Source: Chloroflexota bacterium (GTDB lineage Bacteria; Chloroflexota; Limnocylindria; Limnocylindrales; CSP1-4). Taken from it: DNA of 64,000 nucleotides. Below the pieces are notes generated by a model. The model saw only the letters and a list, made by a program, of their open reading frames with translations, was not told where the DNA came from and made no database searches. Below are positions 1 through 64,000 of this stretch, one piece after another. Position numbers and translations under genes: made by a program. Within the stretch, counting starts at the first letter, position 1; the number at the start of each line of letters is the position of its first letter. The stretch lies in assembly GCA_019637815.1 (NCBI GenBank), contig JAHBUZ010000003.1, positions 1 to 64,000 on the forward strand, in the 5' to 3' direction.

Positions 1-805
1 TGCCCGGCGAGTCGTCGACCTCGATGCCATCGGCGAGGTACGGCAGCGACTCCGACCCGTCGTCCCGGGTGCGGATGACGTTGGCGCTGATCCGGAACCG
101 GGAGTCATCGATGTCGATGCCCTGGCTGCCGGAACCATCGCCAACGTCGTATGCCGCGTGCAGGTAGCGGATCGAGTTGCCGTGGATGACGCCCCGGGAG
201 TCGTCGACGTCCATGCCATCGCTCCGGAAGTCCCGGATGAGGTTCGATGAGATGCGCACCCGCCGGGATTCGCGGAGGCCGATCCCGTCGGTGTAGCCGC
301 AGTCGAGGGTGGCCGTGCCGATGGGCCGGATGTGGGTGCCCATGATGCGCAGGCCGTGCGCCTGGTGCGCGAGGATGGCGTTCTCGTACGTCCCGCAGCC
401 CGGACTGGTCGGGAACACGAGCTCGAGGTGCCGGATGGTCACGTCCTCGACGCCCGCGACCTCCACGAGCGACTCGCCGAAGACGTCGGCCTTGGGCGCG
501 CGGATCCGGGCGGACCACTTGGCCGATGCCCGGAGGGTCAGGCCATCGCGGTCGCCGTTGATGCTCAGCTGACCGGTGTACGTGCCCGGGCACACGATGA
601 TGACGTCGTTCCGGTCCGAGGCGTTGATCGCCGGCTGGACGCTCGTGAAGGCGGTGCCGCTGCCGCCACAGCCGTTCGGTCCCGCCGTCCCGTCGTCATC
701 CACCCAGCGGGTGGTGGTGCCGGGTCCCGCCGCCGCGGGTGCGGCGAGCGCCGCCGTGACCAGTGTCGCGATGCCGGCGATCGTCGCCAGGCGTGTCCGT
801 GCCAT
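1..805 (-). CDS. Secreted right-handed beta-helix repeat protein (3' end beyond window)
   Basis: The reverse strand is open from the ATG at 805 to the left edge, giving about 268 residues. Residues 1-26 look like a classical Sec signal peptide (basic start MARTR, hydrophobic core, ALAAPAAA end). From residue 30 the chain starts RWVDDDGT and continues with irregular 20-25 residue turns rich in I/V-x-N-x-I and DDS-type corners (for example GIDIDDS and GIEVDDS). This is the pattern of parallel beta-helix proteins of the NosD/pectate-lyase-like class. A GGAGG Shine-Dalgarno lies 8 bases before the ATG. Such proteins bind or cleave polysaccharides outside the cell, but no catalytic residues can be assigned here, so the substrate is unknown. 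It lies in the accessory left segment. Fold fairly sure, function not. Confidence 0.75.
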   Translation of the reverse strand, partial: MARTRLATIAGIATLVTAALAAPAAAGPGTTTRWVDDDGTAGPNGCGGSGTAFTSVQPAINASDRNDVIIVCPGTYTGQLSINGDRDGLTLRASAKWSARIRAPKADVFGESLVEVAGVEDVTIRHLELVFPTSPGCGTYENAILAHQAHGLRIMGTHIRPIGTATLDCGYTDGIGLRESRRVRISSNLIRDFRSDGMDVDDSRGVIHGNSIRYLHAAYDVGDGSGSQGIDIDDSRFRISANVIRTRDDGSESLPYLADGIEVDDSPG

Positions 806-969
806 CTATGACCTCCGAGGACCATGCACGCCCATGCATCTCCGTGTCATGGGCGACGGTCAGGGTGGGTGACCGCGTCGGCAGTGTCAAGCGAACGGAT
901 GGGTCGGGGGCTCCTCGGCGATGATCCCAGAGCGTCCCTGGGGCTGCCGTCAGGTGCCACGACGCGGCC

Positions 970-1596
970 TCACGAGTCCGGGAACCCCGTGATCGCCCGC
1001 CGGACCAGGCCGGGTACATCGAGGTCATCGTCGGGAGGCGGTGGCAACTCGCGGTCGAGGCTCGCGGTTTGCAGGAGCATCTCGCGGTAGCGCGGCCGGT
1101 GGACGATAGGCCGCAGCCACTCCAGCAGGCCCCCTACGTTAGCGACCAACCGACTCGCTTCGGCCTCAGCGATGGATTCGGGAACCAGGACCTCGGGCGT
1201 CGCCGGGTCGATGTCCACGTACAGACCCAGCATCTTCCCGTAGCCCAGGGACCTGACTGTCGTCAACAACTCGCCGAGCCAGGTACCTGGGTCATCTCGG
1301 GACAGCGCGTCCAGCATGTACTGGGCATTGGCGAGCTTGTCATCGTGGCGGCGCAGTCGGCGCAGGAAGCGGGCGACGGTGTAGGGCGTCTCGTTCGGGA
1401 GGCGCGCGAGGGACGCCACGCACATGATGTGCTTGCCGCACTCCTCCAGCGCCAAGACTGCCAGCGAGTGCGCGGTAGGCCAGCGGCCAGCGGCCAGCAG
1501 GAGGTGCGCATCGTCAAGCAGTCGCACGGCGTTGTCGAACGCACTTATCGCCGCGTCGGCCAGGACCTCTGCTGGAAGGTCGACAGTGGGGGCCAT
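970..1596 (-). CDS. AbiV-family abortive infection protein
   Basis: A 208-residue protein whose N-terminal third carries the AbiV signature: a helical stretch, then LLLAAGRWPTAHSLAVLALE followed by ECGK at residues 31-55. AbiV proteins are phage-defence factors first described in Lactococcus, where they stop phage translation. The rest (ARFLRRLRRHDDKLANAQYM and onward) is helical and charged, as usual for the family, and the length is typical. It is transcribed alone on the minus strand, 164 bases downstream of the beta-helix start and about 300 bases beyond the four-gene block, in a segment with other accessory genes. That setting fits a defence cargo gene. Family membership is recognised from the motif; activity against phage is inferred from the family. 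Confidence 0.7.
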   Translation of the reverse strand: MAPTVDLPAEVLADAAISAFDNAVRLLDDAHLLLAAGRWPTAHSLAVLALEECGKHIMCVASLARLPNETPYTVARFLRRLRRHDDKLANAQYMLDALSRDDPGTWLGELLTTVRSLGYGKMLGLYVDIDPATPEVLVPESIAEAEASRLVANVGGLLEWLRPIVHRPRYREMLLQTASLDRELPPPPDDDLDVPGLVRRAITGFPDS

Positions 1597-1842
1597 GACC
1601 GCACATCATGAGGCCCGGCACCTCGGGATGCTGCGCCTACCATCGACACCTGTGATGCGTCCGCAATGCACGGCTCGTCCGTTGTGACACGAGGCCGATC
1701 CCGCAGGCGGGTCCGGCTTGGTAGGGTCCTGTGCGGCAGGGCGCTGCGCGAGCAGGCACATCCCCCACGGATACGCCACCTCCCCAGGTACGCCCTGCCC
1801 CTTCGTCCTCCGGGGCTGCTCAGGCGCCGCGCCACAGAGGAA

Positions 1843-1868
1843 GGCCCGGCACCTCTCGATGCCGGGCC
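1843..1868 (-). terminator. GC-rich hairpin after the four-gene block
   Basis: A perfect 9-bp inverted repeat (GGCCCGGCA / TGCCGGGCC) with an 8-base loop lies 25 bases past the stop of the minus-strand gene ending at 1894. No T-tract follows, so it is at best a non-canonical terminator. A partial copy of the left arm plus loop (GGCCCGGCACCTC) recurs near 1614. Confidence 0.4.
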
Positions 1869-1893
1869 CCTCGGTGTTACGGAATCCGTAGCG

Positions 1894-2385
1894 TCAGGCG
1901 ACCAGGCGAGGCCCCCGTGGCTCCCGCTCCATGAGTCCGACCACCTCGTAGACGGCCAGCACCTCGTAGCCCAGCCCGGCACTGGCCCGCACGAAGTCCG
2001 TGAAGGCCTCGCACCGGGACGGTCGCTGGGACTCCCAGGACCGGACCGAGCGTGGGTCCCTGCCCATGGCGCGGGCCAGCGCAGCGAGTGACATGCCCTG
2101 CTCGCGCCGGAGGAACCCGACGACCGGCCCGAACAGCCCCGGCGACTCGCGGTCGTATCCGGCCACGGCGTCCCTGATGTACGGCACGAGCGGCTCCAGC
2201 CGACGCCGGTCGCGGACCGCCCTGGCCTCGCTCCCTGCCCGGTCGATGGCGTCCCGGGCACCCCGGTCGATGGCCTCGATGAGGGCGTGGGCGACCGCCG
2301 CCTCGTCCCGGTCCGCGAGGTCCGCATCGAGGGTGCCGATGATGCGGGTCCACGGACCGACCGACAGCGTCACGGATACGGTCAT
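1894..2385 (-). CDS. Hypothetical protein with a helix-turn-helix-like segment
   Basis: 163 residues from the ATG at 2385, chosen because it overlaps the preceding stop by four bases (ATGA); a longer frame to 2475 exists but would overlap the neighbour heavily. Residues 95-118 (REQGMSLAALARAMGRDPRS, then VRSW) read like an XRE-type helix-turn-helix, so DNA binding is plausible. The N-terminal 90 residues are helical and charged with no recognised family. It is the last gene of a four-gene overlapping block and may be its regulator. I do not recognise a precise family. Confidence 0.6.
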   Translation of the reverse strand: MTVSVTLSVGPWTRIIGTLDADLADRDEAAVAHALIEAIDRGARDAIDRAGSEARAVRDRRRLEPLVPYIRDAVAGYDRESPGLFGPVVGFLRREQGMSLAALARAMGRDPRSVRSWESQRPSRCEAFTDFVRASAGLGYEVLAVYEVVGLMEREPRGPRLVA

Positions 2386-2750
2386 GCCGTCACCTCCGGT
2401 CGTGGCGCGTCCGGATGCTCGGCCGCGAACGTCTGGGCGGCCACCAGCAGCTCGGCGAGGATGACCTCGCGGCAACGGGAGTGGGCGCGGACCTTGGCCT
2501 GGTCGGCCAGCTCGCGGAGCCGGGTGGCCTGCGAGGGCCGCAGGTCCCGCCAGAGCTGACAGGGCTCGTCGTCCTGGTCGGGCAGGTCGAGCGTGTGGTC
2601 GACGACATCGGCGTACTCGTCGATGGCCAGCTTGAGCGTCTCGTCGTCGTGGTGGACGCTACCCCACCGCGCGTGCCAGTCCGAGAGCGCCTGCTCGATG
2701 TCCTCGATGGTCGGTGTCCACGGCCGGGTGGCCGTCGCTGCGGGGGTCAC
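2382..2750 (-). CDS. Hypothetical protein, third gene of the overlapping block
   Basis: 122 residues from a GTG at 2750 whose GTGA overlaps the stop of the gene before it; its own stop overlaps the next start by four bases. The start VTPAATATRP is followed by an acidic, helical region (TIEDIEQALSDWHARWGSV) and a lysine/arginine-rich C-terminal half. No enzyme motif, signal peptide or membrane segment is visible. The longer open frame to 3164 is arginine- and proline-rich and mostly antisense-like, so I reject it. Function unknown. Confidence 0.55.
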   Translation of the reverse strand: MTPAATATRPWTPTIEDIEQALSDWHARWGSVHHDDETLKLAIDEYADVVDHTLDLPDQDDEPCQLWRDLRPSQATRLRELADQAKVRAHSRCREVILAELLVAAQTFAAEHPDAPRPEVTA

Positions 2751-3073
2751 GCTGCCACCTCCCGGGCCTGCATGACCGCATCGCGCCGGGCGAGCACGCG
2801 TGCGGTGAAGAGCATGACGGCCTGCTCGATGGCGGTCTCCAGCTCCGCCACGACGTCCTGCGAGAGCCAGTCCTCCTCGTCGCGGCCGCCATACCCGAGC
2901 ACCATCCGCTTGCAGTGCTTGTGGAGGTCGCGATAGATGCGCATCGCGCGGGCCTTCGGCTCGCCGTCCTGGTCGGTGGTCATCATGGTCCAGCGCTCGC
3001 GGGCGGCATCCATGAACGGCGCAGGGTCGACCTCGTCGAACGACTGGCGCCAGGCGGACTTGGTCGCGGTCAT
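2747..3073 (-). CDS. Hypothetical protein, second gene of the overlapping block
   Basis: 108 residues, starting MTATKSAWRQSFDEVD at the ATG at 3073, which overlaps the upstream stop by four bases. The protein is soluble, helical and rich in charged residues and methionine (for example RMVLGYGGRDEEDWLSQDV). It has no catalytic motif I can name. The 4-base overlaps on both sides suggest it is made in fixed proportion with its neighbours. Function unknown; a small structural or accessory protein of a mobile element is possible. Confidence 0.55.
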   Translation of the reverse strand: MTATKSAWRQSFDEVDPAPFMDAARERWTMMTTDQDGEPKARAMRIYRDLHKHCKRMVLGYGGRDEEDWLSQDVVAELETAIEQAVMLFTARVLARRDAVMQAREVAA

Positions 3074-3378
3074 CGGGCCAGCCCTCGCTCGTGGACGCGG
3101 GTGATGATGGTCTCGCGGATGAGCCCGTACACCTCGTCGGTGATCCCGCCCTGGCTGACGTCATCGGACCCGTCGCGGGTGAGCCGACCGATGATGTCGG
3201 CGATGGACTCGACGAAGTCGCAGTAGCGGCGCTCGGCCGCTCCGACCCGCTCGCTCGTCGCGGTGCCGTCCTCGTCGAACAGGCCCCGCCACCGGTCCCG
3301 GAGGACCTCGATGCTGATGGCGGGCTGACCGGCCGCCTGCGGCTCCACCTTCGGGGTGGGGGACTTCCTGCGCGTCAT
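3070..3378 (-). CDS. Hypothetical protein, first gene of the overlapping block
   Basis: 102 residues from the ATG at 3378 (MTRRKSPTPKVEPQAAGQPA); a slightly longer start at 3396 is also open. After a basic, proline-rich N-terminus comes a helical acidic region with DRWRGLFDEDG and ERRYCDFVESIADIIGRL. No known domain is evident. It starts 57 bases downstream of the stop of the truncated helicase frame, so a promoter between the two, or readthrough from the helicase promoter, could drive the block. Function unknown. Confidence 0.55.
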   Translation of the reverse strand: MTRRKSPTPKVEPQAAGQPAISIEVLRDRWRGLFDEDGTATSERVGAAERRYCDFVESIADIIGRLTRDGSDDVSQGGITDEVYGLIRETIITRVHERGLAR

Positions 3379-3408
3379 CGCGCACCTCCAGGGCATCGGC
3401 CCCCCGAT

Positions 3409-3455
3409 GCTGGTACCACCAGGGGGCCGGCGGAGTCACGGGGTCCGGTACCAGC
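3409..3455. repeat. 9-bp inverted repeat beside the helicase break
   Basis: GCTGGTACC at 3409-3417 and its exact complement GGTACCAGC at 3447-3455 are separated by 29 bases. They sit in the roughly 70 bases just inside the point where helicase coding similarity stops. The layout resembles recombinase arm or core binding sites at the end of an integrated element, but no integrase gene is visible in the window. Confidence 0.4.
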
Positions 3456-3615
3456 GGACCCAGATACGGTATTCTCGCGTCTTGCCCGAACCCGCGGGTG
3501 CGACGCACAGGACGGGACCCGGTGGCGCCATGGCGGCAGCCCGCTGGTCGGGTGCGAGGCGCGCGAGGCGCTCGCGTACGGATACCGGCAGCTCCTCGCC
3601 GGGCACGATGTCCAT
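3436..3615 (-). pseudogene. 5' fragment of a UvrD/Rep-family DNA helicase, cut after the P-loop
   Basis: From the ATG at 3615 the frame reads 59 residues. Residues 16-47 match the start of superfamily 1 UvrD/PcrA/Rep helicases: LARLAPDQRAAAM is the Q-motif, and GPVLCVAPAGSGKT is the hydrophobic strand plus Walker A. Similarity stops right after GSGKTR; the frame then reads EYRIWVRWYRTP and ends. All other helicase motifs are missing, although these proteins usually exceed 600 residues. The likeliest reading is that DNA to the left was inserted into, or recombined at, the P-loop codons and left this stump. It could also have been reused as a short peptide, which seems unlikely. Confidence 0.7.
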
Positions 3616-3807
3616 GGCGGCAGGATGATCCGCGGCGCTCACGCGGCCCGTATCCCGGCCGTACGCGTGCGTTGCGCGGGTCTCACACACGTCCGGTCCG
3701 GGGCTTACACGCTCCTTACACAGGGTTGACATCCCGCTGATCGCGACGGACCCTCGATGCGGGCTACGGTCCGGGGCGCACGTCATGCATGCATCAGGAG
3801 GAACGGG

Positions 3808-5877
3808 ATGCGCGCACACCCGACCCGATCGACCATCACCGCCAGCCTGGGGCTGGCCACCACGCTGGCCCTCACGCCCGCTGTCCTCGCACAGTCGCCC
3901 GAGGGCGGCTCACCCGCAGCGCCGCCCGCGGGTCCGGTCACGCTCACGCTGCTCCACAACAACGACGGCGAGTCGAGCCTGCTGCCCATCACGTACTCCG
4001 TCGGGGATGCACGGGAGACGCCGATCCCACTCGCCATCGGCGGTATCGCGGCGTTCGCGGCGGTGACGGACCGCGAGATCGCCGACGCTCGCTCACGCGG
4101 CAACTCGGTCGTCAACGTCTACGCGGGTGATGCGTTCCTGGCGGGCGCCACACTCGCCTGCTCACTGCCACCGCAGCCCGTCGATACGCCCATCTTCGAC
4201 GCGGTCGCGCAGCGACTGCTGCCCTACGACGCACATGTGTTCGGCAACCACGAGTTCGACTACGGACCGGACTTCCTCGAGCGGTTCGTGCGCACCTTCG
4301 CGAGCGACGGGACGCCGGACCAGCCGTTCCTGTCCGCCAACCTCGACTTCGCCGATGAGCCGGGCTGGGCAGACCTGGTCGAGTCGAGCGGCATCATCGA
4401 TGGCGCGCCCGTGGACGGTCGCGTCGTCGCCCGTTCGGCCATCGTTCGTGACGCGACCACGGGCGAGGCGTTCGGCATCGTGGGTGCCACCACCTGGACC
4501 CTGCCCACCATCTCGTCCCCCCGCCAGGTGCAGGTGACCGCCGACCTCGCCGCCACGGCGGCCGCGGTCCAGGCGGAGATCGACGCGCTCGAGACGGCCG
4601 GTATCGACCGGATCATCCTCGTCAGCCACCTCCAGGACGTCGATAACGACAAGGACCTCGTCGCCGCCCTTCGGGGCGTGGACATCGCGGTCGCGGGTGG
4701 CGGCGATGAGCTGCTCATCTCGGACGCCGTGGACGAGTCCGTTCAGCTGCTGCCGGGCGAGGCGCAGGCGCCCGAGGGCGGCTATCCCACGACGCAGACG
4801 GGCCTCGACGGACGGGACGTGCCCATCGTCACCACCGCAGGCAACTACAAGTATCTCGGCCGGCTCGATGTGACCTTCGATGCCGATGGCACCGTCGCGT
4901 CCATCGACACGGCCACGAGCTATCCGCGCCGGGTCATCCCCGATGCCCAGGACGGCGACCAGCTCGCGGAGCTCGATATCACCGATGCGGTGACCCCCGA
5001 TGCCGAGCAGCTCACCCAGGTCGTGGAGCCCGTCCGCGCCTGCCTCGAGACGTTCGCGTCCACAGCCGTGGCACGCTCGGAGGTCGTGCTCAACGTCGCA
5101 CGCGGCAATGGCGACCCGTACGCTCTCGGCGTCCGGAGCGGCGAGACGAACGGCGGCAACCTCGTCGCCGACTCGTACGTCGCGGCGTATGACACCTACG
5201 CACCGACGACCGGTCTCGAGCCGCGTGACCCGAGCAAGGCGCTCGTCGTGGCGGTCCAGAACGGCGGCGGCATCCGGCAGGGCGCCGGCAACGCGCTCCC
5301 GAACGGCGGCGATGCCCCGGGTGACATCACGCGACTCGACACGCTGGGCGTGATGGCGTTCGACAACTACCTCGTGACCATGGATCTCTCGGCGGCCGAC
5401 CTGAAGACCGTGTTCGAGCGCTCGTGCGAGACGCTCGGCGGCGGCCAGTTCCTCCAGGTGTCCCACTTGGCTGTCACGTGCGATATCAGTGCCGAGGTCG
5501 GCTCGCGGGTGACGGACCTTCGATACACGGCGGGCACGCCCGAGACCGATGACGACGTGGCGCTCGTGGACGCGGACGGCCTCGTCCAGGAGGTCGACGT
5601 GCCCGTCCGGGTCATCACCAACCAGTTCACGGCAGCCGGTGGCGACGACTACCCGACCTTCGCCGCCACGCGCCCGACGTCGCTCACCAACGCGTCCGGC
5701 GAGCCGGTGTTCTACGAGCAGGCGCTCCGGGAGTACCTCGAGTCGTTCCCGGCCGATGCCGACGGGCTGCCCACGATCCCGGCGACCGATCCGCGGTCCG
5801 CCCAGGAGACGGGTGAGGGACGCATCACCCTGGTGCTGCCCGCGCCGCCATCGCCGGAGGCGTCGCCCGGGTCCTGA
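3808..5877 (+). CDS. Secreted 5'-nucleotidase / metallophosphatase of the UshA type
   Basis: 689 residues from the ATG at 3808, preceded by a clear AGGAGG at 3796-3801. Residues 1-30 form a Sec signal peptide ending TPAVLAQS. The catalytic metallophosphatase domain has LLHNNDGES, YAGDAFLAG, FGNHEFDYG and ILVSHL. The last metal motif, normally GxHxH, reads GGGDELL here. The C-terminal 5'-nucleotidase domain (about residues 400-640) has QNGGGIRQ and GGGQFLQVSHL, the substrate-binding part. The protein ends in a proline/serine tail without an anchor, so it is probably released. It likely hydrolyses extracellular nucleotides or related phosphoesters for scavenging. It stands alone and is followed by a strong hairpin. 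Family sure, exact substrate not. Confidence 0.88.
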   Translation: MRAHPTRSTITASLGLATTLALTPAVLAQSPEGGSPAAPPAGPVTLTLLHNNDGESSLLPITYSVGDARETPIPLAIGGIAAFAAVTDREIADARSRGNSVVNVYAGDAFLAGATLACSLPPQPVDTPIFDAVAQRLLPYDAHVFGNHEFDYGPDFLERFVRTFASDGTPDQPFLSANLDFADEPGWADLVESSGIIDGAPVDGRVVARSAIVRDATTGEAFGIVGATTWTLPTISSPRQVQVTADLAATAAAVQAEIDALETAGIDRIILVSHLQDVDNDKDLVAALRGVDIAVAGGGDELLISDAVDESVQLLPGEAQAPEGGYPTTQTGLDGRDVPIVTTAGNYKYLGRLDVTFDADGTVASIDTATSYPRRVIPDAQDGDQLAELDITDAVTPDAEQLTQVVEPVRACLETFASTAVARSEVVLNVARGNGDPYALGVRSGETNGGNLVADSYVAAYDTYAPTTGLEPRDPSKALVVAVQNGGGIRQGAGNALPNGGDAPGDITRLDTLGVMAFDNYLVTMDLSAADLKTVFERSCETLGGGQFLQVSHLAVTCDISAEVGSRVTDLRYTAGTPETDDDVALVDADGLVQEVDVPVRVITNQFTAAGGDDYPTFAATRPTSLTNASGEPVFYEQALREYLESFPADADGLPTIPATDPRSAQETGEGRITLVLPAPPSPEASPGS

Positions 5878-5926
5878 AACGGGTCCGGCGCCGTTTCGCG
5901 CCCGACCCCGCGACTCCCATCCCCCG

Positions 5927-5957
5927 GACGCCGGGCGGCCCGCCACCGCCCGGCGTC
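5927..5957 (+). terminator. Strong hairpin after the 5'-nucleotidase
   Basis: A perfect 12-bp inverted repeat (GACGCCGGGCGG / CCGCCCGGCGTC) with a 7-base loop lies 49 bases past the stop at 5877 and just before the uvrC promoter. There is no T-run, as often in G+C-rich bacteria. Confidence 0.6.
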
Positions 5958-5965
5958 GTCACGCC

Positions 5966-5971
5966 TACCAT
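5966..5971 (+). promoter_or_regulatory. -10 box (TACCAT) of uvrC
   Basis: TACCAT ends 7 bases before the GTG start of uvrC, so transcription would begin at or within a base or two of the start codon (leaderless). No clear -35 is seen. Confidence 0.45.
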
Positions 5972-5978
5972 CAGGGGT

Positions 5979-7832
5979 GTGACCCCGCAGCTCGAGCTCG
6001 CCCTCAGGAACGTCCCCGACCACCCTGGCGTGTACCTCATGAAGGACGCCCAGGGGCGGGTGCTGTACGTGGGCAAGGCGCAGAGCCTGCGCAACCGCAC
6101 CCGTCAGTACTGGCAGGCCGGACGCGGCGGCACCACGCCGCCGCTGCGCATCGAGTCAGCCATCGACAAGGTGACGGATCTCGAGTGGACGCTCACCGAC
6201 ACGGTGTCGGAGGCGCTGCTGCTCGAGGCGAACCTGGTCAAGCGTCACCAGCCGCGCTTCAATGTCCGGCTCAAGGACGACAAGAGCTACCCCTTCATCA
6301 AGGTCACCCTCGCGGACGACTTCCCGCGCATCGAGCGGACCCGCAAGCTGCCCGCGGACGGCAGCCGCTACTTCGGGCCGTATGCCTCGGCGAGCAGCGT
6401 GGACGAGGCGATGAACCTCATCCGCCGCCTGTTCCCGTTCCGGACCTGCACCATCGACATCAAGGACGGTCAGCGTGCCCTCGATCGACCGTGTCTGCTG
6501 TATCACATCAAGCGCTGCCAGGGCCCCTGCATCGAGGCCATCGACAAGGAGGCCTACCGCGCCGACATCGAGCAGGTGATGCTGTTCCTCGAGGGTCGCC
6601 AGGAGCAGGTCGCCCGAGCGCTCCGCAAGGAGATGGCGGTCGCATCGGACGAGATGCGCTACGAGCGGGCGGCGGCGCTCCGGGACAAGGTCCGGGCCAT
6701 CGAGCGGACGATGGAGGACCAGAAGATGGCGGGCTTCGCGCGCCGCCAGCTGGACGTGCTCGGCTTCTCGCGTGCCGGCAACCAGGCGGCCGTGCAGCTG
6801 TTCGCGATCCGTGACGGCAAGACCGTCAGCCGCGATGTGTTCCAGCTGGAGAACCTGGGCGATGGGCCGGACGTCGAGGCCCTCTCGGCGTTCGTGCGGC
6901 AGTACTACGCTACGGCGGGCAGCATCCCGCCCAAGGTGCTGCTGCCGATGACGCTGCCGGACGCCGACGAGCTGGAGGTGTTCCTGCGCGAGCGACGGGG
7001 CAGCGGCGTCACCCTGACCGTGCCGCGTCGAGGCGACGGTCGGGCGCTCATGGATCTCGCGGCGCGCAATGCCGCCGAGACGCTCGCCCGGGAGCAGGCG
7101 AAGTGGCTCGCGGACCAGGGCCGCACGCTCGCCGCGCTCGAGGAGCTCGCGAACGCGCTGGGGCTCGCCGCACCGCCGATGCGCATCGAGTGCTTCGACA
7201 TCAGCACCATCCAGGGGGCCTTCACGGTCGGCAGCATGGTCGTGTTCGAGGAGGGTCGGCCACGCAGCGGCGACTATCGACGCTTCCGGGTGAAGACGGT
7301 CGAGGGCACGGACGACTTCGCAAGTCACCGGGAGGTGTTCCGACGCCGATTCCGACGCGCACTCTCGAGCGAGGAGGGGAGTGCCGAGGAGCTTCGCTGG
7401 CGGATGCCGGATCTGGTCATCATCGACGGTGGCAAGGGCCAGGTGAGCGCGGCGCGCGGTGTGCTGGATGATCTCGGACTCCACGACCTGCCGCTGGCGG
7501 GCATCGCCAAGGAGCGCGAGGAGCTGTTCCTGCCCGGTCGTAGCGACCCCATCGTGCTGCCGGCGACCTCGCAGGCGCTGTACCTGGTCCAGCGGCTCCG
7601 CGACGAGGCGCACCGATTCGCGATCACGTACCACCGCCAGGTCCGCGCGAAGGCACAGACCCGCTCAGCGCTCGATGACCTGCCCGGCGTGGGTCCTGCG
7701 CGCAAGCGGGCCCTCCTGCGGGTGTTCGGCTCGTCGAAGGCGCTCAAGAGCGCGACGGTCGAGGAGATGGCCGCCGTGCCGGGGATCGGTCGCGGCCTGG
7801 CCGAGCGCATCCGGGAGCACCTCGACAGCTGA
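5979..7832 (+). CDS. uvrC: UvrABC excinuclease subunit C
   Basis: 617 residues from a GTG placed 7 bases after a TACCAT box. The N-terminal GIY-YIG nuclease domain (GVYLMKDAQGRVLYVGKA, about 18-35) makes the 3' incision. The UvrB-interacting UVR helix pair is near 205-240 (RYERAAALRDKVRAIERTM). The RNase H-like 5' nuclease follows (RIECFDISTIQG near 402; DLVIIDGGKGQ near 478). The tandem helix-hairpin-helix is at 565-617 (LPGVGPARKRALL and VPGIGRGLAERI). Length and domain order are standard. Acts in nucleotide excision repair after UvrAB damage recognition. Monocistronic here, with no uvrA/uvrB nearby. Confidence 0.98.
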   Translation: MTPQLELALRNVPDHPGVYLMKDAQGRVLYVGKAQSLRNRTRQYWQAGRGGTTPPLRIESAIDKVTDLEWTLTDTVSEALLLEANLVKRHQPRFNVRLKDDKSYPFIKVTLADDFPRIERTRKLPADGSRYFGPYASASSVDEAMNLIRRLFPFRTCTIDIKDGQRALDRPCLLYHIKRCQGPCIEAIDKEAYRADIEQVMLFLEGRQEQVARALRKEMAVASDEMRYERAAALRDKVRAIERTMEDQKMAGFARRQLDVLGFSRAGNQAAVQLFAIRDGKTVSRDVFQLENLGDGPDVEALSAFVRQYYATAGSIPPKVLLPMTLPDADELEVFLRERRGSGVTLTVPRRGDGRALMDLAARNAAETLAREQAKWLADQGRTLAALEELANALGLAAPPMRIECFDISTIQGAFTVGSMVVFEEGRPRSGDYRRFRVKTVEGTDDFASHREVFRRRFRRALSSEEGSAEELRWRMPDLVIIDGGKGQVSAARGVLDDLGLHDLPLAGIAKEREELFLPGRSDPIVLPATSQALYLVQRLRDEAHRFAITYHRQVRAKAQTRSALDDLPGVGPARKRALLRVFGSSKALKSATVEEMAAVPGIGRGLAERIREHLDS

Positions 7833-8372
7833 AGGGGACCGTTGCGAAACGCTCGCGCGCTCGGGCGGATGTGCCGAGCACGCGGCAACCAGGTCGTCGC
7901 CTGCCATCGGCGCGCCTGTGCTCGGGCGGATGTGCCGGCGCTGCGACCGGTTCGCTGCCCGTCATCCGCGCTCCCGTGCTGGGTGAGGGCTGCATGGTCC
8001 CGTGCGGGCGGTCGGTTCTTGACATTCCGCCGCACTGGTCGTCGGCTATCCGACTGCGCTGCCAGTTCTGCAGGTCGTCGGGGAGCACCTCACGCTCGCA
8101 TCGTGGTCAGCGACGTGCCATTTCGACGGCCAGTGTGTCGGTATGGCGGATCCGGCCAGATGTCGTCCGGATACGCATCGACCAGTGCGTCGAACTGGCA
8201 GGATCGGCGCGACCAGCGGCTGAGGGCGTCGTCGTGATGAACGGCCGAGGGGCCACCGCGATCGGCGGCTGAGGGCGGATCCAGGGGATCATCGTGATCG
8301 GCGGCCGCCACGCTCGAATGCCCGGGACGACGTGGCCGCACGTTGGTGTGCCAGAGGGCGCATCATCACCTC
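7833..8372. other. Gene-free stretch with repeats
   Basis: 540 bases between uvrC and the SecD-head lipoprotein gene without a convincing gene: the open frames are arginine/serine-rich shadows with no start signals. It holds an 18-bp direct repeat (GCTCGGGCGGATGTGCCG at 7859-7876 and 7920-7937) and the imperfect palindrome described separately. A TTGACA at 8019-8024 has no good -10 partner. Confidence 0.6.
8032..8201. repeat. Imperfect palindrome of about 160 bp
   Basis: GCACTGGTCG (8032-8041) pairs exactly with CGACCAGTGC (8179-8188), and just inside, TATCCG (8047-8052) pairs with CGGATA (8168-8173). A further exact 10-base pair, CTGCCAGTTC (8059-8068) with GAACTGGCAG (8192-8201), crosses the first. 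This could be a structured RNA or the remains of a small non-autonomous mobile element. Confidence 0.4.
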
Positions 8373-9191
8373 ATGCGAAGGATCCGGGGTGGCGTGGCGG
8401 TCCTGCTCGGCGCGCTGCTCGTGGCGGGTTGCTGGCCCATCGGCTGGACGTCGGTCGGGCCGGTGGGGCCGGCTGTCACCGAGCCGCCGTCCTCGTCGGC
8501 GACGCCCGTCCCCAGCGATGCCTGGGGCACGCACGAGATCGTCATCATCCAGCTGACGCCGTCCGGTGGCGCCGCGCTCACCGAGGAGCAGCACGTTGCC
8601 GCCGAACGGGTGGTGCGTGACCGGCTCGCCGCGCTGGGCGTGCCGGGTGTCAGCGTCCGCGCGATCCCCGATGGTCGCCTGCGCATCGATGTCGCGGACC
8701 CCGAATGGGCGGACACCGTCCGGCGACTGGCGACCACGCCCGGCGAGCTGTCGTTCGTGGCGGTCCCGCCCGGATACAGCAACGACGTCCGGCAGGGTGA
8801 GCCGCTCCCCGCGGACATGCCCGTGGAGGTCATCGTGGTGCCTGGACAGATCCTGGAGGCAGCTCCGGGCACCAACGAGTTCGGCATGCTCGCTGTCGAT
8901 CTCCAGCTCGATGACGTGGGTGCCGCAGCGTTCGATGCGTGGGCGGCAGACCACGTGGGTCAGCAGCTGGCGATGGTGCTCGACGGTATCGTGCTGTCGG
9001 CGCCGGTCAGCAATGCCATGCGATACGGAGGCCAGGCCCAGATCACCGGGGACCTGGATGCCCAGGCGATGGAAGAGCTCGCCGCCATCCTTGCGGGCGG
9101 CATCCTGCCGGTCCCCGCCGAGGTGCTGTGGCTGTGTCCCGCGGACGACCCGGCCCCGGTCTGCCCGAGCCCGATGCCCTCGGCGGACTGA
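8373..9191 (+). CDS. Lipoprotein resembling the SecD periplasmic head (P1) domain
   Basis: 272 residues from the ATG at 8373 (a frame 10 codons longer is open). Residues 1-20 are a lipoprotein signal with lipobox LLVAGC, so Cys20 would be lipidated. A proline/serine linker leads to a domain that aligns along its whole length with the P1 region of the SecD encoded 88 bases downstream: shared features include GTNEFG, LAV-L-L, a matching VLDG, SAPVSNA, RYGG and QITG. All SecD transmembrane segments are absent. It may be an auxiliary chaperone-like partner of SecDF or act on secreted chains at the outer membrane face. That role is inference; the paralogy is visible directly. Confidence 0.75.
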   Translation: MRRIRGGVAVLLGALLVAGCWPIGWTSVGPVGPAVTEPPSSSATPVPSDAWGTHEIVIIQLTPSGGAALTEEQHVAAERVVRDRLAALGVPGVSVRAIPDGRLRIDVADPEWADTVRRLATTPGELSFVAVPPGYSNDVRQGEPLPADMPVEVIVVPGQILEAAPGTNEFGMLAVDLQLDDVGAAAFDAWAADHVGQQLAMVLDGIVLSAPVSNAMRYGGQAQITGDLDAQAMEELAAILAGGILPVPAEVLWLCPADDPAPVCPSPMPSAD

Positions 9192-9265
9192 TCCTCCGAC
9201 GCTCGTCCACCGCCACCGACACGCCACCTGACCGCGACCGACCGCGGGCCGGGCCCGCTTTCTGC

Positions 9266-9271
9266 TAGAGT
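9266..9271 (+). promoter_or_regulatory. -10 box (TAGAGT) of secD
   Basis: TAGAGT ends 8 bases before the secD ATG, implying a leaderless secDF transcript separate from the lipoprotein gene. Confidence 0.45.
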
Positions 9272-9279
9272 CCCGCCCG

Positions 9280-10635
9280 ATGCGCTGGGTCCTTCCCCTC
9301 CTGATCATCTCCGTGTTCGCCGCTGCCCTGGTGGCGTCGGCGATGCCGAATCCCAACCCGCGGGCCATCCCGCCGGGCTGCCCCTCGTTCTGCCCGAACC
9401 TGGGCCTGGACCTCGTGGGCGGGTTGCGTGGCGAGTACCGCCTCGTGGCCACCGATGACCAGCCCATCACCCGGGAGATCCTCGAGCAGACCCGGACGAT
9501 CATCGAGAACCGCGTCAACGCGACGGGTGTCGCCGAGCCGAACGTCCTGACCGCGGGCAGCGACCGCATCACCATCGAGCTGCCGGGTGCCGCGGATGCC
9601 GAGGAGATCCGGCGGCTCGTGGGCACCACCGGCCGGCTGGACTTCATCCCGGTGCCAGCACAGTTCGCGGGTTCCGTGAGCCAGGGTTCCCGGCTGCCCG
9701 TGGGCATGCCGGACACGCCGCTCTTCAGCGGCAGCGAGATCGCGAGCGCGACCGCGGGGACCAACGAGTTCGGACAGCTGGCCGTCAACCTGGAGCTCAA
9801 GGAGACCGGTGCCCGCCTGTTCGACGAGTGGGCGGCGCAGAACGTCAACCGGCAGTTCGCCATCGTGCTCGACGGCGTCGTCATCTCGGCGCCCGTCTCG
9901 AATGCCTCACGTTACGGCGGTCGTGCGCAGATCACCGGCAACTTCACGCCCGATTCCATGAACGAGCTCGTGACCGTGCTCAGGTTCGGCTCGCTGCCCC
10001 TGGAGATCGAGGAGGTGGGCTTCAGCAGCCTGTCCGCGACCCTGGGCCTCGGCTTCCTCGCCCAGACCGTGCTCGCGGGCTTCGTCGCCATCGCCTTCGT
10101 GTTCGCGTTCATGCTCATCATGTACCGGCTGCCGGGCGTCATCGCGTGCATCGCGCTGCTGTCCTACGCGATCCTCAACTACGCCCTGTTCCGGACCATC
10201 CCGGTGACCCTCACGCTCGCGGGCATCGCAGGCTTCGTGCTCGCGGTGGGCATGGCGGTGGACGCGAACATCCTCATCTTCGAACGGACGAAAGAGGAGC
10301 TGCGCGCCGGCAAGCCGCTGAACGCCGCCATCGAGGCGGGCTTCAATCGCGCCTGGAGCTCCATCTTCGACGCCAACGTGTCCTCGCTCATGACCGCGTT
10401 CATCCTGTGGTACTTCGGCAGCTCCGTGGTCCGCGGCTTCGCGCTCGTGCTCATCATCGGCATCGCGACCTCCATGTTCACGGCCATCACGCTCAGCCGG
10501 ATGATGCTCCGCTGGGTGGTCAAGCAGCCGTGGGCCCGCAAGGCGTCGTTCTACGGCGTCAAGGAGGAGGAGTTCCTGCTCGCGACGCCACGCTCGCGGC
10601 GCCAGCGGGACGTCGAGGAGGCCAGCGGTGCTTGA
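9280..10635 (+). CDS. secD: Protein translocase subunit SecD
   Basis: 451 residues. The first membrane helix is at residues 3-22, followed by LGLDLVGGLRGEY (the D1 motif, about 46-58) and a periplasmic P1 region with GTNEFG and SAPVSNASRYGG. Five more membrane helices start near residue 250. VGMAVDANILIFERTKEELR (near 322) is the D5 motif that carries the proton-conducting Asp. SecD and SecF use the proton motive force to pull translocated chains out of SecYEG. Start chosen 8 bases after a TAGAGT box. The stop overlaps the secF start by 8 bases. Confidence 0.97.
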   Translation: MRWVLPLLIISVFAAALVASAMPNPNPRAIPPGCPSFCPNLGLDLVGGLRGEYRLVATDDQPITREILEQTRTIIENRVNATGVAEPNVLTAGSDRITIELPGAADAEEIRRLVGTTGRLDFIPVPAQFAGSVSQGSRLPVGMPDTPLFSGSEIASATAGTNEFGQLAVNLELKETGARLFDEWAAQNVNRQFAIVLDGVVISAPVSNASRYGGRAQITGNFTPDSMNELVTVLRFGSLPLEIEEVGFSSLSATLGLGFLAQTVLAGFVAIAFVFAFMLIMYRLPGVIACIALLSYAILNYALFRTIPVTLTLAGIAGFVLAVGMAVDANILIFERTKEELRAGKPLNAAIEAGFNRAWSSIFDANVSSLMTAFILWYFGSSVVRGFALVLIIGIATSMFTAITLSRMMLRWVVKQPWARKASFYGVKEEEFLLATPRSRRQRDVEEASGA

Positions 10636-11764
10636 CATCCTCGGCCAGCGACGCTGGTACTACGCCATCAGCCTCATCGTGGTCATCCCGGGGCTGTTGT
10701 TCACGATCCTCACCCTGGTGCCCAACGGGAACCTCGGGCTTCGCTTCTCCATCGCCTATACCGGTGGCACGGAGTGGACCGTCCACTTCGCGAACGGCGC
10801 ACCGCCACCCCACGATGTCGTGGAGGTCCTGGACGGGATCGGCATGTCCGGATCGGAGGCGGTCACGGTCACACGGGCCGGCCGCGAGTACACCCTCATC
10901 CGGACCTCCGCGCTCGCGCTCGGCACGGGAAGCGGCACCGATGCAGCGCCCGGCGCGTCCCCCGCGCCCGGTGCGTCACCGACCGGATCCGCGACACCGA
11001 CCGTCGCGCCCACACCGGCCGCGTCGGCGACACCGGGGGCCGCGGCATCTCCGGATGCCTCCGGCACCCCCACGGCCTCCGGTACGTCGTCCATCACCGC
11101 CACCGGCAAGCTCGCCGAGGCCAAGACCGCGCTCGAGGCCGAGTTCGGCCCCATCGATGAGGAGCTGGAGCTCCAGACCGTCGGACCCGTGGTCAGCGCG
11201 GAGCTCGTCCAGCAGACGTTCCTGCTCATCCTCATGGGCGCCGTCGGCATCATGGTCTGGATCACGTATCGCTTCCGCGACTTCCGGATGGGCGCCGTGG
11301 CGCTCCTGACGCTGCTCCATGACGTGCTGGCGGTGGTCGGCGTGTTCGCCATCCTGGGCACGTTCGTGGGCATGGAGGTGGACGGACTGTTCGTGACCGC
11401 GTTGCTCACGGTCATCGGCTTCAGCGTGCACGACACCATCGTGGTCTTCGACCGCATCCGCGAGAACCGGCTGCGTCATGCCGGCGAGCCCATCGAGGCC
11501 ATCGCGAACCACAGCGTGCTCCAGACCGCGGGTCGGTCCATCAACAACTCGCTGACCATCATGTTCGCGCTGATGGCGCTGTTCCTGTTCGGCGGCGAGA
11601 CGATCCGGCCGTTCGTGCTGGCGCTGCTCATCGGCATCATCACGGGCACCTATTCCTCGATCTTCACGGCTGCGCCGCTGTTCGTGGACTGGCACCTGTG
11701 GGACGATCGCCGACGTGCCCGTGAGCTCGCGAGCCAGCGATCCGCCCAGACGCGGCCCGCCTGA
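10628..11764 (+). CDS. secF: Protein translocase subunit SecF
   Basis: 378 residues from a GTG at 10628 inside the end of secD. A first membrane helix (about 12-33) leads to the conserved TGGTEW motif. Residues about 98-155 are an unusual low-complexity Ala/Pro/Thr/Ser/Gly stretch (repeats like APGASP and TPTASGTS) inserted in the periplasmic region before the last P1 helix. Five further helices follow, with GFSVHDTIVVFDRIREN (near 261) as the F4/F5 signature and NNSLTIMFALMALFLFGG. Partner of SecD in late protein export. Family certain; the linker insertion is odd. Confidence 0.97.
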   Translation: MLDILGQRRWYYAISLIVVIPGLLFTILTLVPNGNLGLRFSIAYTGGTEWTVHFANGAPPPHDVVEVLDGIGMSGSEAVTVTRAGREYTLIRTSALALGTGSGTDAAPGASPAPGASPTGSATPTVAPTPAASATPGAAASPDASGTPTASGTSSITATGKLAEAKTALEAEFGPIDEELELQTVGPVVSAELVQQTFLLILMGAVGIMVWITYRFRDFRMGAVALLTLLHDVLAVVGVFAILGTFVGMEVDGLFVTALLTVIGFSVHDTIVVFDRIRENRLRHAGEPIEAIANHSVLQTAGRSINNSLTIMFALMALFLFGGETIRPFVLALLIGIITGTYSSIFTAAPLFVDWHLWDDRRRARELASQRSAQTRPA

Positions 11765-11826
11765 CCGCGATCCGGTCGACAAGTCCCGCGTAAGGACGGC
11801 ATACGGCGCGATGCAGGACCGGGACC

Positions 11827-11832
11827 TAGCAT
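11827..11832 (+). promoter_or_regulatory. -10 box (TAGCAT) of recJ
   Basis: TAGCAT ends 8 bases before the ATG at 11841. This supports that start rather than the longer frame from 11715 and implies a leaderless mRNA. Confidence 0.45.
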
Positions 11833-11840
11833 CGGCCCCG

Positions 11841-13613
11841 ATGACCAGTCCGCTCGTGCCCGCCTTCGCCTGGACCGTGCCGGTCGCCCATCCCGTCACG
11901 GACGCGACCATCGCGGACGCCCGACGACGCGGCCTCTCGGCGCGTCTCATCCGCGTCCTGTCGCGGCGCGGGATGGTGGACCCGGTCAGCCTCGCGGCAC
12001 GCTTCGATGCGCCGGACACGGCGCTCCACGACCCGTGGCTGCTGCCGGATGCGGATCGGGCGGTGGCACGCATCCGCCGCGCGATCGAGCAGCGCGAGCG
12101 GGTGCTGGTCCTCGGTGACTTCGATGCCGACGGGCTGACGGGCCTCGCGGTGCTGGTGCTCGCCCTGCGCCACCTGGGCCTGGACACCGAGCCATACGTG
12201 CCCGACCGGTCGGACGAGGGACACGGCCTCTCGATGGGTGCCATCGAGACCGCCGCCGCCGAGGGCCGGACGCTCATCCTCACCGCGGACACCGGGTCCA
12301 CGAGCCACGCGGAGATCGCCGCGGCATCCACGCGGGGCATCGAGGTCATCGTCACCGATCACCATCAGCTGCACGGCGGTCTGCCGGATGCGGTCGCGGT
12401 GGTCAACCCGCAGCGCGCCGACTCGCGATATCCGGATCGCCGTCTATCCGGCTCGGGAGTGGCGTTCAAGGTCGCGCAGCTGCTCCTGGCGGACCGACCG
12501 GGTGGCCCGGAGCTCGCGCTCACGTTCGCGGACCTCGCGGCCATCGGTTCCATCGCGGACGTGGTGCCCATGGACGGCGAGAACCGGGCGATCGCCCGGC
12601 TGGGGCTCACGCGGCTGGCGAGCGGGACACGGCCCGGGCTCGCGGCACTCCTGACCTCGGCGGGTGTGGCGCCGGAGCGTGTCAGCCCGGAGACGGTGTC
12701 CTTCGCGCTCGCGCCACGCATCAACGCCCTTGGTCGTGTCGGTCACGCGCTCGATGCGGCACGGCTCCTGCTGGCCGACGATACCGCGGAGATCGAGCGG
12801 CTCGTGACGGTCATCGAGGCGGCCAACCTGGAGCGACGCGCGCTCATGAACGCGGCGCTCGAGGAGGCGCGTGCCGCGCTCGGCCCCGATGACGGCGCGC
12901 CCGTGCTCGTCGTCGCCGGCCCGTGGGCACCGGGCGTCGTGGGGCTCGTCGCGGGACGGCTCGCGGATCGTATGGGTCGTCCCGCGGTGGTGTTCTCGAC
13001 GCTCGTGGATCCGTGGCGTGGCTCCGCGCGCAGCGCGGCGGGGTTCGACCTCGCGGCGGCGTTCAGCGCGAATGCCGAGCTGTTCGAGCGGTTCGGGGGG
13101 CACGCGGCGGCCGCGGGCTGCCACCTGCGCGCCGAGCGCATCGACGCGTTCCGGGTCGCCATGACGCGTGCCGTGACGGAGGCACGACCGGAGGGTCCGG
13201 CACGCCCGACGCTCGCCCTGGACCTCGCCGTCAGCGCAGGATCCGTGGATCACGTACTCTTGGCCGAGCTTCGACCGCTGGACGGTGCCGGTGACGAGCC
13301 GCCGCTCCTGGGTATCACCGGGTTGACCGTCACGCGCGTTCGGGCCGCGACGGGTGGTCACACCCAGCTGACGCTGCGCAGGGGGATGGACGTGCTGGAC
13401 GGCATCTGCTTCGGCCGCACCGATCTCGTGGACATGGTCCACGAGGGTGACGCCGTCGATGTCGCGGGTCGTCTCCGGAGTCGACGCTTCCAGGGCCTCG
13501 AGACGCTCCAGATCGAGGTGGAGGACGTGGCGCCCGCCGGACATCTGCGCGCCATCTGGCGCGAGCGCGACGCAGCGCCCGTGACGATCTCGACACCGGT
13601 GGCCGTGGCATGA
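11841..13613 (+). CDS. recJ: Single-stranded-DNA-specific 5'-3' exonuclease RecJ
   Basis: 590 residues. The DHH phosphoesterase core has GDFDADG (residues 93-99, motif I), LTADTGSTSH (motif II position), TDHHQL (172-177, the DHH motif with metal-binding Asp/His) and NALGRVGHALDAARLLL. The DHHA1 domain has FGGHAAAAGCHL (near 417-428). A C-terminal OB-like domain follows. RecJ degrades single strands in mismatch repair, RecFOR recombination and base excision repair. Motif II reads TADTG instead of the usual TVDNG, a conservative variant. The stop overlaps the next start by four bases (ATGA at 13610). Confidence 0.95.
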   Translation: MTSPLVPAFAWTVPVAHPVTDATIADARRRGLSARLIRVLSRRGMVDPVSLAARFDAPDTALHDPWLLPDADRAVARIRRAIEQRERVLVLGDFDADGLTGLAVLVLALRHLGLDTEPYVPDRSDEGHGLSMGAIETAAAEGRTLILTADTGSTSHAEIAAASTRGIEVIVTDHHQLHGGLPDAVAVVNPQRADSRYPDRRLSGSGVAFKVAQLLLADRPGGPELALTFADLAAIGSIADVVPMDGENRAIARLGLTRLASGTRPGLAALLTSAGVAPERVSPETVSFALAPRINALGRVGHALDAARLLLADDTAEIERLVTVIEAANLERRALMNAALEEARAALGPDDGAPVLVVAGPWAPGVVGLVAGRLADRMGRPAVVFSTLVDPWRGSARSAAGFDLAAAFSANAELFERFGGHAAAAGCHLRAERIDAFRVAMTRAVTEARPEGPARPTLALDLAVSAGSVDHVLLAELRPLDGAGDEPPLLGITGLTVTRVRAATGGHTQLTLRRGMDVLDGICFGRTDLVDMVHEGDAVDVAGRLRSRRFQGLETLQIEVEDVAPAGHLRAIWRERDAAPVTISTPVAVA

Positions 13614-15550
13614 CGTCGCCGCGCGATCCGCTCGACGCTCGCGGGGTGCCGCAGCCACGCTCGTCCTGGTCCTCGCCACCGGATCCCGCCGCTGGTGGCT
13701 GGCCCGCGTCCGGCGCCGACCCGTGGCAGGGCGACAGCGCCACGACCGGCTGGGCGACGCCCGTGTCGCCACCGCCGGGGAGCGGTGGAGGCTGGAGTGC
13801 GCCCGCAGACCCCGGCACGAACGCCTGGGCGACGCCGCCCGCCGATCCCGGCACGAACGCCTGGGCGCCACGTGGCGGTCCGGACCCCGGCACCGGCTCG
13901 AACACGTGGGCAGCCCGACCAGGCGACCCCGGCACGAACGCCTGGGCGCCGCGTGGCGGTCCGGACCCCGGCACCGGCTCGAACACCTGGGCCCAGCCAC
14001 CCGCCGATCCCGGCACCGGCGGCTGGCCCGCGCCACCGACCCAGCCCGCCGGCACGGCCTGGTCCACGCCGTCCCAGCAGCCCGGCGGCTGGCCGATGCC
14101 ACCGACCGGCGGCACGGTCGACCCGGGCTGGCAGGCCACCGGCTCCAGCAGCTGGCAGTCACCCAGCGCCGCCCCGCACGGCTCGCCCGTCGCACCCGGT
14201 GGCGCGCCGCCTCGCCGCGGTCGGGGTGATCGCCGTCCCTCGCCACCACTGCTTGCCCCGTTCGTGGCGCTGCTGGGACTCATGGTCGCCGCGGGCGGGA
14301 CCGTGTTCGCCGCCCAGAGCTTCGGTCTCGTGGGGGGTGCGGCGGCCGGCCCCACGGCGACCGCGGATGTGACGGCGCCCCCGTTCGAGACCGACGACCC
14401 GTTCGCCACGGACGACCCCTCCGCGACCGCGGGGCCGCCCGCGACCCCCACGCCCGCTCCGACGGCGTTCGTGACCCCGCCACCCAACGAGCAGGCGGCC
14501 ATCACGGGCACGCTCCTGTACACGCGTGGCGGCCAGATCTGGGCCGTCAGCGGCACCCAGTCGAACCGCATCACGGGGAGCGGCACGGACTACATGCCGG
14601 TCTGGTCCCCGGACGGACGCCGGATCTACTTCGTCCAGCGGACGCTCCAGCGCGGCAAGACCGCGCCCTGGGGCAAGGGGACGTCACGGGCCGACACCGT
14701 CACGCACCTCGCGACCGATGTGATGGCCATCCGGGCGGACGGCAGCGACCGGACCCGCTTGCTGCAATCGATGCAGCGGACCGGCCAGGGCCAGTGGTCG
14801 ACGGTGGCCATCCAGCCGGACATCGCCCCCTCGGGGGACACCTTCGTGCTCGCGAGCGACTTCGGCTACGTGCCGTTCGCTGACTACGACTACGGGCCAG
14901 TCGTGCTCGCGACCATGACCTCGCGCGGCAGGAACCTCAAGACGCTGGGCATCGAGTCCGCGAAGGGCGCGGGCGGCAAGGACCTCGGTCACAACGACCC
15001 TGACTGGAGCCCGGACGGCCGGTTCGTGGCGTTCACGTACAACAACCGCGCGGGCGGCCAGGGTGCCGGCGTGCCCCGCATCGGGATCGTGCGGGCGCCG
15101 TTCCGGAACAAGAGCCCCAACCTGTCACCGCGCAACCGCGGCTATGCGAACCCCGATTGGTCACCGGACGGCAAGTACCTCGCCGTGGAGCGGGTGACCA
15201 CGGACCGGCGGGACATCGTGATCCTCGATCCGAGCAACTGGGAGGAGGTCGGCCGGCTGACCACGGATGGTCGGAGCTTCGCCCCTGTGTGGTCGCCCAA
15301 TGGCGACCAGATCGCGTATCTCCACGCGAACGGCACCAAGATCGACGTGCGGGTGATGACCCTCGAGCAGGGTGCGACCGGTCCCACGCTCCGCCTCGAC
15401 CAGGCGGTCACGGTGGACGGCGGCGTGGACCCGGACTCGCCACCGGCCTGGTTCATCCCGCAGGACCAGCGCACGAACCTGCCGACGCTCGTCCCGGAGG
15501 ATCCGGACGCGACCGAGCCGGCCGCGGACGAGGCCACGCCCGAGCCGTGA
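13610..15550 (+). CDS. Membrane-anchored PD40 (TolB-like) beta-propeller protein with Pro/Gly/Trp-rich N-terminus
   Basis: 646 residues. Residues 1-200 are a low-complexity cytoplasmic region with repeats built on DPGTNAWA and DPGTGSNTWA, two copies of which are almost identical at DNA level (about 13848-13910 and 13928-13990, period 80). One membrane helix lies at about 209-231, followed by an Asp/Thr/Pro linker. The outer domain (about 300-610) has PD40 propeller blades: MPVWSPDGRRIYFV, DPDWSPDGRFVAF, NPDWSPDGKYLAV and APVWSPNGDQIAYL. Topology is N-inside, propeller outside. It is coupled by overlaps to recJ (ATGA) and pyrF (GTGA). Binding or scaffolding at the cell surface is likely, with the partner unknown. 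Confidence 0.85.
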   Translation: MTSPRDPLDARGVPQPRSSWSSPPDPAAGGWPASGADPWQGDSATTGWATPVSPPPGSGGGWSAPADPGTNAWATPPADPGTNAWAPRGGPDPGTGSNTWAARPGDPGTNAWAPRGGPDPGTGSNTWAQPPADPGTGGWPAPPTQPAGTAWSTPSQQPGGWPMPPTGGTVDPGWQATGSSSWQSPSAAPHGSPVAPGGAPPRRGRGDRRPSPPLLAPFVALLGLMVAAGGTVFAAQSFGLVGGAAAGPTATADVTAPPFETDDPFATDDPSATAGPPATPTPAPTAFVTPPPNEQAAITGTLLYTRGGQIWAVSGTQSNRITGSGTDYMPVWSPDGRRIYFVQRTLQRGKTAPWGKGTSRADTVTHLATDVMAIRADGSDRTRLLQSMQRTGQGQWSTVAIQPDIAPSGDTFVLASDFGYVPFADYDYGPVVLATMTSRGRNLKTLGIESAKGAGGKDLGHNDPDWSPDGRFVAFTYNNRAGGQGAGVPRIGIVRAPFRNKSPNLSPRNRGYANPDWSPDGKYLAVERVTTDRRDIVILDPSNWEEVGRLTTDGRSFAPVWSPNGDQIAYLHANGTKIDVRVMTLEQGATGPTLRLDQAVTVDGGVDPDSPPAWFIPQDQRTNLPTLVPEDPDATEPAADEATPEP

Positions 15551-16446
15551 TCACGGCGCCGCACGCGTCCGCAGCGTCCCTTCGGCCGGGTGGCTACCTG
15601 GATCGGCTTGCAGCGCGCATCGGCGTCACCGGCACGGTGCTGTGCCTGGGCATCGACCCCGACCCGGAGATGCTGCCGGACGGGTTCACCCGGGACGCGG
15701 CCGGTGTCGGGCGCTTCGCGCGGCTCGTCCTGGAGGCCGCCGGACCCCACGCGGCCGCGGTCAAGGTGAACGTCGCGTTCCTCGAGCGGTGGGGGAGCGC
15801 CGGGGTCGCGGAGCTGGAGGCCATCCGGGCCGCGACACCAGGCGACCTGCCGTTCATCGCGGATGCCAAGCGGGGTGATATCGGCTCCACGGCCGTCCAG
15901 TACGCGCGTGCCCTGTTCGACACGCTCGGCGCGGACGCGGTGACGCTCAGCCCGTATCTCGGCGCGGACACCCTCGCGCCGTTCCTCGAGCGGGACGACC
16001 GGTTCTGCTACGTGCTGTGCCGGACGTCCAACCCGGGAGCCGCGGAGCTCCAGGGTCTCGAGGTCGCGGCGGACCCGTCCATCGGCGCACCCGCCGAGCC
16101 CCTCGCATCCCGCGTCGCACGACGCGCCCCTCGCTGGGCGACGCACCCCGGCACGCTCGGGCTCGTCGTGGGTGCCACCGCCCCCGAGGAGCTGCGTGAC
16201 ATCCGGGCCATCGCGCCGGACGTGCCGTTCCTGGTGCCCGGTATGGGCGCCCAGGGCGGCGACCAGGAGGCGGTGCTGCGCCACGGCCCGGCCACCGCGG
16301 GACCCGTCGCCACGACCGCCGGCGGAGGGCTGCTGGTCAACGTCTCGCGGGGCATCGCAGGTGCCGCGCAGGGGGCCGCGGATCCCGCCGTAGCGCTGGA
16401 TGCGGCGGCCCGGCAGTGGTCGACGCGTCTCGGAGTGCTAGGATGA
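15547..16446 (+). CDS. pyrF: Orotidine 5'-phosphate decarboxylase, type 2
   Basis: 299 residues from a GTG at 15547 that overlaps the previous stop (GTGA). The core motif FIADAKRGDIGST (residues about 104-116) holds the catalytic Asp-Lys-Asp set. LGIDPDPEML near the N-terminus and the C-terminal phosphate loop (LLVNVSRGI) are those of the larger type 2 enzymes found in actinobacteria and relatives. It makes UMP from OMP, the last step of pyrimidine synthesis. No other pyr gene is present. The much longer open frame from 15157 is antisense-like before this point. Confidence 0.94.
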   Translation: MITAPHASAASLRPGGYLDRLAARIGVTGTVLCLGIDPDPEMLPDGFTRDAAGVGRFARLVLEAAGPHAAAVKVNVAFLERWGSAGVAELEAIRAATPGDLPFIADAKRGDIGSTAVQYARALFDTLGADAVTLSPYLGADTLAPFLERDDRFCYVLCRTSNPGAAELQGLEVAADPSIGAPAEPLASRVARRAPRWATHPGTLGLVVGATAPEELRDIRAIAPDVPFLVPGMGAQGGDQEAVLRHGPATAGPVATTAGGGLLVNVSRGIAGAAQGAADPAVALDAAARQWSTRLGVLG

Positions 16447-16490
16447 CCCTCGTCGTCCGGTAAGGGACCAGGACCGAAGCGGAGAAGGAC

Positions 16491-16808
16491 ATGGGACTCC
16501 CGAACATCGGACCGCTCGAGCTGATCATCATCCTCGTGATCGCGCTGCTCATCCTTGGACCCGGCAAGCTGCCGGAGGTGGGTGCCGCGTTCGGCAAGAC
16601 CATCCGTGAGTTCAAGAAGGCGTCGACGGACATCCAGGAGGCCACGAACGTGACACCGGCGACGGCGCCAGCCGCCCCGGTCGCCGCAGCGCCCGCGGCC
16701 GTGCCGCCCGCGCCCAACACGCTCAGCCAGGCCGTGGCACCCAACACGCTGTCCGAGGAGGACGCGCCCAAGGGCACGCCCACGGATGCCGTCGAGGAGC
16801 GTGCCTGA
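16491..16808 (+). CDS. tatA: Sec-independent translocase subunit TatA
   Basis: 105 residues: short N-terminus, membrane helix at about 7-22 (LELIIILVIALLILGP), the hinge GPGKLPEVG, then the amphipathic helix GAAFGKTIREFKKAS. A disordered Ala/Pro tail with a repeated PNTLS motif follows. TatA oligomers form the pore-like element for folded twin-arginine substrates. A GGAG-type ribosome site (cggagaagg) precedes the ATG. It lies 72 bases upstream of tatC. Whether it serves as TatA or as a TatA/B dual component cannot be told; no separate tatB is in the window. Confidence 0.95.
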   Translation: MGLPNIGPLELIIILVIALLILGPGKLPEVGAAFGKTIREFKKASTDIQEATNVTPATAPAAPVAAAPAAVPPAPNTLSQAVAPNTLSEEDAPKGTPTDAVEERA

Positions 16809-16880
16809 ACCCAGGCCAGCACGACCTCGTCGATCGGATCCGCGTGAGCGCCATCTCGGCCGCCCAGGATCGTCCGACCC

Positions 16881-17741
16881 GTGGATGACGCGCTCGAACC
16901 TGTGACCGGGACCGTCGAGCGACTGCCTGCCGCTTCGACGCCGTCGCCGGGACCCGTCACGCCCCAGCCCGGTCCAGCCCAGGCCGACGACGGCACCATG
17001 AGCCTCGTCGATCACCTCTCGGAGCTGCGTCGGCGGCTGTTCATCAGCGTCCTCGCCGTGGTCGCGGGCGGCGTCGTGGGCTGGATGCTCGCGCCCCGGG
17101 TCATGGAGATCCTCATCGGGCCGCTCCAGCAGGCGCATCCGGGTGCCACGGTCCAGTTCCTGACCGTCAGCGGCGGCTTCTTCCTGTACGTCAAGATCTC
17201 GCTCATCTTCGGGGTCATCCTGGGCCTGCCGATCATCGTGTACCAGGTCTGGCAGTTCGTGGCGCCGGGTCTCACACCCCAGGAGCGCCGCGCGGCCCTG
17301 CCCTGGATCCCCGCCTCGATCGTGTTCTTCACGCTCGGGGTCATCGTGGCGTTCGTCACGCTGCCGTTCGCCATCGAGTTCCTGACCGGCTTCACACAAC
17401 CCGGCGTGTCCGAGTCCCGGCCGAGCGGTGAGGCCTACTACGGCTTCGTGACCATGATGTTCCTCATCTTCGGCGCGGTCATGGAGTTCCCCATCGCGCT
17501 CGTGTTCCTCGCCAAGCTGGGGATCCTCAACGTGGCGCTGCTCAAGCGGAGCCGGCGCATGGTCATCCTGGGCATCACCATCTTCGCGGTGGTGGCCACG
17601 CCCGGCGGTGATCCCATCAGCCCCATCGTGATGGCCTCGGTCATGTACGTGCTGTTCGAGTTCACCATCTACATGCTGTCCCGCAACGCGATCCCCGAAC
17701 CGCCGCAGCCCGCCGAGGTGGACGCTCCGGATGTCGGCTGA
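16881..17741 (+). CDS. tatC: Sec-independent translocase subunit TatC
   Basis: 286 residues from a GTG. A 40-residue proline-rich N-terminal tail precedes the conserved MSLVDHLSELRRRLFIS, the twin-arginine signal recognition site. Six membrane helices follow, with QVWQFVAPGLTPQERRA after helix 2 and a conserved Glu in EFPIALVFLAKLG. TatC is the receptor of the Tat pathway for folded proteins. The ATG of rapZ lies inside its 3' end (11-base overlap), so the two are co-transcribed. The N-terminal extension is longer than usual, and an alternative start at the Met of MSLVDH is possible. Confidence 0.95.
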   Translation: MDDALEPVTGTVERLPAASTPSPGPVTPQPGPAQADDGTMSLVDHLSELRRRLFISVLAVVAGGVVGWMLAPRVMEILIGPLQQAHPGATVQFLTVSGGFFLYVKISLIFGVILGLPIIVYQVWQFVAPGLTPQERRAALPWIPASIVFFTLGVIVAFVTLPFAIEFLTGFTQPGVSESRPSGEAYYGFVTMMFLIFGAVMEFPIALVFLAKLGILNVALLKRSRRMVILGITIFAVVATPGGDPISPIVMASVMYVLFEFTIYMLSRNAIPEPPQPAEVDAPDVG

Positions 17742-18642
17742 GCCGATCACCACCGGATCGGAGGAGCCTGCGACGGGCGGCCAGCACGTCGCGATCATCA
17801 CGGGTCTCTCGGGGGGCGGCAAGACGGCCGCCAGCAAGCTGTTCGAGGACATCGGCTACACGGTCGTGGACAACGTGCCCAGCGAGCTGCTGCGGGAGCT
17901 CGCGGAGCTGGTCGCCAACGACCCGGAGCGATATCGACGGGTGGCGCTCGTGCTCGACGTCCGGTCTGGTGATGCGCCGATGGCCCTGGGCGCCGCGCTC
18001 GGTGCGCTCCATGGCCGCGACATCCGGCCCCAGATCTTCTTCCTCGAGGCGTCCGACCAGGCGCTCATCCGGCGCTTCAGCGAGACCCGCCATCGACACC
18101 CCCTGGAGACCGGGCGCGGGGTGGCGCACGCGATCGAGCAGGAACGCCGCCAGCTCGAGGACGTCCGGGGCATGGCCCAGGTGATCATCGACACATCCGA
18201 CCTCTCCCAGCGTCAACTCCGTGAGCGCATCACGGGTGCGCTCGAGACCGCCCACGAGCCGGACCAGGTGACCCTCCAGGTCATCTCGTTCGGGTTCAAG
18301 CACGGCGTGCCGCTGGAGGCCGACCTGGTGTTCGACGTCCGGTTCATGGAGAACCCGTTCTACGTGCCGGAGCTGCGCAGCCTCGATGGCCGGGACGAGC
18401 CGGTCCGGGAGTTCGTGCTCCAGCAGCCGGTCACGGAGCGCTTCCTGGGCTTCCTCCACGACTTCTTCGAGTTCGCCATCCCCGCCTACCAGGGGGAGGG
18501 GAAGAGTCGCGTGACCATCGCCATCGGCTGCACGGGTGGGGTCCATCGATCGGTCGCCATCTCGGATGCCGTCGCCGAGGACCTCCGGCGTCAGGGCCAC
18601 GGCCCGGTACGGGTGTGGCATCGGGAGCTGGAGCGCACATGA
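17731..18642 (+). CDS. rapZ: RapZ/YvcJ-family nucleotide-binding protein
   Basis: 303 residues. A kinase-like P-loop, GLSGGGKT, is at 25-32. DNVPSELL and a Walker-B-like VALVLDVRSGD follow, then the C-terminal domain with FMENPFYVPELR and GCTGGVHRSVAI (near 266-277). In E. coli RapZ is an RNA-binding adaptor that senses glucosamine-6-phosphate and steers RNase E. In Gram-positives YvcJ is a GTPase/ATPase linked with YvcK. The conserved rapZ-yvcK-whiA order is present here with overlapping genes (ATGA into yvcK). The first 18 residues are non-conserved. Confidence 0.95.
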   Translation: MSAEPITTGSEEPATGGQHVAIITGLSGGGKTAASKLFEDIGYTVVDNVPSELLRELAELVANDPERYRRVALVLDVRSGDAPMALGAALGALHGRDIRPQIFFLEASDQALIRRFSETRHRHPLETGRGVAHAIEQERRQLEDVRGMAQVIIDTSDLSQRQLRERITGALETAHEPDQVTLQVISFGFKHGVPLEADLVFDVRFMENPFYVPELRSLDGRDEPVREFVLQQPVTERFLGFLHDFFEFAIPAYQGEGKSRVTIAIGCTGGVHRSVAISDAVAEDLRRQGHGPVRVWHRELERT

Positions 18643-19973
18643 GACCCGGCGAATCGCGCATGGCCCGGCTGCGTCGATGGCTGCGTCCCACGACCGGCGT
18701 GAGCGGCTGGCTCATCGTCGTGTTCGTGGGCGAGCTGATGCTCGCGCTGGCGGGTGGTCTCGTCATCCGGCAGCTGTTCCGGGACGTGCCCGCGGACAGC
18801 CCGGCCGGCCAGGCGTTCAACCTCGCCACGCTCCAGTTCCTGCCGGACTGGGCACGCCCGGTGCTCGTGCTCGTGGTGGGGGTCGCCATCCTCGTCTATG
18901 GCATGCGTCGGCTGATGGGCGTCCTGCTGGAGCCCTTCCCGGACCACACCCAGCCACTCGTGGAGCTCGTCTACCAGAAGCGCTCGCTGGCCCGCGGCCC
19001 GCGAGTCGTGGCCATCGGCGGCGGCACCGGGCAGTCGACGCTGCTGCGCGGCCTCAAGCAGCTGACCAGCAACATCACGGCGATCGTCACGGTGGCCGAT
19101 GACGGCGGATCGTCCGGCAAGCTGCGCGAGGAGCTGGGCATCGCACCCGTGGGTGACATCCGCAACTGCATCGCGGCGCTCGCGGACGCGGAGCCGACCA
19201 TGACCCGCCTCCTCCAGTACCGCTTCCCGACCGAGCAGGACGGGCAGCCGGGGCTCGGTGGCCACGCTTTCGGCAACCTGCTCATCGCCGCGCTGTCGGA
19301 CATCGCGCGCGACTTCGAGGAGGGGGTCCGGCTCTCCAACCGGGTGCTCGCGGTGCGTGGCCAGGTGGTCCCCGTGGCGCCCCAGCCGCTGACGCTCCAC
19401 GCGGAGCTCGCGGACGGCCAGGAGCTGGAGGGCCAGTCGCGCATCATGCGCACACGGGGCATCCGCCGGGTCTGGATCAGCCCCGATCGGGTCGCCGCCA
19501 GCGAGGACGCCACGGACGCCGTCCGGACCGCGGACCTGGTCGTGCTGGGGCCGGGCAGCCTGTACACGAGCCTGCTGCCGAGCCTGCTCGTGCCGGGCAT
19601 CCGCGCCGCGCTCGAGGAGTCGCCCGCGCTCCGGGTCTATGTCTGCAACGTCGCGACCCAGCCGGGCGAGACCGAGGGCTACACGCTCTCCGAGCATCTC
19701 GCCGCGCTGCACGCGCATCACGTCGGCCACCTCGTGGATGTGGTCGTGGCGAACGGCAACCTCCGGGCGCGGCCACCCGCCGACTACCACCAGGAGCCGG
19801 TGCGCATCGACCTGGTCGTCGGGAGCGGATCGCCCCGGCTCGTGGTGGACGATGTCGTGGACATCGAGAACGCCCATCGTCATGACCCCGCCAAGCTCGC
19901 CGCGACCCTGCTGCGACTGCTCGACGAGCGACAGGCCCAGCAGCCACCGCCGATGGCGCTCCGGACGGCCTGA
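18639..19973 (+). CDS. yvcK: YvcK/GlmR family protein with N-terminal membrane anchor
   Basis: 444 residues from the ATG at 18639 (ATGA overlap with rapZ). Two membrane helices lie at about 25-50 and 70-92. The CofD-like domain starts with VVAIGGGTGQSTLLRGLK and continues with VADDGGSSGKLREELG, PVGDIRNC and GHAFGNLLIAAL. YvcK binds UDP-GlcNAc and adjusts carbon flow to cell wall precursors on gluconeogenic media. Most bacterial YvcKs are soluble; the membrane-anchored form with about 120 extra residues occurs in some lineages. Its stop shares a base with the whiA start (TGATG). Confidence 0.93.
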   Translation: MRPGESRMARLRRWLRPTTGVSGWLIVVFVGELMLALAGGLVIRQLFRDVPADSPAGQAFNLATLQFLPDWARPVLVLVVGVAILVYGMRRLMGVLLEPFPDHTQPLVELVYQKRSLARGPRVVAIGGGTGQSTLLRGLKQLTSNITAIVTVADDGGSSGKLREELGIAPVGDIRNCIAALADAEPTMTRLLQYRFPTEQDGQPGLGGHAFGNLLIAALSDIARDFEEGVRLSNRVLAVRGQVVPVAPQPLTLHAELADGQELEGQSRIMRTRGIRRVWISPDRVAASEDATDAVRTADLVVLGPGSLYTSLLPSLLVPGIRAALEESPALRVYVCNVATQPGETEGYTLSEHLAALHAHHVGHLVDVVVANGNLRARPPADYHQEPVRIDLVVGSGSPRLVVDDVVDIENAHRHDPAKLAATLLRLLDERQAQQPPPMALRTA

Positions 19974-20764
19974 TGCCGAGCGGGGGTCGGACGGCCGCCG
20001 CCCGCACCCGGACCTCCGATGCCGAGCGGGACCTGGTGGCGGCGCTCCGTGCCGAGCTGGCGGCCGTGGAGTCCGTGCGGCCCTGCTGCCGGATGGCGCT
20101 GCGTGCCGGGCTTGGCGCCGCGGCCGAGGGGAAGGCACGCTCACCGGTGGTGGCACGGCTCGCGATCCGTCTCGATACGGTCCCGTCACGGCCCTTCGAC
20201 TGGTCGACGGCGCTCGATCACTGTCGCCTGGCGTGGCTTCGCGGCCGGTTCCTTGCATCCGGATCACTGAGCGTCACCGACCAGGGGCTCCACCTGGAGC
20301 TGCCGGGTGACGCCGCGGAGGCGCCGGCCCTGGTGGGCCACCTCGCCGAGCTGGGGCTCGCGTCGGCATGGCGGATGCGCCGAGGACGCGGCGTCGTGAC
20401 CCTCAAGCGCACGGACGACCTGCTGACGCTGCTGCGCCTCATGGGTGCGTCCACCTCCGTGCTGGACCTGGAAACACGGCTCGTGACGCGTCAGCTCCAG
20501 GGACACCTGAACCGGGTGCTCAACGCGGAGAGCGCGAACCTGCGTCGGACCGTGCGCGCCGCCCATCGGCAGGTGGGCGCGGTGGAGGCGCTCATCGAGG
20601 ACGGCCGGCTGTCCGAGCTCAGCAGCGTCGATCGAGAGGTCGCGGTGGCGCGGGTCGAGGCGCCGGAGGCATCGCTCAGCGAGCTCGCGGAACGCGTGGG
20701 TATCGGGCGGTCCCGGGTCCAGCGAGCGCTGGAGCGGATCGAGACGCTCCAGCTCCACGGCTGA
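19973..20764 (+). CDS. whiA: WhiA-type DNA-binding regulator
   Basis: 263 residues, shorter than the usual 300-330. The N-terminal region is a degenerate LAGLIDADG homing-endonuclease fold (CRLAWLRGRFLASGSLSV; ETRLVTRQLQGHLNRVLNAE). The family hallmark NAESANLRRTVRAAHRQVGA is at about 183-202. The C-terminal helix-turn-helix is SLSELAERVGIGRSRVQRAL (about 235-254). WhiA drives sporulation genes in Streptomyces and influences division and chromosome segregation in Bacillus. The nuclease fold is catalytically dead in the family. Last gene of rapZ-yvcK-whiA. Confidence 0.9.
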   Translation: MPSGGRTAAARTRTSDAERDLVAALRAELAAVESVRPCCRMALRAGLGAAAEGKARSPVVARLAIRLDTVPSRPFDWSTALDHCRLAWLRGRFLASGSLSVTDQGLHLELPGDAAEAPALVGHLAELGLASAWRMRRGRGVVTLKRTDDLLTLLRLMGASTSVLDLETRLVTRQLQGHLNRVLNAESANLRRTVRAAHRQVGAVEALIEDGRLSELSSVDREVAVARVEAPEASLSELAERVGIGRSRVQRALERIETLQLHG

Positions 20765-20832
20765 CGGCTCGGGCTGCGTCGAGCCCGCGGCCACCTGCGC
20801 CGACGCATCCCACGGTCAGCCCGGTCCGGCCG

Positions 20833-20838
20833 GATAAT
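20833..20838 (+). promoter_or_regulatory. -10 box (GATAAT) of tpiA-gpmI
   Basis: GATAAT ends 6 bases before the tpiA ATG, which points to a leaderless start for this pair. The TPI frame is open much further upstream, and this box supports the internal start. Confidence 0.45.
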
Positions 20839-20844
20839 GCCGTC

Positions 20845-21639
20845 ATGCGTCCTGTGATCATCGCCGGCAACTGGAAGATGAACGGCCTGCCCGCCGAGGC
20901 AGGCCCCCTCGCCGCCGCCATCGCGGCGGCCATGCCCCATCCGGACGTGGTCCGTGTGCTGTGCCCACCCTTCGTGTCGCTCGCCGCGGTGGATGCCGCG
21001 CTCGCCGGCACCGGGGTGGCGGTCGGCGCCCAGGACGTCCATGCGGAAGGGGCGGGTGCATATACCGGTGGGGTGTCCGCAGCGATGCTCGCCGGGCTCG
21101 CCACGTGGTGCATCGTCGGTCACTCCGAGCGTCGCCGGGACCAGGGGGAGACGGACGAGCTCATCGGCCACAAGCTGCTGCGCTGTCGCGAGGCGGGGCT
21201 GCGACCCATCCTGTGTGTCGGGGAGCAGCTCGCCGAACGTGAGGCCGGGCAGGCGGAGGCCACCGTCCAGGCGCAGCTCGCGGGTGCGCTCCGCGTGGTC
21301 ACCGCCGCGGGCGGCTTCCCGGATGATCTCGTGGTGGCCTATGAGCCGGTCTGGGCGATCGGCACCGGTCGGACGGCGCGGGGTGCCGATGCGTCCGCCA
21401 TGGCCGATGCGATCCGGGTCACCGCCGCGGCGCTCGGAGCGCCCGCCGACGGCAGCCGGCTGCCGGTGCTGTATGGCGGCAGCGTGACCAGCGCATCCGC
21501 GGGCGAGTTCCTCGCGGAGCCTGCCATCGACGGCGCGCTCGTGGGCGGTGCCAGCCTGAAGGTCGATGAGATGGCCGGCATCGTGGCGCGGGCCGCCGTG
21601 ACCGCACAGGCTCGTCTCGAAGCAGCGGGTGCCGCATGA
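20845..21639 (+). CDS. tpiA: Triosephosphate isomerase
   Basis: 264 residues starting MRPVIIAGNWKMN, the canonical N-terminus with the catalytic Lys in NWKMN. The electrophile is in VGHSERRRDQGE, the catalytic base Glu in AYEPVWAIGTG, and the phosphate loop in LYGGSVTS with ALVGGASL. It interconverts DHAP and glyceraldehyde-3-phosphate in glycolysis. The start is fixed by the family N-terminus and the GATAAT box; the frame open from 20368 upstream overlaps whiA and is not coding. The stop overlaps the gpmI start by four bases. Confidence 0.97.
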   Translation: MRPVIIAGNWKMNGLPAEAGPLAAAIAAAMPHPDVVRVLCPPFVSLAAVDAALAGTGVAVGAQDVHAEGAGAYTGGVSAAMLAGLATWCIVGHSERRRDQGETDELIGHKLLRCREAGLRPILCVGEQLAEREAGQAEATVQAQLAGALRVVTAAGGFPDDLVVAYEPVWAIGTGRTARGADASAMADAIRVTAAALGAPADGSRLPVLYGGSVTSASAGEFLAEPAIDGALVGGASLKVDEMAGIVARAAVTAQARLEAAGAA

Positions 21640-23285
21640 GTGGCCCGGAGGCCACCCCGGAGCCATCGTCCGACGCCCCGGAGCCATCCGGCGAGGCGGA
21701 GCCGCCGGTCGCCGGCGTGCTGCGCCGGCCTCGCCCGGTGATCCTCGTCGTGGTCGATGGGTTCGGCGTGGGCCCCGACCCCTCGGCGGACGCCATCGTC
21801 GCTGCGGGCATGCCCCGCTGGCGCGCCTTCCACGATGCGTGGCCGCACACGGTCCTCGACGCCTCCGGGCCGGCCGTGGGTCTGCCGGAGGGCCAGATGG
21901 GCAACAGCGAGGTCGGCCACCTCAACATCGGTGCCGGCCGGCCGGTGCTCCAGGACCTGCCACGCATCGATGCGGCCATCGCGGATGGCAGCCTCGCGAC
22001 GAATCCCGCGCTCGTGGAGGCGATGACCCTCGCCCGGGAGCGAGGCACGCGGCTCCACCTCATCAGCCTCATCGGACCCGGTGGCGTGCACGCGAATGAC
22101 CGGCATCTCGTGGCCGTGGCCGCGCTCGCCCGCGCGTCCGGGGTGGACGACGTGGTGGTCCACGCGCTCCTCGACGGCCGTGACACGCCGCCCCGCTCCG
22201 CGGTCGGATTCCTGGCCGATCTCGAGGGACGCTTGGCCGCGGCACATCCGAGGGCGCGCATCGCGACCATCGGTGGCCGCTACCACGCCATGGATCGCGA
22301 TCGGCGCTGGGAGCGGGTCGCGACCGGCTATGCGGCCATCGCGCACGGCGAGGCGGCCCATGACGCGCCCGCGGCGGAGGTCGCCCTCGCGGACGCGTAC
22401 GCACGCGGCGAGAACGACGAGTTCGTGGCGCCGACCCTCGTGGCGGGCGGTGCACCCATCCGCGATGGGGACGTGGTCATCCACTGCAACTTCCGGGCGG
22501 ATCGCGCCCGTGAGCTGACGCACGCGCTCGTGGATGCGACCTTCGATGGCTTCGACCGGGGCGAGCGTCCGAGCGGGGTCCACGTGGTCACGATGACCGA
22601 GTACGAGGAGGGGCTGCCCGTCGTGGTCGCCTTCCCGCCGGAGGTCGTCACGAGCCTCGCGGAGATCGTGTCCCAGCAGGGGTGGCGCCAGTTCCACGTC
22701 GCGGAGACGGAGAAGTACGCCCATGTGACCTACTTCCTGAACGGCGGCGTGGAGACGGCCTGGCCCGGTGAGGAGCGACAGCTCGTGCCCAGCCCCAAGG
22801 TCGCCACGTACGACCTGGAGCCCGCCATGAGCGCCGTGGCGGTGGCCGATGCCATCGTGGCGGCCATCACGGGCGGTGACTTCGATGTCGTGATGGCCAA
22901 CTTCGCGAACCCGGACATGGTCGGCCACACCGGGGTGTGGGACGCGGCCGTGGCGGCGTGCCGGGTCCTGGACGACTGTCTCGGGCGCGTGATCGAGGCG
23001 TTCGAGGTCGCGGACCGGACGTCGGTCGAGGCGGGTGGCGCGGGCGCGCTCCTGGTCGTCACCGCGGACCATGGCAACGCGGACGTGATGCGGGACGCCG
23101 CGGGCTCCCCGGTCACGGCGCACTCGTTGAGCCCTGTGCCGCTCGTGGTTGCTGGTGAGGCGGCCCGTGGTCTCCGACTGCGGCCCGGCGTGCTCTCCGA
23201 TGTGACACCCACGATCCTCGGGCTGCTCGGTCTGTCGCTCGCACCGGGCATGAGCGGGGAGTCGCTGGTGGTGGGGGAGGGCTGA
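21636..23285 (+). CDS. gpmI: 2,3-bisphosphoglycerate-independent phosphoglycerate mutase
   Basis: 549 residues. After a 30-residue variable N-terminus come VILVVVDGFGVG (metal Asp), EGQMGNSEVGHLNIGAGR with the catalytic Ser, HALLDGRDTPP, GRYHAMDRDRRWERV, NFRADRARELT and TADHGNADVM, all marks of the alkaline-phosphatase-like iPGM. It converts 3-phosphoglycerate to 2-phosphoglycerate with two metal ions (usually Mn). Coupled to tpiA by an ATGA overlap. No gap, pgk or eno is in the window, so this is a split glycolytic pair rather than the full operon. Confidence 0.97.
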   Translation: MSGPEATPEPSSDAPEPSGEAEPPVAGVLRRPRPVILVVVDGFGVGPDPSADAIVAAGMPRWRAFHDAWPHTVLDASGPAVGLPEGQMGNSEVGHLNIGAGRPVLQDLPRIDAAIADGSLATNPALVEAMTLARERGTRLHLISLIGPGGVHANDRHLVAVAALARASGVDDVVVHALLDGRDTPPRSAVGFLADLEGRLAAAHPRARIATIGGRYHAMDRDRRWERVATGYAAIAHGEAAHDAPAAEVALADAYARGENDEFVAPTLVAGGAPIRDGDVVIHCNFRADRARELTHALVDATFDGFDRGERPSGVHVVTMTEYEEGLPVVVAFPPEVVTSLAEIVSQQGWRQFHVAETEKYAHVTYFLNGGVETAWPGEERQLVPSPKVATYDLEPAMSAVAVADAIVAAITGGDFDVVMANFANPDMVGHTGVWDAAVAACRVLDDCLGRVIEAFEVADRTSVEAGGAGALLVVTADHGNADVMRDAAGSPVTAHSLSPVPLVVAGEAARGLRLRPGVLSDVTPTILGLLGLSLAPGMSGESLVVGEG

Positions 23286-23372
23286 CCGGGTGCTCCATCG
23301 GCCGGTGCCGGTCGTGGGTCGGCGGTCGAGCGTCTCCTGTCGCGGGCACGCGGGCGTCCGCGCGGTGCGTGC

Positions 23373-23378
23373 TATCCT
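23373..23378 (+). promoter_or_regulatory. -10 box (TATCCT) of secG
   Basis: TATCCT lies 36 bases before the GTG of secG in the 129-base gap after gpmI, giving a short leader. No good -35 is seen. Confidence 0.35.
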
Positions 23379-23414
23379 GTCGGCCCGTCCATCGAACGCC
23401 GGAGTCGCCTGTCC

Positions 23415-23651
23415 GTGAACCCGATCCTCGCGATCGCAGAGATCCTCGTCTCCATCGGCCTCATCGCGGCCATCCTGCTCCAGTCGCGGGGTGCCGGTCT
23501 GGGCGCCACGTTCGGCGGTGAGTCGTCCGCGTACCGGAGTCGCCGGGGCGTCGAGAAGACGCTGTTCCAGTTCACGATCGTGATGGCCGCGCTGTTCGTC
23601 GGGGTGTGTCTCATCGCGTTCGTGACCGCGCCTCCCATCCCCACCAGCTAG
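23415..23651 (+). CDS. secG: Protein translocase subunit SecG
   Basis: 78 residues from a GTG. Two membrane helices (about 5-22 and 51-70) flank the conserved cytoplasmic loop LLQSRGAGLGATFGGES. SecG helps SecYE-SecA translocation by topology changes. It stands between gpmI and the tRNA-Leu genes, a placement also common after tpi-gpm in other bacteria. The 78-residue length is normal for Gram-positive-type SecG. Confidence 0.95.
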   Translation: MNPILAIAEILVSIGLIAAILLQSRGAGLGATFGGESSAYRSRRGVEKTLFQFTIVMAALFVGVCLIAFVTAPPIPTS

Positions 23652-23686
23652 GGGCGGCCCGACCGGGGTCCCGGGCGTCGGTGTGG

Positions 23687-23692
23687 TAGCAT
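23687..23692 (+). promoter_or_regulatory. -10 box (TAGCAT) of the first tRNA group
   Basis: TAGCAT lies 43 bases before the first tRNA-Leu. It is the same hexamer as before recJ and other genes here. Confidence 0.3.
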
Positions 23693-23735
23693 CGGCGCTC
23701 GCTCAGGTGCCTCTCGGGGGACCTGCGCAGGCCAC

Positions 23736-23822
23736 GCCGAGGTGGCGGAATAGGCAGACGCGCCAGGTTCAGGACCTGGTGGCCGCAAGGTCGTGTGGGT
23801 TCAAGTCCCTCCCTCGGTACCA
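23736..23822 (+). tRNA. tRNA-Leu(CAG)
   Basis: Cloverleaf with a GCCGAGG acceptor arm, long variable arm and GGTTCAAGTCC T-arm. The anticodon loop TTCAGGA gives CAG at 23770-23772. CCA is encoded. Confidence 0.96.
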
Positions 23823-23853
23823 TCCCTCGGTCTGCGTTCGGAGCGAAGCCCCT

Positions 23854-23938
23854 GCCCAGGTGGCGGAATTGGTATACGCGTACGTTTGAGGGGCGTATGA
23901 GGCAACTCATCCGGGTTCAAGTCCCGGCCTGGGCACCA
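23854..23938 (+). tRNA. tRNA-Leu(GAG)
   Basis: GCCCAGG/CCTGGGC acceptor stem, long variable arm, and anticodon loop TTGAGGG with GAG at 23888-23890. CCA is encoded. It lies 31 bases after tRNA-Leu(CAG) and is probably co-transcribed with it. Confidence 0.96.
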
Positions 23939-24030
23939 ACACGCTGATCCATCGGCGGCCGGCAGCGGCCGCCGTCGTCGTTCCCGGCGCCACATCGCGC
24001 GCCGTCCGGGGACCCGCGGGGTCGCCCGGG

Positions 24031-24036
24031 TACCAT
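24031..24036 (+). promoter_or_regulatory. -10 box (TACCAT) of tRNA-Val
   Basis: TACCAT ends 10 bases before the first base of tRNA-Val. Confidence 0.35.
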
Positions 24037-24046
24037 GGCCTCATCA

Positions 24047-24124
24047 GGGCGGTTAGCTCAGTCCGGTCAGAGCGCCTCGCTTACACCGAGGATGTCGGGG
24101 GTTCGAGTCCCTCACCGCCCACCA
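24047..24124 (+). tRNA. tRNA-Val(TAC)
   Basis: GGGCGGT/ACCGCCC acceptor stem, CCTCG/CGAGG anticodon stem, loop CTTACAC with TAC at 24082-24084, T-arm GGTTCGAGTCC. CCA is encoded. Confidence 0.96.
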
Positions 24125-24260
24125 TTTCCGGAGCACGCATCGGGCCGTGAGCCAGGGAACGACGGGCGCATGGCGCATCCTCGATCCAGCGTGGGCCGGT
24201 GGCCGCGCCTGGAGACCGTCAGCGGTCGGCATCGCGGTGAGGCGGTGGGCAGGCCAGCGG

Positions 24261-24266
24261 TAGCAT
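24261..24266 (+). promoter_or_regulatory. -10 box (TAGCAT) of the methyltransferase-like gene
   Basis: TAGCAT ends 6 bases before the ATG at 24273, a leaderless arrangement. Confidence 0.4.
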
Positions 24267-24272
24267 GGATGG

Positions 24273-24734
24273 ATGGTCGACGCGCCGGCGTACCGGATCT
24301 GGCCGCCCGTGGCGTTGGGGGTGCCGTGGCTGGTCGGCATCGGCATGACGATCGGCATCGGTGACCCGATCGCACTGCCGGCCGGGATCGCACGGATGAC
24401 CGCGGTCGCCCTCATCGTCGCTGTCGCCGCCTGGAACGGCTGGGCGCTGTGGCTCATGGCGCGGCATGGTACGGCGCTGCTGCCGGGTGGCGCCACGCGC
24501 ACGATCCTCGACAGCGGTCCGTTCGGGGTGAGCCGCAACCCGCTGTACCTGGGGCTGATCGCGCTCGACGCGGCGCTGGCGCTACTGTGGCCCTCGTTCT
24601 GGGCGCTCGCGCTGGTGCCCGTCGGGGTCGTGGCGCTGTGGTGGGGTGCGATCCTGCCTGAGGAGCGGTATCTCGCCGAGAAGTTCGGTGTCGAGTACGA
24701 CGCCTACCGCGCCCGGGTGCGACGCTGGCTGTGA
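24273..24734 (+). CDS. Isoprenylcysteine methyltransferase (ICMT)/PEMT-like membrane methyltransferase
   Basis: 153 residues with about four hydrophobic segments. The C-terminal half has the SAM-binding signature of the ICMT/phospholipid methyltransferase family: GPFGVSRNPLYLGLI (about 87-101) and EERYLAEKFGVEYDAYRARV (about 130-149). Members methylate isoprenylated cysteines, phospholipids or other lipophilic acceptors; the bacterial substrate is usually unknown. It is the first of three closely packed genes (methyltransferase, TfoX-like, GNAT). A start 8 bases upstream is in another frame and is rejected. Confidence 0.8.
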   Translation: MVDAPAYRIWPPVALGVPWLVGIGMTIGIGDPIALPAGIARMTAVALIVAVAAWNGWALWLMARHGTALLPGGATRTILDSGPFGVSRNPLYLGLIALDAALALLWPSFWALALVPVGVVALWWGAILPEERYLAEKFGVEYDAYRARVRRWL

Positions 24735-24744
24735 GGCGCCCGAG

Positions 24745-25098
24745 GTGACCACCATCCCTCCGCCCCAGGTCGAGCTGGTCGAGCGCCTTCGCACCCTGCT
24801 CGGTGATGAGCCGACCACTCGTGAGCAGTCGATGTTCGGGGTGCGCGCGTTCATGGTCCGTGACCGGATGGTCGTGGCGGCGCAGAAGGACGGCGGGCTC
24901 CTGGTCCGGGTGCCACTGGAGCGAGACGACGAGCTGCTCGGTCGGCCCGGTGCGTCTCGACCCGAGATGGGGGCCGGTCGCTCCATGGGCCCGGGCTGGA
25001 TCACGGTCGCGGCGTCCGCCATCGAGACCGATGCGGGCCTGTCCGTCTGGCTGACCATCGCTCTCGATCGAAAGCGTCCGGCCACCGAGCCCGCATGA
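24745..25098 (+). CDS. TfoX/Sxy N-terminal-domain protein
   Basis: 117 residues from a GTG 10 bases after the previous stop. LVERLRTLLGDEPTTREQSM, FGVRAFMVRDRMVVAAQKDG and LLVRVPLERDDEL follow the TfoX N-terminal pattern, in which MFGG-like becomes MFGVRAF. In Haemophilus and Vibrio TfoX turns on competence, but the stand-alone N-terminal domain in other bacteria has no proven role. Its stop overlaps the next start by four bases (ATGA). Confidence 0.75.
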   Translation: MTTIPPPQVELVERLRTLLGDEPTTREQSMFGVRAFMVRDRMVVAAQKDGGLLVRVPLERDDELLGRPGASRPEMGAGRSMGPGWITVAASAIETDAGLSVWLTIALDRKRPATEPA

Positions 25099-25628
25099 TC
25101 CGGGGCGCGACCGCAGACGACATCTTCGCCATCCATCGGTTCGGCGAGACATACATCCGACCCCACTACGCGCCGCTGATCGGCGCGGCCGCCGCGGACG
25201 AGCAGGTCCGCCGCTGGTGGAGCGAGGCGAGTCTGGCTGCGCCCGTGGCCGATGGACTCGTCGTGGTCGCCGAGGCGGACGGCGCGATCGTGGGCGTCGG
25301 CCAGCGTGGTCGTCGAGGTCCCGACCATGTCATCTACAAGCTCTATCTCGATCCGGCCTACCGCGGTCGACGGCTCGGCCCGCGGCTGCTGGACGCGCTC
25401 ATCGGCCAGCTGCCCGGGGATGTCGACCGCGTGCTCATCGAGCACTTCGTGGGCAATGCGCGTGCCGGGAGCTTCTATGAGCGGGAGGGCTACACGGTCG
25501 AGCGCGTGGAGCCGGACCCGGGTGGCGATCCGCGCCGCGGCGTGGTGTGGCGTGCCCGTGACCTGGGTGCGCATCGGTCGGCAGGTGGATCGTCACACGA
25601 CCGAGATGCGCCGTCCGACCGGCTGTGA
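25095..25628 (+). CDS. GNAT-family N-acetyltransferase
   Basis: 177 residues. The first strand-helix is MIRGATADDIFAIHRFGETY. The acetyl-CoA site is in YKLYLDPAYRGRRLGPRLLD (motif A, RxGxGxR-like as YRGRRLG), followed by NARAGSFYEREGYTVERVEP (motif B). The substrate cannot be told from sequence. It is coupled to the TfoX-like gene by ATGA. The last 20 residues are serine/aspartate-rich and probably disordered. Confidence 0.85.
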   Translation: MIRGATADDIFAIHRFGETYIRPHYAPLIGAAAADEQVRRWWSEASLAAPVADGLVVVAEADGAIVGVGQRGRRGPDHVIYKLYLDPAYRGRRLGPRLLDALIGQLPGDVDRVLIEHFVGNARAGSFYEREGYTVERVEPDPGGDPRRGVVWRARDLGAHRSAGGSSHDRDAPSDRL

Positions 25629-25710
25629 TGCGCCACGAGGTCGCCGATCCCTATCGTCCTTCCATCGGGGCGCCGCGGGCGCACCGGACCGACCGGAAAG
25701 GACGAACGGG

Positions 25711-26001
25711 ATGACCGACGCACGCATCGACCAGGTCAAGGGTGACATCAAGGAAGGCGCCGGCAAGGTGACCGGGGACCGGGATCTGGAGGCCGAGGGC
25801 GCCGCGGAATCCGCCCTCGCGGGGCTTCGACGCGACGCCGGCGAGGTCGCCGACAAGGCTCGCGACATGGCCGGTGATGTCGCCGACAAGGCGGGCGACC
25901 TCGCGGGCAAGGCTCGCGATGCGGCCGGCGACGTCGCGGACAAGGCCGGCGAGATGGCCGGCGACGCCTCCAGGAAGGTCCAGGACGCCTTCAAGCGCTG
26001 A
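25711..26001 (+). CDS. CsbD-like stress protein with LEA-type repeats
   Basis: 96 residues from the ATG at 25711, with a GGAAAGGA ribosome site. Residues 5-30 match CsbD (IDQVKGDIKEGAGKVTGDRD). The rest is an 11-residue-type repeat (ADKAGDLAGKARDAAGDV and variants), as in group 3 LEA proteins, which form amphipathic helices on drying. A general stress or desiccation role is likely from the family. The upstream overlapping frame from 25252 is a shadow of the GNAT gene. Confidence 0.8.
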   Translation: MTDARIDQVKGDIKEGAGKVTGDRDLEAEGAAESALAGLRRDAGEVADKARDMAGDVADKAGDLAGKARDAAGDVADKAGEMAGDASRKVQDAFKR

Positions 26002-26088
26002 TCATCCGCGGGTGGGCTCGGTGACGTGAGCACCGGGCCCACACGCGTCCTCCGCATCCGGATGGCTGGCAGGACCATCGTGCGCTGC

Positions 26089-26094
26089 TAGACT
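26089..26094 (+). promoter_or_regulatory. -10 box (TAGACT) of lemA
   Basis: TAGACT lies 51 bases before the lemA ATG in the gap after the CsbD-like gene. Confidence 0.35.
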
Positions 26095-26145
26095 CACGCC
26101 AGGTGCCCGTATCGGACGCGGGCGGATCCCGTCTTGGGGGTGCCC

Positions 26146-26745
26146 ATGGACCTGTGGCTGATCATCCTGATCATCGTGGTGGTGGTCATCGTCGGCGGGA
26201 TCATCCTGCTGTACAACGGCCTCCAGCAGAAGCGCCTCCGCATCGATGAGGCATGGGCCCAGATCGAGGTCCAGCTGAAGCGTCGCTGGGATCTCATCCC
26301 GAACCTCGTGAACACGGTCCAGGGCTACATGGGCTTCGAGCAGAAGGTGCTCACGGACGTCACGAACGCACGTGCTGCCGCCGTCGCCGCGGGCGCCCAG
26401 GGGCCCGTCCAGTCGGCACAGGCCGAGAACATGCTCACGGGCACGCTGCGCTCGCTGTTCGCCACGGTGGAGAACTACCCGGACCTCAAGTCGAGCACCA
26501 ACGTGCTCCAGCTCCAGGAGCAGCTGACGACCACCGAGAACCAGATCAGCTTCGCGCGACAGCACTACAACGCGACGGTGCTGGACTACAACACCGCCAT
26601 CGTGACCATCCCGAGCAACCTCATCGCAGGTCCGCTCGGGTTCACGAAGCGCGAGTTCTTCGAGGCGGAGCCGGCGGCCCAGGCGGTGCCCACGGTGAAC
26701 CTCGGCTTCCCGCCGAGCGGCGGTCCCACGCCTCCCGCTCCCTGA
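26146..26745 (+). CDS. lemA: LemA family membrane protein
   Basis: 199 residues from the ATG at 26146 (upstream in-frame TTG and GTG are possible; GGGGG upstream serves as ribosome site). A single N-terminal membrane helix (about 3-26) precedes the helical LemA domain: YNGLQQKRLRIDEAWAQIEV, LKRRWDLIPNLVNTVQGYM, ENQISFARQHYNATVLDYN and FEAEPAAQ. A short proline tail ends it. LemA and HtpX are commonly neighbours, as here, where htpX follows after 72 bases. The family is membrane-associated and of uncertain function, probably in envelope stress. Confidence 0.93.
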   Translation: MDLWLIILIIVVVVIVGGIILLYNGLQQKRLRIDEAWAQIEVQLKRRWDLIPNLVNTVQGYMGFEQKVLTDVTNARAAAVAAGAQGPVQSAQAENMLTGTLRSLFATVENYPDLKSSTNVLQLQEQLTTTENQISFARQHYNATVLDYNTAIVTIPSNLIAGPLGFTKREFFEAEPAAQAVPTVNLGFPPSGGPTPPAP

Positions 26746-26766
26746 CGCCAGCGGGCGCGTGAACCG

Positions 26767-26808
26767 TCCCACCATCGCGATGGGTGGGATCCTCGCCGGC
26801 CGGCGAGG
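26767..26808 (+). promoter_or_regulatory. Two hairpins before htpX, the second covering its ribosome site
   Basis: The first hairpin is TCCCACCAT / ATGGGTGGGA with loop CGCG (26767-26789, one bulge). The second is a perfect 18-base palindrome, CCTCGCCGGCCGGCGAGG, at 26791-26808. Its 3' arm contains the start of AGGTGA, the likely Shine-Dalgarno of htpX (ATG at 26818). The pairing would hide the ribosome site, so translation of htpX may depend on opening it. Confidence 0.5.
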
Positions 26809-26817
26809 TGACCGATC

Positions 26818-27801
26818 ATGACCGTCGCACGCCAGACGTTCCAGCAGCAGATCGCCCAGAACAAGCGGCGGTCCTGGGTGTTGCTGCTCGTGCTCACCGT
26901 GATCCTGATGGCCCTGGGTGCCCTCATGGGCTACGCCATGACCGGCGAGGCCCTCGGCGCGGTCTGGGCCGTCATCGGGGCCCTGGTGCTCTCGGTCGTG
27001 CTGTCCGCGGGTGCCTGGTTCGGTGGTGACAGCCTCGTCCTGAGCGCGTCGCAGGCGCGCGAGGTGGGCCCGGCGGATGCGCCGCAGCTCATCAACGTGG
27101 TCCAGGAGATGTCACTCGCCGCGGGCACGCCGATGCCCCGCGTGTACCTCATCCCGGACAGCGCGCCGAACGCGTTCGCCACCGGCCGCGACCCGCAGCA
27201 CGCGAGCGTGGCCGTGACCACCGGGCTCCTCGACAAGCTCGACCGCGAGGAGCTCCAGGGCGTCATCGGGCACGAGATCTCGCACGTCCGCAACTACGAC
27301 ATCCGGTTCACGCTGCTGGTGGGTGTGCTCGTGGGCAGCATCGCGCTGCTCGCGGACATGTTCCTGCGCGTCACGTTCTGGGGTGGCGCGAGCCGGCGCG
27401 GTCGGTCGAAGGACTCCGGTGGTGGCGCCCAGGCCATCATCATGATCGTCGCGGTCGTGCTCGCGGTGCTGGCACCGTTCTTCGCACGCCTCGTGCAGAT
27501 GGCCGTGAGCCGGCAGCGCGAGTTCCTCGCGGATGCCTCGTCGGTGAGCCTGACCCGCAATCCGGTCGGTCTCGAGCGAGCCCTCGTGACCATCTCCCGG
27601 GACCAGGAGCCGCTCGAGGTGGCCAATCGGGCGACCCAGCACCTGTACATCGTCAACCCCATGAAGCAGTTCGAGGGCCGACGCGCGGGCCTGTTCTCGA
27701 CCCACCCGCCCATCCGGGAACGGGTCGACCGACTGCGGGTGCTCAGCGGTCAGCCAGCGCTGGACGCGGCCTCCGAGCGGAGCCTGGCGGGCCTGGACTG
27801 A
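26818..27801 (+). CDS. htpX: Membrane zinc metalloprotease HtpX (M48)
   Basis: 327 residues. Two N-terminal membrane helices (about 20-42 and 46-65) and a second pair after the active site (about 160-180 and 205-225). The zinc motif HEISH is at 152-156; the third ligand is the Glu in REFLADASS (near 239). The loop PNAFATGRDPQHASVAVT is typical. It degrades misfolded membrane proteins under envelope stress. The C-terminus has FSTHPPIRERVDRLR, the family end. Forms a lemA-htpX pair with a structured gap between. Confidence 0.96.
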   Translation: MTVARQTFQQQIAQNKRRSWVLLLVLTVILMALGALMGYAMTGEALGAVWAVIGALVLSVVLSAGAWFGGDSLVLSASQAREVGPADAPQLINVVQEMSLAAGTPMPRVYLIPDSAPNAFATGRDPQHASVAVTTGLLDKLDREELQGVIGHEISHVRNYDIRFTLLVGVLVGSIALLADMFLRVTFWGGASRRGRSKDSGGGAQAIIMIVAVVLAVLAPFFARLVQMAVSRQREFLADASSVSLTRNPVGLERALVTISRDQEPLEVANRATQHLYIVNPMKQFEGRRAGLFSTHPPIRERVDRLRVLSGQPALDAASERSLAGLD

Positions 27802-27818
27802 TCCGGCGCGAGGTCGTG

Positions 27819-27836
27819 GCCGCACGTCCGTGCGGC
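27819..27836 (+). terminator. Hairpin after htpX
   Basis: A perfect 7-bp stem (GCCGCAC / GTGCGGC) with loop GTCC lies 18 bases past the htpX stop. No T-tract. Confidence 0.45.
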
Positions 27837-27882
27837 GCACCGGTCGTCCGGTCGCGGCCTCGGCTGGCACGAGACGCCGAGT

Positions 27883-27888
27883 TATGGT
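27883..27888 (+). promoter_or_regulatory. -10 box (TATGGT) of the four-tRNA group
   Basis: TATGGT lies 25 bases before tRNA-Phe, the first of four closely spaced tRNA genes. Confidence 0.3.
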
Positions 27889-27913
27889 TGAATGATCGAC
27901 GCCGCACTCGCGG

Positions 27914-27989
27914 GCCGAGATAGCTCAGTTGGTAGAGCACGCGACTGAAAATCGCGGTGTCGCCAGTTCGAATCTGGCTCTCGGCACCA
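27914..27989 (+). tRNA. tRNA-Phe(GAA)
   Basis: GCCGAGA/TCTCGGC acceptor stem, anticodon stem CGCGA/TCGCG, loop CTGAAAA with GAA at 27947-27949. CCA is encoded. Confidence 0.96.
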
Positions 27990-28022
27990 AGCCCGTTCGC
28001 GGGCAGGGCGCGGTGGATCCAG

Positions 28023-28098
28023 GCGGAAGTGGCTCAGTTGGTAGAGCATCACCTTGCCAAGGTGAGGGTCGCGGGTTCGAGTCCCGTCTTCCGCTCCA
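28023..28098 (+). tRNA. tRNA-Gly(GCC)
   Basis: GCGGAAG/CTTCCGC acceptor stem, stem TCACC/GGTGA, loop TTGCCAA with GCC at 28056-28058. CCA is encoded. Confidence 0.96.
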
Positions 28099-28154
28099 TC
28101 TCCCTCCGGTGTGCGGCTCGCAGCCGGGGACGGCGCCACGGCGCACCACACCGC

Positions 28155-28228
28155 TGGCCCTTCGTCTAGTGGTAGGACGCCGGACTTTGGATCCGTGAAC
28201 CGAGGTTCGAATCCTCGAGGGCCAGCCA
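28155..28228 (+). tRNA. tRNA-Gln(TTG)
   Basis: TGGCCCT/AGGGCCA acceptor stem, CCGGA/TCCGT anticodon stem, loop CTTTGGA with TTG at 28187-28189. CCA is encoded. Confidence 0.95.
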
Positions 28229-28256
28229 CCTGCGCGTCCGCTCGCGGGACGCACCG

Positions 28257-28332
28257 GGCGACGTACCCAAGTGGTTAAGGGGACGGTCTGCAAAACCGTT
28301 ATTCTCGGGTTCGAATCCCGACGTCGCCTCCA
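28257..28332 (+). tRNA. tRNA-Cys(GCA)
   Basis: GGCGACG/CGTCGCC acceptor stem, ACGGT/ACCGT anticodon stem, loop CTGCAAA with GCA at 28290-28292. CCA is encoded. Confidence 0.95.
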
Positions 28333-28382
28333 CTCCGCACCATCCCAGCCTGCCGGCCTGCTGCCCAGGAGGCCATGACTCG

Positions 28383-29507
28383 GTGACACCAGCTGCGAGA
28401 CATGCTGCCCCCGCGCGTCGCGTCGCGTTCTATGTGCGCGAGGGACGGCATCGTGCCGTGGTCGCGCCGGTCGCGGCGAGTCTGGGTGATCGTCTGCCGT
28501 GGACCATCCACGAGGACGTCGACGAGGTGGTCGCCGGGGCGCCGGACATCCTGGTCCTCGTGTCGCTCAAGAACCTCCGACGGTTCCGCCTGGCGCTCCC
28601 GGACACGATCATCGGGTCGCTCCGACACGGCCTCATCGGGAAGCGAGGGCTCGAGCGCGTGGGTCATCGCCCGCTGTGTCGCCGCCTCGACTTCCTGTCC
28701 GTGGGTGACCAGCTCACGGTCGACCGGTACGTGGCGGCGAACGCCCGTCCCACGGAGCTCTGGTGGACGGGCTATCCGCAGGTGGACCCACTCTTCCGAG
28801 GCGACCCGCCCGCGGCGCATGGGTTACCGACGGACCAGCCTGTCGTCCTGTATGCGCCCACATGGACCGAGGGCCTCAGCTCGGTGCCACTACTCGGCGA
28901 CCGCGTCGCTGAGCTCGTCCGCGGCGATGGGCCGCCGCTGGGCATCATCATCAAGCCGCATCCGATGATCGCCACGACCCATCCGGAGTGGCTCGCCTGG
29001 TGGCATGCCGTCGCTGCGCGGGACCCACGCGTGGTCGTCGTCGATGACCGGGCCGATGTGACGGGGTACATGCTCGCGGCCGACCTCATGATCTCCGATG
29101 CCTCGAGCACCATCTTCGAGTTCCTGCCCCTCGATCGACCCATGGTCCTCATCACCAGCCCTGCCGCCGTCGAAGATCGCAGCTACGACGCCGACGATCT
29201 GCCGTGGCGGTTCCGAGCCGTCGGCGAGGATGTGACCGATGTGGCGCAGCTCGCTGACGCGGTGGCACGGGCGCTCGCCCGACCCGAGGCCCGGGCGCGT
29301 GAACGCCGGCGTGTGGCTGACCTGCTGTTCGGTCGCCAACGAGACGGCCGCAACGCCGAGCGCATCGCGGACCGGATCGTGGATCTCGCGGAACGCATGG
29401 ACCGGGGCGTAGGGCCGGAGTCCTTCGCACGTGTCGCGGAGCGGCGACGGGCGGCCAGGACCACGGCTGGAGCCGGGCTGGTCGTCCCGGTGTCCACGGA
29501 TGTCTGA
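28383..29507 (+). CDS. CDP-glycerol/CDP-ribitol glycerophosphotransferase-like protein (TagB/TagF family)
   Basis: 374 residues from a GTG. The C-terminal half has the family pattern: VVLYAPTWTEGLSSVPL (about 155-171), IIIKPHPM (190s), then LMISDASSTIFEFLPLDRPM (about 238-257), where the acidic/SS-x-x-EF motif binds the nucleotide alditol phosphate. The protein is soluble and probably peripheral at the inner membrane. TagF-type enzymes polymerise polyol phosphate chains of teichoic acids or capsules. Its stop overlaps the IspD/TarI-like gene by 8 bases, so donor synthesis and transfer are probably coupled. The acceptor and polyol are unknown. Confidence 0.83.
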   Translation: MTPAARHAAPARRVAFYVREGRHRAVVAPVAASLGDRLPWTIHEDVDEVVAGAPDILVLVSLKNLRRFRLALPDTIIGSLRHGLIGKRGLERVGHRPLCRRLDFLSVGDQLTVDRYVAANARPTELWWTGYPQVDPLFRGDPPAAHGLPTDQPVVLYAPTWTEGLSSVPLLGDRVAELVRGDGPPLGIIIKPHPMIATTHPEWLAWWHAVAARDPRVVVVDDRADVTGYMLAADLMISDASSTIFEFLPLDRPMVLITSPAAVEDRSYDADDLPWRFRAVGEDVTDVAQLADAVARALARPEARARERRRVADLLFGRQRDGRNAERIADRIVDLAERMDRGVGPESFARVAERRRAARTTAGAGLVVPVSTDV

Positions 29508-30198
29508 CGTCCAGGGCATCCTCCTCGCGGCAGGGAAGGGCGTACGGCTGGGGGAAGGACCCAAGGCGTTCCTGCAGCTTGGCGATCGCACGTTGCTGGA
29601 GCGCGCCGTCGACGTCCTGCGGGGAACGGTGGACCGGATCGTGGTCGCGGTGGGTCCGAACGACATGGAGCGAGCGCGTACCCTGGTGGGAGGGCCCAAG
29701 GTGTTGGTCATCACGGGGGGGGCGACACGCATGGAGACGCAGCAGCGTCTCGCCGAAGCCGCGGATGCGCCGTGGCTGGTGCTTCATGACGTGGTCCATC
29801 CGTCGACCACCTCGGAGGTCGTCCGACGGGTGCTGGCGGCTGCGCGCGAGTCCGGCGCCGCGAGCGCGGGTGTGCCGTCCACGGTGTTCCACTACCGCCG
29901 CGATGGCACGATCCTCTCGGCGCCGGGTGAGGCGCTCATCCCGCAGAAGCCGGTGGTCTTCCGGAGATCCGAGTTCCTCGAGGGGATCGCGCGCTTCACC
30001 CGGGACCGGTCGAGGGTCGGCCCTGAGCCGAGCACCATGGAGATCCTGGAGCTGGCCGGTCGGAGGACGACGTTCGTGCCCGGTGTCCCGGGCGCCATCA
30101 AGCTCACGTGGCCGGAGGAGCTGCACATCGCTCGTCACGGTGTCACAGCGGCCGCCGGAGCGGCCGCGACATCGGCGGTCCCGGCGGACGATGCCTGA
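29500..30198 (+). CDS. IspD/TarI-like cytidylyltransferase
   Basis: 232 residues from the ATG at 29500 inside the end of the TagF-like gene. The CTP-binding N-terminus is LLAAGKGVRLGEGPKAFLQL (residues about 7-26) with the key Gly, Arg and Lys. VAVGPND and VLHDVVHPSTTSEVVRRVL replace the IspD HDAARP region. IspD makes CDP-methylerythritol; relatives TarI and Bcs1 make CDP-ribitol, and TagD-type enzymes are a different fold. Because it overlaps a TagF-like transferase, a CDP-alditol product is more likely than an isoprenoid role. The assignment between the two is inference. Confidence 0.75.
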   Translation: MSDVQGILLAAGKGVRLGEGPKAFLQLGDRTLLERAVDVLRGTVDRIVVAVGPNDMERARTLVGGPKVLVITGGATRMETQQRLAEAADAPWLVLHDVVHPSTTSEVVRRVLAAARESGAASAGVPSTVFHYRRDGTILSAPGEALIPQKPVVFRRSEFLEGIARFTRDRSRVGPEPSTMEILELAGRRTTFVPGVPGAIKLTWPEELHIARHGVTAAAGAAATSAVPADDA

Positions 30199-30252
30199 CC
30201 CGACCCTGGCGACCATGACCACGGCCGTCCGTGCGGACCAGGAGGCGCCCGC

Positions 30253-30258
30253 TATGCT
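30253..30258 (+). promoter_or_regulatory. -10 box (TATGCT) of tRNA-Leu(TAA)
   Basis: TATGCT lies 10 bases before the tRNA 5' end, the same spacing as at tRNA-Val. Confidence 0.35.
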
Positions 30259-30268
30259 CGATGTCCAC

Positions 30269-30352
30269 GCCGAAGTGGCGGAACCGGTAGACGCGGCGGT
30301 CTTAAACACCGCTGCCCGCAAGGGCGTCAGGGTTCGAACCCCTGCTTCGGCA
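30269..30352 (+). tRNA. tRNA-Leu(TAA)
   Basis: GCCGAAG/CTTCGGC acceptor stem, long variable arm, stem GCGGT/ACCGC, loop CTTAAAC with TAA at 30303-30305. The discriminator A is followed by CGA, not CCA. It is the only one of the eight tRNA genes here without an encoded CCA, so a CCA-adding enzyme is needed. Confidence 0.95.
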
Positions 30353-30377
30353 CGATCCGTCGAGGCGGTGACAGGAG

Positions 30378-31592
30378 ATGTTGCCCGTGGCTGACCTGCA
30401 GGCGGTCATCGTGGCGACCGGACGACTGGTCGCCGGCGCCAGGCGCCTGAGTGCGCGCGACGGATCCGTGCTCACTCAGCTGGTCCATGTCGCGCACGAC
30501 GAGGTCGGCGACGTGCTGGTGGCGGTGCCACCAGGGGACCTCCAGCGTGTCGGGGTGCGTCAGGGACGACGCGGGATCCGCGTCGTGGCAGGCGGCGCGA
30601 CCACGACGAAGACGCTCGAAGCGCTCGTGGCATCCGGGACCAGCCCCTGGGTGGTGTCCCTGGACGTCGCGGACGGTCCCGTCACCGCGGAGGTCGTCCG
30701 AGCGGTCGTGACGTCCGCCCGCGAGCACGGCGTGGCAGCGGCCGCCCGTCGGTCGATCGGCGCCCAGTATCGTCCGGATGGGTCGTTCCTCGCGCCGCCG
30801 GAGGGTGCTGTCACGCCCACCACGCCGGTGTGCTTCACTCGGCAGGACTACCTCGACGCATGCCGCGGAGACGTGGTCCCGGAGGAGGCGGATCCATCGC
30901 CGGTCGGGATCCTGGCGCGTGCCGGACGGCGAGCCGCATTCGTGCTCGTCCCGAGCGATGACCCCGAGTCCTGTGCGGAGGCAGCCGACGTGGTGCCGGC
31001 CGAGTCGCGTGATGTCGTCACGCTGGCGACCGTGCCGCTCGTGGGTCGGGATCGAGGGCAGATCACGTGGTCGTTCGATCCGCGCTATGGGTCGGGTGAC
31101 ACGGAGCCGCTCGAGCGGATGGTCCGGCGCCTCGTCGCGATGGCGGACCTGACCGACGTGGAGACGGTCGTGGGGATCCCGGAGGCAGGGAGCATCCCAG
31201 CTCACGTGTTCGCCGCGCTCACCGGGCGGCGCCTCGCGCTCGCCTCCATCTGGCACGCCGACCGTCCGGACGTCATCGCGTTCCGGGAGGACCATGACGC
31301 GACGCCGATCGGTGTCAAGCGCATATACGGCCTGCGCGCGGGCGAGCGCGTGCTCATCGTCGAGGACGAGGTCACATCCGGACGGACCGTCGTCAACTGC
31401 GTGACGGCACTCAGGGCCGCCGGGGTCATCGTGGACCAGGTGGTCACGCTGTTCGCAGTGGATCACGACGAGATGCGGGAGCGGCTCGCCGGCATCGGGG
31501 TCGCCATCCATGCGGCCGAGTGGGTCGATCCCCGGCACGTCGGTGGGCTCTGGCGTCCCGGGGCAGACGGGACCAACGGGCTACCTGCCTGA
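30378..31592 (+). CDS. Fusion of a degenerate IspD-like domain and a type I phosphoribosyltransferase domain
   Basis: 404 residues. Residues 1-175 align along their length with the IspD-like protein at 29500: VLVAVPPGDL with IVVAVGPNDM, VVAGGATT with VITGGATR, PWVVSLDV with PWLVLHDV, and YRPDGSFL with YRRDGTIL. The CTP-binding Gly-Arg-Lys loop is lost (VATGRLVAGARRL), so this half is probably inactive. Residues about 215-400 are a type I phosphoribosyltransferase: VVGIPEAGSIPAHVFAAL and the PRPP motif RVLIVEDEVTSGRTVVN (about 330-346). It would use PRPP with an unknown acceptor. Only a tRNA-Leu gene separates it from its paralogue. The fusion order is unusual. Confidence 0.8.
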   Translation: MLPVADLQAVIVATGRLVAGARRLSARDGSVLTQLVHVAHDEVGDVLVAVPPGDLQRVGVRQGRRGIRVVAGGATTTKTLEALVASGTSPWVVSLDVADGPVTAEVVRAVVTSAREHGVAAAARRSIGAQYRPDGSFLAPPEGAVTPTTPVCFTRQDYLDACRGDVVPEEADPSPVGILARAGRRAAFVLVPSDDPESCAEAADVVPAESRDVVTLATVPLVGRDRGQITWSFDPRYGSGDTEPLERMVRRLVAMADLTDVETVVGIPEAGSIPAHVFAALTGRRLALASIWHADRPDVIAFREDHDATPIGVKRIYGLRAGERVLIVEDEVTSGRTVVNCVTALRAAGVIVDQVVTLFAVDHDEMRERLAGIGVAIHAAEWVDPRHVGGLWRPGADGTNGLPA

Positions 31593-31609
31593 CGGCGCAG
31601 GCACCCGGC

Positions 31610-32854
31610 TCAGCGGCCGCGCCGCAATCCCCGCAGGAACGCCTTTCGCTCGGGCGGCGGTGGCGTGGTGACCTGGGCCGATCGGCCAGGCTCCTCGCCG
31701 CGGAGTCGCCCGGCGAGTCGGCGCAGCGCTCCCGCGGGTGCGGACGCGGGACCGCTGATCACGACCGGGATGCCCTCGTTGACGGCCTTGAGGTAGAGGA
31801 GGGGATCGTAGGGGATCTCGGTGTCGACGGGCACCTGGAGTGACCGACGCAGGTCCTCTGCCTTCACCAGCCCGGCCGCGAAGATGTGGTTGAGGACGAG
31901 CACGACGCGCTCGCGGATGTCCTCGTACTCGGCGATCTGGTCGAGCAGCAGGCGGGTCGCTCGCACGGCGGGGATCTCCGGGCTCACCACCACGACGACC
32001 TTGTCCGCGCGGGCGAGCAGCACCTGGGCACGCTCGTCGAGTGCCGAGCCGCCGTCCACGATGACGTAGTCATAGCTCGCCCGGAGCGCATCGAGGACTC
32101 GCTCGACCTGGTCCTGCGTGAGCGGGACCGCCGCGTCCGGGTGGGTGGGCGAGGTGAACACGGAGACGCCGCTGGGATGCTGGAGCGCATAGGTCCGGAC
32201 GACCTCGGCGTCGTCGATGCCGTTGAGGTCCCGACCCAGGTCAGCGACGCTCATCCGGGGCGCGAGGTCCAACTGTGTCGCGACCTGGCCCCACCAGGGA
32301 TCGAGGTCGAGGATCGCGACCGGGCTGGCGCCACGGTCAGCGAGCCGGATCGCGGTGTTGACGGCGATGGTCGTCGTGCCCACGCCGCCCTTGGCCGCAA
32401 GGAAGCCGAACATGCGTGGCCCGGGTCGCTGGTCCGCACCGGGTCGGTCGGCCGTCGGGACGGGCAGGCTCACCTTCGGCCGACGCAGCAGGCCGTCGAC
32501 GCGAGCCGCCAGCTCCTGGCTGTCGAGCGGACGCGCCATCACGTCGTCGGCGCCGGCCTCGAGCAGCTCGATGCGCTCCTCGACGGAGTCGGACGAGGCG
32601 ATGGCGAGGAATGGCACCCGGGCGATGGCCGGATCGGCCTTCAGCTCGCCGATGACCGTCGTCGGGCCCGCGTCCGGCGCGTGGTCGAGGATGATCACCT
32701 CGGCATCACGGGCGAGCTCGGCGGCGGATGGGCCATACGGCGTCGCCACGACGCGCACGCCAAGCCCGGAGAGGGGCGCGGCGATGGCGCGCGCGGCATC
32801 CCGGTCGGCGCACAGGAGGAGCAGGGTGCGGGTCGGTCGCTCGGGTCGTTCCAC
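31610..32854 (-). CDS. CpaE-like protein: receiver-like domain plus MinD/ParA-type ATPase
   Basis: 414 residues from the GTG at 32854, which lies 7 bases after a TAGGGT box on the minus strand; a GTG at 32863 is an alternative. Residues 1-125 resemble a response-regulator receiver (LLLLCADRDAARAI; VIILDH; FLAIASSDSVEERI; ADDVMARPLD). The ATPase part starts with deviant Walker A KGGVGTTT (155-162), then ILDLDPWWGQVATQL and YVIVDGGSALDERAQVLL. CpaE proteins place Flp/Tad pili at the pole, and relatives such as TadZ do the same; ParA relatives segregate DNA. No other pilus gene is nearby. The frame open upstream to 33727 is repeat-derived and not part of the gene. Confidence 0.85.
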   Translation of the reverse strand: MERPERPTRTLLLLCADRDAARAIAAPLSGLGVRVVATPYGPSAAELARDAEVIILDHAPDAGPTTVIGELKADPAIARVPFLAIASSDSVEERIELLEAGADDVMARPLDSQELAARVDGLLRRPKVSLPVPTADRPGADQRPGPRMFGFLAAKGGVGTTTIAVNTAIRLADRGASPVAILDLDPWWGQVATQLDLAPRMSVADLGRDLNGIDDAEVVRTYALQHPSGVSVFTSPTHPDAAVPLTQDQVERVLDALRASYDYVIVDGGSALDERAQVLLARADKVVVVVSPEIPAVRATRLLLDQIAEYEDIRERVVLVLNHIFAAGLVKAEDLRRSLQVPVDTEIPYDPLLYLKAVNEGIPVVISGPASAPAGALRRLAGRLRGEEPGRSAQVTTPPPPERKAFLRGLRRGR

Positions 32855-32861
32855 TCGGTGC

Positions 32862-32867
32862 ACCCTA
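32862..32867 (-). promoter_or_regulatory. -10 box (TAGGGT) of the CpaE-like gene
   Basis: On the minus strand TAGGGT ends 7 bases before the GTG at 32854, a leaderless arrangement like those of recJ and def. Confidence 0.4.
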
Positions 32868-33002
32868 GCAGGGAGCGGGGAGGTCTGGATCGGTCCGATG
32901 GTGGGGGTGATCGGGTAGGACCACGGGCGGTCGATGCGCGGGGTCCGGGTCGCGGCGGGGCCCTGTCGGTGGGTGTTGGCGGTGCGGCTGGAGCGCCCCG
33001 GG

Positions 33003-33280
33003 TCGGTGGGTGCTGAGCCGGGGCGCGGCCTCGACCGGTGGCGTGGATGAGCCCGGGGTGCCGCTGCGCCGCCCGCGGCCGGTGGGGTGCTGAGCCTGGG
33101 AGATACGCCCGCAGCCGGAGTTGTGCTGAGCCTGGCACCTGCCCGCAGCCGGTGGAGCGCTGAGCCTCGGCGATGTGTGCCCGCAGCCGGTGTAGTGCTC
33201 GACCTGCGGCGGACGGCCGCTCCCCGCCCCTTCGGCGTACGCGATGGACGTCGTCGCAGCCGGTGTGGTGCTCGATTCGC
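33003..33280 (-). repeat. Repeat array A (about 28-bp units, 34-38 bp and 73 bp spacing)
   Basis: Five clear units start at 33072, 33108, 33142, 33180 and 33253, with two weaker ones near 33003 and 33032. The consensus on the plus strand is CCCGCAGCCGGTGTAGTGCT followed by CGACCTG; the best unit is 33180-33207. Spacings are 36, 34, 38 and 73 bases. The core GTGTAGTGCTCGAC is the reverse complement of the core of array B. Confidence 0.8.
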
Positions 33281-33400
33281 GGGAGATGTGACCCGGGGAG
33301 CGTCACCCGACGCTGGACGCCATGTCTGACGCCTCCATGGGCGTGGACCGAGTCGGTGTCGCACCCGCGCCGGGCAGCTGGCCTCGGATGGATCCGTGAC

Positions 33401-33715
33401 GTCGAGCACTACACGGGCCCCAAGTGCTCCGGGAGCGTCCGGCGTGGCCGTGGAGCGGGTCGTGCCGTGGGATCGACTACTACACGGGCTCTGCAAGCGC
33501 CCCCGGGCGCCCCGGGCGGCCCGCTGGCCGGGCCCGCCCTGGACCTCGAGCACTACACGGGCTTCGCGTGACGCCCCGGACGCCCTTGGTGCGGACCTCG
33601 GCTCGCCGCGCCGTGGGATCGAGCACGACACGGACTCCAAGTGCGCCCCGGACACCCCGGACCCCCCGCTGCGGGCCCCACCCGCCGCGCCATAGACGTC
33701 GAGCACTACACGGGC
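33401..33715 (+). repeat. Repeat array B (18-bp core, 71-80 bp spacing)
   Basis: Five copies of the core GTCGAGCACTACACGGGC start at 33401, 33472, 33545, 33618 and 33698 (spacings 71, 73, 73, 80). Copies 1 and 5 are identical and the others differ by one to three bases. Similarity extends about 20 bases downstream (CCAAGTGCGCCCCGGACGCC and variants), so the full unit is about 40 bp. It is inverted relative to array A. Confidence 0.85.
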
Positions 33716-33842
33716 TGTGACAGCCACCGCCCACCTTCCCCGGTACTCGGACTCTCATCACCACGCTCCACGCGGCCGACGGGTCGTCCGGCGGTGACCT
33801 GCCTCCGCACCCGTCGTCGGACCGGCCCCGTCGAAGCCTTGC

Positions 33843-33848
33843 TATACT
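33843..33848 (+). promoter_or_regulatory. -10 box (TATACT) of rpsF-ssb-rpsR
   Basis: TATACT lies 91 bases before the rpsF GTG, leaving a leader of about 85 bases that ends with the ribosome site GGAAGGAG (33921-33928). A leader of this length could be the site of S6:S18 autoregulation known for such operons, but I did not find the expected fold by eye. Confidence 0.45.
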
Positions 33849-33939
33849 GCCGGTTCGTCCTTTCAGCTCCGCCGCGGGACCCACAGGGGTCCCCACCCAC
33901 CGAGCGGGGCACATCCCATGGGAAGGAGTCTCATCACCC

Positions 33940-34353
33940 GTGCGTCGTTATGAACTGATGCTGGTCATCCGGCCGGACGTGCCGGACGACCGCGCCCAGG
34001 CGGTCATCGACCGCAGTACCCGGACCGTGACCGGGGCGGGCGGCCAGATCGTCAAGGTCAGTCCGTGGGGCCGTCGTCGCCTCGCGTACCCCATCGAGAG
34101 CTATCGCGAGGGGTCGTATCACATCATCCTGTTCGATGCGCCGGCCGAGGTCGTCGCGGAGCTGGAGCGTGGTCTCAACATCACCGAGGAGGTGATGCGG
34201 CACATGGTGACGCGCATCGAGCGTCCCGCCGCGACCCGTCGCTCCGAACGTGACGAGGACGCCGAGGTCGCCCCGCCGGAGGACGAGCCGGAGCCCGAGG
34301 GCGAGGTCATCGACGAGTCCGAGAGCGAGGCGGCTCCGGCCGCCATCGACTGA
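33940..34353 (+). CDS. rpsF: 30S ribosomal protein bS6
   Basis: 137 residues from a GTG. The S6 fold is complete: RRYELMLVIRPDVPDD, WGRRRLAYPIESYREGSYHI (the YPI/rRNA and S18 contact region) and MVTRIERP. A 40-residue acidic tail (Glu/Asp/Pro-rich) follows and is longer than in most species. It binds bS18 on the platform of the small subunit. First gene of the conserved rpsF-ssb-rpsR operon. Confidence 0.97.
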   Translation: MRRYELMLVIRPDVPDDRAQAVIDRSTRTVTGAGGQIVKVSPWGRRRLAYPIESYREGSYHIILFDAPAEVVAELERGLNITEEVMRHMVTRIERPAATRRSERDEDAEVAPPEDEPEPEGEVIDESESEAAPAAID

Positions 34354-34394
34354 TCACCGCATCCGCCGCCGTCTGATAGCCCGGAGGCCAGGAC

Positions 34395-34865
34395 ATGTCG
34401 CTCAACAAGTGCATGATCATCGGCAACCTCGGACGCGATCCCGAGATGCGCTACACGCCCAGCGGACAGGCGGTCACCCAGTTCACGGTGGCCACCAATC
34501 GCAACTATCGCGACCAGCAGGGTGAGTGGCAGTCCGAGACCGAGTGGTTCCGGGTGGTCGTCTGGGGGCAGCAGGCCGAGCGCACCGCCGAGCGGCTCCG
34601 CAAGGGCAACAAGGTGTACGTCGAGGGCCGCATCCAGACCCGCCAGTGGGAAGACCAGACCGGCAACAAGCGGTACACGACCGAGCTCATCGCCAACCAG
34701 GTCACCTCGCTCGAGCGGCGTGACCGGGATGAGGACGCACCGTTCCCCGAGGGCCAGGGTGGCTTCGGCGGGGGCAGTGGCTCGTCCGGTGGTGGCGGCT
34801 CCTCCGGGGGCTCGCGACCGCCGTCCGGTGGTGACGACGGCGACTTCGACGACCTGCCCTTCTGA
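34395..34865 (+). CDS. ssb: Single-stranded DNA-binding protein
   Basis: 156 residues: OB fold 1-110 (MSLNKCMIIGNLGRDPEMRY; TEWFRVVVWGQQAE; NKVYVEGRIQTRQWEDQTGN), a Gly/Ser linker, and the acidic tip DFDDLPF that recruits repair and replication proteins. A GGAGG-type ribosome site lies before the ATG. Sits between rpsF and rpsR as in most bacteria. It covers single strands in replication, recombination and repair, and would serve the RecJ, PriA and RecG encoded here. Confidence 0.97.
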   Translation: MSLNKCMIIGNLGRDPEMRYTPSGQAVTQFTVATNRNYRDQQGEWQSETEWFRVVVWGQQAERTAERLRKGNKVYVEGRIQTRQWEDQTGNKRYTTELIANQVTSLERRDRDEDAPFPEGQGGFGGGSGSSGGGGSSGGSRPPSGGDDGDFDDLPF

Positions 34866-34957
34866 GCCATGACCCGTCCGGCACCCCGGGCGACCGACCT
34901 GATCGAATGACCGTCCGGCCCGCCGGACATCCGACCTGATACGACGAGGACCCACCG

Positions 34958-35227
34958 ATGCCCGCTCCGTCCCGCTCGCGCAAGCGCGACGACTTCTATC
35001 GCGATCGCCGCCGCCGCAAGGTGTGCAGCTTCTGCGCCGACAAGACCGTGCAGATCGACTACAAGGAGGTCAACCGCCTCCGCCGCTACCTGTCCGAGCG
35101 CGCCAAGATCGAGCCGCGACGCAAGACGGGGACCTGCGCCCAGCACCAGCGGGAGCTGTCGGTCGCGCTCAAGCGCGCACGACACGTGGCGCTGCTTCCC
35201 TACGCTCCCCAGCACCTCCGCCCATAG
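34958..35227 (+). CDS. rpsR: 30S ribosomal protein bS18, zinc-binding type
   Basis: 89 residues. [20 protein letters not shown] opens the S18 core with a CxxC, and [20 protein letters not shown] supplies Cys and His, so this is the C+ (zinc) form. It binds bS6 and 16S rRNA on the platform. The basic N-terminal 20 residues ([16 protein letters not shown]) are usual. Last gene of the operon; a gene-free stretch of almost 600 bases follows. Confidence 0.97.
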
Positions 35228-35472
35228 GGACCGTGGGCTGATGCGGCCGATGGCTGCGTTGGCCCTGCGCGCGCTCGCTCACGCACCATGAGGTGCGCTT
35301 CACGCGCGTGCTCGCGCCGCCTTGTCCTCGGCCACCTGAGCCCACGGTCGGTATGCGGCGTTGGTCCGAGCGCGTGAGGCGCCTTCGCCTGGACGCACCG
35401 CGCTGCGGGCTGGGTGCTCGCGTCGCCGCGATCGCCTGAGCCTCCGCGCCGGGCATGGCATCGATACCTGGG

Positions 35473-35626
35473 CGATCGATCCGACTGGCCGAGCACGAGC
35501 CACCCCCGACCGAGGATGTCGCCAGTGCTCACGCTCGGGCAGATCCCCGATCGCTCGACCAGTCGGGCGTCTGGCAGGGAAGTGGGCTCGTTGGCGTGGC
35601 ACATGGCCCGCCAGTCGGATCGATCG
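35473..35626. repeat. 17-bp perfect inverted repeat bounding 154 bp
   Basis: CGATCGATCCGACTGGC at 35473-35489 and its exact complement at 35610-35626, with 120 bases between. This could be the ends of a small non-autonomous element or the base of a long RNA hairpin. Confidence 0.6.
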
Positions 35627-35700
35627 GCTTGGAAGCCGCCGCCCGGGCGTCGCGGCGGGGTTACCGCGGCCACCTTGCGACCCTTCGCCGAGGCGCTTGC

Positions 35701-35744
35701 CGCCGCCGGCGCATCGAGCGCTCGCCGCCGGCGCATCGAGCGCT
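35701..35744. repeat. 22-bp exact tandem duplication
   Basis: CGCCGCCGGCGCATCGAGCG plus CT occurs at 35701-35722 and again at 35723-35744. A third, diverged unit follows up to about 35773. Confidence 0.8.
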
Positions 35745-35810
35745 CGCCGCCATCCGCCGCCGCCCGAGCGCTCGCGACGGGCTACCACGCCCACCTCGCG
35801 ACCCGGTTCG

Positions 35811-35816
35811 TATACT
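35811..35816 (+). promoter_or_regulatory. -10 box (TATACT) of ilvE
   Basis: TATACT ends 6 bases before the ilvE ATG, implying a leaderless transcript. Confidence 0.5.
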
Positions 35817-35822
35817 CGCGCC

Positions 35823-36809
35823 ATGTCGATCGAGACGCCCCCTGCGGGCACTGCCCTGTCTACCTCGCCCGCGACACGCGCCGGCCGCCGTCCGGACGGC
35901 GTCGAGTGCTGGTTCGAGGGGGCATGGGTACCGCTCGCGGACGCCAAGGTCAGCGTCCTGACGCACTCGTTCCTGTACGGGACGGCGGTGTTCGAGGGGA
36001 TCCGCGCCTACTGGAACGCCGACCAGGGCCAGCTGTACCTGCTGAAGCTCCGGGAGCACTACGAGCGCATCACGGACTCCGGGAGGATCATGCTCATGGA
36101 TCCGGGCATGTCCGTCCAGGAGCTCATCGACCGGACGGTCGAGCTGTGTCGGCGCAACGACTTCCGCGAGGACACCTACGTCCGGGTGACGCTCTACAAG
36201 TCCACGAAGGGCATCGGCGTCCGGCTCCATGACCTGGAGAACGCGATCAACATCGTGGGCATCCCGTTCGGCGACTACCTGGACACCGAAGGGGGCATCC
36301 GCTGTGGCACGGTCTCCTGGCGGCGCACCAGCGACCTGGCCATCCCGTCCCGCGGCAAGATCGTGGGCTCATACGTGAACCCGGCCTTCTCCAAGACGGA
36401 GGCGATGCTCAACGGCTTCGACGAGGCGATCGTGCTCACCGACGAGGGCCACGTGTCCGAGGGCAGCGCAGAGAACCTGTTCATGGTCCGCCGGGGCCAG
36501 CTCATCACGCCCGGCGTGGAGCAGGACATCCTCGAGGGCATCACCCGCGCCGGGCTCATCGAGATGGCACGCGCGGAGCTGGGCCTCGAGACGGTGGTCC
36601 GGTCCATCGACCGGAGCGAGCTGTATCTCGCGGACGAGGTGCTGCTGTGTGGCACGGGCGCCCAGGTGTCCGCGGTGACCGAGATCGACCATCGACGCAT
36701 CGGCACCGGGGAGATCGGACCCGTCACGAAGCGCCTGAGCGCGCTCTACTTCGACGCGGTGCGTGGCAAGCTGCCCGCCTGGTCGCACTGGCTGACGCCC
36801 GTCTACTGA
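35823..36809 (+). CDS. ilvE: Branched-chain amino acid aminotransferase
   Basis: 328 residues, fold-type IV PLP enzyme. ECWFEGAWVPLADAKVSVLT and HSFLYGTAVFEGIRAYW form the N-terminal domain. The PLP Lys is in SRGKIVGSYVNPAFSKTEAM (residues about 178-197). DEAIVLTDEGHVSEGSAENLF is the fold-type IV signature, and CGTGAQVSAVTEIDHRRIG the cofactor phosphate site. It catalyses the last step of Leu, Ile and Val synthesis and the first of their breakdown. The start is set by the TATACT box; upstream frames are noise. Monocistronic and convergent with the LCP gene. Confidence 0.95.
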   Translation: MSIETPPAGTALSTSPATRAGRRPDGVECWFEGAWVPLADAKVSVLTHSFLYGTAVFEGIRAYWNADQGQLYLLKLREHYERITDSGRIMLMDPGMSVQELIDRTVELCRRNDFREDTYVRVTLYKSTKGIGVRLHDLENAINIVGIPFGDYLDTEGGIRCGTVSWRRTSDLAIPSRGKIVGSYVNPAFSKTEAMLNGFDEAIVLTDEGHVSEGSAENLFMVRRGQLITPGVEQDILEGITRAGLIEMARAELGLETVVRSIDRSELYLADEVLLCGTGAQVSAVTEIDHRRIGTGEIGPVTKRLSALYFDAVRGKLPAWSHWLTPVY

Positions 36810-36924
36810 GCGCGAGGCCCGGCAGGCTCGCCTCCGCGGAGGACACGAGCGACGGGTCCGCGCGACGATGGGGACGCATCTCGCGGGCACATCCCCGAGG
36901 GGAGTCGGCGGGAGTCGCCTCGCG

Positions 36925-38781
36925 CTAGTTCGGGACGCGCTTGTTGGGCGTGCCTGACCCCACGGTCACCACGATGTTCGCGGCCTGCGAGGGATCGTCC
37001 TCGGTCACTGCGGTGACGTCGAACTCCTGCTGGAGGGTGGCGATGGTCTCCGGGAACTGGGACTCGCCACCGTTGTAGACCGTGATCACGGTGTCCGTGA
37101 AGTCATCCTGCTCGGCACGGCCGCCGTTCACGGGCGCCAGGATGGCGCCCATCCCGAGGTACTCGAGGTACTCCGCGATGCGGGTCGACCTGGTGTTCGC
37201 GGCACGCGTCCCGTTGAGGACATGCACGACCGCGCCCTCCGACGCGAGCGTCTGCTGCTTGGCGATGAGCTTGGGGTCCGTCTTGAACACGTCCTGGACG
37301 GCCTTGCGCATCTTCGACGTGTTCGCGACGAGGGCATACCGGCCGTTCCGCCGGCAGAGGGCGCTGTTGGCGACGCTCGCGGTCTGGCAGTTGGTGGTAT
37401 AGGGCGCCAGCTGGAGCGAGATCCGGTCGTCCAGGTTGATCCGCTGGGCGAGCTCGGCAAGCTGCGGGAAGAGCCGGGACGGGATGTCCGTCTTGATGTT
37501 CTTCTTGACGATCTGGAGGTACTTGTCGATGCCGCCGGGCTGGAGGATGGAGCCGATGTCCAGCTGGTTCCGGACGGCCGCGATGACCCGCATCTGGCGC
37601 GTCGAGCGCTCGAAGTCCGAGCTCGCGTGTCGCGATCGCGCGTACGCGAGGGCATCCCCGCCCCCGAAGTAGTGATAGCCGGGGGCCACATAGAGCTTGA
37701 GCGTCCCGCGACCGTCGTTCGAGTTGTAGCGCACGTCGTACAGCGGCAGCTGGACGTCCACGACCGCACCGCCGAGCGCGTTCACGACATCCATGAAGCC
37801 GTTCATGTCCACCTGGACGTAGTAGGGGATATCGATCCCGAGCGACTGGCCGAGGATGCTCTTCAGCGCGCCGTACCCACGCTCCCGGTCGGTCTTGCCC
37901 GGGAAGAGGTCGCTCCGGCCCTTGGTCAGCGAGTAGACCTGGTTGGCCCGGTACCCCCACACGTTGCCGAGGTTCCGCGAGGCGGCGGTGTTCCTGGGCA
38001 TGTCCAGCCCGACCGTGTCCCGGGGCACCCCGATGAACGCGACCTCGTTGGTGTCCGGGTCGATGCTCACCACGATCATCGTATCCGTCAGCAGGCCGTT
38101 GGTGCCCACGAGCAGGATGTTCAGGCGGCCCTTGCTGATGTCCCAGGGCACGGTCGGGGTGGGCTCCGGGGCATCGGTCGGCTCGACGGTCGGCGTGGCA
38201 TCCGGGTCCAGCGATGCGGGCGGATCCGTCTCGAGCGGCAGGAGGGACGGCAGCGGCTCGATCGATTCGTCGGGGTCCGGGCTCTCGTCCGCGCCGGGGT
38301 CCTCCCCGCAGTCCTGGTCCAGGCAGTCGATCGTCTCGATGAGGCTGTAGGTCTGGCGAGCGACGGCGGCGTGGCTCACGAACAGCACCGTGATCACCGC
38401 CACGAGCCCCACCATCGAGCCCACGCGCCGGACCGTGGCATCCCGGACGCCGCTCGGCGCTCGTGCGACCCAGAACGCGTCCAGGACGGACAGCAGGCGC
38501 CACACGAGGTCCACGCCGATGCCGATGACCAGGTACTGGAGCCAGGTCAGGTCCGAGAACTGCGCCGCGAAGTCCTTGACGCCCATGGAGAAGGCGATGC
38601 CCGCGATGAGCGCCCCGGCGATCAGCCACGGCACCATCCAGACGAGACCACGCAGGAACCGCCGGGCATACATCTGGCCGAGGCCCGGCAGGATGAGCGA
38701 GAAGAAGGCGGCCGCGAAGGAGCTGTGGCGCGGCTCGTACGCGCTCTGGCGTGGCTCCGGCGGCGGCGCAGCAGGGTGCAT
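36925..38781 (-). CDS. LytR-CpsA-Psr (LCP) family cell-wall glycopolymer ligase
   Basis: 618 residues from the ATG at 38781, 8 bases after a TAGGAT box. N-terminal part: three membrane stretches (about 26-67, 78-105, 118-141; the first contains LPGLGQMYARRFLRG), then an acidic Pro/Asp/Glu linker (150-215). LCP domain (about 220-430): LLVGTN, IGVPRDTVG, then DALAYARSRHASSDFERSTR with the conserved arginines for pyrophosphate lipid binding. LytR_C-type domain (about 500-605): VHVLNGTRAANTRSTRIAEY. LCP enzymes attach teichoic acid-like or capsular polymers to peptidoglycan or proteins. It could act on the product of the TagF-like locus. Confidence 0.93.
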   Translation of the reverse strand: MHPAAPPPEPRQSAYEPRHSSFAAAFFSLILPGLGQMYARRFLRGLVWMVPWLIAGALIAGIAFSMGVKDFAAQFSDLTWLQYLVIGIGVDLVWRLLSVLDAFWVARAPSGVRDATVRRVGSMVGLVAVITVLFVSHAAVARQTYSLIETIDCLDQDCGEDPGADESPDPDESIEPLPSLLPLETDPPASLDPDATPTVEPTDAPEPTPTVPWDISKGRLNILLVGTNGLLTDTMIVVSIDPDTNEVAFIGVPRDTVGLDMPRNTAASRNLGNVWGYRANQVYSLTKGRSDLFPGKTDRERGYGALKSILGQSLGIDIPYYVQVDMNGFMDVVNALGGAVVDVQLPLYDVRYNSNDGRGTLKLYVAPGYHYFGGGDALAYARSRHASSDFERSTRQMRVIAAVRNQLDIGSILQPGGIDKYLQIVKKNIKTDIPSRLFPQLAELAQRINLDDRISLQLAPYTTNCQTASVANSALCRRNGRYALVANTSKMRKAVQDVFKTDPKLIAKQQTLASEGAVVHVLNGTRAANTRSTRIAEYLEYLGMGAILAPVNGGRAEQDDFTDTVITVYNGGESQFPETIATLQQEFDVTAVTEDDPSQAANIVVTVGSGTPNKRVPN

Positions 38782-38789
38782 CGGAGCGT

Positions 38790-38795
38790 ATCCTA
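38790..38795 (-). promoter_or_regulatory. -10 box (TAGGAT) of the LCP gene
   Basis: On the minus strand TAGGAT ends 8 bases before the LCP ATG (leaderless). The divergent ileS promoter lies 80 bases away. Confidence 0.45.
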
Positions 38796-38873
38796 AAGGC
38801 TCCTCCCCGGACCCGCCTCCGGCGGTGTCGCGCTGCGCCGCGATCGGGGTGCCGTGCCACCGCCCACGTCCTC

Positions 38874-38879
38874 TATCCT
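38874..38879 (+). promoter_or_regulatory. -10 box (TATCCT) of ileS
   Basis: TATCCT ends 9 bases before the ATG at 38889 and supports that start over the longer frame from 38751. There is no room for a T-box leader. Confidence 0.4.
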
Positions 38880-38888
38880 TGGGGTCGC

Positions 38889-41800
38889 ATGCCGTCCAGC
38901 CCTACCCGCCCTGACCGGGGCGCGAGCCTCCGCAGCCTTCCCGCCGTGCCTGACTTCCCCGCCCAGGAGCATCGCATCCTGGAGCAGTGGCATGCACGGC
39001 AGACGTTCGCGCGCCTGCGCGCCCGCAACGCCGGCAACGAGCCGTGGTCGTTCATCGATGGGCCCATCACGGCGAACAACCCCATGGGCGTGCATCACGC
39101 CTGGGGTCGGACGTACAAGGATCTCTACCAGCGCTTCCACGCCATGCTCGGCCAGGACCAGCGGTATCAGAACGGCTTCGACTGCCAGGGCCTCTGGGTG
39201 GAGGTCAACGTCGAGCGGGAGCTGGGCTACACCTCCAAGCGGGACATCGAGCGCAACGGCATCGATGCCTTCGTGCGGCTGTGCAAGCAGCGCGTGCTGA
39301 CGTATGCCGCGGTCCAGACGGAGCAGTCGATCCGCCTGGGCATGTGGATGGACTGGAACGACCCCGACGAGCTGCGCCGACTGCGGGACCTGCTGGGCCA
39401 GGACCCGATGCAGGTGACGACCATCCAGGGCCCGGACGGCCCGGTCACGGACACGGTGGAGATGCTCATCGGGCGGCTGGGGCTGCCGGACCTGGGCGGC
39501 TCCTACTTCACCTTCAGCAACGAGAACAACGACCTCATCTGGGGCTTCCTCGCGGAATGCCACCAGCGTGGCTGGCTGTACAAGGGCCTCGACACGATGC
39601 CCTGGTGCACCCGCTGTGGTACGGGCATCAGCCAGATGGAGATGAACGAGGGCTATCAGGATCGCGAGGATCCGGGGCTCACCGTCCGCTTCCCGCTCGT
39701 GGACCGGCCGGGCGAATCACTGCTGGTTTGGACCACCACGCCCTGGACGCTCGCTGCCAACGTCGCCGCCGCGGTGGGCCCCGAGTTGACCTACTCCCTC
39801 ATCGAGCAGGGCGAGGATCGCTTCTGGGTGGGCAAGGGGACGCTCAAGACCGCCCTGCGGGGTGGTTTCCGGGTGCTCACCGAGCGTCCCGGCGCGGATC
39901 TCGTGGGCTGGCGCTACACCGGCCCCTTCGACGAGCTCGCGGCCGTGCAGGATGCCTTCGCCGCCGACGGCGATCGACCCGCCTACGAGCATCGGATCGT
40001 GGCCTGGGACGAGGTCGGCGAGGACGAGGGCACGGGCATCGTCCACATCGCGCCCGGCTGTGGCGCCGAGGACCATGCGCTGGGCAAGGCGCTCGATCTG
40101 CCGATGGTCGCGCCGCTCAGCGAGGACGGCCACTACGAGGACGGCTTCGGCTGGCTGACGGGTCTGGACGCCCACCACGTGGCGGCGCGGGTCGTGGAGG
40201 ACCTCGAGGCGCGCGGCTTCTTCTACCACCTCGAGCCGTACAGCCACCGCTACCCGCACTGCTGGCGCTGCAACACGCCGCTCCTGTTCCGGGTCGTGGA
40301 CGAGTGGTACATCTCCATGGGCCCGGTCTACGACGTCCCTCGGGGCGAGCTGACCCGGGAGCAGGTCGACCGGTCGCTGCGCTACCAGATCATGGATGTC
40401 GTGGACGACATCAAGTGGATCCCCTCGTTCGGCTACGAGCGCGAGCTCGACTGGCTGCGCACGATGGGCGACTGGATGATCTCCAAGAAGCGCTACTGGG
40501 GCCTGGCGCTGCCCATCTGGGAGTGCACCGAGTGCGACGGCTTCGAGGTCATCGGTGGCCGCGAGGAGCTGCACGAGCGGGCGGTCGCCGGCTGGGAGGA
40601 GTTCGAGGGGCACACCCCGCATCGACCATACGTGGATGCCGTGGAGGTCGCGTGCAGCCGCTGTGGCGCACCCGCGCGACGCGTCAAGGACGTGGGGAAC
40701 CCGTGGCTGGACGCGGGCATCGTGCCCTACAGCACGCTCCACTACCGCGAGGACCGCACGTACTGGGAGCGCTGGTTCCCGGCCGACTTCATCACCGAGA
40801 GCTTCCCGGGCCAGTTCCGCAACTGGTTCTACTCCATGCTCGCCATGAGCACCGTGCTCCGCCGCGAGCCGCCCTTCATGAGCATCCTGGGCTACGCCAC
40901 GCTGTTCGGCGAGGACGGCCGGCCGATGCACAAGAGCTGGGGCAACGCCATCGAGTTCAACGAGGCGGCCGAGCGCATGGGCGTCGATGTCATGCGCTGG
41001 ATGTACGCCCGGCAGCGGCCCGAGGACAACATCCTGTTCGGCTACCACGCCGCGGACGAGGCGCGTCGAGAGCTGCTCGTGGCGTGGAACGTGGCCGCGT
41101 TCCTGGTGACCTACGCGAACATCGCGGGCTGGACGCCGGAGGGTGACGGCAGCGGTCGGCTGCCGACCGGGTCCGTGCCGGCGGGTGCCACGGTACTGGA
41201 TCGCTGGATCCTGTCGCGGGCAGCTGGGCTTGCCACCGTCGCCGAGACGGCCTACGCGGACACGGACGCGCGCGGCGCCACGCTCGCGATCGGCGCCTTC
41301 ATCGACGATCTCTCGCAGTGGTATCTGCGTCGTTCGCGCCGGCGCCTGTCGCGCAACGAGGACGCCGCGGACCGCGATGCCGCCTTCGCGACGCTCCACC
41401 AGGCGCTCGTGGCGATGCTGCGGGTGGCGGCACCGGTGCTGCCGTTCCTGACCGACGAGCTGTACCAGGTGCTCGTGACCGAGCCGCTCGACCTGGGCAC
41501 GGACGATGCCGACTCCGTCCACCTGAGCGGTTGGCCAGCGGCGGAGCTGGCGCCACTCCGTGACGAGGCGCTCGAGGCGGCGGTCGCGGACCTGCGGCGT
41601 GCCGTGGAGCTGGGGCGCACCCTCCGGTCGAGCGCCGGCATCAAGGTCCGTCAGCCGCTCGCACGACTGTGGCTGGCGCTCCCCGGCGGTCGGCTGGGTG
41701 GCGGCATCACCGCCGAGGACGAAGCCGCCCTGCTGTCGCTCCTCCAGGACGAGCTGAACGTCCGCGAGGTGCAGCTCATCGGGGACGGCTCGGAGCTCGT

Positions 41801-42341
41801 GGAGCGACGCATCAAGCCGCTGCTGCCGATCCTTGGCCAGCGCGGCAAGGGCGCCATCATCCCGGCGGTCATGGCGGCTGCGCGTGCCAACGAGGTGGAG
41901 TACCTGCCGGATGGCGGCGCGCGGCTGGGTGGCCATGAGCTCGCCGCCGACGAGGTGGAGATCCAGGCGACGCCCCGACCGGGCACCGCGGTGGCCGATG
42001 ATGACGGCATCGTGGTGGTCATCGATACGGTGCTCACGGACGACCTGCGCGCGGAGGGCGATGCCCGGGAGCTGACGCGCGCCATCCAGGACCTGCGGCG
42101 GGCCGCCGGCCTGGAGCTGGATGCGCGGATCGTGGTGCTCGTGGCGGGCGACCCGGCCATCCTCGCGGCGCTCGCGCCGTGGCTCGACGGGGTCGCTCGG
42201 GACGTGCTCGCGGACTCCATCGAGACGAGCGATGCCCTCGGCGAGGAGAGCGCCGGGGCCACGGAGGTGCCGCTCTCCGGCGGATCGTTGCGGGTCTCGC
42301 TCCGGACGACGGCTGCCACGGGGTCGGGGACCGGGCGATGA
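38889..42341 (+). CDS. ileS: Isoleucyl-tRNA synthetase
   Basis: 1150 residues, class Ia synthetase of the long type. The ATP site HIGH motif is MGVHHAWG (near 66-73) and the KMSKS loop is PMHKSWGNAIE (near 678-688), both off the consensus. WTTTPWTLAANVAAAVG opens the CP1 editing domain, CRTCG-like zinc sites appear as CTRCG and CSRCG, and ITESFPGQFRNWFYSML lies before the KMSKS loop. The anticodon-binding helical domain and a C-terminal domain (from about 960) follow. It charges tRNA-Ile and starts the ileS-lspA-rluD-gmk-priA run, with an ATGA overlap into lspA. Specificity for Ile rests on overall similarity and on the lspA linkage. Confidence 0.92.
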   Translation: MPSSPTRPDRGASLRSLPAVPDFPAQEHRILEQWHARQTFARLRARNAGNEPWSFIDGPITANNPMGVHHAWGRTYKDLYQRFHAMLGQDQRYQNGFDCQGLWVEVNVERELGYTSKRDIERNGIDAFVRLCKQRVLTYAAVQTEQSIRLGMWMDWNDPDELRRLRDLLGQDPMQVTTIQGPDGPVTDTVEMLIGRLGLPDLGGSYFTFSNENNDLIWGFLAECHQRGWLYKGLDTMPWCTRCGTGISQMEMNEGYQDREDPGLTVRFPLVDRPGESLLVWTTTPWTLAANVAAAVGPELTYSLIEQGEDRFWVGKGTLKTALRGGFRVLTERPGADLVGWRYTGPFDELAAVQDAFAADGDRPAYEHRIVAWDEVGEDEGTGIVHIAPGCGAEDHALGKALDLPMVAPLSEDGHYEDGFGWLTGLDAHHVAARVVEDLEARGFFYHLEPYSHRYPHCWRCNTPLLFRVVDEWYISMGPVYDVPRGELTREQVDRSLRYQIMDVVDDIKWIPSFGYERELDWLRTMGDWMISKKRYWGLALPIWECTECDGFEVIGGREELHERAVAGWEEFEGHTPHRPYVDAVEVACSRCGAPARRVKDVGNPWLDAGIVPYSTLHYREDRTYWERWFPADFITESFPGQFRNWFYSMLAMSTVLRREPPFMSILGYATLFGEDGRPMHKSWGNAIEFNEAAERMGVDVMRWMYARQRPEDNILFGYHAADEARRELLVAWNVAAFLVTYANIAGWTPEGDGSGRLPTGSVPAGATVLDRWILSRAAGLATVAETAYADTDARGATLAIGAFIDDLSQWYLRRSRRRLSRNEDAADRDAAFATLHQALVAMLRVAAPVLPFLTDELYQVLVTEPLDLGTDDADSVHLSGWPAAELAPLRDEALEAAVADLRRAVELGRTLRSSAGIKVRQPLARLWLALPGGRLGGGITAEDEAALLSLLQDELNVREVQLIGDGSELVERRIKPLLPILGQRGKGAIIPAVMAAARANEVEYLPDGGARLGGHELAADEVEIQATPRPGTAVADDDGIVVVIDTVLTDDLRAEGDARELTRAIQDLRRAAGLELDARIVVLVAGDPAILAALAPWLDGVARDVLADSIETSDALGEESAGATEVPLSGGSLRVSLRTTAATGSGTGR

Positions 42342-43015
42342 GCACCGGCCACGTCGCTCGCATGCGGTCGTGGCATCCATGGGCCGTGTTCCTGGGCATC
42401 GCGAGCGTCGTGTTCGTGCTCGACCAGCTGTCCAAGGCGTGGGTGGAGGCGACGTTCTGGCTCGCCTCGGTCGCCGCACCCCCCGATTCGCCTGCCGCGC
42501 CCACGCCCGTCATCGGGGACCTGGTGCGCATCGCGCGGACCTGGAACGATGGCGGGATCTTCGGCCTGTTCGGCTCCTCTGCGACCATCCTGGGGCTCGC
42601 GAGCCTCGTGGTGGTGGGGGTCATCGTGTGGGTGCAGGCGACCCAGGGCGCACGCAACCCGCTCCTGACGGTGGCGCTGGGACTGCTGCTCGGCGGGGCC
42701 GTGGGCAACCTGGTCGACCGGCTCCGGCTGGGCTATGTCGTCGACTGGGTGGACATGGGCATCGGGGAGCTGCGCTTCTACACCTTCAACGTCGCGGACG
42801 CGGCGGTGTCCATCGCGGTCGTGCTGCTCATCGGCATGGGGCTGCTGGGGACGCGCCTGGGCTGGCTCGTGGGCGCGGGGTCGAGCGACACTGCGGGCGC
42901 TGACGGTGGCGTCCCGGGTGGTCCCTCGGCATCGGCCGCGGCGCCTGGCTCGGCTGCGCCGTCGCCCGGGTCGGCAGGCGCCGACCGATCGATCACCAAC
43001 GGCGGGCATCCATGA
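42338..43015 (+). CDS. lspA: Lipoprotein signal peptidase (signal peptidase II)
   Basis: 225 residues from the ATG overlapping the ileS stop. Four membrane helices. The aspartyl dyad lies in GNLVDRLRLGYVVDW and FNVADAAVSIAV. Another conserved block is ARTWNDGGIFGLFG (usual NxGxAFG). It cleaves signal peptides from lipid-modified prolipoproteins, such as the SecD-head lipoprotein encoded at 8373. The C-terminal 45 residues (Gly/Ala/Ser/Pro-rich) are an extra tail. Overlaps rluD by four bases. Confidence 0.95.
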   Translation: MSTGHVARMRSWHPWAVFLGIASVVFVLDQLSKAWVEATFWLASVAAPPDSPAAPTPVIGDLVRIARTWNDGGIFGLFGSSATILGLASLVVVGVIVWVQATQGARNPLLTVALGLLLGGAVGNLVDRLRLGYVVDWVDMGIGELRFYTFNVADAAVSIAVVLLIGMGLLGTRLGWLVGAGSSDTAGADGGVPGGPSASAAAPGSAAPSPGSAGADRSITNGGHP

Positions 43016-43959
43016 GCGCCATCCGGGTCCTGGTCCCCGAGGCGGGAGCGGGTGGTCGCGCGGATCGCTTCCTCGCCGATGCGTCCGGGCTGTCACGCGC
43101 GCAGATGCAGCGGCTCATCTCGGACGGCCGCGTGACCCTGGACGGCGTGCCGGTCCGGGCGAAGGACCAGCTGGAGCCCGGCCGCACGGTGCTCGTGGAT
43201 GTCCCGGAGGCCGCCCCGGTGACCATCCAGCCCGAGTCCATGGACCTCGACATCGTGTACCAGGATGACGACCTGCTCATCATCGACAAGCCTGCGGGGG
43301 TGGTCACCCATCCGGCACCCGGCCACGACTCCGGTACGCTGGTGCACGGCCTCCTGGGGCTCGCGGCGGAGGAGGGCATCGAGCTGGGCACGCTGGGCGG
43401 CGCGGACCGGGCGGGCATCGTCCATCGGCTGGACCGGGACACGAGCGGCCTGCTCATGGTCGCCCGCACGGATGCCGCGCAGCTGGCGCTCCAGCAGCAG
43501 CTCCAGGCGCGGCGCATCAGCAAGCGCTACCAGGCACTGGTCTGGGGCTCGGTGACGGCGCAGCTCGGTCGCATCGAGGCGCCCATCGGACGCGATCCAC
43601 GGGACCGGATGCGGATGGCCATCGTGCCGGACGGCCGGGAGGCCATCACGCGCTATCGGGTCCGGGAGCGGTTCACGGGCTGGACGCTCCTGGAGCTGGA
43701 GCTCGTCACGGGCCGCACCCACCAGATCCGGGTCCACCTCGCGTCCATCGGCCACCCGGTGGCGGGTGACCGGATGTATGCGACGGGTGAGGCACGGCGA
43801 GGCCCGGACGGGCTCGACCGGATGTTCCTCCACGCCTGGCGGCTGGAGCTCGCCTCGCCGTCCGGGGATGGGTTGATCCGGGCGGAGGCGCCGCTGCCCG
43901 CGGACCTCGAGTCGGTGCTCGTGGGGTTGCGTGAGCGGGAGAGCGGGGTGCTCGGGTGA
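43012..43959 (+). CDS. rluD: RluA/RluD-family rRNA pseudouridine synthase
   Basis: 315 residues. N-terminal S4 RNA-binding domain (RADRFLADASGLSRAQMQRL; GRVTLDGVPV), then the synthase with DDDLLIIDKPAGVVTHP, the catalytic Asp in GIVHRLDRDTSGLLMVAR (near 137-154), and LELVTGRTHQIRVHLASIGH. RluD makes pseudouridines in helix 69 of 23S rRNA; other family members modify other sites, so the exact target is not certain. The lspA-rluD linkage supports the RluD call. ATGA overlaps at both ends. Confidence 0.92.
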   Translation: MSAIRVLVPEAGAGGRADRFLADASGLSRAQMQRLISDGRVTLDGVPVRAKDQLEPGRTVLVDVPEAAPVTIQPESMDLDIVYQDDDLLIIDKPAGVVTHPAPGHDSGTLVHGLLGLAAEEGIELGTLGGADRAGIVHRLDRDTSGLLMVARTDAAQLALQQQLQARRISKRYQALVWGSVTAQLGRIEAPIGRDPRDRMRMAIVPDGREAITRYRVRERFTGWTLLELELVTGRTHQIRVHLASIGHPVAGDRMYATGEARRGPDGLDRMFLHAWRLELASPSGDGLIRAEAPLPADLESVLVGLRERESGVLG

Positions 43960-44732
43960 GCGAGGTACGCGAGGACGCCGAGCTCGTGACGGGCCTCGGC
44001 GTCGGGCCCGCGTCGAGGGCCGTGCCGGATCCTGGGGTCGAGCCGGCGTCGGCGGGCGCGCCGGAGCCGGGGGTCGTGGATGGGACGGATCCGTCCGTCC
44101 TGCTCGTGCCGCCGCCACCGGAGCGGGTCCCCGGAGCGCCAGGTGCGGCGGTCATCATCATCTCGGGCCCGTCCGGCGTGGGCAAGGACACCATCATCGA
44201 TGCCATGCGCCGGACGCCGCACCCGGAGCGCCACTACGTCATCACCTGCACCACGCGCGACCGCCGCTGGTACGAGGAGGATGGCGTGGACTACCACTTC
44301 CTGACCGCGGAGCAGTTCCACGAGAAGCGACTGGCGGGCGGCTTCCTGGAGGCGTCCGAGGTGCATGGCCGGTGGTACGGCACGCCACGGGACCAGGTGG
44401 TGGAGGCGCTGACCGCGGGCCGCGATGCGTTGCTCAAGATCGACGTGACGGGCGCGCGGACGGTGCGTGCGGTGGTCCCGGAGGCGTTGCTGGTGTTCGT
44501 CGTGCCGCCATCGCTCGACGAGCTGCGTCGCCGGCTCGTGGGTCGCGACACGGAGCCCCCGGAGGCGCTCCGGCTGCGCTGGGAGAACGCGGCCAAGGAG
44601 CTGCTGCGCCAGAACGAGTACGACCACGTGGTCGTCAACCACACCGGGCACGCGGATGGGACCGCGGAGGAGATCGAGGCGATCATCGCGGCCGAGCATG
44701 CCGCGTACCCGGATCGCCGCCTGCGGGTCTGA
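43956..44732 (+). CDS. gmk: Guanylate kinase
   Basis: 258 residues from a GTG that overlaps rluD (GTGA). A 60-residue non-conserved N-terminal extension precedes AAVIIISGPSGVGKDTIIDA, whose P-loop GPSGVGKD is at 71-78. The GMP-binding block reads TTRDRRWYEEDGVDYHFLTA, where most enzymes have TTRxPRxGExxGxxY; the Pro-Arg is altered. GGFLEASEVHGRWYGTP and LKIDVTGARTVRAVVP follow. It phosphorylates GMP to GDP. Located between rluD and priA rather than in the usual gmk-rpoZ pair. Confidence 0.9.
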   Translation: MSEVREDAELVTGLGVGPASRAVPDPGVEPASAGAPEPGVVDGTDPSVLLVPPPPERVPGAPGAAVIIISGPSGVGKDTIIDAMRRTPHPERHYVITCTTRDRRWYEEDGVDYHFLTAEQFHEKRLAGGFLEASEVHGRWYGTPRDQVVEALTAGRDALLKIDVTGARTVRAVVPEALLVFVVPPSLDELRRRLVGRDTEPPEALRLRWENAAKELLRQNEYDHVVVNHTGHADGTAEEIEAIIAAEHAAYPDRRLRV

Positions 44733-44756
44733 GCATGGCGCCGGAGGGCGGGCAGG

Positions 44757-44871
44757 CTCGGGGAGTGCCGCGGTCGCGGGCCGTGCAGTGGTCGCGGAGC
44801 GTGCCACGGTCGCGGGGAGTGCCTTGGGCTCGGGGAGTGCGCCGTCCTGGGGGAGTGCGCCGTCCTCGGGG
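44757..44871. repeat. Degenerate 18-22 bp tandem repeats between gmk and priA
   Basis: About six units built on GGGGAGTGCC-GCGGTCGCG. The last two are exact 17-mers, GGGGAGTGCGCCGTCCT, at 44832-44848 and 44850-44866. The array fills the whole gap before the priA GTG, and scattered GGGGAGTG/GGGGAGCG copies recur inside priA near 45250-45295. Confidence 0.7.
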
Positions 44872-44880
44872 TACCGCGGT

Positions 44881-47379
44881 GTGAGCCGGCTGGTCGACGT
44901 CGCCGTGGATGCGCCGGGTGTCCTCGGTGGCGTGCTCTACACCTGGTCGGTGCCGCCGACGCTCGCTGACCTCGCGGTGGGTGAGGCGGTGCTGGTGGGC
45001 TACGGTCGACGCGAGGCGGTGGGCGTGGTGCTCCAGGAGCATCCACCGGGTGACGAGCCGGTCGATGTGAAGCCCGTGCTCGCGCGGATCCGCAGCGACG
45101 GGCCACTGCTGACGCCACTCCAGGCACGACTCGCGGTCCACGTGACGCGGACCTACCTCGCGCCGGCGGGGATGGTGGTGCGCCAGATGCTGCCACCCCA
45201 TGAGCTCGAGCGGCTCGACCAGGTGGTGGTCGCAGCGGGACTGCCGGGTGAGGGGAGTGCGGGACCACCGGGGAGCGGGGCCGCCCCAGGGAGTGCTGCC
45301 GCCCTCGACGCGCGCATCGTGGCAGCTGTCGATGCTGCCCGGGAGATCCTCGTCGATGACCTGGTCCGCGACGTGGCCCTCGACGGCAAGCGCGCGACCC
45401 TCCTGCGTCGTGTCCGGGCCCTCGAGGCTGCGGGCCACCTGCGCGTGGAGTGGCGCCTCCGACCGACAGCGGTGCGGATACGCCAGGAGCGTCGGGCGAC
45501 CCTCTCGATCGCCGGCCGCACGGCCGCGGACCTGCTGTCACGCGACGAGCGACCACCCGGCGCCCGACCGGGCCTTCGCCAGGTGGCGCTCATCCGGGAG
45601 CTCGCCGCCCAGCCTGACGGCTGGGAGGAGCCCACGGCTCGGCTCGCCGAGCGGCACGGCAGTGGCACGGTGAGCGGTCTGGTCCGCCGGGGCTGGCTGG
45701 AGCTGGTCGTTGCGGACCGGGAGCGTCGACCCCTGGAGCACCGCGCGGTGGGTGACCGCGGCGCCCTGCCGGCTGGTGCGGACCTCGCGCCGGACCAGCG
45801 TGCCGTCGTCGACCGGCTGTCCCTCGCCAGCGCGACCCGCCGGCCCGACCCGGTGCTCCTCGATGGTGTCGTGGCGAGTGGCAAGACCGCCATCCACGTG
45901 ACGCTCGTGGAGCGGGCACTCGCGGCCGGTCGTGACGCGCTCGTGCTCGTGCCGGAGGTCTCGTTGGCGCTGCCGCTCGTGGACCGCCTGCGTCACGACC
46001 TGGGCATCGAGCCGGTGCTGCTCCACAGCGGACTCTCGGAGGGCGAGCGTGCCGACGAGTGGCGACGTCTCCGCCGCGCCACGACCCCCCAGGTGGTCGT
46101 GGGGACCCGCCTCGCGATCCTCGCGCCGGTCCGCGATCCCGGGGTCATCGTCGTGGACGAGGAACACGACCCGGCCTACAAGTCCGACCGGACCCCCCGG
46201 ATCCAGGCGCGTGACCTCGCCATCGTGCTGGGCCGGCTGGCCGCCGCGCCGGTGCTGCTCGGCAGCGCGACGCCGGACCTCGTGACCATCGGTCGGGCCA
46301 GGGCGGGGGAGCTGGGCCATCTCCGACTGACCGGGCGGCGTGTCGGCCAGGCGCCGTCGGTGGAGGTCGTCGACCTGCGCGCGGAGCTCGCGGACGGCAA
46401 TCGGGGCCTCCTGTCGAGCGTGCTCGCGGAGGCGATCGGTGCGCTCGACCGGGACCGGGGTGAGCAGGCGATCCTGGTCATCAATCGACGAGGCTCGTCA
46501 TCGGTCGTCCTGTGTCGCGACTGTGGCTATGTCCAGGTCTGCCCGGAGTGCCATCGACCGCTCGTGTTCCATGCCACATCGATGGCGCTGCGCTGCCATC
46601 ACTGCGGTGCATCGGCCCCGCCGGCGCGTCGTTGCCCGTCCTGTGGCTCGGTGCGCATCCGGTACCTGGGTGGCGGCACGGAGAAGGTCGAGCACGAGGT
46701 GCGTGTCCGCTTTCCGGAGCTGCGGGTCGGTCGGCTCGACCGGGATGTCGCGGAGCGTCGGGGGGCCGCCGCTGCGGTGCTCGACGCGTTCAGCGCCGGT
46801 GAGCTGGACGTCCTGGTGGGCACGAGCCTGGTCACCAAGGGTCTCGACATCCCGGGGGTGACGCTGGTCGGCGTGGTGTCCGCGGACATCGCGCTGACGC
46901 TCCCCGACGAGCGTGCCGCGGAGCGGACCTGGCAGCTCCTTGCCCAGGCGGTGGGCAGGGCCGGCCGCGGCGACCTGCCGGGGCGGGCGATCATCCAGAG
47001 TTACCTGCCCGACCACCCGGCGATCGTGGCGGTGGCGACGGGTGATCCGGGGCCCTTCATCGAGGAGGAGCTGGGACGACGTCGGGGCTTCGGGAGCCCG
47101 CCATATGGGCGACTGGTGAAGCTGACCGTCGCGCTCGAGGACCGGACGCGCGCCGAGGCGGAGGCGGCGCGGATGGCGGACCGGCTGCGAGCTGCGGCTG
47201 CGGCCCGGCCCGATCCGACCAGCGCGAGCGTGCTCGGCCCGGTGGCCGCGTACATCGTGCGTCGCGCCGGCCGGTGGCGGTTCCACGTCGTGCTGCGCGG
47301 CGACGCGCCGCTCCAGGTCCTGGGTGGCGATCCGGGTGCGCCGTGGAGCGTGGACGTGGACCCGGAGAGCCTGCTGTAG
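44881..47379 (+). CDS. priA: Primosomal replication restart helicase PriA
   Basis: 832 residues from the GTG at 44881. The N-terminal 3'-strand binding domain starts VSRLVDVAVDAPGVLGGVLY and has GEAVLVGYGRREAVGVV. Helicase motif I is DGVVASGKTAIHVTL (P-loop near 329-336, GVVASGKT instead of GVTGSGKT). Motif II is VDEEHD, with YKSDRTPRIQARDLA after it. The zinc-binding region has four Cys pairs (CRDCGYVQVCPECHRPL; CHHCG; CPSCGS). GTEKVEHEV and LDRDVAERRG, then GTSLVTKGLDIPGVTLVGVV, complete it. It reloads the replisome at stalled forks. A Gly/Ala linker insertion lies near 120-135. Confidence 0.95.
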   Translation: MSRLVDVAVDAPGVLGGVLYTWSVPPTLADLAVGEAVLVGYGRREAVGVVLQEHPPGDEPVDVKPVLARIRSDGPLLTPLQARLAVHVTRTYLAPAGMVVRQMLPPHELERLDQVVVAAGLPGEGSAGPPGSGAAPGSAAALDARIVAAVDAAREILVDDLVRDVALDGKRATLLRRVRALEAAGHLRVEWRLRPTAVRIRQERRATLSIAGRTAADLLSRDERPPGARPGLRQVALIRELAAQPDGWEEPTARLAERHGSGTVSGLVRRGWLELVVADRERRPLEHRAVGDRGALPAGADLAPDQRAVVDRLSLASATRRPDPVLLDGVVASGKTAIHVTLVERALAAGRDALVLVPEVSLALPLVDRLRHDLGIEPVLLHSGLSEGERADEWRRLRRATTPQVVVGTRLAILAPVRDPGVIVVDEEHDPAYKSDRTPRIQARDLAIVLGRLAAAPVLLGSATPDLVTIGRARAGELGHLRLTGRRVGQAPSVEVVDLRAELADGNRGLLSSVLAEAIGALDRDRGEQAILVINRRGSSSVVLCRDCGYVQVCPECHRPLVFHATSMALRCHHCGASAPPARRCPSCGSVRIRYLGGGTEKVEHEVRVRFPELRVGRLDRDVAERRGAAAAVLDAFSAGELDVLVGTSLVTKGLDIPGVTLVGVVSADIALTLPDERAAERTWQLLAQAVGRAGRGDLPGRAIIQSYLPDHPAIVAVATGDPGPFIEEELGRRRGFGSPPYGRLVKLTVALEDRTRAEAEAARMADRLRAAAAARPDPTSASVLGPVAAYIVRRAGRWRFHVVLRGDAPLQVLGGDPGAPWSVDVDPESLL

Positions 47380-47444
47380 GCGGGCGACCGCACTCCCCGC
47401 CGGTTGCCGCACCGCCCCGCAGGACACCCCGCTCCCCGATGACG

Positions 47445-47450
47445 TAGCGT
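47445..47450 (+). promoter_or_regulatory. -10 box (TAGCGT) of the AraC-type gene
   Basis: TAGCGT ends 7 bases before the ATG at 47458, a leaderless arrangement. Confidence 0.4.
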
Positions 47451-47457
47451 TCCGCCC

Positions 47458-47937
47458 ATGGGTCGTGACACGGAGGACCTCAACCGGCGGCTGCTGCGTG
47501 CCCGCGACACGATGGATCGCGCGTACGCCGAGCCACTCGACGTTCGGGCGGTCGCGGCGGTCGCCCATGTCACGGCGGCCCACTTCAGCCGGAGCTTCCG
47601 CGCCACGTTCGGCGAGACGCCCCATCGCTATCTCCAGCGTCGTCGCGTGGAGCGGGCGATGTTCCTGCTCCGCGAGACCGATCGGAGCATCACGGACATC
47701 TGCCTCGACGTCGGCTGCACGAGCCTGGGCACGTTCAGTCGCACCTTCCGCGAGATCGTGGGTGAGACCCCGACCGCGTATCGAGCGGCGCACGAGCCGA
47801 TGGTTGCACCCGGCTGCGTCCAGATGGCCGCCATGCGTCCCCGGGACCCGGTGACCACGGCCCCGCCGCGCGACCCACTGCCGGCCGCCAGCGACGGAGC
47901 AGTTTCGGAGAAGCGTCCACGGGCGACGGCTGGCTAG
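47458..47937 (+). CDS. AraC-family transcriptional regulator
   Basis: 159 residues. The DNA-binding domain is at residues 12-110 with two helix-turn-helices: AEPLDVRAVAAVAHVTAAHF (first) and RSITDICLDVGCTSLGTFSR (second), then FREIVGETPTAYR, the classic AraC signature end. No separate sensor domain is present; the C-terminal 45 residues are Pro/Arg-rich. Stand-alone AraC domains of this size are often paired with VOC/glyoxalase proteins, as here, and probably control that gene and themselves. Confidence 0.9.
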   Translation: MGRDTEDLNRRLLRARDTMDRAYAEPLDVRAVAAVAHVTAAHFSRSFRATFGETPHRYLQRRRVERAMFLLRETDRSITDICLDVGCTSLGTFSRTFREIVGETPTAYRAAHEPMVAPGCVQMAAMRPRDPVTTAPPRDPLPAASDGAVSEKRPRATAG

Positions 47938-47940
47938 CAT
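47935..47940 (+). promoter_or_regulatory. -10 box (TAGCAT) of the VOC gene
   Basis: TAGCAT overlaps the stop codon of the AraC-type gene and lies 36 bases before the VOC start, which has an AGGAG ribosome site. The VOC gene may thus have its own promoter. Confidence 0.35.
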
Positions 47941-47976
47941 CCGGCTCGTCCGCCAGTCACCGCACAGGAGCCCAGG

Positions 47977-48408
47977 ATGATCAGCCGCATCGACGTCGCC
48001 ACCATCTACGTCCTCGACAAGCAGCAGGCGCTCGACTTCTACGTCGGGACGCTCGGCCTCGAGGTCGGCCATGACGTGACCCAGGGGTCGTATCGCTGGC
48101 TCACGGTCCGGGTGCCGGGCGACCGGGGTGTCGAGATCTCGCTCGAGCAGCCGGGTCCGCCGCTCCACGATGACGCGACCGCCGACCAGATCCGGGCGCT
48201 CATCACGAAGGGCGCGCTGGGCGGCCTGGTGCTCCACTCGCCCGATGTCCGGGCGTTCCACGCGACACTTGTGGAGCGTGGCGTGACCGACTTCACCCAG
48301 GAGCCCACCAAACACTTCTACGGCACGGACATGGGTCTCCGGGATCCGTTCGGCAACGCCATCCGGGTGCTGGAGCGGGGCAGGGCACGAGTCGAGGCGG
48401 ACGCATAG
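47977..48408 (+). CDS. VOC-family (glyoxalase/bleomycin-resistance fold) protein
   Basis: 143 residues with two beta-alpha-beta-beta-beta modules: IDVATIYVLDKQQALDFYVG and TLGLEVGHD, then VRAFHATLVERGVTDF and GLRDPFGNAIRVLE. The usual metal ligands (His, Glu) are only partly evident (a Glu near the end in IRVLE). Such AraC-linked VOC proteins are widespread and mostly uncharacterised; they may bind or modify small molecules. Ends in front of a bidirectional hairpin. Confidence 0.88.
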   Translation: MISRIDVATIYVLDKQQALDFYVGTLGLEVGHDVTQGSYRWLTVRVPGDRGVEISLEQPGPPLHDDATADQIRALITKGALGGLVLHSPDVRAFHATLVERGVTDFTQEPTKHFYGTDMGLRDPFGNAIRVLERGRARVEADA

Positions 48409-48411
48409 GGA

Positions 48412-48440
48412 ACGGCCCCGCGAGGTCGTCGCGGGGCCGT
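48412..48440. terminator. Bidirectional hairpin between VOC and the YegP-like gene
   Basis: A perfect 12-bp stem (ACGGCCCCGCGA / TCGCGGGGCCGT) with loop GGTCG, four bases after the VOC stop and 44 bases beyond the minus-strand YegP-like stop. It can serve both convergent transcripts. Confidence 0.7.
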
Positions 48441-48483
48441 CCAGGGCTGTCGTCGGGGCCGATGATGCCGGCCCGGCATCGAC

Positions 48484-48825
48484 TCAGTCGTCGGTGGTCA
48501 GGTCCTTGAGCTCGGCGTCCGGCGCGTTCTTCTGGACGGACTCGATGCCCGCGTCACGCGACGAGGCGCTCGAGTACATCTGGCTCTGACCGATCACCTG
48601 GCCGTTGCCGGCCTTGAGCGTGAAGTAGGGCGAGCCGTCCTTGCCCTCGAGGCGGTCGAACTTCGTGTCGTCGACCGCGTTGCGACGCACCGAGTCGATG
48701 CCGTTGGTGGCGCTCGCCTTCGCCTCGTACATCTCGCTGGACAGGATGATCTGGCCATTGCCGGCGAGCAGGTTGAAGAAGAACTTGTCGTTCTTGGAGC
48801 GCTTGAGCTCGAACGAACCTGCCAT
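48484..48825 (-). CDS. Tandem DUF1508 (YegP-like) protein
   Basis: 113 residues from the ATG at 48825. Two copies of the short DUF1508 motif: SFELKRSKNDKFFFNLLAGN with GQIILSSEMYEAKASATNGI, and TKFDRLEGKDGSPYFTLKAG with GQVIGQSQMYSS. YegP of E. coli is a small two-repeat beta-rich protein of unknown function, often stress-induced. A GGGAGGG lies 15 bases upstream of the ATG. It is convergent with the VOC gene and divergent from def. Confidence 0.9.
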   Translation of the reverse strand: MAGSFELKRSKNDKFFFNLLAGNGQIILSSEMYEAKASATNGIDSVRRNAVDDTKFDRLEGKDGSPYFTLKAGNGQVIGQSQMYSSASSRDAGIESVQKNAPDAELKDLTTDD

Positions 48826-48962
48826 GTGTGCGTGTCCCTCCCTGAGTCGATGGGTCGAAGTCTCTCCCGGTGCAGTCGATACCATATCCGGGCGGAGCCT
48901 GCCTCACAGGACACGGCCGGCCGACGTGTCGTTCGCGTTCGGCGACCGGTCGGCGGGCTGGG

Positions 48963-48968
48963 TATCCT
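48963..48968 (+). promoter_or_regulatory. -10 box (TATCCT) of def-fmt
   Basis: TATCCT ends 7 bases before the def ATG (leaderless). Confidence 0.45.
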
Positions 48969-48975
48969 TCCGGCC

Positions 48976-49569
48976 ATGACCCTCCGACCCATCGTGACCC
49001 TGGGTGACCCGCGCCTGCGCATGGTCGGCACCCCCATCACCAGCTTCGGCGCCACGCTCCACGAGCTGCTGGACGACATGACCCAGACGATGCGTGACGC
49101 GCCTGGCGTGGGCATCGCGGCCCAGCAGGTGGGGGAGGCGCTCCAGCTGTGCGTCATCGAGGTGGATGGCGAGCTGTACGAGGTCGCCAACCCGGAGATC
49201 GTGCATCTGTCGGGCGAGCAGGAGGACTACGAGGGCTGTCTGTCCGTGCCTGGCTTCGTGGGTGTCCGGAAGCGTGCGGACCACGCCGTGATGATCGGCC
49301 AGGACCGCGACGGGAAGCGCATCCGCATCGCCGGCAGCGGCCTCCTGGCACGCGCCATCCAGCACGAGTACGACCATCTCCAGGGCACGCTGTATCTCGA
49401 CGCCCTCGACCCCGCGGCCCTCATCCCGGCCTCCAGGCTCGACGAGGATGAGGACGAGGACGAGTCACCCGAGGCGGCACGACTCCGTGAGCGACGCCGG
49501 GCCCGCCGCGCCGCGAAGGCCTCGATCGACGCGGCGACCGAGGCTGCCGACGCGGCAACGGGCGCCTGA
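48976..49569 (+). CDS. def: Peptide deformylase
   Basis: 197 residues. Motif 1 GVGIAAQQV (canonical GxGLAAxQ), motif 2 EGCLSVPG with the Cys metal ligand, motif 3 QHEYDHLQG with both His ligands and the catalytic Glu. It removes the formyl group from nascent chains. The C-terminal 45 residues are acidic then Arg/Ala-rich. The start is fixed by TATCCT and by the family N-terminus RPIVTLGDPRLR. Followed by fmt after 37 bases, the usual pair. Confidence 0.96.
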   Translation: MTLRPIVTLGDPRLRMVGTPITSFGATLHELLDDMTQTMRDAPGVGIAAQQVGEALQLCVIEVDGELYEVANPEIVHLSGEQEDYEGCLSVPGFVGVRKRADHAVMIGQDRDGKRIRIAGSGLLARAIQHEYDHLQGTLYLDALDPAALIPASRLDEDEDEDESPEAARLRERRRARRAAKASIDAATEAADAATGA

Positions 49570-49606
49570 GCCGACCTGCCGGGTCCCGGTCACGCGGGCC
49601 GTGGTC

Positions 49607-50596
49607 ATGACCCCGGTGCTTGGCGTGTTCCTGGGGAGCGGCGCCTTCGCGGTACCCATCCTCGATGCCCTTGCGGGCTCGCCGCTCGTCGACCTGCGCG
49701 CCGTGGTCACCGCGCCGCCGCGCCCGGTCGGACGCAAGGCCGTGCTCACGCCCACGCCAGTCGATGCGCGAGCGACCGAGCTGGGCATCCGGGTCCTGCG
49801 ACCGGAGCGGCTGCGGGCACCGGACGCGGTCGCCGAGCTCGGAGCGGAGCGACCGGAGCTGCTCGTGCTCGCCGACTACGGCCAGATCGTGCCCCAGGCG
49901 GTGCTCGACCTGCCGCGCCACGGGGCGCTCAACCTCCATCCCTCGCTCCTGCCGCGCCACCGGGGCGCGACACCCGTCCCGGCGGCGATCCTCGCGGGCG
50001 ACCCGGAGACCGGGGTCAGCCTGATGCGCATGGATGCCGGGCTGGACACCGGACCGATCATCGCGCAGGTCCGGCTGCCGCTCGATGGCACCGAGGACAC
50101 ACCGACGCTCGAGGATCGGCTCGCGCGGGAGGCGGCCGCGCTGCTGATCGACACGCTGCCCGGGTGGCTGGCAGGGACGACCCCCGCCACACCGCAGCCG
50201 ATCGAGGGCGCCACGTTGACCAGGCCCTTCCGACGTGCGGACGGCCGGCTCGATCCGATGCGCCCTGCCATGGAGCTGGAGCGCCAGGTGCGTGCGCTGC
50301 GGCCGTGGCCCGGCACCTTCATCGAGCGGCCGGATATGCGCCTCATCGTCCATGAGGCCCGGGTCGGGGACGTGGTCGAGACCGTCGGCGCAGCGCCCGG
50401 GTCGCTGGTGCGCGTCGGGGAGGGGATGGGTCTCGTGACGCACCATGGTCTGCTGGAGCTGCTCGAGGTCCAGGAACCCGGCGGTCGGCGGATGCGGGCC
50501 AGCGACATGGCTCGAGGCCAGCCACGCTGGCTCGATCGGGAGCACGACGCGAGCGAAGCCGGCGCCCCGCCTGCCGCTTCGGCCGAGTCCGGCTAG
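49607..50596 (+). CDS. fmt: Methionyl-tRNA formyltransferase
   Basis: 329 residues. The Rossmann start is VLGVFLGSGAFAVPILDALA. The formyl-folate site is LVLADYGQIVPQAVLDLPRH and GALNLHPSLLPRHRGATPVP, with the catalytic Asn-His-Asp set (Asn in NLHPS; Asp in MDAGLDTGPI). A C-terminal OB-like domain starts near 205. It formylates initiator Met-tRNA, the modification that Def later removes. A GTG two codons upstream is an alternative start. Confidence 0.95.
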   Translation: MTPVLGVFLGSGAFAVPILDALAGSPLVDLRAVVTAPPRPVGRKAVLTPTPVDARATELGIRVLRPERLRAPDAVAELGAERPELLVLADYGQIVPQAVLDLPRHGALNLHPSLLPRHRGATPVPAAILAGDPETGVSLMRMDAGLDTGPIIAQVRLPLDGTEDTPTLEDRLAREAAALLIDTLPGWLAGTTPATPQPIEGATLTRPFRRADGRLDPMRPAMELERQVRALRPWPGTFIERPDMRLIVHEARVGDVVETVGAAPGSLVRVGEGMGLVTHHGLLELLEVQEPGGRRMRASDMARGQPRWLDREHDASEAGAPPAASAESG

Positions 50597-50599
50597 GAT
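50594..50599 (+). promoter_or_regulatory. -10 box (TAGGAT) of rlmN
   Basis: TAGGAT overlaps the fmt stop and ends 9 bases before the rlmN ATG. Confidence 0.4.
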
Positions 50600-50608
50600 T
50601 CCGGCTCC

Positions 50609-51832
50609 ATGCGCGTGCCCGCCCACGCTCCGCGCGTCGAGGAACGTCCGGTGCCCACCCTGTCCGTCACATCCCCCAGTCGTGATCCGCGTCCCGGCTA
50701 TGCCGGGCTGCCTGCCGATGCACTTGCGGCGTGGTTCGCGGAGGCCGGCGAGGCGGGCTATCGCGCGAAGCAGGTCGCGGATGCGCTGTGGACGGGGCGA
50801 GCGGCCACCTTCGATGAGGTCCGCCAGCTACCGTCGGCGCTCCGGGCACGCCTCGCGGACGCGTTCCGGGCGAGCACGATCGTGGCGACCGATGTACGAC
50901 CCGCGGACGGCGGCCTCACCGGCAAGGCGCTCCACCGGCTCGATGACGGACGGTCCATCGAGTCGGTGCTGATGCGGTATCCCGCCCGGGGCGGACGACG
51001 GGCGCGGACCACCCTGTGCATCTCGTCCCAGGCGGGCTGTGCGGTCGGCTGCCCGTTCTGTGCCACGGGCGAGCTCGGCTTCTGGCGGGACCTGGATGCC
51101 GCGGAGATCGTCGATCAGGCACGCTTCTGGCGCCACGAGCTGCTGGCCACGGACGAGCGACTCACCAACATCGTGTTCATGGGCATGGGCGAGCCGCTGC
51201 TCAACACGGACGCCGTGCTGGACGCGGCGGCGGCGCTCAGCGACCCGACCCGCTTCGGGCTGGGAGCACGCCACCTGACCATCAGCACCAGCGGGGTGGT
51301 GCCGGGCATCGAGCGGCTCATCGCCCTCGCGCCCCAGTACACGCTCGCGGTGTCGCTCCACGCCGCGCGACCGGCTCTCCGGTCCCTGCTCGTGCCGCTC
51401 GAGCGTCGATATCCCGCGACCGAGGTGGTGGCCGCCGCGACGGCCTACGCGGAAGCGACCGGCCGCCGCGTGACCTACGAGATGGTCATGATCGCGGGCA
51501 TCAACGACACGCCCGCGGATGCCCATGCGGCGGCGGAGCTGCTGCGGGGCCGTCTCGCGCATGTCAACCTCATCCCCATGAACCCCGTGGCGCATACGCC
51601 CTGGCAGCCCAGCAGCCCGGATCGCATCGAGGCGTTCGCGAACGTCCTGCGCGCCGTGGGTCTCCACACCACCGTGCGGCGCAACCGGGGCGTGGACATC
51701 GGTGCCGCGTGTGGTCAGCTGGCCGCGGAGCTGGCAGGCGCGCCCACCCCGGCTGCCGTGGCGCGCCGCCGGGAGCTGCTGGTCGATCGCAGCGCCGACG
51801 CGCTCCGGCTCGCGGGGAGTGGCGTGGGCTGA
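50609..51832 (+). CDS. rlmN: Dual-specificity 23S rRNA/tRNA adenine-C2 methyltransferase (radical SAM)
   Basis: 407 residues. Radical SAM motif CAVGCPFCATGELGF (CxxxCxxC, near 144-158), NIVFMGMGEPLLN (GxGE-type), HLTISTSGVVPGI, LAVSLHAA, YEMVMIAGINDTP, HVNLIPMNPV, and TVRRNRGVDIGAACGQLA with the second catalytic Cys. It methylates A2503 of 23S rRNA and A37 of some tRNAs. The start may be a little downstream of the annotated ATG (variable first 30 residues). The stop overlaps the rpe start (TGATG). Confidence 0.95.
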   Translation: MRVPAHAPRVEERPVPTLSVTSPSRDPRPGYAGLPADALAAWFAEAGEAGYRAKQVADALWTGRAATFDEVRQLPSALRARLADAFRASTIVATDVRPADGGLTGKALHRLDDGRSIESVLMRYPARGGRRARTTLCISSQAGCAVGCPFCATGELGFWRDLDAAEIVDQARFWRHELLATDERLTNIVFMGMGEPLLNTDAVLDAAAALSDPTRFGLGARHLTISTSGVVPGIERLIALAPQYTLAVSLHAARPALRSLLVPLERRYPATEVVAAATAYAEATGRRVTYEMVMIAGINDTPADAHAAAELLRGRLAHVNLIPMNPVAHTPWQPSSPDRIEAFANVLRAVGLHTTVRRNRGVDIGAACGQLAAELAGAPTPAAVARRRELLVDRSADALRLAGSGVG

Positions 51833-52629
51833 TGGCCGAGCTCCGGCCGCAGATCGCGGCGAGCATCACGACCGCGGACTTCGGTCATCTCGACCGGGTG
51901 GTCCGCAAGCTCGCCCGTGCGGGCGTCGATCGGCTCCACCTGGACGTCATGGATGGCCACTTCGTGCCCAACATCACGTTCGGCCCGGATGTCATCGCCG
52001 CCATCCGACGGCTGACGCCGCTGCCTATCGACGTGCATCTCATGATCAGTGAGCCGGCCCGCTACATGGACCGGTTCCTCGCCACACAGCCGAACACCGT
52101 CACGTTCCACGTGGAGGCGGACGACGACGACGTGCGGGTCGCCGCGACGCTCCGGTCGATCCGCGACGGGGGCGCCGAGGCAGGTCTCGCGGTCAGCCCA
52201 TCGACGCCGGTCGATGCGGTCACGCCGTACCTGGACGCGCTCGACGTGATCATGATCATGACCGTGTACCCGGGCTTCGGTGGGCAGCGGTTCCTCGCGG
52301 ATGCTGCGCCGAAGCTGGCCGAGGCGGCGGGCCTGTTCGCCGCGCGGGGTGGCGGTGGCACCGTCCACGTGGATGGCGGCGTGAATCGCGAGACGGCGCC
52401 CATCGTCGGCGCGTGGGGCGCGGAGGTGTGCGTCGTGGGGTCCGCCTTGTTCCAGCGCGGCAGGGACACCGCGGACGAGGTGCGCCTGGTGCGTGAGGGG
52501 GTCGTGCTCGGTCGACGACAGGGTCCCGACGCCATCGTCGCGACCAGCACGCACAACGGCTCGGGCGCCGGCCACGAGCCCGCGACGGGATCGCGTGCCA
52601 TCGCGGCCGCCGCCGCGGAGCCGCGCTGA
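51832..52629 (+). CDS. rpe: Ribulose-phosphate 3-epimerase
   Basis: 265 residues. TIM-barrel with RPQIAASITTADFGHLDRVV, DRLHLDVMDGHFVPNITFGP (His-x-Asp metal ligands and catalytic Asp), PIDVHLMISEP, LDVIMIMTVYPGFGGQRF and VHVDGGVNRETAP. It interconverts ribulose-5-P and xylulose-5-P in the pentose phosphate pathway. The usual ILSADF near the N-terminus is SITTADF here. About 40 extra Ala-rich residues at the C-terminus. Coupled to rlmN (shared base) and 3 bases before dtd. Confidence 0.95.
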   Translation: MAELRPQIAASITTADFGHLDRVVRKLARAGVDRLHLDVMDGHFVPNITFGPDVIAAIRRLTPLPIDVHLMISEPARYMDRFLATQPNTVTFHVEADDDDVRVAATLRSIRDGGAEAGLAVSPSTPVDAVTPYLDALDVIMIMTVYPGFGGQRFLADAAPKLAEAAGLFAARGGGGTVHVDGGVNRETAPIVGAWGAEVCVVGSALFQRGRDTADEVRLVREGVVLGRRQGPDAIVATSTHNGSGAGHEPATGSRAIAAAAAEPR

Positions 52630-52632
52630 GTC

Positions 52633-53076
52633 ATGCGCCTGCTGCTCCAGCGGGTGGAACGGGCGAGCGTGTCGGTCGATGGAGCGGTCGTGGGCGCCAT
52701 CGGGCCGGGTCTGCTGGTGCTCGTGGGCGTCGGTCATGACGACACCCCGGAGGTCGCGCGACTGCTCGCGGACCGGACGGTGGACCTGCGCATCTTCCGG
52801 GACGCGGAGGGGCGCACCAACCGCTCGCTCGCCGATGTCGGCGGCGCGGTCCTGGCCGTGAGCCAGTTCACGCTCTATGCCGATACCCGGAAGGGTCGCC
52901 GGCCCTCGTTCCTGGACGCGGGGTCACCGGAGCTGGGCGAGTCCCTCTGGCGCGCCTACGCGGACGCCGTCGCGGCGCGCGGCATCACCGTGGAGCGTGG
53001 CGTGTTCGGGGCGGAGATGCGCGTGGAGCTGGTCAACGACGGACCCTTCACGATCTGGCTGGACTCGGCGGCATGA
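52633..53076 (+). CDS. dtd: D-aminoacyl-tRNA deacylase
   Basis: 147 residues with the DTD core [33 protein letters not shown], the active-site [20 protein letters not shown] (Ser-Gln-Phe-Thr catalytic strand), and [15 protein letters not shown] (the Gly-cis-Pro-like motif as NDGPFT). It hydrolyses D-amino acids, and glycine mischarged on tRNA-Ala, from tRNA. Third gene of rlmN-rpe-dtd. Confidence 0.95.
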
Positions 53077-53112
53077 GGGTCACGGCCGTGCTGGGTGCCG
53101 CATGAGGGCCGC

Positions 53113-53958
53113 GTGAGCCTCGTCGAGCGTCTCCAGCACCGCGCGACGCGCCTCCGCCAACGCCCCTGGCGCAACCGCGCCTATCGCTCCACGGAGTCCC
53201 ATCTCATCATCGGCGGTGCGCCACGGAGCGGCACGACGCTCCTGCGGCGCGTGCTCGACCGACATCCGGGCATCTGCTGTGGTCCGGAATCGAGCATCCT
53301 GCTGCCCGGTGCGTTCCACGTCTCGTCGGTCGCCAAGGCGTACAAGCTGCCGGAGGCGGACCTCGAGGCGATGCTCGCGTCGAGCGCCTCGCAGGGTGCC
53401 TTCGTCGATGCCTTCGCGACCAGCTATCGGGCCCAGCGTGGCCGGCCACGCTGGGCCGAGAAGACACCCCTCAACATCCAGTCGCTCGACTGGATCCTGG
53501 AGCGATTCCCGGAGGCGCAGGTCATCCACGTGATCCGGGACGGTCGCGACGTGGTGTGCTCGATGCGCCAGCACCCGGAGCGCCGCTGGGTGGATGGCGA
53601 GGAGGTCCGCGAGATGCGGCCGCGACCCATCGCCGAATACGCCCACCGGTGGGTGCGCGATGTCCGGGAGGGCCGGCGCTTCCGTGACGATCCGCGCTAT
53701 CACGAGCTGCGCTACGAGGCGTTCGTGTCCGATCCGGAGCGCGTCCTGGGGGAGCTGCTGGCGAGCGTCGGTGAGGCGTGGGATCCGGCCGTCCTCGTGG
53801 AGAAGGTGCCCCGGGGCGGCCGGAAGGCGCATGCCAATACCGCCATCACGCCCCGGTCCGTGGGTCGATGGCGCACCGACCTGACGGCAGCGGAGCGAGC
53901 CGAGGTCAGCGCGATCGCGGGGCCGCTCCTCGCGGAGCTGGGCTACGAGGCCGGCTGA
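53113..53958 (+). CDS. Sulfotransferase-family protein
   Basis: 281 residues from a GTG at 53113 (one at 53095 is also open). The PAPS 5'-phosphosulfate loop is HLIIGGAPRSGTTLLRRVLD (about 29-48), followed by AEKTPLNIQ and the 3'-phosphate site VIHVIRDGRDVVCSMRQHP. RYEAFVSDPERVLGELLASV and the end GRWRTDLTAAE fit Sulfotransfer_1/3 enzymes. It would transfer sulfate from PAPS to an unknown acceptor (lipid, sugar or peptide). No PAPS synthesis genes are near. It follows dtd closely and is convergent with rpmB. Confidence 0.85.
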   Translation: MSLVERLQHRATRLRQRPWRNRAYRSTESHLIIGGAPRSGTTLLRRVLDRHPGICCGPESSILLPGAFHVSSVAKAYKLPEADLEAMLASSASQGAFVDAFATSYRAQRGRPRWAEKTPLNIQSLDWILERFPEAQVIHVIRDGRDVVCSMRQHPERRWVDGEEVREMRPRPIAEYAHRWVRDVREGRRFRDDPRYHELRYEAFVSDPERVLGELLASVGEAWDPAVLVEKVPRGGRKAHANTAITPRSVGRWRTDLTAAERAEVSAIAGPLLAELGYEAG

Positions 53959-54079
53959 CCGCGACGGTCCCGGCCGGGCCGCGACCCCGTGTCAGGACCG
54001 CCGCAGGGGCGATCGGCCTGGCGCCGGACACGCCGAAGTAGCGGACGACGCCCGGCGTCGCCCGCGGATGACCGGACGA

Positions 54080-54271
54080 TCAGCCCTTGGCGAGGGTTCG
54101 GCGGCAGCGGGTGCACACGCGGGCCGACACGGTGGTCGCGCCGCGCGTGATGCGCATGGGCTGGAGGTTGACCTTGTAGCGGCGGTGCGCACGCACGCGG
54201 TTCATGCCCGAGGACTGGGGGTTGAACCCACCCATCGAGGTCTTGCCGCACAGGTCGCAGGAGAGGGCCAT
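54080..54271 (-). CDS. rpmB: 50S ribosomal protein bL28, zinc-binding type
   Basis: 63 residues. ALSCDLCGKTSMGGFNPQSS holds the first CxxC, NRVRAHRRYKVNLQPMRI the L28 core, and VCTRCRRTLAKG the second CxxC, so this is the C+ form. A ribosome site AAGGAT precedes the ATG. It stands alone, divergent from recG. The divergent arrangement rpmB/recG is common in Gram-positive bacteria. Confidence 0.96.
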   Translation of the reverse strand: MALSCDLCGKTSMGGFNPQSSGMNRVRAHRRYKVNLQPMRITRGATTVSARVCTRCRRTLAKG

Positions 54272-54345
54272 GCCAGAAGGATCCCTTGGTGTCGTGTGAA
54301 GAGGGCACGCACCATCGCGAGAACACGCGGGCGCGTCGGTCGCAG

Positions 54346-54351
54346 ACTATA
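54346..54351 (-). promoter_or_regulatory. -10 box (TATAGT) of rpmB, overlapping the recG promoter region
   Basis: On the minus strand TATAGT lies 74 bases before the rpmB ATG. The complementary plus-strand TATAGC at 54348-54353 is 6 bases before the recG ATG, so the two divergent promoters may share the same A+T island. Confidence 0.4.
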
Positions 54352-54359
54352 GCAGACCC

Positions 54360-56759
54360 ATGAGCAGACCCGATGGTCGCCCCGCCCGGACGGGGACACC
54401 CGCCGCTCCCAAGGCCCAGGCCGGACGTCGGTCGTCCAAGGCGACCACCGGCAAGGGCCGGGCCGTGCAGCCGGTCCTCGACTGGGACACGCCCATCGGC
54501 GCCAGTGGGCTGCCGGGTGCCACGGCGGTAACACGGGGCCGGGAGCGTCTCGGCATCCGGACCGTGCGGGACCTCGTGTTCCAGGTGCCGCGTCGCTGGA
54601 TCGAGACCGGGGGTCCGCGCTCGGTCCGGGAGCTGCGGATGCTCCAGCCGGGGACGCACGTGACGGCCCGACTCCAGCTCCGCTCGATCCACGTGGCGCC
54701 CACGCGTCGACGCAACCTCCAGCGCACCATCGCGCTGCTCGCGGACGAGGCGGGCGACAGCATCGAGGCGATCTGGTTCGGTCGCCAGTTCGTGGAGCGA
54801 CGCGTCGGACCACCGGGTGGCTGGCTGCTGGTGTCCGGCAAGACCGGCGTCGATCGGTCGACGGGTCGCACCAACCTCGCGGGACCGGAGGTGGAGCGGG
54901 AGGACCAGGTCGGCGAGCGGACGACGGGTGACCTGCTGCCCGTGTATCGGCTGACGGAAGGACTCACCGTGCGCAGCCTGCGTCGGGCGCTGTGGGCCGC
55001 GCTGGAGCAGCTGGGTCCGTACCCCGAGTACCTCGACGCGGCGACGCGAGGTGACCGGATGCCCATCGGCGAGGCGCTCCGGGTGATCCACGGGCCGCGC
55101 GACCGCGACGAGCTCGACCGGGCGCTCGACCGGCTGGCCTTCGACGAGCTGCTGGCGCTCCAGGTAGGCATGATCTCCCGGCGGCGGGTGCGGGAGGCGG
55201 ACCAGGCGAGCGTGGTGCGGGTCGACGATGCCACCGCGGCGAGCATCGTGGCGGGCGTGGAGGACGCGCTCGGTCGAGGGCTGCGCGCGCGTGACCCGGA
55301 GGCGCCGGTGGTCCACCTGACCACGGACCAGGCAGCGGCCGTGGCCGCGGTCCGGGCCGACCTCGCGTCCGGTCGTCCGATGATGCGCCTCGTCCAGGGC
55401 GACGTGGGCTCCGGCAAGACCGCGGTCGCCGCGGCGGCGATGGCGCTCGTGGCGGCGACCGGTGGCCAGTCGGCGATGCTCGCGCCCACGGACCTGCTGG
55501 CCCGACAGCACGCGGCGACGCTCGGTCGGCTGCTGGAGCCGCTCGGCCACCAGGTGGTGCTGCTGACCGCGAGCATCAGCGCCGCGGAGCGTCGCGAGGC
55601 GCTCGAGGTGGCCGCTCGACCGCTCCAGGAGGGCCTCCTGGGCGGCAGCCGGGGCCTCGTGTTCGTGGGCACCCAGTCGCTCATCGGGGAGGCGGTCGCG
55701 TTCGCGGACCTGCGGCTCGCGGTCGTGGACGAGCAACACCGCTTCGGGGTCGCGGACCGGGACGCACTCTCGGCGAAGGGTGGCGCGGTCCATGTGCTGC
55801 TCATGACCGCGACGCCCATCCCGCAGGTGCTCGGCCAGGTCCTCCACGCCGATCTGGATGTCACGGACCTGCGTGCGGCACCCGCCGGGCGCCTGCCTGT
55901 GAAGACCGGTATCCGACGATCGGGTGAGCTCGGCGGGACTTGGGAGCGCGTGGGCGCCGAGGCCGCGGCGGGACACCGCACGTTCGTGGTCGTGCCGCTC
56001 ATCGAGCCGGAGGGCAGCGAGGACGGCTCGGGTGGCTCGACCGATGCGACGGGTCTGGTCGGCACGACGCCGACGACCGACGACGATCGGGTGCAGGAGC
56101 CGGGCGAGGCCGCGGTGGACCAGGCGACACCCGGCACGCGCAGCGCGGAGGAGGAGACCGAGCGGCTCAGCGTCCTGCTCGCGCCCCTCCGGGTGGGCAT
56201 GGTCCACGGCCGCATGAAGCCGACCGCCCGCGACGAGGTGATGGCCGCGTTCCGGGATGGCGCGCTGGATGTGCTCGTGGGCACGACCGTGGTGGAGGTC
56301 GGTGTCGATGTGCCGGAGGCGACGCTCATGGTCATCGAGGGCGCCGACCGGTTCGGACTGGCACAGCTCCACCAGCTGCGTGGGCGTGTCGGCCGCGGGA
56401 ACGTCCAGTCGTACTGCGTCCTGGTGGCCGATGTGCCGGACGACTCGCTCGCCATGACGCGGCTCAGGGCGGTGCGGGACACCACGGACGGCTTCGCGCT
56501 CGCGGAGTTGGACATCCAGCTGCGGGGCGAGGGTGAGCTGCTCGGGCTCCGACAGAGCGGTCTGCCGCCGTTGCGGGTCGCGAGCCTCGCGGTCGCTCGG
56601 CACCGCGAGATGACGCATATGGCACGCGAGCGCGCGGAAGCACTGGTGGACGCGGGTGGTCGGCTGCGGGGCGAGGCGTTCGAGCGGGAGTTGACCGGAG
56701 GCTGGCTGGCCCGCATCGGGGCGGGCGACGTGCTGCGCGAGGACGAGGTCGATGGCTGA
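54360..56759 (+). CDS. recG: ATP-dependent DNA helicase RecG
   Basis: 799 residues. The wedge/OB domain is at about 60-200 (RGRERLGIRTVRDLVFQVPR opens it). Helicase motif I is MMRLVQGDVGSGKTAVAAAA (P-loop near 348). Motif II is VVDEQHRFG, and motif III LLMTATPIPQ. FVVVPLIEPEG leads to the second helicase lobe with MVHGRMKPTARDEVM, GTTVVEVGVDVPEATLMVIE and QLHQLRGRVGRGNVQSYCVL. It remodels stalled forks and Holliday junctions. An acidic 45-residue insertion (near 560-605) lies in lobe 2. The stop overlaps rsmD by 8 bases. Confidence 0.96.
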   Translation: MSRPDGRPARTGTPAAPKAQAGRRSSKATTGKGRAVQPVLDWDTPIGASGLPGATAVTRGRERLGIRTVRDLVFQVPRRWIETGGPRSVRELRMLQPGTHVTARLQLRSIHVAPTRRRNLQRTIALLADEAGDSIEAIWFGRQFVERRVGPPGGWLLVSGKTGVDRSTGRTNLAGPEVEREDQVGERTTGDLLPVYRLTEGLTVRSLRRALWAALEQLGPYPEYLDAATRGDRMPIGEALRVIHGPRDRDELDRALDRLAFDELLALQVGMISRRRVREADQASVVRVDDATAASIVAGVEDALGRGLRARDPEAPVVHLTTDQAAAVAAVRADLASGRPMMRLVQGDVGSGKTAVAAAAMALVAATGGQSAMLAPTDLLARQHAATLGRLLEPLGHQVVLLTASISAAERREALEVAARPLQEGLLGGSRGLVFVGTQSLIGEAVAFADLRLAVVDEQHRFGVADRDALSAKGGAVHVLLMTATPIPQVLGQVLHADLDVTDLRAAPAGRLPVKTGIRRSGELGGTWERVGAEAAAGHRTFVVVPLIEPEGSEDGSGGSTDATGLVGTTPTTDDDRVQEPGEAAVDQATPGTRSAEEETERLSVLLAPLRVGMVHGRMKPTARDEVMAAFRDGALDVLVGTTVVEVGVDVPEATLMVIEGADRFGLAQLHQLRGRVGRGNVQSYCVLVADVPDDSLAMTRLRAVRDTTDGFALAELDIQLRGEGELLGLRQSGLPPLRVASLAVARHREMTHMARERAEALVDAGGRLRGEAFERELTGGWLARIGAGDVLREDEVDG

Positions 56760-57333
56760 GGCGGGTCGGATCATCGGAGGCAGCGCCAAGGGCATCCGGC
56801 TGGTCGCGCCGGGGGAGGGGACGCGCCCGTTCGGCGACCGCGTCAAGGAATCGCTGTTCGGATCGCTCGAGACGGACCCGGCCGAGCCGCTCGGGGGACC
56901 CTTCCTCGACCTGTATGCCGGGAGCGGGGCAGCGGGCATCGAGGCGCTCAGTCGGGGTGTGCCGTCCGCGGTGTTCGTGGAGCACGACGCGGGTGCGGTC
57001 CGGGTCATCTCGCGCAATCTGGAGCGCGCCCGCCTGGTCGATGGTCGTGTCGTGCGCGAGCGGGTCGGGCGCTTCCTGGCCGGCGACGGCGTGGCGGCTG
57101 GTGGGCCATTCACGTGCGTCGTGCTCGATCCGCCCTATGTCGATGCGGACGCGCTCGCCGCCACGCTCGAGCGACTGGGGACCGCCGATGGTGGGTGGCT
57201 GGCAGCCGAGGCAGTGGTCGTGTGCAAGCACCACTGGCGCTGGGAAGGACCGGAGCGGGTCGGGCGGCTGGTGCGTGTTCGGTCGCGGCGGTTCGGGGAG
57301 ACCGCGCTCACGTGGTATCGCGGCGAGGAGTAG
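56752..57333 (+). CDS. rsmD: 16S rRNA (guanine-966-N2) methyltransferase
   Basis: 193 residues. RIIGGSAKGIRLVAPGEGTR and PFGDRVKESLFGSL are the RsmD start. The SAM site is FLDLYAGSGAAGIEALSRG, and the catalytic motif LDPPYVD (from D/N-PPY). VVVCKHHWRW matches the family end. Methylates G966 of 16S rRNA. Standard recG-rsmD-coaD order. Confidence 0.94.
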   Translation: MAEAGRIIGGSAKGIRLVAPGEGTRPFGDRVKESLFGSLETDPAEPLGGPFLDLYAGSGAAGIEALSRGVPSAVFVEHDAGAVRVISRNLERARLVDGRVVRERVGRFLAGDGVAAGGPFTCVVLDPPYVDADALAATLERLGTADGGWLAAEAVVVCKHHWRWEGPERVGRLVRVRSRRFGETALTWYRGEE

Positions 57334-57411
57334 GCACGCTCCAGCGACGAGTGGCAGGGTGTCGTCCGTGAGCGGGGTACACCCCGGCGACGAGTGAGGC
57401 ACACTCCGACG

Positions 57412-57906
57412 ATGCGCCACGCGATCTACCCGGGCACCTTCGATCCCATCACGCTCGGCCACCTCGATGTCGTGGTGCGGGCGCTGGGCCTGTTCGACCG
57501 GGTGACCGTGGCGGTGCTGGTCAATCCCCGCAAGCAGCCGAGCATGGATCTCGCGACGCGGCTCGGGATCATCCGCGAGTCACTCGACGAGGAGCTCGGT
57601 GACGCCGGGCGGGGTGTCGCCGTCGAGTCGTTCGAGGGGCTGACCGTGGATCTCGCGCGACGCCTGGGAGCCGGTGCGATCGTGCGCGGGTTGCGGGCCG
57701 TGAGCGACTTCGAGAGCGAGATCCAGATGGCGCAGCTCAATCGGCGGCTCGCGCCGGAGGTGGAGACGGTGTTCCTGATGACGAGCGCGGAGCACGCGGC
57801 GCTCAGCTCCACGATGGTGCGCGAGATCGCGAGCTTCGGTGGCGACGTGCGGGGCATGGTGCCGGCGGCGGTGCTCCGCCGGCTCACCGTCCCCGGCGAG
57901 GGCTGA
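57412..57906 (+). CDS. coaD: Phosphopantetheine adenylyltransferase
   Basis: 164 residues from the ATG at 57412 (an in-frame start six codons earlier gives a non-family N-terminus). AIYPGTFDPITLGHLDVVVR carries the T/HxGH nucleotidyl motif (TLGH), VNPRKQPSM the substrate loop, and GAIVRGLRAVSDFESEIQMA plus SSTMVREIASFGGDV the rest of the active site. Makes dephospho-CoA from 4'-phosphopantetheine. CoA in turn supplies the arm of the AcpP encoded at 61889. Confidence 0.96.
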   Translation: MRHAIYPGTFDPITLGHLDVVVRALGLFDRVTVAVLVNPRKQPSMDLATRLGIIRESLDEELGDAGRGVAVESFEGLTVDLARRLGAGAIVRGLRAVSDFESEIQMAQLNRRLAPEVETVFLMTSAEHAALSSTMVREIASFGGDVRGMVPAAVLRRLTVPGEG

Positions 57907-58300
57907 GCAGGGCTGGGTCCACGCCATCGGAAGGCGCGTCCCGTTGCGCCGTCCCGTGCCAGTCGGGATGTGCCCGTCACGCCACGCGCGGCACCGATGC
58001 CGCGGCCCCGAAGCGATCTTGGACATTCTGGTCGGATGGCGACTACTCGCCGCATCGCCCTGGCCGGCAGGGCCCCTGGGCCTCTTGAGCTCTTGGAACG
58101 CTCGACCGAGCACGGGTCGAGCGTGGGGTCGCCCGCCGGCACCCGCGCGACCGTGCCATCGCAGCGTCCGGACGTGCCGGAAGGCGGCGAGTAGCTGCCA
58201 GGGAGGGAGATCGTCCTGATCCCATGCGCAGCCGGCCTCGGCCCAGGCGTCGTCGTCCTCGCCAGCGTGGTCGGCTGGACAAGGAACGGTCGGCTGGGCG
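57907..58300. other. Gene-free stretch after coaD
   Basis: 394 bases with no convincing gene. It contains an outer inverted repeat and an inner hairpin, described next. Open frames here are Arg/Pro-rich shadows. Confidence 0.55.
58037..58200. repeat. Nested inverted repeats of about 164 bp
   Basis: TGGCGACTACTCGCCGC (58037-58053) matches the complement of 58184-58200 with two mismatches; the inner 11 bases, CTACTCGCCGC / GCGGCGAGTAG, are exact. Near the middle, ACGCTCGACC / GGTCGAGCGT (58098-58124, 7-base loop) forms a perfect 10-bp hairpin. Confidence 0.5.
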
Positions 58301-58534
58301 ATGATCCCAGGCATGTGGACGCCGCTCACCCTGGTGCGGTCGATCGACGACGAGCTGCACGCGCTCGTGCGGGGGACCCTCGGACCCGGCGACGAGGATC
58401 CGTGGAAGTCCCGGAGCGTCCACATGCTGCTCATCCGGGCGTTCGGCCTGACCATGGCATTCACTGCTGTCGTCGCGATCGTGACCGCCCTGATCGGGTC
58501 GGTGTGGTTGGGTATCACGCTGATCACGAGCTGA
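58301..58534 (+). CDS. Possible small membrane protein
   Basis: 77 residues from the ATG at 58301 (or 73 from 58313). A soluble start (MWTPLTLVRSIDDELHALVR) is followed by a hydrophobic segment at about 48-73 (TMAFTAVVAIVTALIGSVWL). Unlike the shadow frames around it, it has a normal residue mix and a believable membrane helix. No ribosome site or known family, so it is only a candidate. Located between coaD and the SepIVA-like gene. Confidence 0.4.
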   Translation: MIPGMWTPLTLVRSIDDELHALVRGTLGPGDEDPWKSRSVHMLLIRAFGLTMAFTAVVAIVTALIGSVWLGITLITS

Positions 58535-58679
58535 CGCTCAGAGACATCACGGCGAGTCGGCCTTCGCGAGACCGGGTCTGACCAGCGGCCGTAGCCCGGC
58601 CGGGCACCTCCGACGACCGTTCCAGTGGGCGTTTCGCCCGGACCACATCGGCCCGTCGTGCGCGGTGGGATACAATGCC

Positions 58680-59252
58680 GTGCTGACCCCACCGCTCCGT
58701 GAGTCCACTCCCATCGACATCATCTTCCTCATCGAACGCCTCGAGGCCCTCATCGCGAACGGCCGTCGCATGCCCATGACCAACTCCGTGGTCGTGGACC
58801 AGGTCGCTGCGCTCGATCTCATCGACCAGCTGCGCGTCGCCGTGCCCGAGGAGGTGCGCCAGGCGAAGCGCATCAACGAGGAGACGACGCGGCTCGTGGA
58901 GCGTGCCCAGGAGGAGGCGGAGCGGATCCTCGCACGCGCCCAGGAGCAGGCTGCGTTCCTCATCGAGGAGCGAGAGCTGACGCGTGCCGCGGAGATCCGC
59001 TCGCAGCAGATCATCGCGCAGGGCAACGCGGACGCCGACGAGATCCGGCGCGGCGCGGACCAGTACGCGGCAGGCGTCCTGGTGCGGCTCGAGGGGGAGT
59101 GCGTGAAGGCGCTCCAGAGCATCCGGCGGGGCATCACGATGCTCGACGAGCGACATCCGGACGAGCCGGCCACGGTGCCCTCGCTGGAGGCGCCACTCGC
59201 GCCGGAGCTGGACGTGCCCGTCTCCACCATGGCGACCCGCGTCCATGCTTAG
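58680..59252 (+). CDS. SepIVA/DivIVA-like coiled-coil protein
   Basis: 190 residues from a GTG at 58680; GTG 58665 and downstream Met codons are alternatives, and TACAAT at 58671-58676 may be a -10 box for a start further in. An N-terminal conserved segment (IDIIFLIERLEALIANGRRM; VVVDQVAALDLIDQLRVAVP) is followed by a long coiled coil from about 60 to 130 (EEVRQAKRINEETTRLVERA, QEEAERILARAQEQAAFLIE). A helical end and an acidic tail follow. Position just before DUF177-rpmF and rnc-smc matches SepIVA of mycobacteria, a DivIVA-like division and septum factor. A role in growth or division is inferred from that. Confidence 0.7.
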   Translation: MLTPPLRESTPIDIIFLIERLEALIANGRRMPMTNSVVVDQVAALDLIDQLRVAVPEEVRQAKRINEETTRLVERAQEEAERILARAQEQAAFLIEERELTRAAEIRSQQIIAQGNADADEIRRGADQYAAGVLVRLEGECVKALQSIRRGITMLDERHPDEPATVPSLEAPLAPELDVPVSTMATRVHA

Positions 59253-59796
59253 CTGGAACGTCGCGGAGCTGCTCCGGGCGACACCCGGCACGTACCGCGA
59301 CTACCCCCTGGATGTCGAGCGGCTGCCCATCGCGGAGGATCTCACCACCGCGGCGCCGGTGCGCGGCAAGGTCCGCTTGGCGAGCACGGGTCGGGGCATC
59401 CTCGCCCGCGGCCACCTGACCACGGCGCTGCCCGAGACGTGCAGCCGCTGCCTGACCGCGATGGTCTCCCCGGTGGAGGTGGACCTCGAGGAGGAGGCGC
59501 TGCCGTCCATCGACATCGACACCGGCCACCCGGTGGACATGGGTTCCGAACCGGAGGCGCTTCGCCTCGATGGCCACCACGAGCTGGACCTCACGGATGC
59601 GGTGCGCGAGGCGATCTCGCTCGCCGAACCCATCGTGGTGCTGTGCCGGCCGGACTGTCGGGGTCTCTGCAACGAGTGCGGTGCGGACCTGAACACCGAC
59701 CCGACCCATCATCATGGCGAGGCTGACCTCGATCCGCGGCTGGCGGCGCTCGCCGTGCTCCGCGACCGGCTCGATCATCCGGACGACCGCATCTGA
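59245..59796 (+). CDS. yceD: DUF177 (YceD-like) protein
   Basis: 183 residues, overlapping the previous gene by 8 bases. FNVAELLR-like start (SWNVAELLRATPGTYRDYPL), then an internal Cys pair (ETCSRCLTAMVSPVEVDLEE) and the hallmark CRPDCRGLCNECGADLNTDP (about 133-152). YceD is needed in plants and bacteria for 23S rRNA accumulation and is almost always encoded before rpmF, as here. Probable zinc site from the Cys set. Function in large-subunit maturation is inferred from the family. Confidence 0.93.
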   Translation: MLSWNVAELLRATPGTYRDYPLDVERLPIAEDLTTAAPVRGKVRLASTGRGILARGHLTTALPETCSRCLTAMVSPVEVDLEEEALPSIDIDTGHPVDMGSEPEALRLDGHHELDLTDAVREAISLAEPIVVLCRPDCRGLCNECGADLNTDPTHHHGEADLDPRLAALAVLRDRLDHPDDRI

Positions 59797-59871
59797 CCAG
59801 CGCACCGGCCCGTCCCGGCCGGTGCCCCCGACCCTCGACCCCGAGCCATCCCTGGAAGGAGAGTAACGAAC

Positions 59872-60075
59872 ATGGGTGTCCAGAAGCGCCGCGTGTCGCA
59901 CGCGCGGCAGGGCGAGCGCCGCTCGCATCACGCATTGACCGTGCCGCAGCTGGAGGAGTGCCCGCACTGCCATCAGCCCAAGCAGTCGCATCACGCATGC
60001 CCCACCTGCGGCTGGTACAAGGGCCGCGAGGCCGTGCGCATCCGCCAGCGCTCCACGACCGAAGCCGGTTCGTGA
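59872..60075 (+). CDS. rpmF: 50S ribosomal protein bL32, zinc-binding type
   Basis: 67 residues: GVQKRRVSHARQGERRSHHA, then ECPHCHQPKQSHHACPTCGW with two CxxC pairs (C+ form), and YKGREAV. A clear GGAAGGAG ribosome site (59856-59863 region) precedes the ATG. Follows DUF177 as in most bacteria and leads into plsX. Confidence 0.97.
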   Translation: MGVQKRRVSHARQGERRSHHALTVPQLEECPHCHQPKQSHHACPTCGWYKGREAVRIRQRSTTEAGS

Positions 60076-60153
60076 TGCGACCCCGACGCTCGGCTGTCCG
60101 GCACGGACGGACCGGGATCGGGGCGACGAGTGATCTGACAGGACGCTGATCGG

Positions 60154-61359
60154 GTGGACCAGGCGGCACTGGAGCGACGCGACAGCGGTCCCGACCTCGC
60201 ACGTCCCCGGATCGCGGTGGATGCGATGGGCGGCGACCACGGCCCCCGTGAGGTGGTGCGGGGCGCCGTCGACTACGCGTCCGGACACGCGGACGTCGAG
60301 GTCGTCCTGGTCGGCGACACGGCCGCCATCGAGGCGGAGATGGATGGCGAGCGACCCGCCAACGTGCGCATCGTCCATGCCAGCCAGTCCGTGGACATGG
60401 ACGAGGACGCCGCGCTCGCGGTGCGTCGCAAGAAGGACGCGGCCATCAACGTGTGCATGCGTCTCGTGCGCGATGGTCACGCCGATGCGGTCGTGACCGC
60501 CGGTCACACGGGTGCCGGTGTCGCCTCGGCGATCCTCCACCTCAAGCGACTGCCGGGCGTGGACCGGCCATGTCTCGCCATCCAGATGGTGACCGACCGG
60601 GGACCGTTCATGCTCCTCGACATCGGTGCCACCACCGACTCGACCGGCCTCAACCTCGCCCAGTACGCCTGGATGGGCGCGCTCTACGCCGAGCGCGTCC
60701 TGGGTGTCGAGCGACCGAGCGTCGCCCTGCTGTCCATCGGCGAGGAGGCGGGCAAGGGCGAGCAGCGGGTCAAGGACGCCACGGCGCTCCTGCGCGGGAC
60801 GGAGCTGCGCTTCATCGGCAACGTGGAGGGCCGCGACCTGCCGAAGCACAAGGCGGACGTCGTGGTGTGTGACGCGTCCGTGGGCAACGTGGTCATGAAG
60901 TTCTTCGAAGGGGTGGCCACCACGATGCTGGGGCTGCTCGAGACGGAGTTCCGACGCCTGCCCTGGGGGCCCATCGGCTACCTGTTCATGCGCCCGGGCA
61001 TCCGGCGTATCCGGCGCAAGTTCGACTACGAGCGGCTGGGTGCCGCACCACTCCTGGGTGTCAACGGCACGGTGCTCATCACCCACGGCAGCGCCACGCG
61101 GCGGATGATCGGGTTCGCGGTGGACGTCGGGGCGCAGTCCGCACGTGCGGGTATCCCCGAGCGCATCGAGGAGGCACTCGCGCGGTCGGGGACCACGCGC
61201 CACGGCGCGCGCACTGCGACGTCCTCGGCGAACGGCGCGGCAGCGACACCGACCACCGCTGCGGCAGCGACACCGGCTGGCGAGGACGCCCGGACCGGTC
61301 CGATGGCCGCGGAGCCCGAAGTGCCCCTGATCGCGGGCGGGACCGGCAGCGCGTCGTGA
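60154..61359 (+). CDS. plsX: Phosphate acyltransferase PlsX
   Basis: 401 residues from a GTG. RIAVDAMGGDHGPREVVRGA is the family start (after 18 extra residues). GHTGAGVASAILHLKRLPGV, MLLDIGATTDSTGLNLAQYA, GNVEGRDLPKHKADVVVCD and GNVVMKFFEGVATTMLGLLE follow. PlsX makes acyl-phosphate from acyl-ACP for phospholipid synthesis with PlsY. The C-terminal 60 residues are an Ala/Thr-rich tail. Its stop overlaps nusB by four bases (GTGA). Typical rpmF-plsX linkage; fab genes are not adjacent. Confidence 0.96.
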   Translation: MDQAALERRDSGPDLARPRIAVDAMGGDHGPREVVRGAVDYASGHADVEVVLVGDTAAIEAEMDGERPANVRIVHASQSVDMDEDAALAVRRKKDAAINVCMRLVRDGHADAVVTAGHTGAGVASAILHLKRLPGVDRPCLAIQMVTDRGPFMLLDIGATTDSTGLNLAQYAWMGALYAERVLGVERPSVALLSIGEEAGKGEQRVKDATALLRGTELRFIGNVEGRDLPKHKADVVVCDASVGNVVMKFFEGVATTMLGLLETEFRRLPWGPIGYLFMRPGIRRIRRKFDYERLGAAPLLGVNGTVLITHGSATRRMIGFAVDVGAQSARAGIPERIEEALARSGTTRHGARTATSSANGAAATPTTAAAATPAGEDARTGPMAAEPEVPLIAGGTGSAS

Positions 61360-61892
61360 CGGACCGGTCGCCCGGCTGGGAGGACGACAGCGGTCCCTGG
61401 TCGGATGAGCGTCATCGGGGCGAGCGGGAAGGCCGTCGCCTGTGCCTGGAGGCCGTGTTCGAGGCGGACTTCGGCCAGCGGCCCATGCGCGAGGTCGTCG
61501 AGCGACGCATCGCCGACACCGCCGCGGATGACGTCGCCGCCGCGCATGCCCGACGGCTGGTCGAGGCGGTGGTCCTCCATCGCGACACCATCGATGCCGC
61601 GATCGAGCGTGCGGCGCCCGCCTACCCCGTGGTCCAGCTCGCCCGGATCGACCGATCCCTGTTGCGTTCCGGCATGGCCGAACTGCTACACTGCCCGGCG
61701 ACGCCGAGGGCGGTCGCCATCTCGGAATGGGTCGAGCTGGCTCGCTCGTACAGCGGTGAATCGGCCCGCCGACTGCTGAATGGCGTGCTCGGCCGGGTCG
61801 CGAGAGAGATGACAGGGCAGGGGCGGCAGCCCACCACCGCCGGTGACGGCGGTCAACCAGTGACCGGGGACCAGGAGGGACCACCAACGTGA
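61356..61892 (+). CDS. nusB: Transcription antitermination protein NusB
   Basis: 178 residues from a GTG overlapping pls[21 protein letters not shown] gives the Arg-rich NusB N-terminal helix, [20 protein letters not shown] the core, and [20 protein letters not shown] with [10 protein letters not shown] the conserved end. About 25 acidic residues lead and 30 polar residues trail the domain. NusB with NusE binds boxA in rRNA leaders. The stop overlaps acpP (GTGA). Confidence 0.92.
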
Positions 61893-62134
61893 CGGCTTCG
61901 ACCTACGACCGACTCAAGAAGATCGTCGTGGAGCAGCTCGGCGTCGATGAGGAGGACGTGAAGCCGGAGGCGTCGTTCGTGGACGACCTGAACGCTGACT
62001 CGCTGGACCTCGTCGAGCTCATCATGAGCCTGGAGGAGGAGTTCGGGACGGAGATCTCCGACGAGGATGCCGAGAAGATCCGCACCGTCCAGGACGCCGT
62101 CGACTACATCGACGAGCACTCCTCCGACCAGTAA
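61889..62134 (+). CDS. acpP: Acyl carrier protein
   Basis: 81 residues from a GTG overlapping nus[21 protein letters not shown], then [20 protein letters not shown]; the Ser in DSLDLVE (residue 38) takes the phosphopantetheine arm. Acidic helix II and [19 protein letters not shown] are standard. Carries acyl chains for fatty acid synthesis and for PlsX. The acpP-rnc-smc order is conserved in many bacteria. Confidence 0.97.
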
Positions 62135-62150
62135 GGCCGGCGCGTCCGGC

Positions 62151-62963
62151 GTGACGCCGCCTGCCGCAGGGCTCGCACAGCGACTGGGTCACGAGTTCCG
62201 GGACCCCGCCCTGCTGGAGCAGGCGCTCACCCACAGCAGCTACGTCAACGAGCACCCGGAGCCGCCGGTCGTCGCCAACGAGCGACTGGAGTTCCTGGGT
62301 GATGCGGTGCTGTCCCTCGTCATCTCGGAGGCGCTCTGGCAGCGTCACCCGGAGGACTCGGAAGGAGCGCTGACGGCGCGGCGTGCGGCCATCGTGTCCG
62401 CACGCGGCTTGGCGCGCATCGCGGGTCGCATCGACCTCGGCACGTGGCTGCGCCTGGGACAGGGCGCGGAACGCTCCGGTGAGCGTGCGCGCGGCTCGGT
62501 GCTCGCCTCGACCTTCGAGGCCGTGCTCGCTGCGCTGTATCTCGATGGCGGGCTGGAGGTTGCCCGTGCGGTCGTTCTGGAGCTGTGTGCGCCGGAGCTC
62601 GACGAGCCGATCCCACCGATGGCCCTCAAGTCACCCAAGAGCCGACTCCAGGAGCTGGCCTACGCTCGCGACGGCCGACCGCCCAGCTATCGCGTGACCC
62701 TCGTGGAGGGCCCGGCCCACGATCGCCGGTACGCGGTGGAGGTGGCGCTCCAGGGCGAGGTGCTGGGGACGGGGGTCGGTCGGAGTCGACGGGACGCCGA
62801 GACGGCCGCGGCCGAGATGGCGCTCGAGGCGGTCGCCACGCGCGATGTCCTGCCCGCGTCGGTGGGCGATGGGCCCGGACCGGACGCCGCCACCGGGTCA
62901 CCCGCGCCAGCCGCCGCGTCCGCCGAGACGCCGTCGACCGATCCCCTGGGCACCCAGTCATGA
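62151..62963 (+). CDS. rnc: Ribonuclease III
   Basis: 270 residues from a GTG at 62151. Endonuclease domain: QALTHSSYVNE, ANERLEFLGDAVLSLVISEA (signature with metal-binding Glu/Asp) and SVLASTFEAVLAALYLDGG. dsRNA-binding domain from about 165: SPKSRLQELAYARDGRPPSY and VGRSRRDAETAAAEMALEAV. A 40-residue Ala/Pro tail ends it. Processes rRNA precursors and dsRNA. The frame is open upstream into acpP, but the conserved part starts here. ATGA overlap with smc. Confidence 0.95.
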   Translation: MTPPAAGLAQRLGHEFRDPALLEQALTHSSYVNEHPEPPVVANERLEFLGDAVLSLVISEALWQRHPEDSEGALTARRAAIVSARGLARIAGRIDLGTWLRLGQGAERSGERARGSVLASTFEAVLAALYLDGGLEVARAVVLELCAPELDEPIPPMALKSPKSRLQELAYARDGRPPSYRVTLVEGPAHDRRYAVEVALQGEVLGTGVGRSRRDAETAAAEMALEAVATRDVLPASVGDGPGPDAATGSPAPAAASAETPSTDPLGTQS

Positions 62964-64000
62964 GCACCGCACGTCTCCGCTCCCTGCGGCTCGTGGGCTT
63001 CAAGTCCTTCGCCGAGCGGACCCAGGTCGAGTTCGGTCCCGGCATCTCCGCGGTCGTGGGGCCCAACGGCAGCGGCAAGAGCAACCTCGCGGACGCGCTT
63101 CGGTGGGTCCTTGGGGAGCAGGGTCGGAGCCTGCGCACCCGTCGCGCCGAGGACCTCATCTATGCCGGCTCGTCCACCCGACGTGCCCAGGGGATGTCCG
63201 ATGTGACGCTCGTCCTGGACAACGAGGATGGTCTGCTGCCCGTGCCCTATGCGGAGGTGGAGCTGGGTCGACGGCTCTTTCGCAACGGCGAGAACGAGTT
63301 CCTGGTCAATCGTCAGCGGGTCCGCCTGCGGGACCTCGTGGACCTGCTCGATGAGGCGAACCTCGCCGACAACGCGTTCCTGTTCATCGGCCAGGGCATG
63401 GTGGACCAGGCGCTGGCGCTGCGACCGGAGGAGCGGCGACCACTGTTCGAGGAGGCGGCTGGCATCCGCAAGCACGAGCGACGCCGCCGTGCGGCGGAGA
63501 ACGAGCTGGCCCAGGCGGAGGCGAACCTGGAGCGGGTCCGTGACCTCGTGGATGAGCTGCGGCCGCAGGCCCGGCGACTCGCCGCCCAGGCGGAGCAGCA
63601 GCGGGAACGTCTGTCGGCGGGCAGCGAGTTGGCGGATGCGCTCGTGGCATCGGGTCGGGCGCGCCTGGGGGGTGCCGCGCGTGAGCTGAGGGCGGGCGAC
63701 CGACGGCTGGAGCGGGAGCGAGCGGCAGCGGACACGGCGCTCCTCGGGCTCCGGGATGCCGAGGGAGCCATCGCGACGGCCACCGCCGAGCTCACCAGCC
63801 GGCAGGAGCAGGAGCGGGCTCGTCGGGCGGAGCTGGACGCGGCCCGCGCGCGGCTGACGGAGCTGCGGCTGGAGGAGTCGCGCACCCTCTCGGACGCCGC
63901 GGCCCACGAGCGGGAGCTGGCGGGCATCGAGACCGACCGCGAAGCCACCCATCAGCGGATGACGGCGGCACGCCTGGAGCTGGCGGCCGCGCTCCCGGAG
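62960..64000 (+). CDS. smc: Chromosome partition protein SMC (N-terminal part, runs off the right edge)
   Basis: 347 codons visible from the ATG at 62960. RLRSLRLVGFKSFAERTQVE is the SMC start; the Walker A is VVGPNGSGKSNLADALRWVL (about 32-51). RRAEDLIYAGSSTRRAQGMS and FLFIGQGMVDQALALRPEER follow, then FEEAAGIRKHERRRRAAENE leads into the first long coiled coil (from about 170 to the edge, rich in Glu/Arg/Ala/Leu heptads). The hinge, second coil and C-terminal signature are beyond the window. SMC with ScpAB condenses and orients the chromosome. Overlaps rnc by four bases. Confidence 0.97.
   Translation, partial: MSTARLRSLRLVGFKSFAERTQVEFGPGISAVVGPNGSGKSNLADALRWVLGEQGRSLRTRRAEDLIYAGSSTRRAQGMSDVTLVLDNEDGLLPVPYAEVELGRRLFRNGENEFLVNRQRVRLRDLVDLLDEANLADNAFLFIGQGMVDQALALRPEERRPLFEEAAGIRKHERRRRAAENELAQAEANLERVRDLVDELRPQARRLAAQAEQQRERLSAGSELADALVASGRARLGGAARELRAGDRRLERERAAADTALLGLRDAEGAIATATAELTSRQEQERARRAELDAARARLTELRLEESRTLSDAAAHERELAGIETDREATHQRMTAARLELAAALPE

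What the first reader, a model, noticed from the sequence alone, without database searches (positions are those of the whole stretch)
1..3615. Accessory segment joined exactly at the P-loop codons of a UvrD/Rep helicase gene
Seen: helicase similarity runs from the Q-motif into APAGSGKTR and then stops dead at about 3478, followed by an unrelated 12-residue tail and the accessory genes (four-gene block, AbiV, beta-helix). The P-loop coding DNA is highly conserved between species, which makes it a good integration target. Inference: an integrative element used the Walker A codons of this helicase gene as attachment site and truncated it. The rest of the helicase should lie at the far end of the element, left of this window.
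Basis: partly seen in the sequence, partly recalled or inferred. Interest (0 to 1): 0.6.

Follow-up and report, generated by a model that had tools for sequence, protein, structure and literature searches.

The report
Mobile element inserted inside repair helicase
A mobile DNA element has cut a bacterial DNA-repair helicase gene in two at the codons for its ATP-binding loop; the missing half of the gene and the enzyme that probably did the cutting were found elsewhere in the same genome.

Summary
The helicase gene stops at window 3478-3489, inside the P-loop codons. The rest of it starts with the same 12 bases at the end of another contig of this genome (C16). Beside it, reading away, is a large serine recombinase (LSR) that runs off the contig end. 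Joining the halves over the 12 bp gives an uninterrupted 586-aa UvrD-like helicase. Relatives carry the intact gene in the order uvrB-uvrA-helicase-uvrC; here that order is split between C16 and C23.

In another genus (G012), a 76%-identical LSR sits in the same gene at the same serine codon of GSGKT. There the whole 12.6-kb element lies on one contig, in the opposite orientation. Less similar LSRs (G035; G173 of another family) sit in the same gene at a second motif, VGDDDQ. The gene is a repeated LSR target.

LSR elements inside conserved genes are a known kind. What I did not find in print is this helicase as target, and the natural orientation flip at one serine codon (TCG here, AGC in G012), which fits the published rule that the central dinucleotide sets orientation. 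Integration and excision are inferred. The middle of this element is not in the assembly.

The parts
3439..3615 (-). N-terminal stump of a UvrD-like helicase (Q motif to GSGKT), then a tail read from the element
   Evidence: the remainder is on G000:C16
3478..3489 (-). 12-bp core shared by both junctions, encoding part of GSGKT; predicted crossover dinucleotide TC at 3489-3488 (first two bases of the Ser codon)
1..3477 (-). visible arm of the integrated element; it runs off the contig start
3070..3378 (-). first gene of the four-gene block, 102 aa, no family match
2747..3073 (-). second gene, 108 aa, no family match; found in no other of 161 genomes
2382..2750 (-). third gene, 122 aa, no family above cut-off
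1894..2373 (-). fourth gene, 159 aa, weak helix-turn-helix matches below cut-off
970..1596 (-). AbiV family abortive-infection protein
1..805 (-). secreted-looking beta-helix protein, cut by the contig start
5979..7832 (+). uvrC, the chromosomal flank; in intact relatives uvrB-uvrA-helicase-uvrC lie together

Best explanation
An integrative element with a large serine recombinase inserted into the UvrD-like helicase gene between uvrA and uvrC. Shown: both junctions, the shared 12-bp core, the recombinase gene at one end, the restored frame, and intact relatives. Inferred: the recombinase paired attP of a circular element with attB in the helicase gene and exchanged strands at the first two bases of the P-loop Ser codon (TC of TCG). 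Also inferred: the insertion inactivates the helicase, because the C-part has no full P-loop and the N-part is about 59 aa. A related recombinase did the same in G012 at AG of AGC. Its element points the other way, as expected if the central dinucleotide alone sets orientation.
For: The remainder begins SGKTTTLVARIAW at C16:71891. The LSR has PF00239 and PF07508 above cut-off. Shared core TCGGGCAAGACG. The joined gene is 586 aa without a stop and 58% identical to the G001 orthologue over 570 aligned positions. uvrB-uvrA-helicase-uvrC are on one contig in G001 and G006. In G012 both junctions and a full-length LSR (PF00239, PF07508, PF13408) lie on one contig, with a 2-bp shared core AG. The outer attP half-sites of G000 and G012 agree at 14 of 22 bases, reached by 0.04% of 20,000 shuffles; of 11 core offsets tried, only the Ser-codon one gave this. 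Of 92 family genomes with an orthologue row, 79 read straight through the Walker A site. G035 and G173 carry LSRs at another motif of the same gene. The orientation rule is cited in PMC3783163.
Against: The middle of the element is missing: the C-terminal half of the LSR was not found in this genome, so C16 and C23 are joined by inference. In G000 the crossover could lie anywhere in the 12 bp. The attB dyad at the Ser codon is weak (7 of 18 in G000, 4 of 18 in G012), and in G012 attP other centres score as high or higher. The inner (recombinase-side) attP half-sites agree at only 9 of 22 at the Ser-codon offset and 11 of 22 at another offset. The orientation rule rests on two elements at Walker A. 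No reads, excision product or activity were seen.
Confidence: 0.93

Rival explanations
1. Assembly or binning artefact: the two contig ends come from different organisms or are chimaeric.
For: Metagenome-like genome in 61 contigs; both contigs end inside the element.
Against: The halves share an exact 12-bp core, restore the frame, and split a gene order that is intact in relatives. An independent case with a 76%-identical LSR at the same codon lies on one contig.
Confidence: 0.03
2. Plain decay: the helicase was truncated by deletion or an unrelated insertion.
For: The stump would not make a helicase, and the one accessory gene sought is not shared with relatives.
Against: The remainder is intact (546 codons) and sits next to an LSR.
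Confidence: 0.02
3. Intervening element of the skin/SPbeta/fdxN type: it excises under some condition and restores the helicase (same anatomy, different biology).
For: Both halves remain open frames in G000, G012 (to the contig end) and G035. Contig ends in G064 and G140 fall at or beside the same codon, which might mean that filled and empty sites coexist. Elements of this kind are described in papers seen in a search listing.
Against: Insertions are sporadic (2 of 107 family genomes shown at Walker A) and differ in orientation, as in recent mobile elements. Open frames also fit recent insertion. The contig ends may reflect strain variants or conserved DNA.
Confidence: 0.1

Closest known systems
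Large serine recombinase elements with attB in conserved protein-coding genes (Durrant et al., PMC10083194; passages read)
   Same: LSR at the element end, short core, conserved gene disrupted, and different LSRs converging on one gene. [quoted passage not shown] three relatives of this LSR sit in a yifB-like gene that I take to be the same (gene name recalled).
   Different: The target here is a UvrD-like helicase; the word helicase does not occur in the main text of that paper. Its supplement was not read.
Bxb1 and phiC31 integration polarity (Ghosh 2003, Smith 2004, seen only as citations in PMC3783163)
   Same: The central dinucleotide sets the orientation of integration.
   Different: There, as I recall, it was changed by experiment. 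Here two natural elements at one codon differ in orientation, with TC against AG as the predicted core on the helicase strand.
Serine-recombinase intervening elements (SPbeta in spsM, skin in sigK; abstracts in a listing; fdxN element recalled)
   Same: Precise interruption of a gene by an element; the best NCBIfam match of the G012 LSR is XisF of the fdxN element (72 bits, cut-off 375, not met).
   Different: No evidence of programmed excision here.

Membership tests
Large serine recombinase integrative element | Recombinase with resolvase, recombinase and zinc-ribbon domains | tested here: met
   All three above cut-off in G012. In G000 the first two are above cut-off and the third lies beyond the contig end.
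Large serine recombinase integrative element | Recombinase gene next to an attachment junction | tested here: met
   G000:C16 core at 71880-71891, LSR from 71934; G012.
Large serine recombinase integrative element | Both junctions share a short core, and joining gives the empty site seen in relatives | tested here: met
   12 bp in G000, 2 bp in G012, 8 bp in G035.
Large serine recombinase integrative element | Quasi-symmetric attP centred on the crossover | tested here: inconclusive
   G000 attP: TC is the best centre, 10 of 18. G012 attP: AG 9 of 18, not the best.
Large serine recombinase integrative element | Catalysed integration and excision | not testable with these tools
   Needs a bench assay.
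Prophage | Virion or packaging genes | tested here: inconclusive
   None among seven predicted proteins of the complete G012 element (Pfam). In the window arm only a weak tail-spike match of the beta-helix protein. The middle of the G000 element is unseen.
Integrative conjugative element | Relaxase and conjugation genes | tested here: inconclusive
   None in seven predicted G012 element proteins; the G000 middle is unseen.
UvrD/Rep helicase (target gene) | UvrD N- and C-terminal domains | tested here: met
   Intact G027 orthologue: PF00580 168.5 bits, PF13361 84.1 bits. It does not reach the cut-off of any NCBIfam equivalog.

The most novel reading that the evidence does not exclude
The helicase gene beside uvrA and uvrC is a reversible switch. 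LSR elements enter at codons for catalytic motifs (P-loop Ser, GDDDQ) and leave precisely under stress, turning a repair helicase off and on. The host's synonymous choice of P-loop Ser codon (TCN or AGY) decides which element can enter and which way round.
Probability: 0.1. Interest if true: 0.7.

Novelty: new member of a known kind. Interest (0 to 1): 0.45.

Why it matters
It adds a new, repeatedly used LSR target in a little-studied Chloroflexota lineage, with predicted att pairs for recombinases unlike those in the phage collection (best listed hit 32% identical). It also gives a natural pair in which element orientation appears to be set by a synonymous serine codon of the host gene. And it gives a case where a mobile element disables a repair helicase next to the excision-repair genes, so the effect on repair can be tested.

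Tried and rejected
Assembly chimaera and plain decay were considered and rejected (see rivals). Other routes that gave little: no LSR relative was found in the viral contigs; one was found in the genome collection, a 3,898-bp contig that is the reverse complement of G131:C85. A phylum-wide search of 400 genomes added only one more distant LSR, 36% identical, in G179, which I did not follow. The 706-aa protein of the G012 element is absent from G000, so the middle of the G000 element could not be located that way. The window's element proteins have no tblastn match in the other loci fetched by then. Literature searches gave no paper that I recognised from its listing as describing LSR insertion at a UvrD P-loop; I read passages of two papers only.

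Results against or beside my reading: 15 of 107 family genomes gave no orthologue row in my reading. In that count I used the printed rows that I judged orthologous (52% identity or more), left out weaker paralogue rows and most separate C-terminal pieces, and the printed list was cut. Contig ends in G064 and G140 fall at or beside the Walker A codon, and in G140 and G003 at VGDDDQ. Conserved DNA shared between co-assembled species could cause this, so I do not count them as insertions. Ser codons were read in 47 of the 50 genomes tried (31 AGY, 16 TCN by the first codon in sorted order; G078 holds copies of both classes; three genomes not matched). Three LSR relatives (G090, G150, G035:C47) lie after gene ends and their att sites were not worked out.

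Full report
The observation. The window is bases 1-64000 of contig C23 of a 4.07-Mb genome in 61 contigs. On the minus strand, a UvrD N-terminus runs to GSGKT and then changes into an unrelated tail that ends at 3436. Intact relatives read GSGKTTTLVARIAW there.

The missing half. A search of the genome for UvrD domains gave matches on four contigs. On C16 the gene starts at SGKTTTLVARIAW and runs on for 546 codons. The longest string shared by the two junction regions is the 12-mer TCGGGCAAGACG, exactly at both breaks (window 3489-3478; C16 71891-71880). Next to the C16 junction, reading away from it, is a serine recombinase with Resolvase and Recombinase domains that runs off the contig after 282 codons. 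Joining the flanks over the core gives a 586-aa helicase without a stop, aligned to the G001 protein over 570 positions at 58% identity. In G001 and G006 uvrB, uvrA, the helicase and uvrC lie on one contig; in this genome uvrB, uvrA and the helicase C-part are on C16 and uvrC is on C23.

A second element at the same codon. Among 121 genomes, G012 has a 76%-identical recombinase. Its contig holds the N-stump, the recombinase, about 12.6 kb of element and the continuing helicase. The junctions share only AG, the first two bases of the Ser codon AGC. In G012 the recombinase lies beside the N-stump and points with the helicase; in this genome it lies beside the C-part and points away. So the elements are inserted in opposite orientations. 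If the G000 crossover is put at TC, the first two bases of its Ser codon TCG, the outer attP half-sites agree at 14 of 22 bases (shuffle frequency 0.0004). The ten other offsets gave 9 or fewer for that half. The inner halves agree at 9 of 22 there and at 11 of 22 at one other offset. The two attB sites agree at 38 of 52 bases. The title of a paper cited in PMC3783163 states that Bxb1 orientation depends solely on the central dinucleotide, and its text says that only parallel alignment gives efficient strand exchange (passages read). Of 47 genomes read, 31 have AGY and 16 TCN at this codon. The polarity idea is an inference from two elements.

A second site in the same gene. In G035 an 8.6-kb element with a different LSR (34% identical to the G012 one) and a DNA methyltransferase splits the helicase at VGDDDQ, with an 8-bp core ACGACCAG, all on one contig. 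In G173, of another family, an LSR 44% identical to that of G035 lies next to a helicase C-part that begins with the same ACGACCAG; in G035 the LSR lies beside the N-stump, so the sides are opposite. G068 and G078 carry one and two extra N-terminal stumps that break at or just after the same motif, followed by an intact copy; G013 has different sequence after it up to its contig end. In two searches of 177 class genomes I count 11 LSR places: 4 in this helicase, 3 in a yifB-like gene, 3 after gene ends, 1 at a contig edge.

How common. Of 107 family genomes, 92 gave an orthologue row; 79 read through Walker A and 85 through VGDDDQ. Insertion at Walker A is shown for 2 of 107.

Cargo. The window arm carries AbiV, a four-gene block of which one gene, the only one sought, is found in no other of 161 genomes, and a beta-helix protein. 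The G012 element carries a 706-aa protein with a winged-helix start, an ion-channel-like protein and an IS1595 transposase. The cargos compared are not shared. No virion or conjugation genes were seen in what was scanned, but the G000 middle is missing.

Organism. G131, same family, contains GenBank PMIE01000031.1, titled a Chloroflexi MAG. The class Limnocylindria is my guess from recall.

Verdict. A new member of a known kind, LSR integrative elements in conserved genes, with a new recurrent target and a testable polarity rule.

Noticed in passing
L109 (G078:C6) 7180-16150; L108 (G068:C57) 5533-10932: Extra N-terminal copies (about residues 1-241) of the helicase, 76-84% identical to each other and to the intact N-parts compared, break at or just after VGDDDQ with cargo between and an intact copy inside: as if elements carried their own helicase 5' part and restored the gene.
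   Followed up: partly
L165 (G173:C179) 5455-7724: LSR beside a helicase C-part at the VGDDDQ site in a different family; side opposite to G035.
   Followed up: partly
L051 (G022), L052 (G100), L121 (G149): Related LSRs inserted in a yifB/comM-like gene, at PGEVTLA or PGEVSLA in G022 and G100 and at NLAPA in G149.
   Followed up: partly
L137/L107 (G064), L135/L122 (G140), L125 (G003): Contigs end at or next to the two LSR target sites of the helicase (no overlap in G064 or G140, the pairs tested); either mixed filled/empty sites or assembly breaks at conserved DNA.
   Followed up: no
L048 9251-11371: 706-aa winged-helix protein of the G012 element has 52%-identical copies elsewhere in G012, perhaps further elements of the same kind.
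   Followed up: no
L108 7693-8958: TIR-domain-like gene between the G068 stump and the intact helicase (weak PADLOC matches).
   Followed up: no

Follow-up and report, generated by a model that had tools for sequence, protein, structure and literature searches.

In Haemophilus type b (Hib), CDP-ribitol is provided by the reductase/cytidylyltransferase Bcs1, ribose is added by a phosphoribosyltransferase (PRTase)-fold domain together with a phosphatase, and PRPP is used by Bcs3, in which a TagF-like and a PRTase-fold domain are combined (PMC10299916). It has also been described that the residue three positions after the TagF active-site His is Pro in glycerol enzymes and Gly in ribitol enzymes (PMC10299916). 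In the flagellin glycosylation cluster of P. aeruginosa an NTP transferase adjoins a TagF-like domain, and the model proposed for the flagellin glycan has CDP-threonine as the donor, with phosphotransfer as the next step (PMC10714395, PMC11833859). TagF-family enzymes paired with a dedicated cytidylyltransferase form a recurring module for phosphorylated surface groups, for which published models extend beyond glycerol and ribitol.

The window, i.e. the whole 64,000-nucleotide stretch of Chloroflexota DNA analysed here, carries a TagF-like gene, an IspD-like cytidylyltransferase gene and a gene for a pseudo-cytidylyltransferase fused to a PRTase, with a tRNA-Leu gene between the two paralogues (Table 1); these four features, proposed in an initial annotation, were all recovered where it had placed them. 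The TagF-like and IspD-like genes overlap by 8 nt, and the fusion gene follows on the same strand, 24 nt downstream of the tRNA-Leu gene. Its start is probably the GTG at 30387, because the AGGAG motif is spaced 9 nt from this codon while it abuts the ATG at 30378, and because the N-terminus then lines up with the Met of the IspD-like protein. No sigma-70 promoters or terminators were seen between 27.8 and 31.8 kb, a search that is uninformative for this organism, and no such signal joins or parts the three genes, which are split by the tRNA-Leu gene. At the right edge, the TadZ/ParA-like gene is the C-terminal part of a mechanical open reading frame (31610-33727), and its upper end is approximate.

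Table 1. Features of the cassette and of its insertion spot (window positions).
Feature	Position	Strand	Evidence
tRNA-Phe, -Gly, -Gln, -Cys cluster, left edge of insertion spot	27914..28332	+	ARAGORN, Rfam
TagF-like (CDP-alditol phosphotransferase family) protein, 374 aa	28383..29507	+	PF04464 E=1.1e-23, alignments
IspD-like cytidylyltransferase, 232 aa from ATG 29500	29500..30198	+	PF01128 E=2.9e-27, motif table
tRNA-Leu(UAA), between the two paralogues	30269..30353	+	ARAGORN, Rfam
Fusion protein (pseudo-IspD domain + PRTase domain), 404 aa; 401 if from GTG 30387	30378..31592	+	
Pseudo-cytidylyltransferase domain of fusion, IspD fold	30387..30980	+	
Type I PRTase domain of fusion: GIPEAGSIP (PPi loop), FREDH (hood), VEDEVTSGRT (PRPP loop)	31050..31530	+	
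TadZ/ParA-like gene, right edge of insertion spot, outside cassette	31610..32860	-	Pfam AAA_31, synteny

The TagF-like protein, sole PF04464 gene in the genome, matches this family in its C-terminal part (84.2 bits versus a curated cut-off of 22.1) and keeps R-H82-G, H193-P194 and D239-A-S241-S242, i.e. the His, HP and D-x-SS motifs of TagF, TarF and TarL, so that its proposed identity as a TagF-like transferase holds. It differs from these enzymes in being a short single-unit form and in the third residue after the active-site His, which in the alignment appears to be Ile, unlike that of the glycerol and ribitol types. Its best match among 40 relatives reaches only 36% over half the length, and in order-level relatives TagF-like genes adjoin cytidylyltransferase-SDR fusions, i.e. 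CDP-ribitol-type loci. The IspD-like protein shares with IspD and TarI (PF01128) the fold and the CTP site, in which AAGxGxR..PK, GGATR, HD and the catalytic Lys of IKLT are all kept, in agreement with the live paralogue initially described. Its polyol-phosphate site, in contrast, is altered, with HDVVHP instead of HDAxRP (loss of the Arg), and the partner-arm DR..QTPQ is missing, which is why it is filed neither as IspD nor as TarI. The IspD-like protein is spare, as the genome separately encodes a canonical IspD-IspF (L013).

By sequence comparison, the N-terminal half of the fusion is a true duplicate of the neighbouring IspD-like protein: the two share 37% identity over 187 aa (E=9.5e-24), their alignment score of 272 compares with a maximum of 65 in 500 shuffles, and they form one clade with 99/99 support, which upholds the paralogy noted initially. 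This half has lost the Gly and Lys of the CTP loop, as had been remarked for the Gly-Arg-Lys motif, and also the Arg of GGATR, the His of HD and the catalytic Lys of IKLT; on these residues it is a catalytically dead cytidylyltransferase domain, whose match to PF01128 is weak (20.8 bits, under the curated cut-off). Codon-position identities to the IspD-like gene of 0.58/0.63/0.45, against 0.34/0.26/0.36 in shuffles, indicate that protein-level constraint acted during its divergence, which is not the pattern of a decaying pseudogene. Structure prediction, suggested in the initial annotation as a check, assigns it the fold of IspD and TarI (best E=2.9e-12, AlphaFold2 and Foldseek), from which it differs in the missing CTP and catalytic residues, and assigns a type I PRTase fold to the C-terminal half; modelling used alignment A9, and the mixed MAFFT alignments A2 and A10, in which partial rows were misplaced, were left out. 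A literature search on IspD pseudoenzymes returned nothing relevant.

Sequence and model together identify the C-terminal half as a type I PRTase. Its PPi and PRPP loops are both retained, the latter with the VEDEVTSGRT motif that had been singled out. Its predicted structure matches type I PRTases, with orotate PRTase at E=1.4e-8 and a Foldseek probability of 1.00, although the hood region is of low confidence in a dedicated model (pLDDT about 32-35); the Lys-rich flexible loop of orotate PRTases (RKxxKxxG) is missing and FREDHDATPIG stands in its place. Scores fall below the curated cut-offs for both PRTase_2 (PF15609, 25.1 bits versus 28.8) and Pribosyltran (22.6 bits). The closest relatives belong to two little-known groups, both sharing F-x-E-x-H and DDExT[ST]GxT with the fusion. 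An actinobacterial PRTase of ~190 aa (L113-L118 and others) is nearest (phmmer E down to 4e-13) and carries F-x-EPHA...YG...VLIVDDEITTG, but it is stand-alone, has neither an IspD domain nor a TagF or IspD neighbour, and sits in a conserved cluster of GT9, SDR, NUDIX, histidine phosphatase and DUF4254 genes. The PRTase_2 of Ter systems has a similar GxxE PPi loop, E-x-H hood and DDExT[ST]GxT loop; however, it possesses an extra C-terminal region and resides in Ter operons, while the fusion, which scores below the family cut-off, is surrounded by TagF-like, IspD-like, tRNA and tadZ genes. A literature search on this PRTase group found nothing relevant. The initial annotation had reasoned that homologues always next to nucleotide salvage genes and never near TagF-like genes would speak against a surface polymer; half of this pattern was found, as TagF or IspD occurs within 6 kb at 0/44 loci of the PRTase relatives, whereas Ter-system or GT9/SDR/NUDIX genes, and not nucleotide salvage genes, surround them, and none of the 44 corresponds to the fusion over its full length.

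The trio is inserted in a tRNA cluster whose left-edge order is identical in relatives (G006, G012, G013, G014, G018) and whose right-edge TadZ/ParA-like gene is conserved as well; the gap between them is empty in relatives or holds other, unrelated cargo, including a recombinase beside tRNA-Cys (L069). GC3 of the trio is 0.81-0.84, versus 0.87-0.93 in the flanking core genes (lemA, M48, rpsF, ssb, rpsR), and the cassette was probably acquired horizontally. Apart from tRNA and paralogue similarity, no direct repeats were seen that could be attachment sites. The idea of a tRNA-Leu brought in by the cassette itself was not supported, since this gene is the only match in the genome and occupies the same place in relatives; a LytR-CpsA-Psr gene (36925-38781) was rejected as a member, as cassette-free relatives also have it in this neighbourhood. 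Neither 176 relatives from the class nor 400 genomes drawn from the phylum contained the fusion, and GTDB contigs, plasmids, viral contigs and phages yielded no relative of it; a PRTase-alignment pattern search of viral contigs gave no match, and defence and phage libraries returned only a trivial DrmC match (E=0.008). The fusion architecture is new and was seen in a single genome among those searched, too few to show the trio as a conserved unit.

The reading favoured here, which is tentative but considered possible, is that the three genes make and transfer a CDP-activated phosphorylated group, with the dead IspD domain pairing with the live one and tethering a PRPP-using enzyme; the cassette probably has a role in decorating the cell surface. 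The PRTase domain would transfer 5-phosphoribose from PRPP to a putative acceptor. The sugar 5-phosphate so formed, or else a phosphate of another polyol or of an amino acid, would be joined to CMP by the live IspD-like enzyme, and from this putative CDP carrier the TagF-like enzyme would pass the phosphoryl group to a glycan, lipid or protein of the cell surface; in such an order the reductase and phosphatase of Hib would not be needed. IspD enzymes are dimers in which an arm reaches into the partner's site, and for this reason a putative heterodimer is proposed, in which the dead domain would keep the PRTase alongside the live protein, so that its product may be handed on or its activity coupled to PRPP supply. 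The gene overlap and the same-strand fusion close behind the tRNA argue for a CDP-activation and phosphotransfer cassette, as do the sister relationship, protein-level constraint and two predicted folds of the fusion, the PRTase loops and F-x-E-x-H common to two other groups, and the recurrence of TagF-like/NTP-transferase pairs in Haladaptatus and P. aeruginosa. The spare IspD-like protein, the empty or otherwise occupied site in relatives and the lower GC3 of the trio point the same way. On the other hand, this reading is weakened by the occurrence in a single genome, by the count of 0/44, by the low-confidence hood and by the tRNA-Leu gene that splits the genes, with no promoter or terminator signal joining or parting them.

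A Hib-like route, suggested by the initial annotation as a possibility, would have the IspD-like protein supply a CDP-alditol from which its TagF-like neighbour builds chains of alditol-phosphate, while ribose taken from PRPP by the PRTase completes a ribosyl-alditol-phosphate polymer. A TagF-family protein, a cytidylyltransferase and a PRPP-using domain do share one locus, Hib Bcs3 unites a TagF-like with a PRTase-fold domain (PMC10299916), and the CDP-ribitol-type loci of order-level relatives fit; however, the cassette has neither a Bcs1-like reductase-cytidylyltransferase nor a HAD phosphatase, the HDAxRP Arg and QTPQ are lost, the TagF-like protein appears to carry Ile where Pro or Gly is expected, and Bcs3/gPRT matches the PRTase neither in sequence at E<1 (PDB) nor among the best 50 structural matches. 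The route is improbable and the Hib parallel was not supported, while the dead cytidylyltransferase fused to a PRTase, its live paralogue and the TagF-like protein of that interpretation stand. PyrR and PurR, regulators with a PRTase fold, are a precedent for a fusion that senses PRPP or a nucleotide and, as a non-catalytic regulator bound to the live cytidylyltransferase, tunes CDP-precursor supply; the dead partner domain and the missing orotate-PRTase loop would suit such a sensor, which is nevertheless unlikely, as the PRPP and PPi loops and F-x-E-x-H are all kept, beyond the needs expected for binding alone.

Ter systems have been proposed to make a nucleoside-like small molecule, and the resemblance of the C-terminal half to their PRTase_2, and to the actinobacterial PRTase with its gene cluster, could suggest such a product instead of a surface modification. 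There is little probability of this, given that the cassette lacks ATP-grasp, StiP-like, aldolase and TerD genes and includes a TagF-family transferase, and that the PF15609 score is under the cut-off. Similarly doubtful is that unrelated genes merely gathered in the insertion spot, with the fusion as a recent one-lineage oddity. The caution that linkage may be partly accidental was well placed in view of this spot, its varied cargo in relatives and the absence of the fusion from all other genomes searched; yet the live and dead paralogues, at least, belong together because they are mutually closest and have derived losses in common, the TagF-like and IspD-like genes overlap, and a similar pair recurs in Haladaptatus.

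With regard to known systems, the cassette resembles in layout a Haladaptatus plasmid pair (L176), in which a small CDP-glycerol glycerophosphotransferase-family gene overlaps an NTP-transferase gene with the same size, order and overlap, but which lacks a fusion or PRTase and precedes a glycerophosphodiesterase gene. P. aeruginosa PA1088-PA1091 and C. difficile CD0240-CD0244 likewise join an NTP transferase to a TagF-like phosphotransferase via a CDP-linked donor, proposed to be CDP-threonine, and differ in having a HAD enzyme and a methyltransferase and no PRTase (PMC10714395, PMC11833859). The Hib Bcs3 CriT domain and glycan PRPP transferases share the use of a PRTase fold with a TagF-like enzyme, but without sequence match and with other accessory enzymes (PMC10299916). 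What the present cassette brings to such modules is an enzyme using PRPP together with a duplicate of the cytidylyltransferase that has been inactivated yet is still apparently selected, and it would link the unstudied F-x-E-x-H PRTase group (actinobacterial GT9-cluster, Ter-system) to surface chemistry. Docking of the dead half on its live paralogue, if it occurs, would be a testable case of a pseudoenzyme recruiting an activity via a retained dimer interface. It is conceivable, if unlikely, that the cassette follows a new biosynthetic logic, in which PRPP-derived phosphoribosyl compounds would become CDP-(ribosyl-X) and then phosphodiesters via a TagF-family enzyme, with the dead cytidylyltransferase copy docking the PRTase to the live one.

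The initial annotation of three reading frames with a tRNA among them was borne out, all of these features being real and intact. The TagF-like and IspD-like genes overlap by 8 nt. In the third gene, which encodes a fusion of an IspD-like (pseudo-cytidylyltransferase) half and a phosphoribosyltransferase (PRTase) half, an AGGAG abuts the listed ATG and stands 9 nt upstream of GTG 30387, while the N-terminus read from this GTG (VADLQAV) aligns with the start of the IspD-like protein (MSDVQGI); because of this spacing and alignment, GTG 30387 would be the likelier start.

Coordinates of the trio and of neighbouring features in the window
Feature	Position	Strand	Remark
TagF-like gene	28383-29507		
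IspD-like gene	29500-30198		starts at ATG 29500
tRNA-Leu(UAA)	30269-30353		downstream of the IspD-like gene
Fusion gene	30378-31592		listed ATG; downstream of tRNA-Leu(UAA)
tRNA-Phe/Gly/Gln/Cys/Leu cluster	27914-31610		
Mechanical ORF	31610-33727	minus	tadZ-like in its C-terminal part
Short-repeat array	33070-33720		
LytR-CpsA-Psr family gene	36925-38781	minus	possible cell-wall polymer ligase

The N-terminal half of the fusion finds its nearest match next door, in the IspD-like protein (37% identity, E=9.5e-24). In a local comparison this pair scored 1.5e-25 and the next best 3.6e-8, and when the two were placed in a maximum-likelihood tree among 28 further IspD and TarI-like rows they grouped at 99/99, both copies being long-branched, so that their exact placement relative to other IspDs is unsure. 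The IspD-like protein, about 39% identical to ordinary IspDs from a distant family in the phylum, retains the CTP site (AAGKGVRLGEGPK, GGATR, HD and IKLT), carries HDVVHP where HDAxRP is usual, and is missing the DR..QTPQ stretch present in all other rows but one divergent protein (L022); elsewhere the same genome encodes a separate IspD-IspF protein (L013) in which the usual motifs are present. In the copy within the fusion, Gly and Lys of the loop are gone, as are the GGATR Arg, the HD His and the IKLT Lys. Identity between the live and dead copies is 0.58, 0.63 and 0.45 at the three codon positions (0.34, 0.26 and 0.36 in shuffled pairs), and since second positions are held with third positions near saturation, the dead copy is not decaying. 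Its AlphaFold2 model (16 rows) is an IspD-like domain with blocks at pLDDT about 72-95, two blocks being weaker, as is the place where the CTP loop was lost; in the PDB it best matches IspD, TarI and human ISPD.

The C-terminal half has a well-modelled core (AlphaFold2, pLDDT 80-93) whose Foldseek matches are type I PRTases (orotate and adenine, E from 1.4e-8); PRTase_2 (25.1 bits) exceeds Pribosyltran (22.6 bits) in Pfam, both under cut-off, and the RKxxKxxG loop of orotate PRTases is not present. A pattern-plus-tblastn scan of GTDB contigs yielded at least 44 relatives, a few PRPP synthases included. Among the matches listed, the nearest are actinobacterial PRTases of about 190 aa (phmmer E down to 4e-13), followed by those of tellurite-resistance (Ter) operons, and both groups share with the fusion a G-x-x-[EA] PPi loop, F-x-E-x-H and [ED]DE-x-[TS]-[TS]-G-x-T. 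No TagF or IspD relative was found near these PRTases (0/44 among the matches listed, within the 6 kb fetched). The actinobacterial enzyme, which carries F-x-EPHA and DDEITTG, belongs to a conserved cluster (L113, L114, L116-L118, L120, L124, L126, L127, L129, L130 and L143), together with a P-loop protein, a GT9-family glycosyltransferase, an SDR, a histidine phosphatase, a NUDIX protein, a 378-aa protein without match and sometimes DUF4254. In one member of the phylum (L110, G435), a PRTase_2 protein is encoded in a Ter-type cluster along with TerD-like genes, a HAD-like gene and another enzyme.

No second copy of the fusion turned up in 176 further genomes of the class, in an even draw of 399 other genomes from the phylum (seven partial matches in this draw proved to be unfused PRTase, UMP-synthase-type or IspD proteins), among plasmids, phages and viral contigs, or when GTDB contigs were scanned for close relatives; it is known from one metagenome-type assembly. 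The TagF-like protein, the only PF04464 gene product of its genome (87% complete), has no close relative at 1e-12 in the phylum draw.

Relatives keep the order tRNA-Leu, -Leu, -Val, lemA, M48 peptidase, tRNA-Phe, -Gly, -Gln, -Cys, tRNA-Leu(UAA), tadZ-like, rpsF, ssb, rpsR. The gap from tRNA-Cys to tRNA-Leu measures 54 bp in G012 and 164 bp in G013, with tadZ directly after, and gaps of the cluster hold other genes in other relatives; the cassette therefore occupies a variable gap and flanks tRNA-Leu, with the TagF-like and IspD-like genes before this tRNA and the fusion after it. The tRNA is probably native to the site. Several relatives' contigs, that of the same-genus genome among them, end at the tRNA cluster; the flanks here are those expected of this lineage, and this speaks against the contig being a chimera. 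Third-position GC is 0.81-0.84 in the trio and slightly higher, about 0.87-0.93, in the core genes that flank it, consistent with acquisition of the cassette. The cluster is an insertion spot with unrelated cargo in relatives (L060-L071), e.g. DNA methyltransferase-like, metal-dependent hydrolase-like and site-2-protease-like genes and recombinases, and in G003 a tyrosine recombinase adjoins tRNA-Cys. Between the tadZ-like gene and rpsF lies the repeat array around GTCGAGCACTACACGGGCT, with 7 copies at no more than 3 mismatches, where 0.04 would be expected; they recur every 71-80 nt or so, first two in minus and then five in plus orientation, and the N-terminal part of the mechanical ORF, read through these repeats, is probably non-coding. 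The LytR-CpsA-Psr gene was rejected as cassette-specific, being kept at this neighbourhood in relatives.

As to function, the altered acceptor site of the IspD-like protein fits an unusual phosphorylated group. The PRTase half could supply a phosphoribosyl compound with its 5-phosphate kept, as a cytidylyltransferase requires. IspD enzymes are dimers in which the arm of one subunit helps to build the other's site, which would make the dead copy, its fold kept, well suited to act as a docking half. This cassette model as a whole is tentative and somewhat doubtful, and the order PRPP to CDP-ribosyl-X to phosphodiester is unlikely, less probable than the model that contains it.

In the proposed parallel, Haemophilus type b, a phosphatase takes off the 5-phosphate (PMC10299916), whereas the cassette has no phosphatase. 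In small-genome relatives of the same order (L018-L021; G040, G045, G046 and G051), a TagF-like gene, with a Gly three residues past the TagF His, directly adjoins a cytidylyltransferase-SDR fusion in a CDP-ribitol-type locus. A TagF-family transferase beside an IspD/NTP-transferase is a recurring module: on a Haladaptatus plasmid a TagF-like gene of similar small size (28% identity to the TagF-like protein here) overlaps an IspD-like gene, as in the cassette, and in the b-type flagellin cluster of P. aeruginosa an NTP transferase adjoins a TagF-like domain, PA1090 being modelled to make CDP-(dimethyl)threonine and PA1091 to transfer it (PMC11833859, PMC10714395). By analogy with these two cases, the module would thus carry phosphorylated groups of several kinds.
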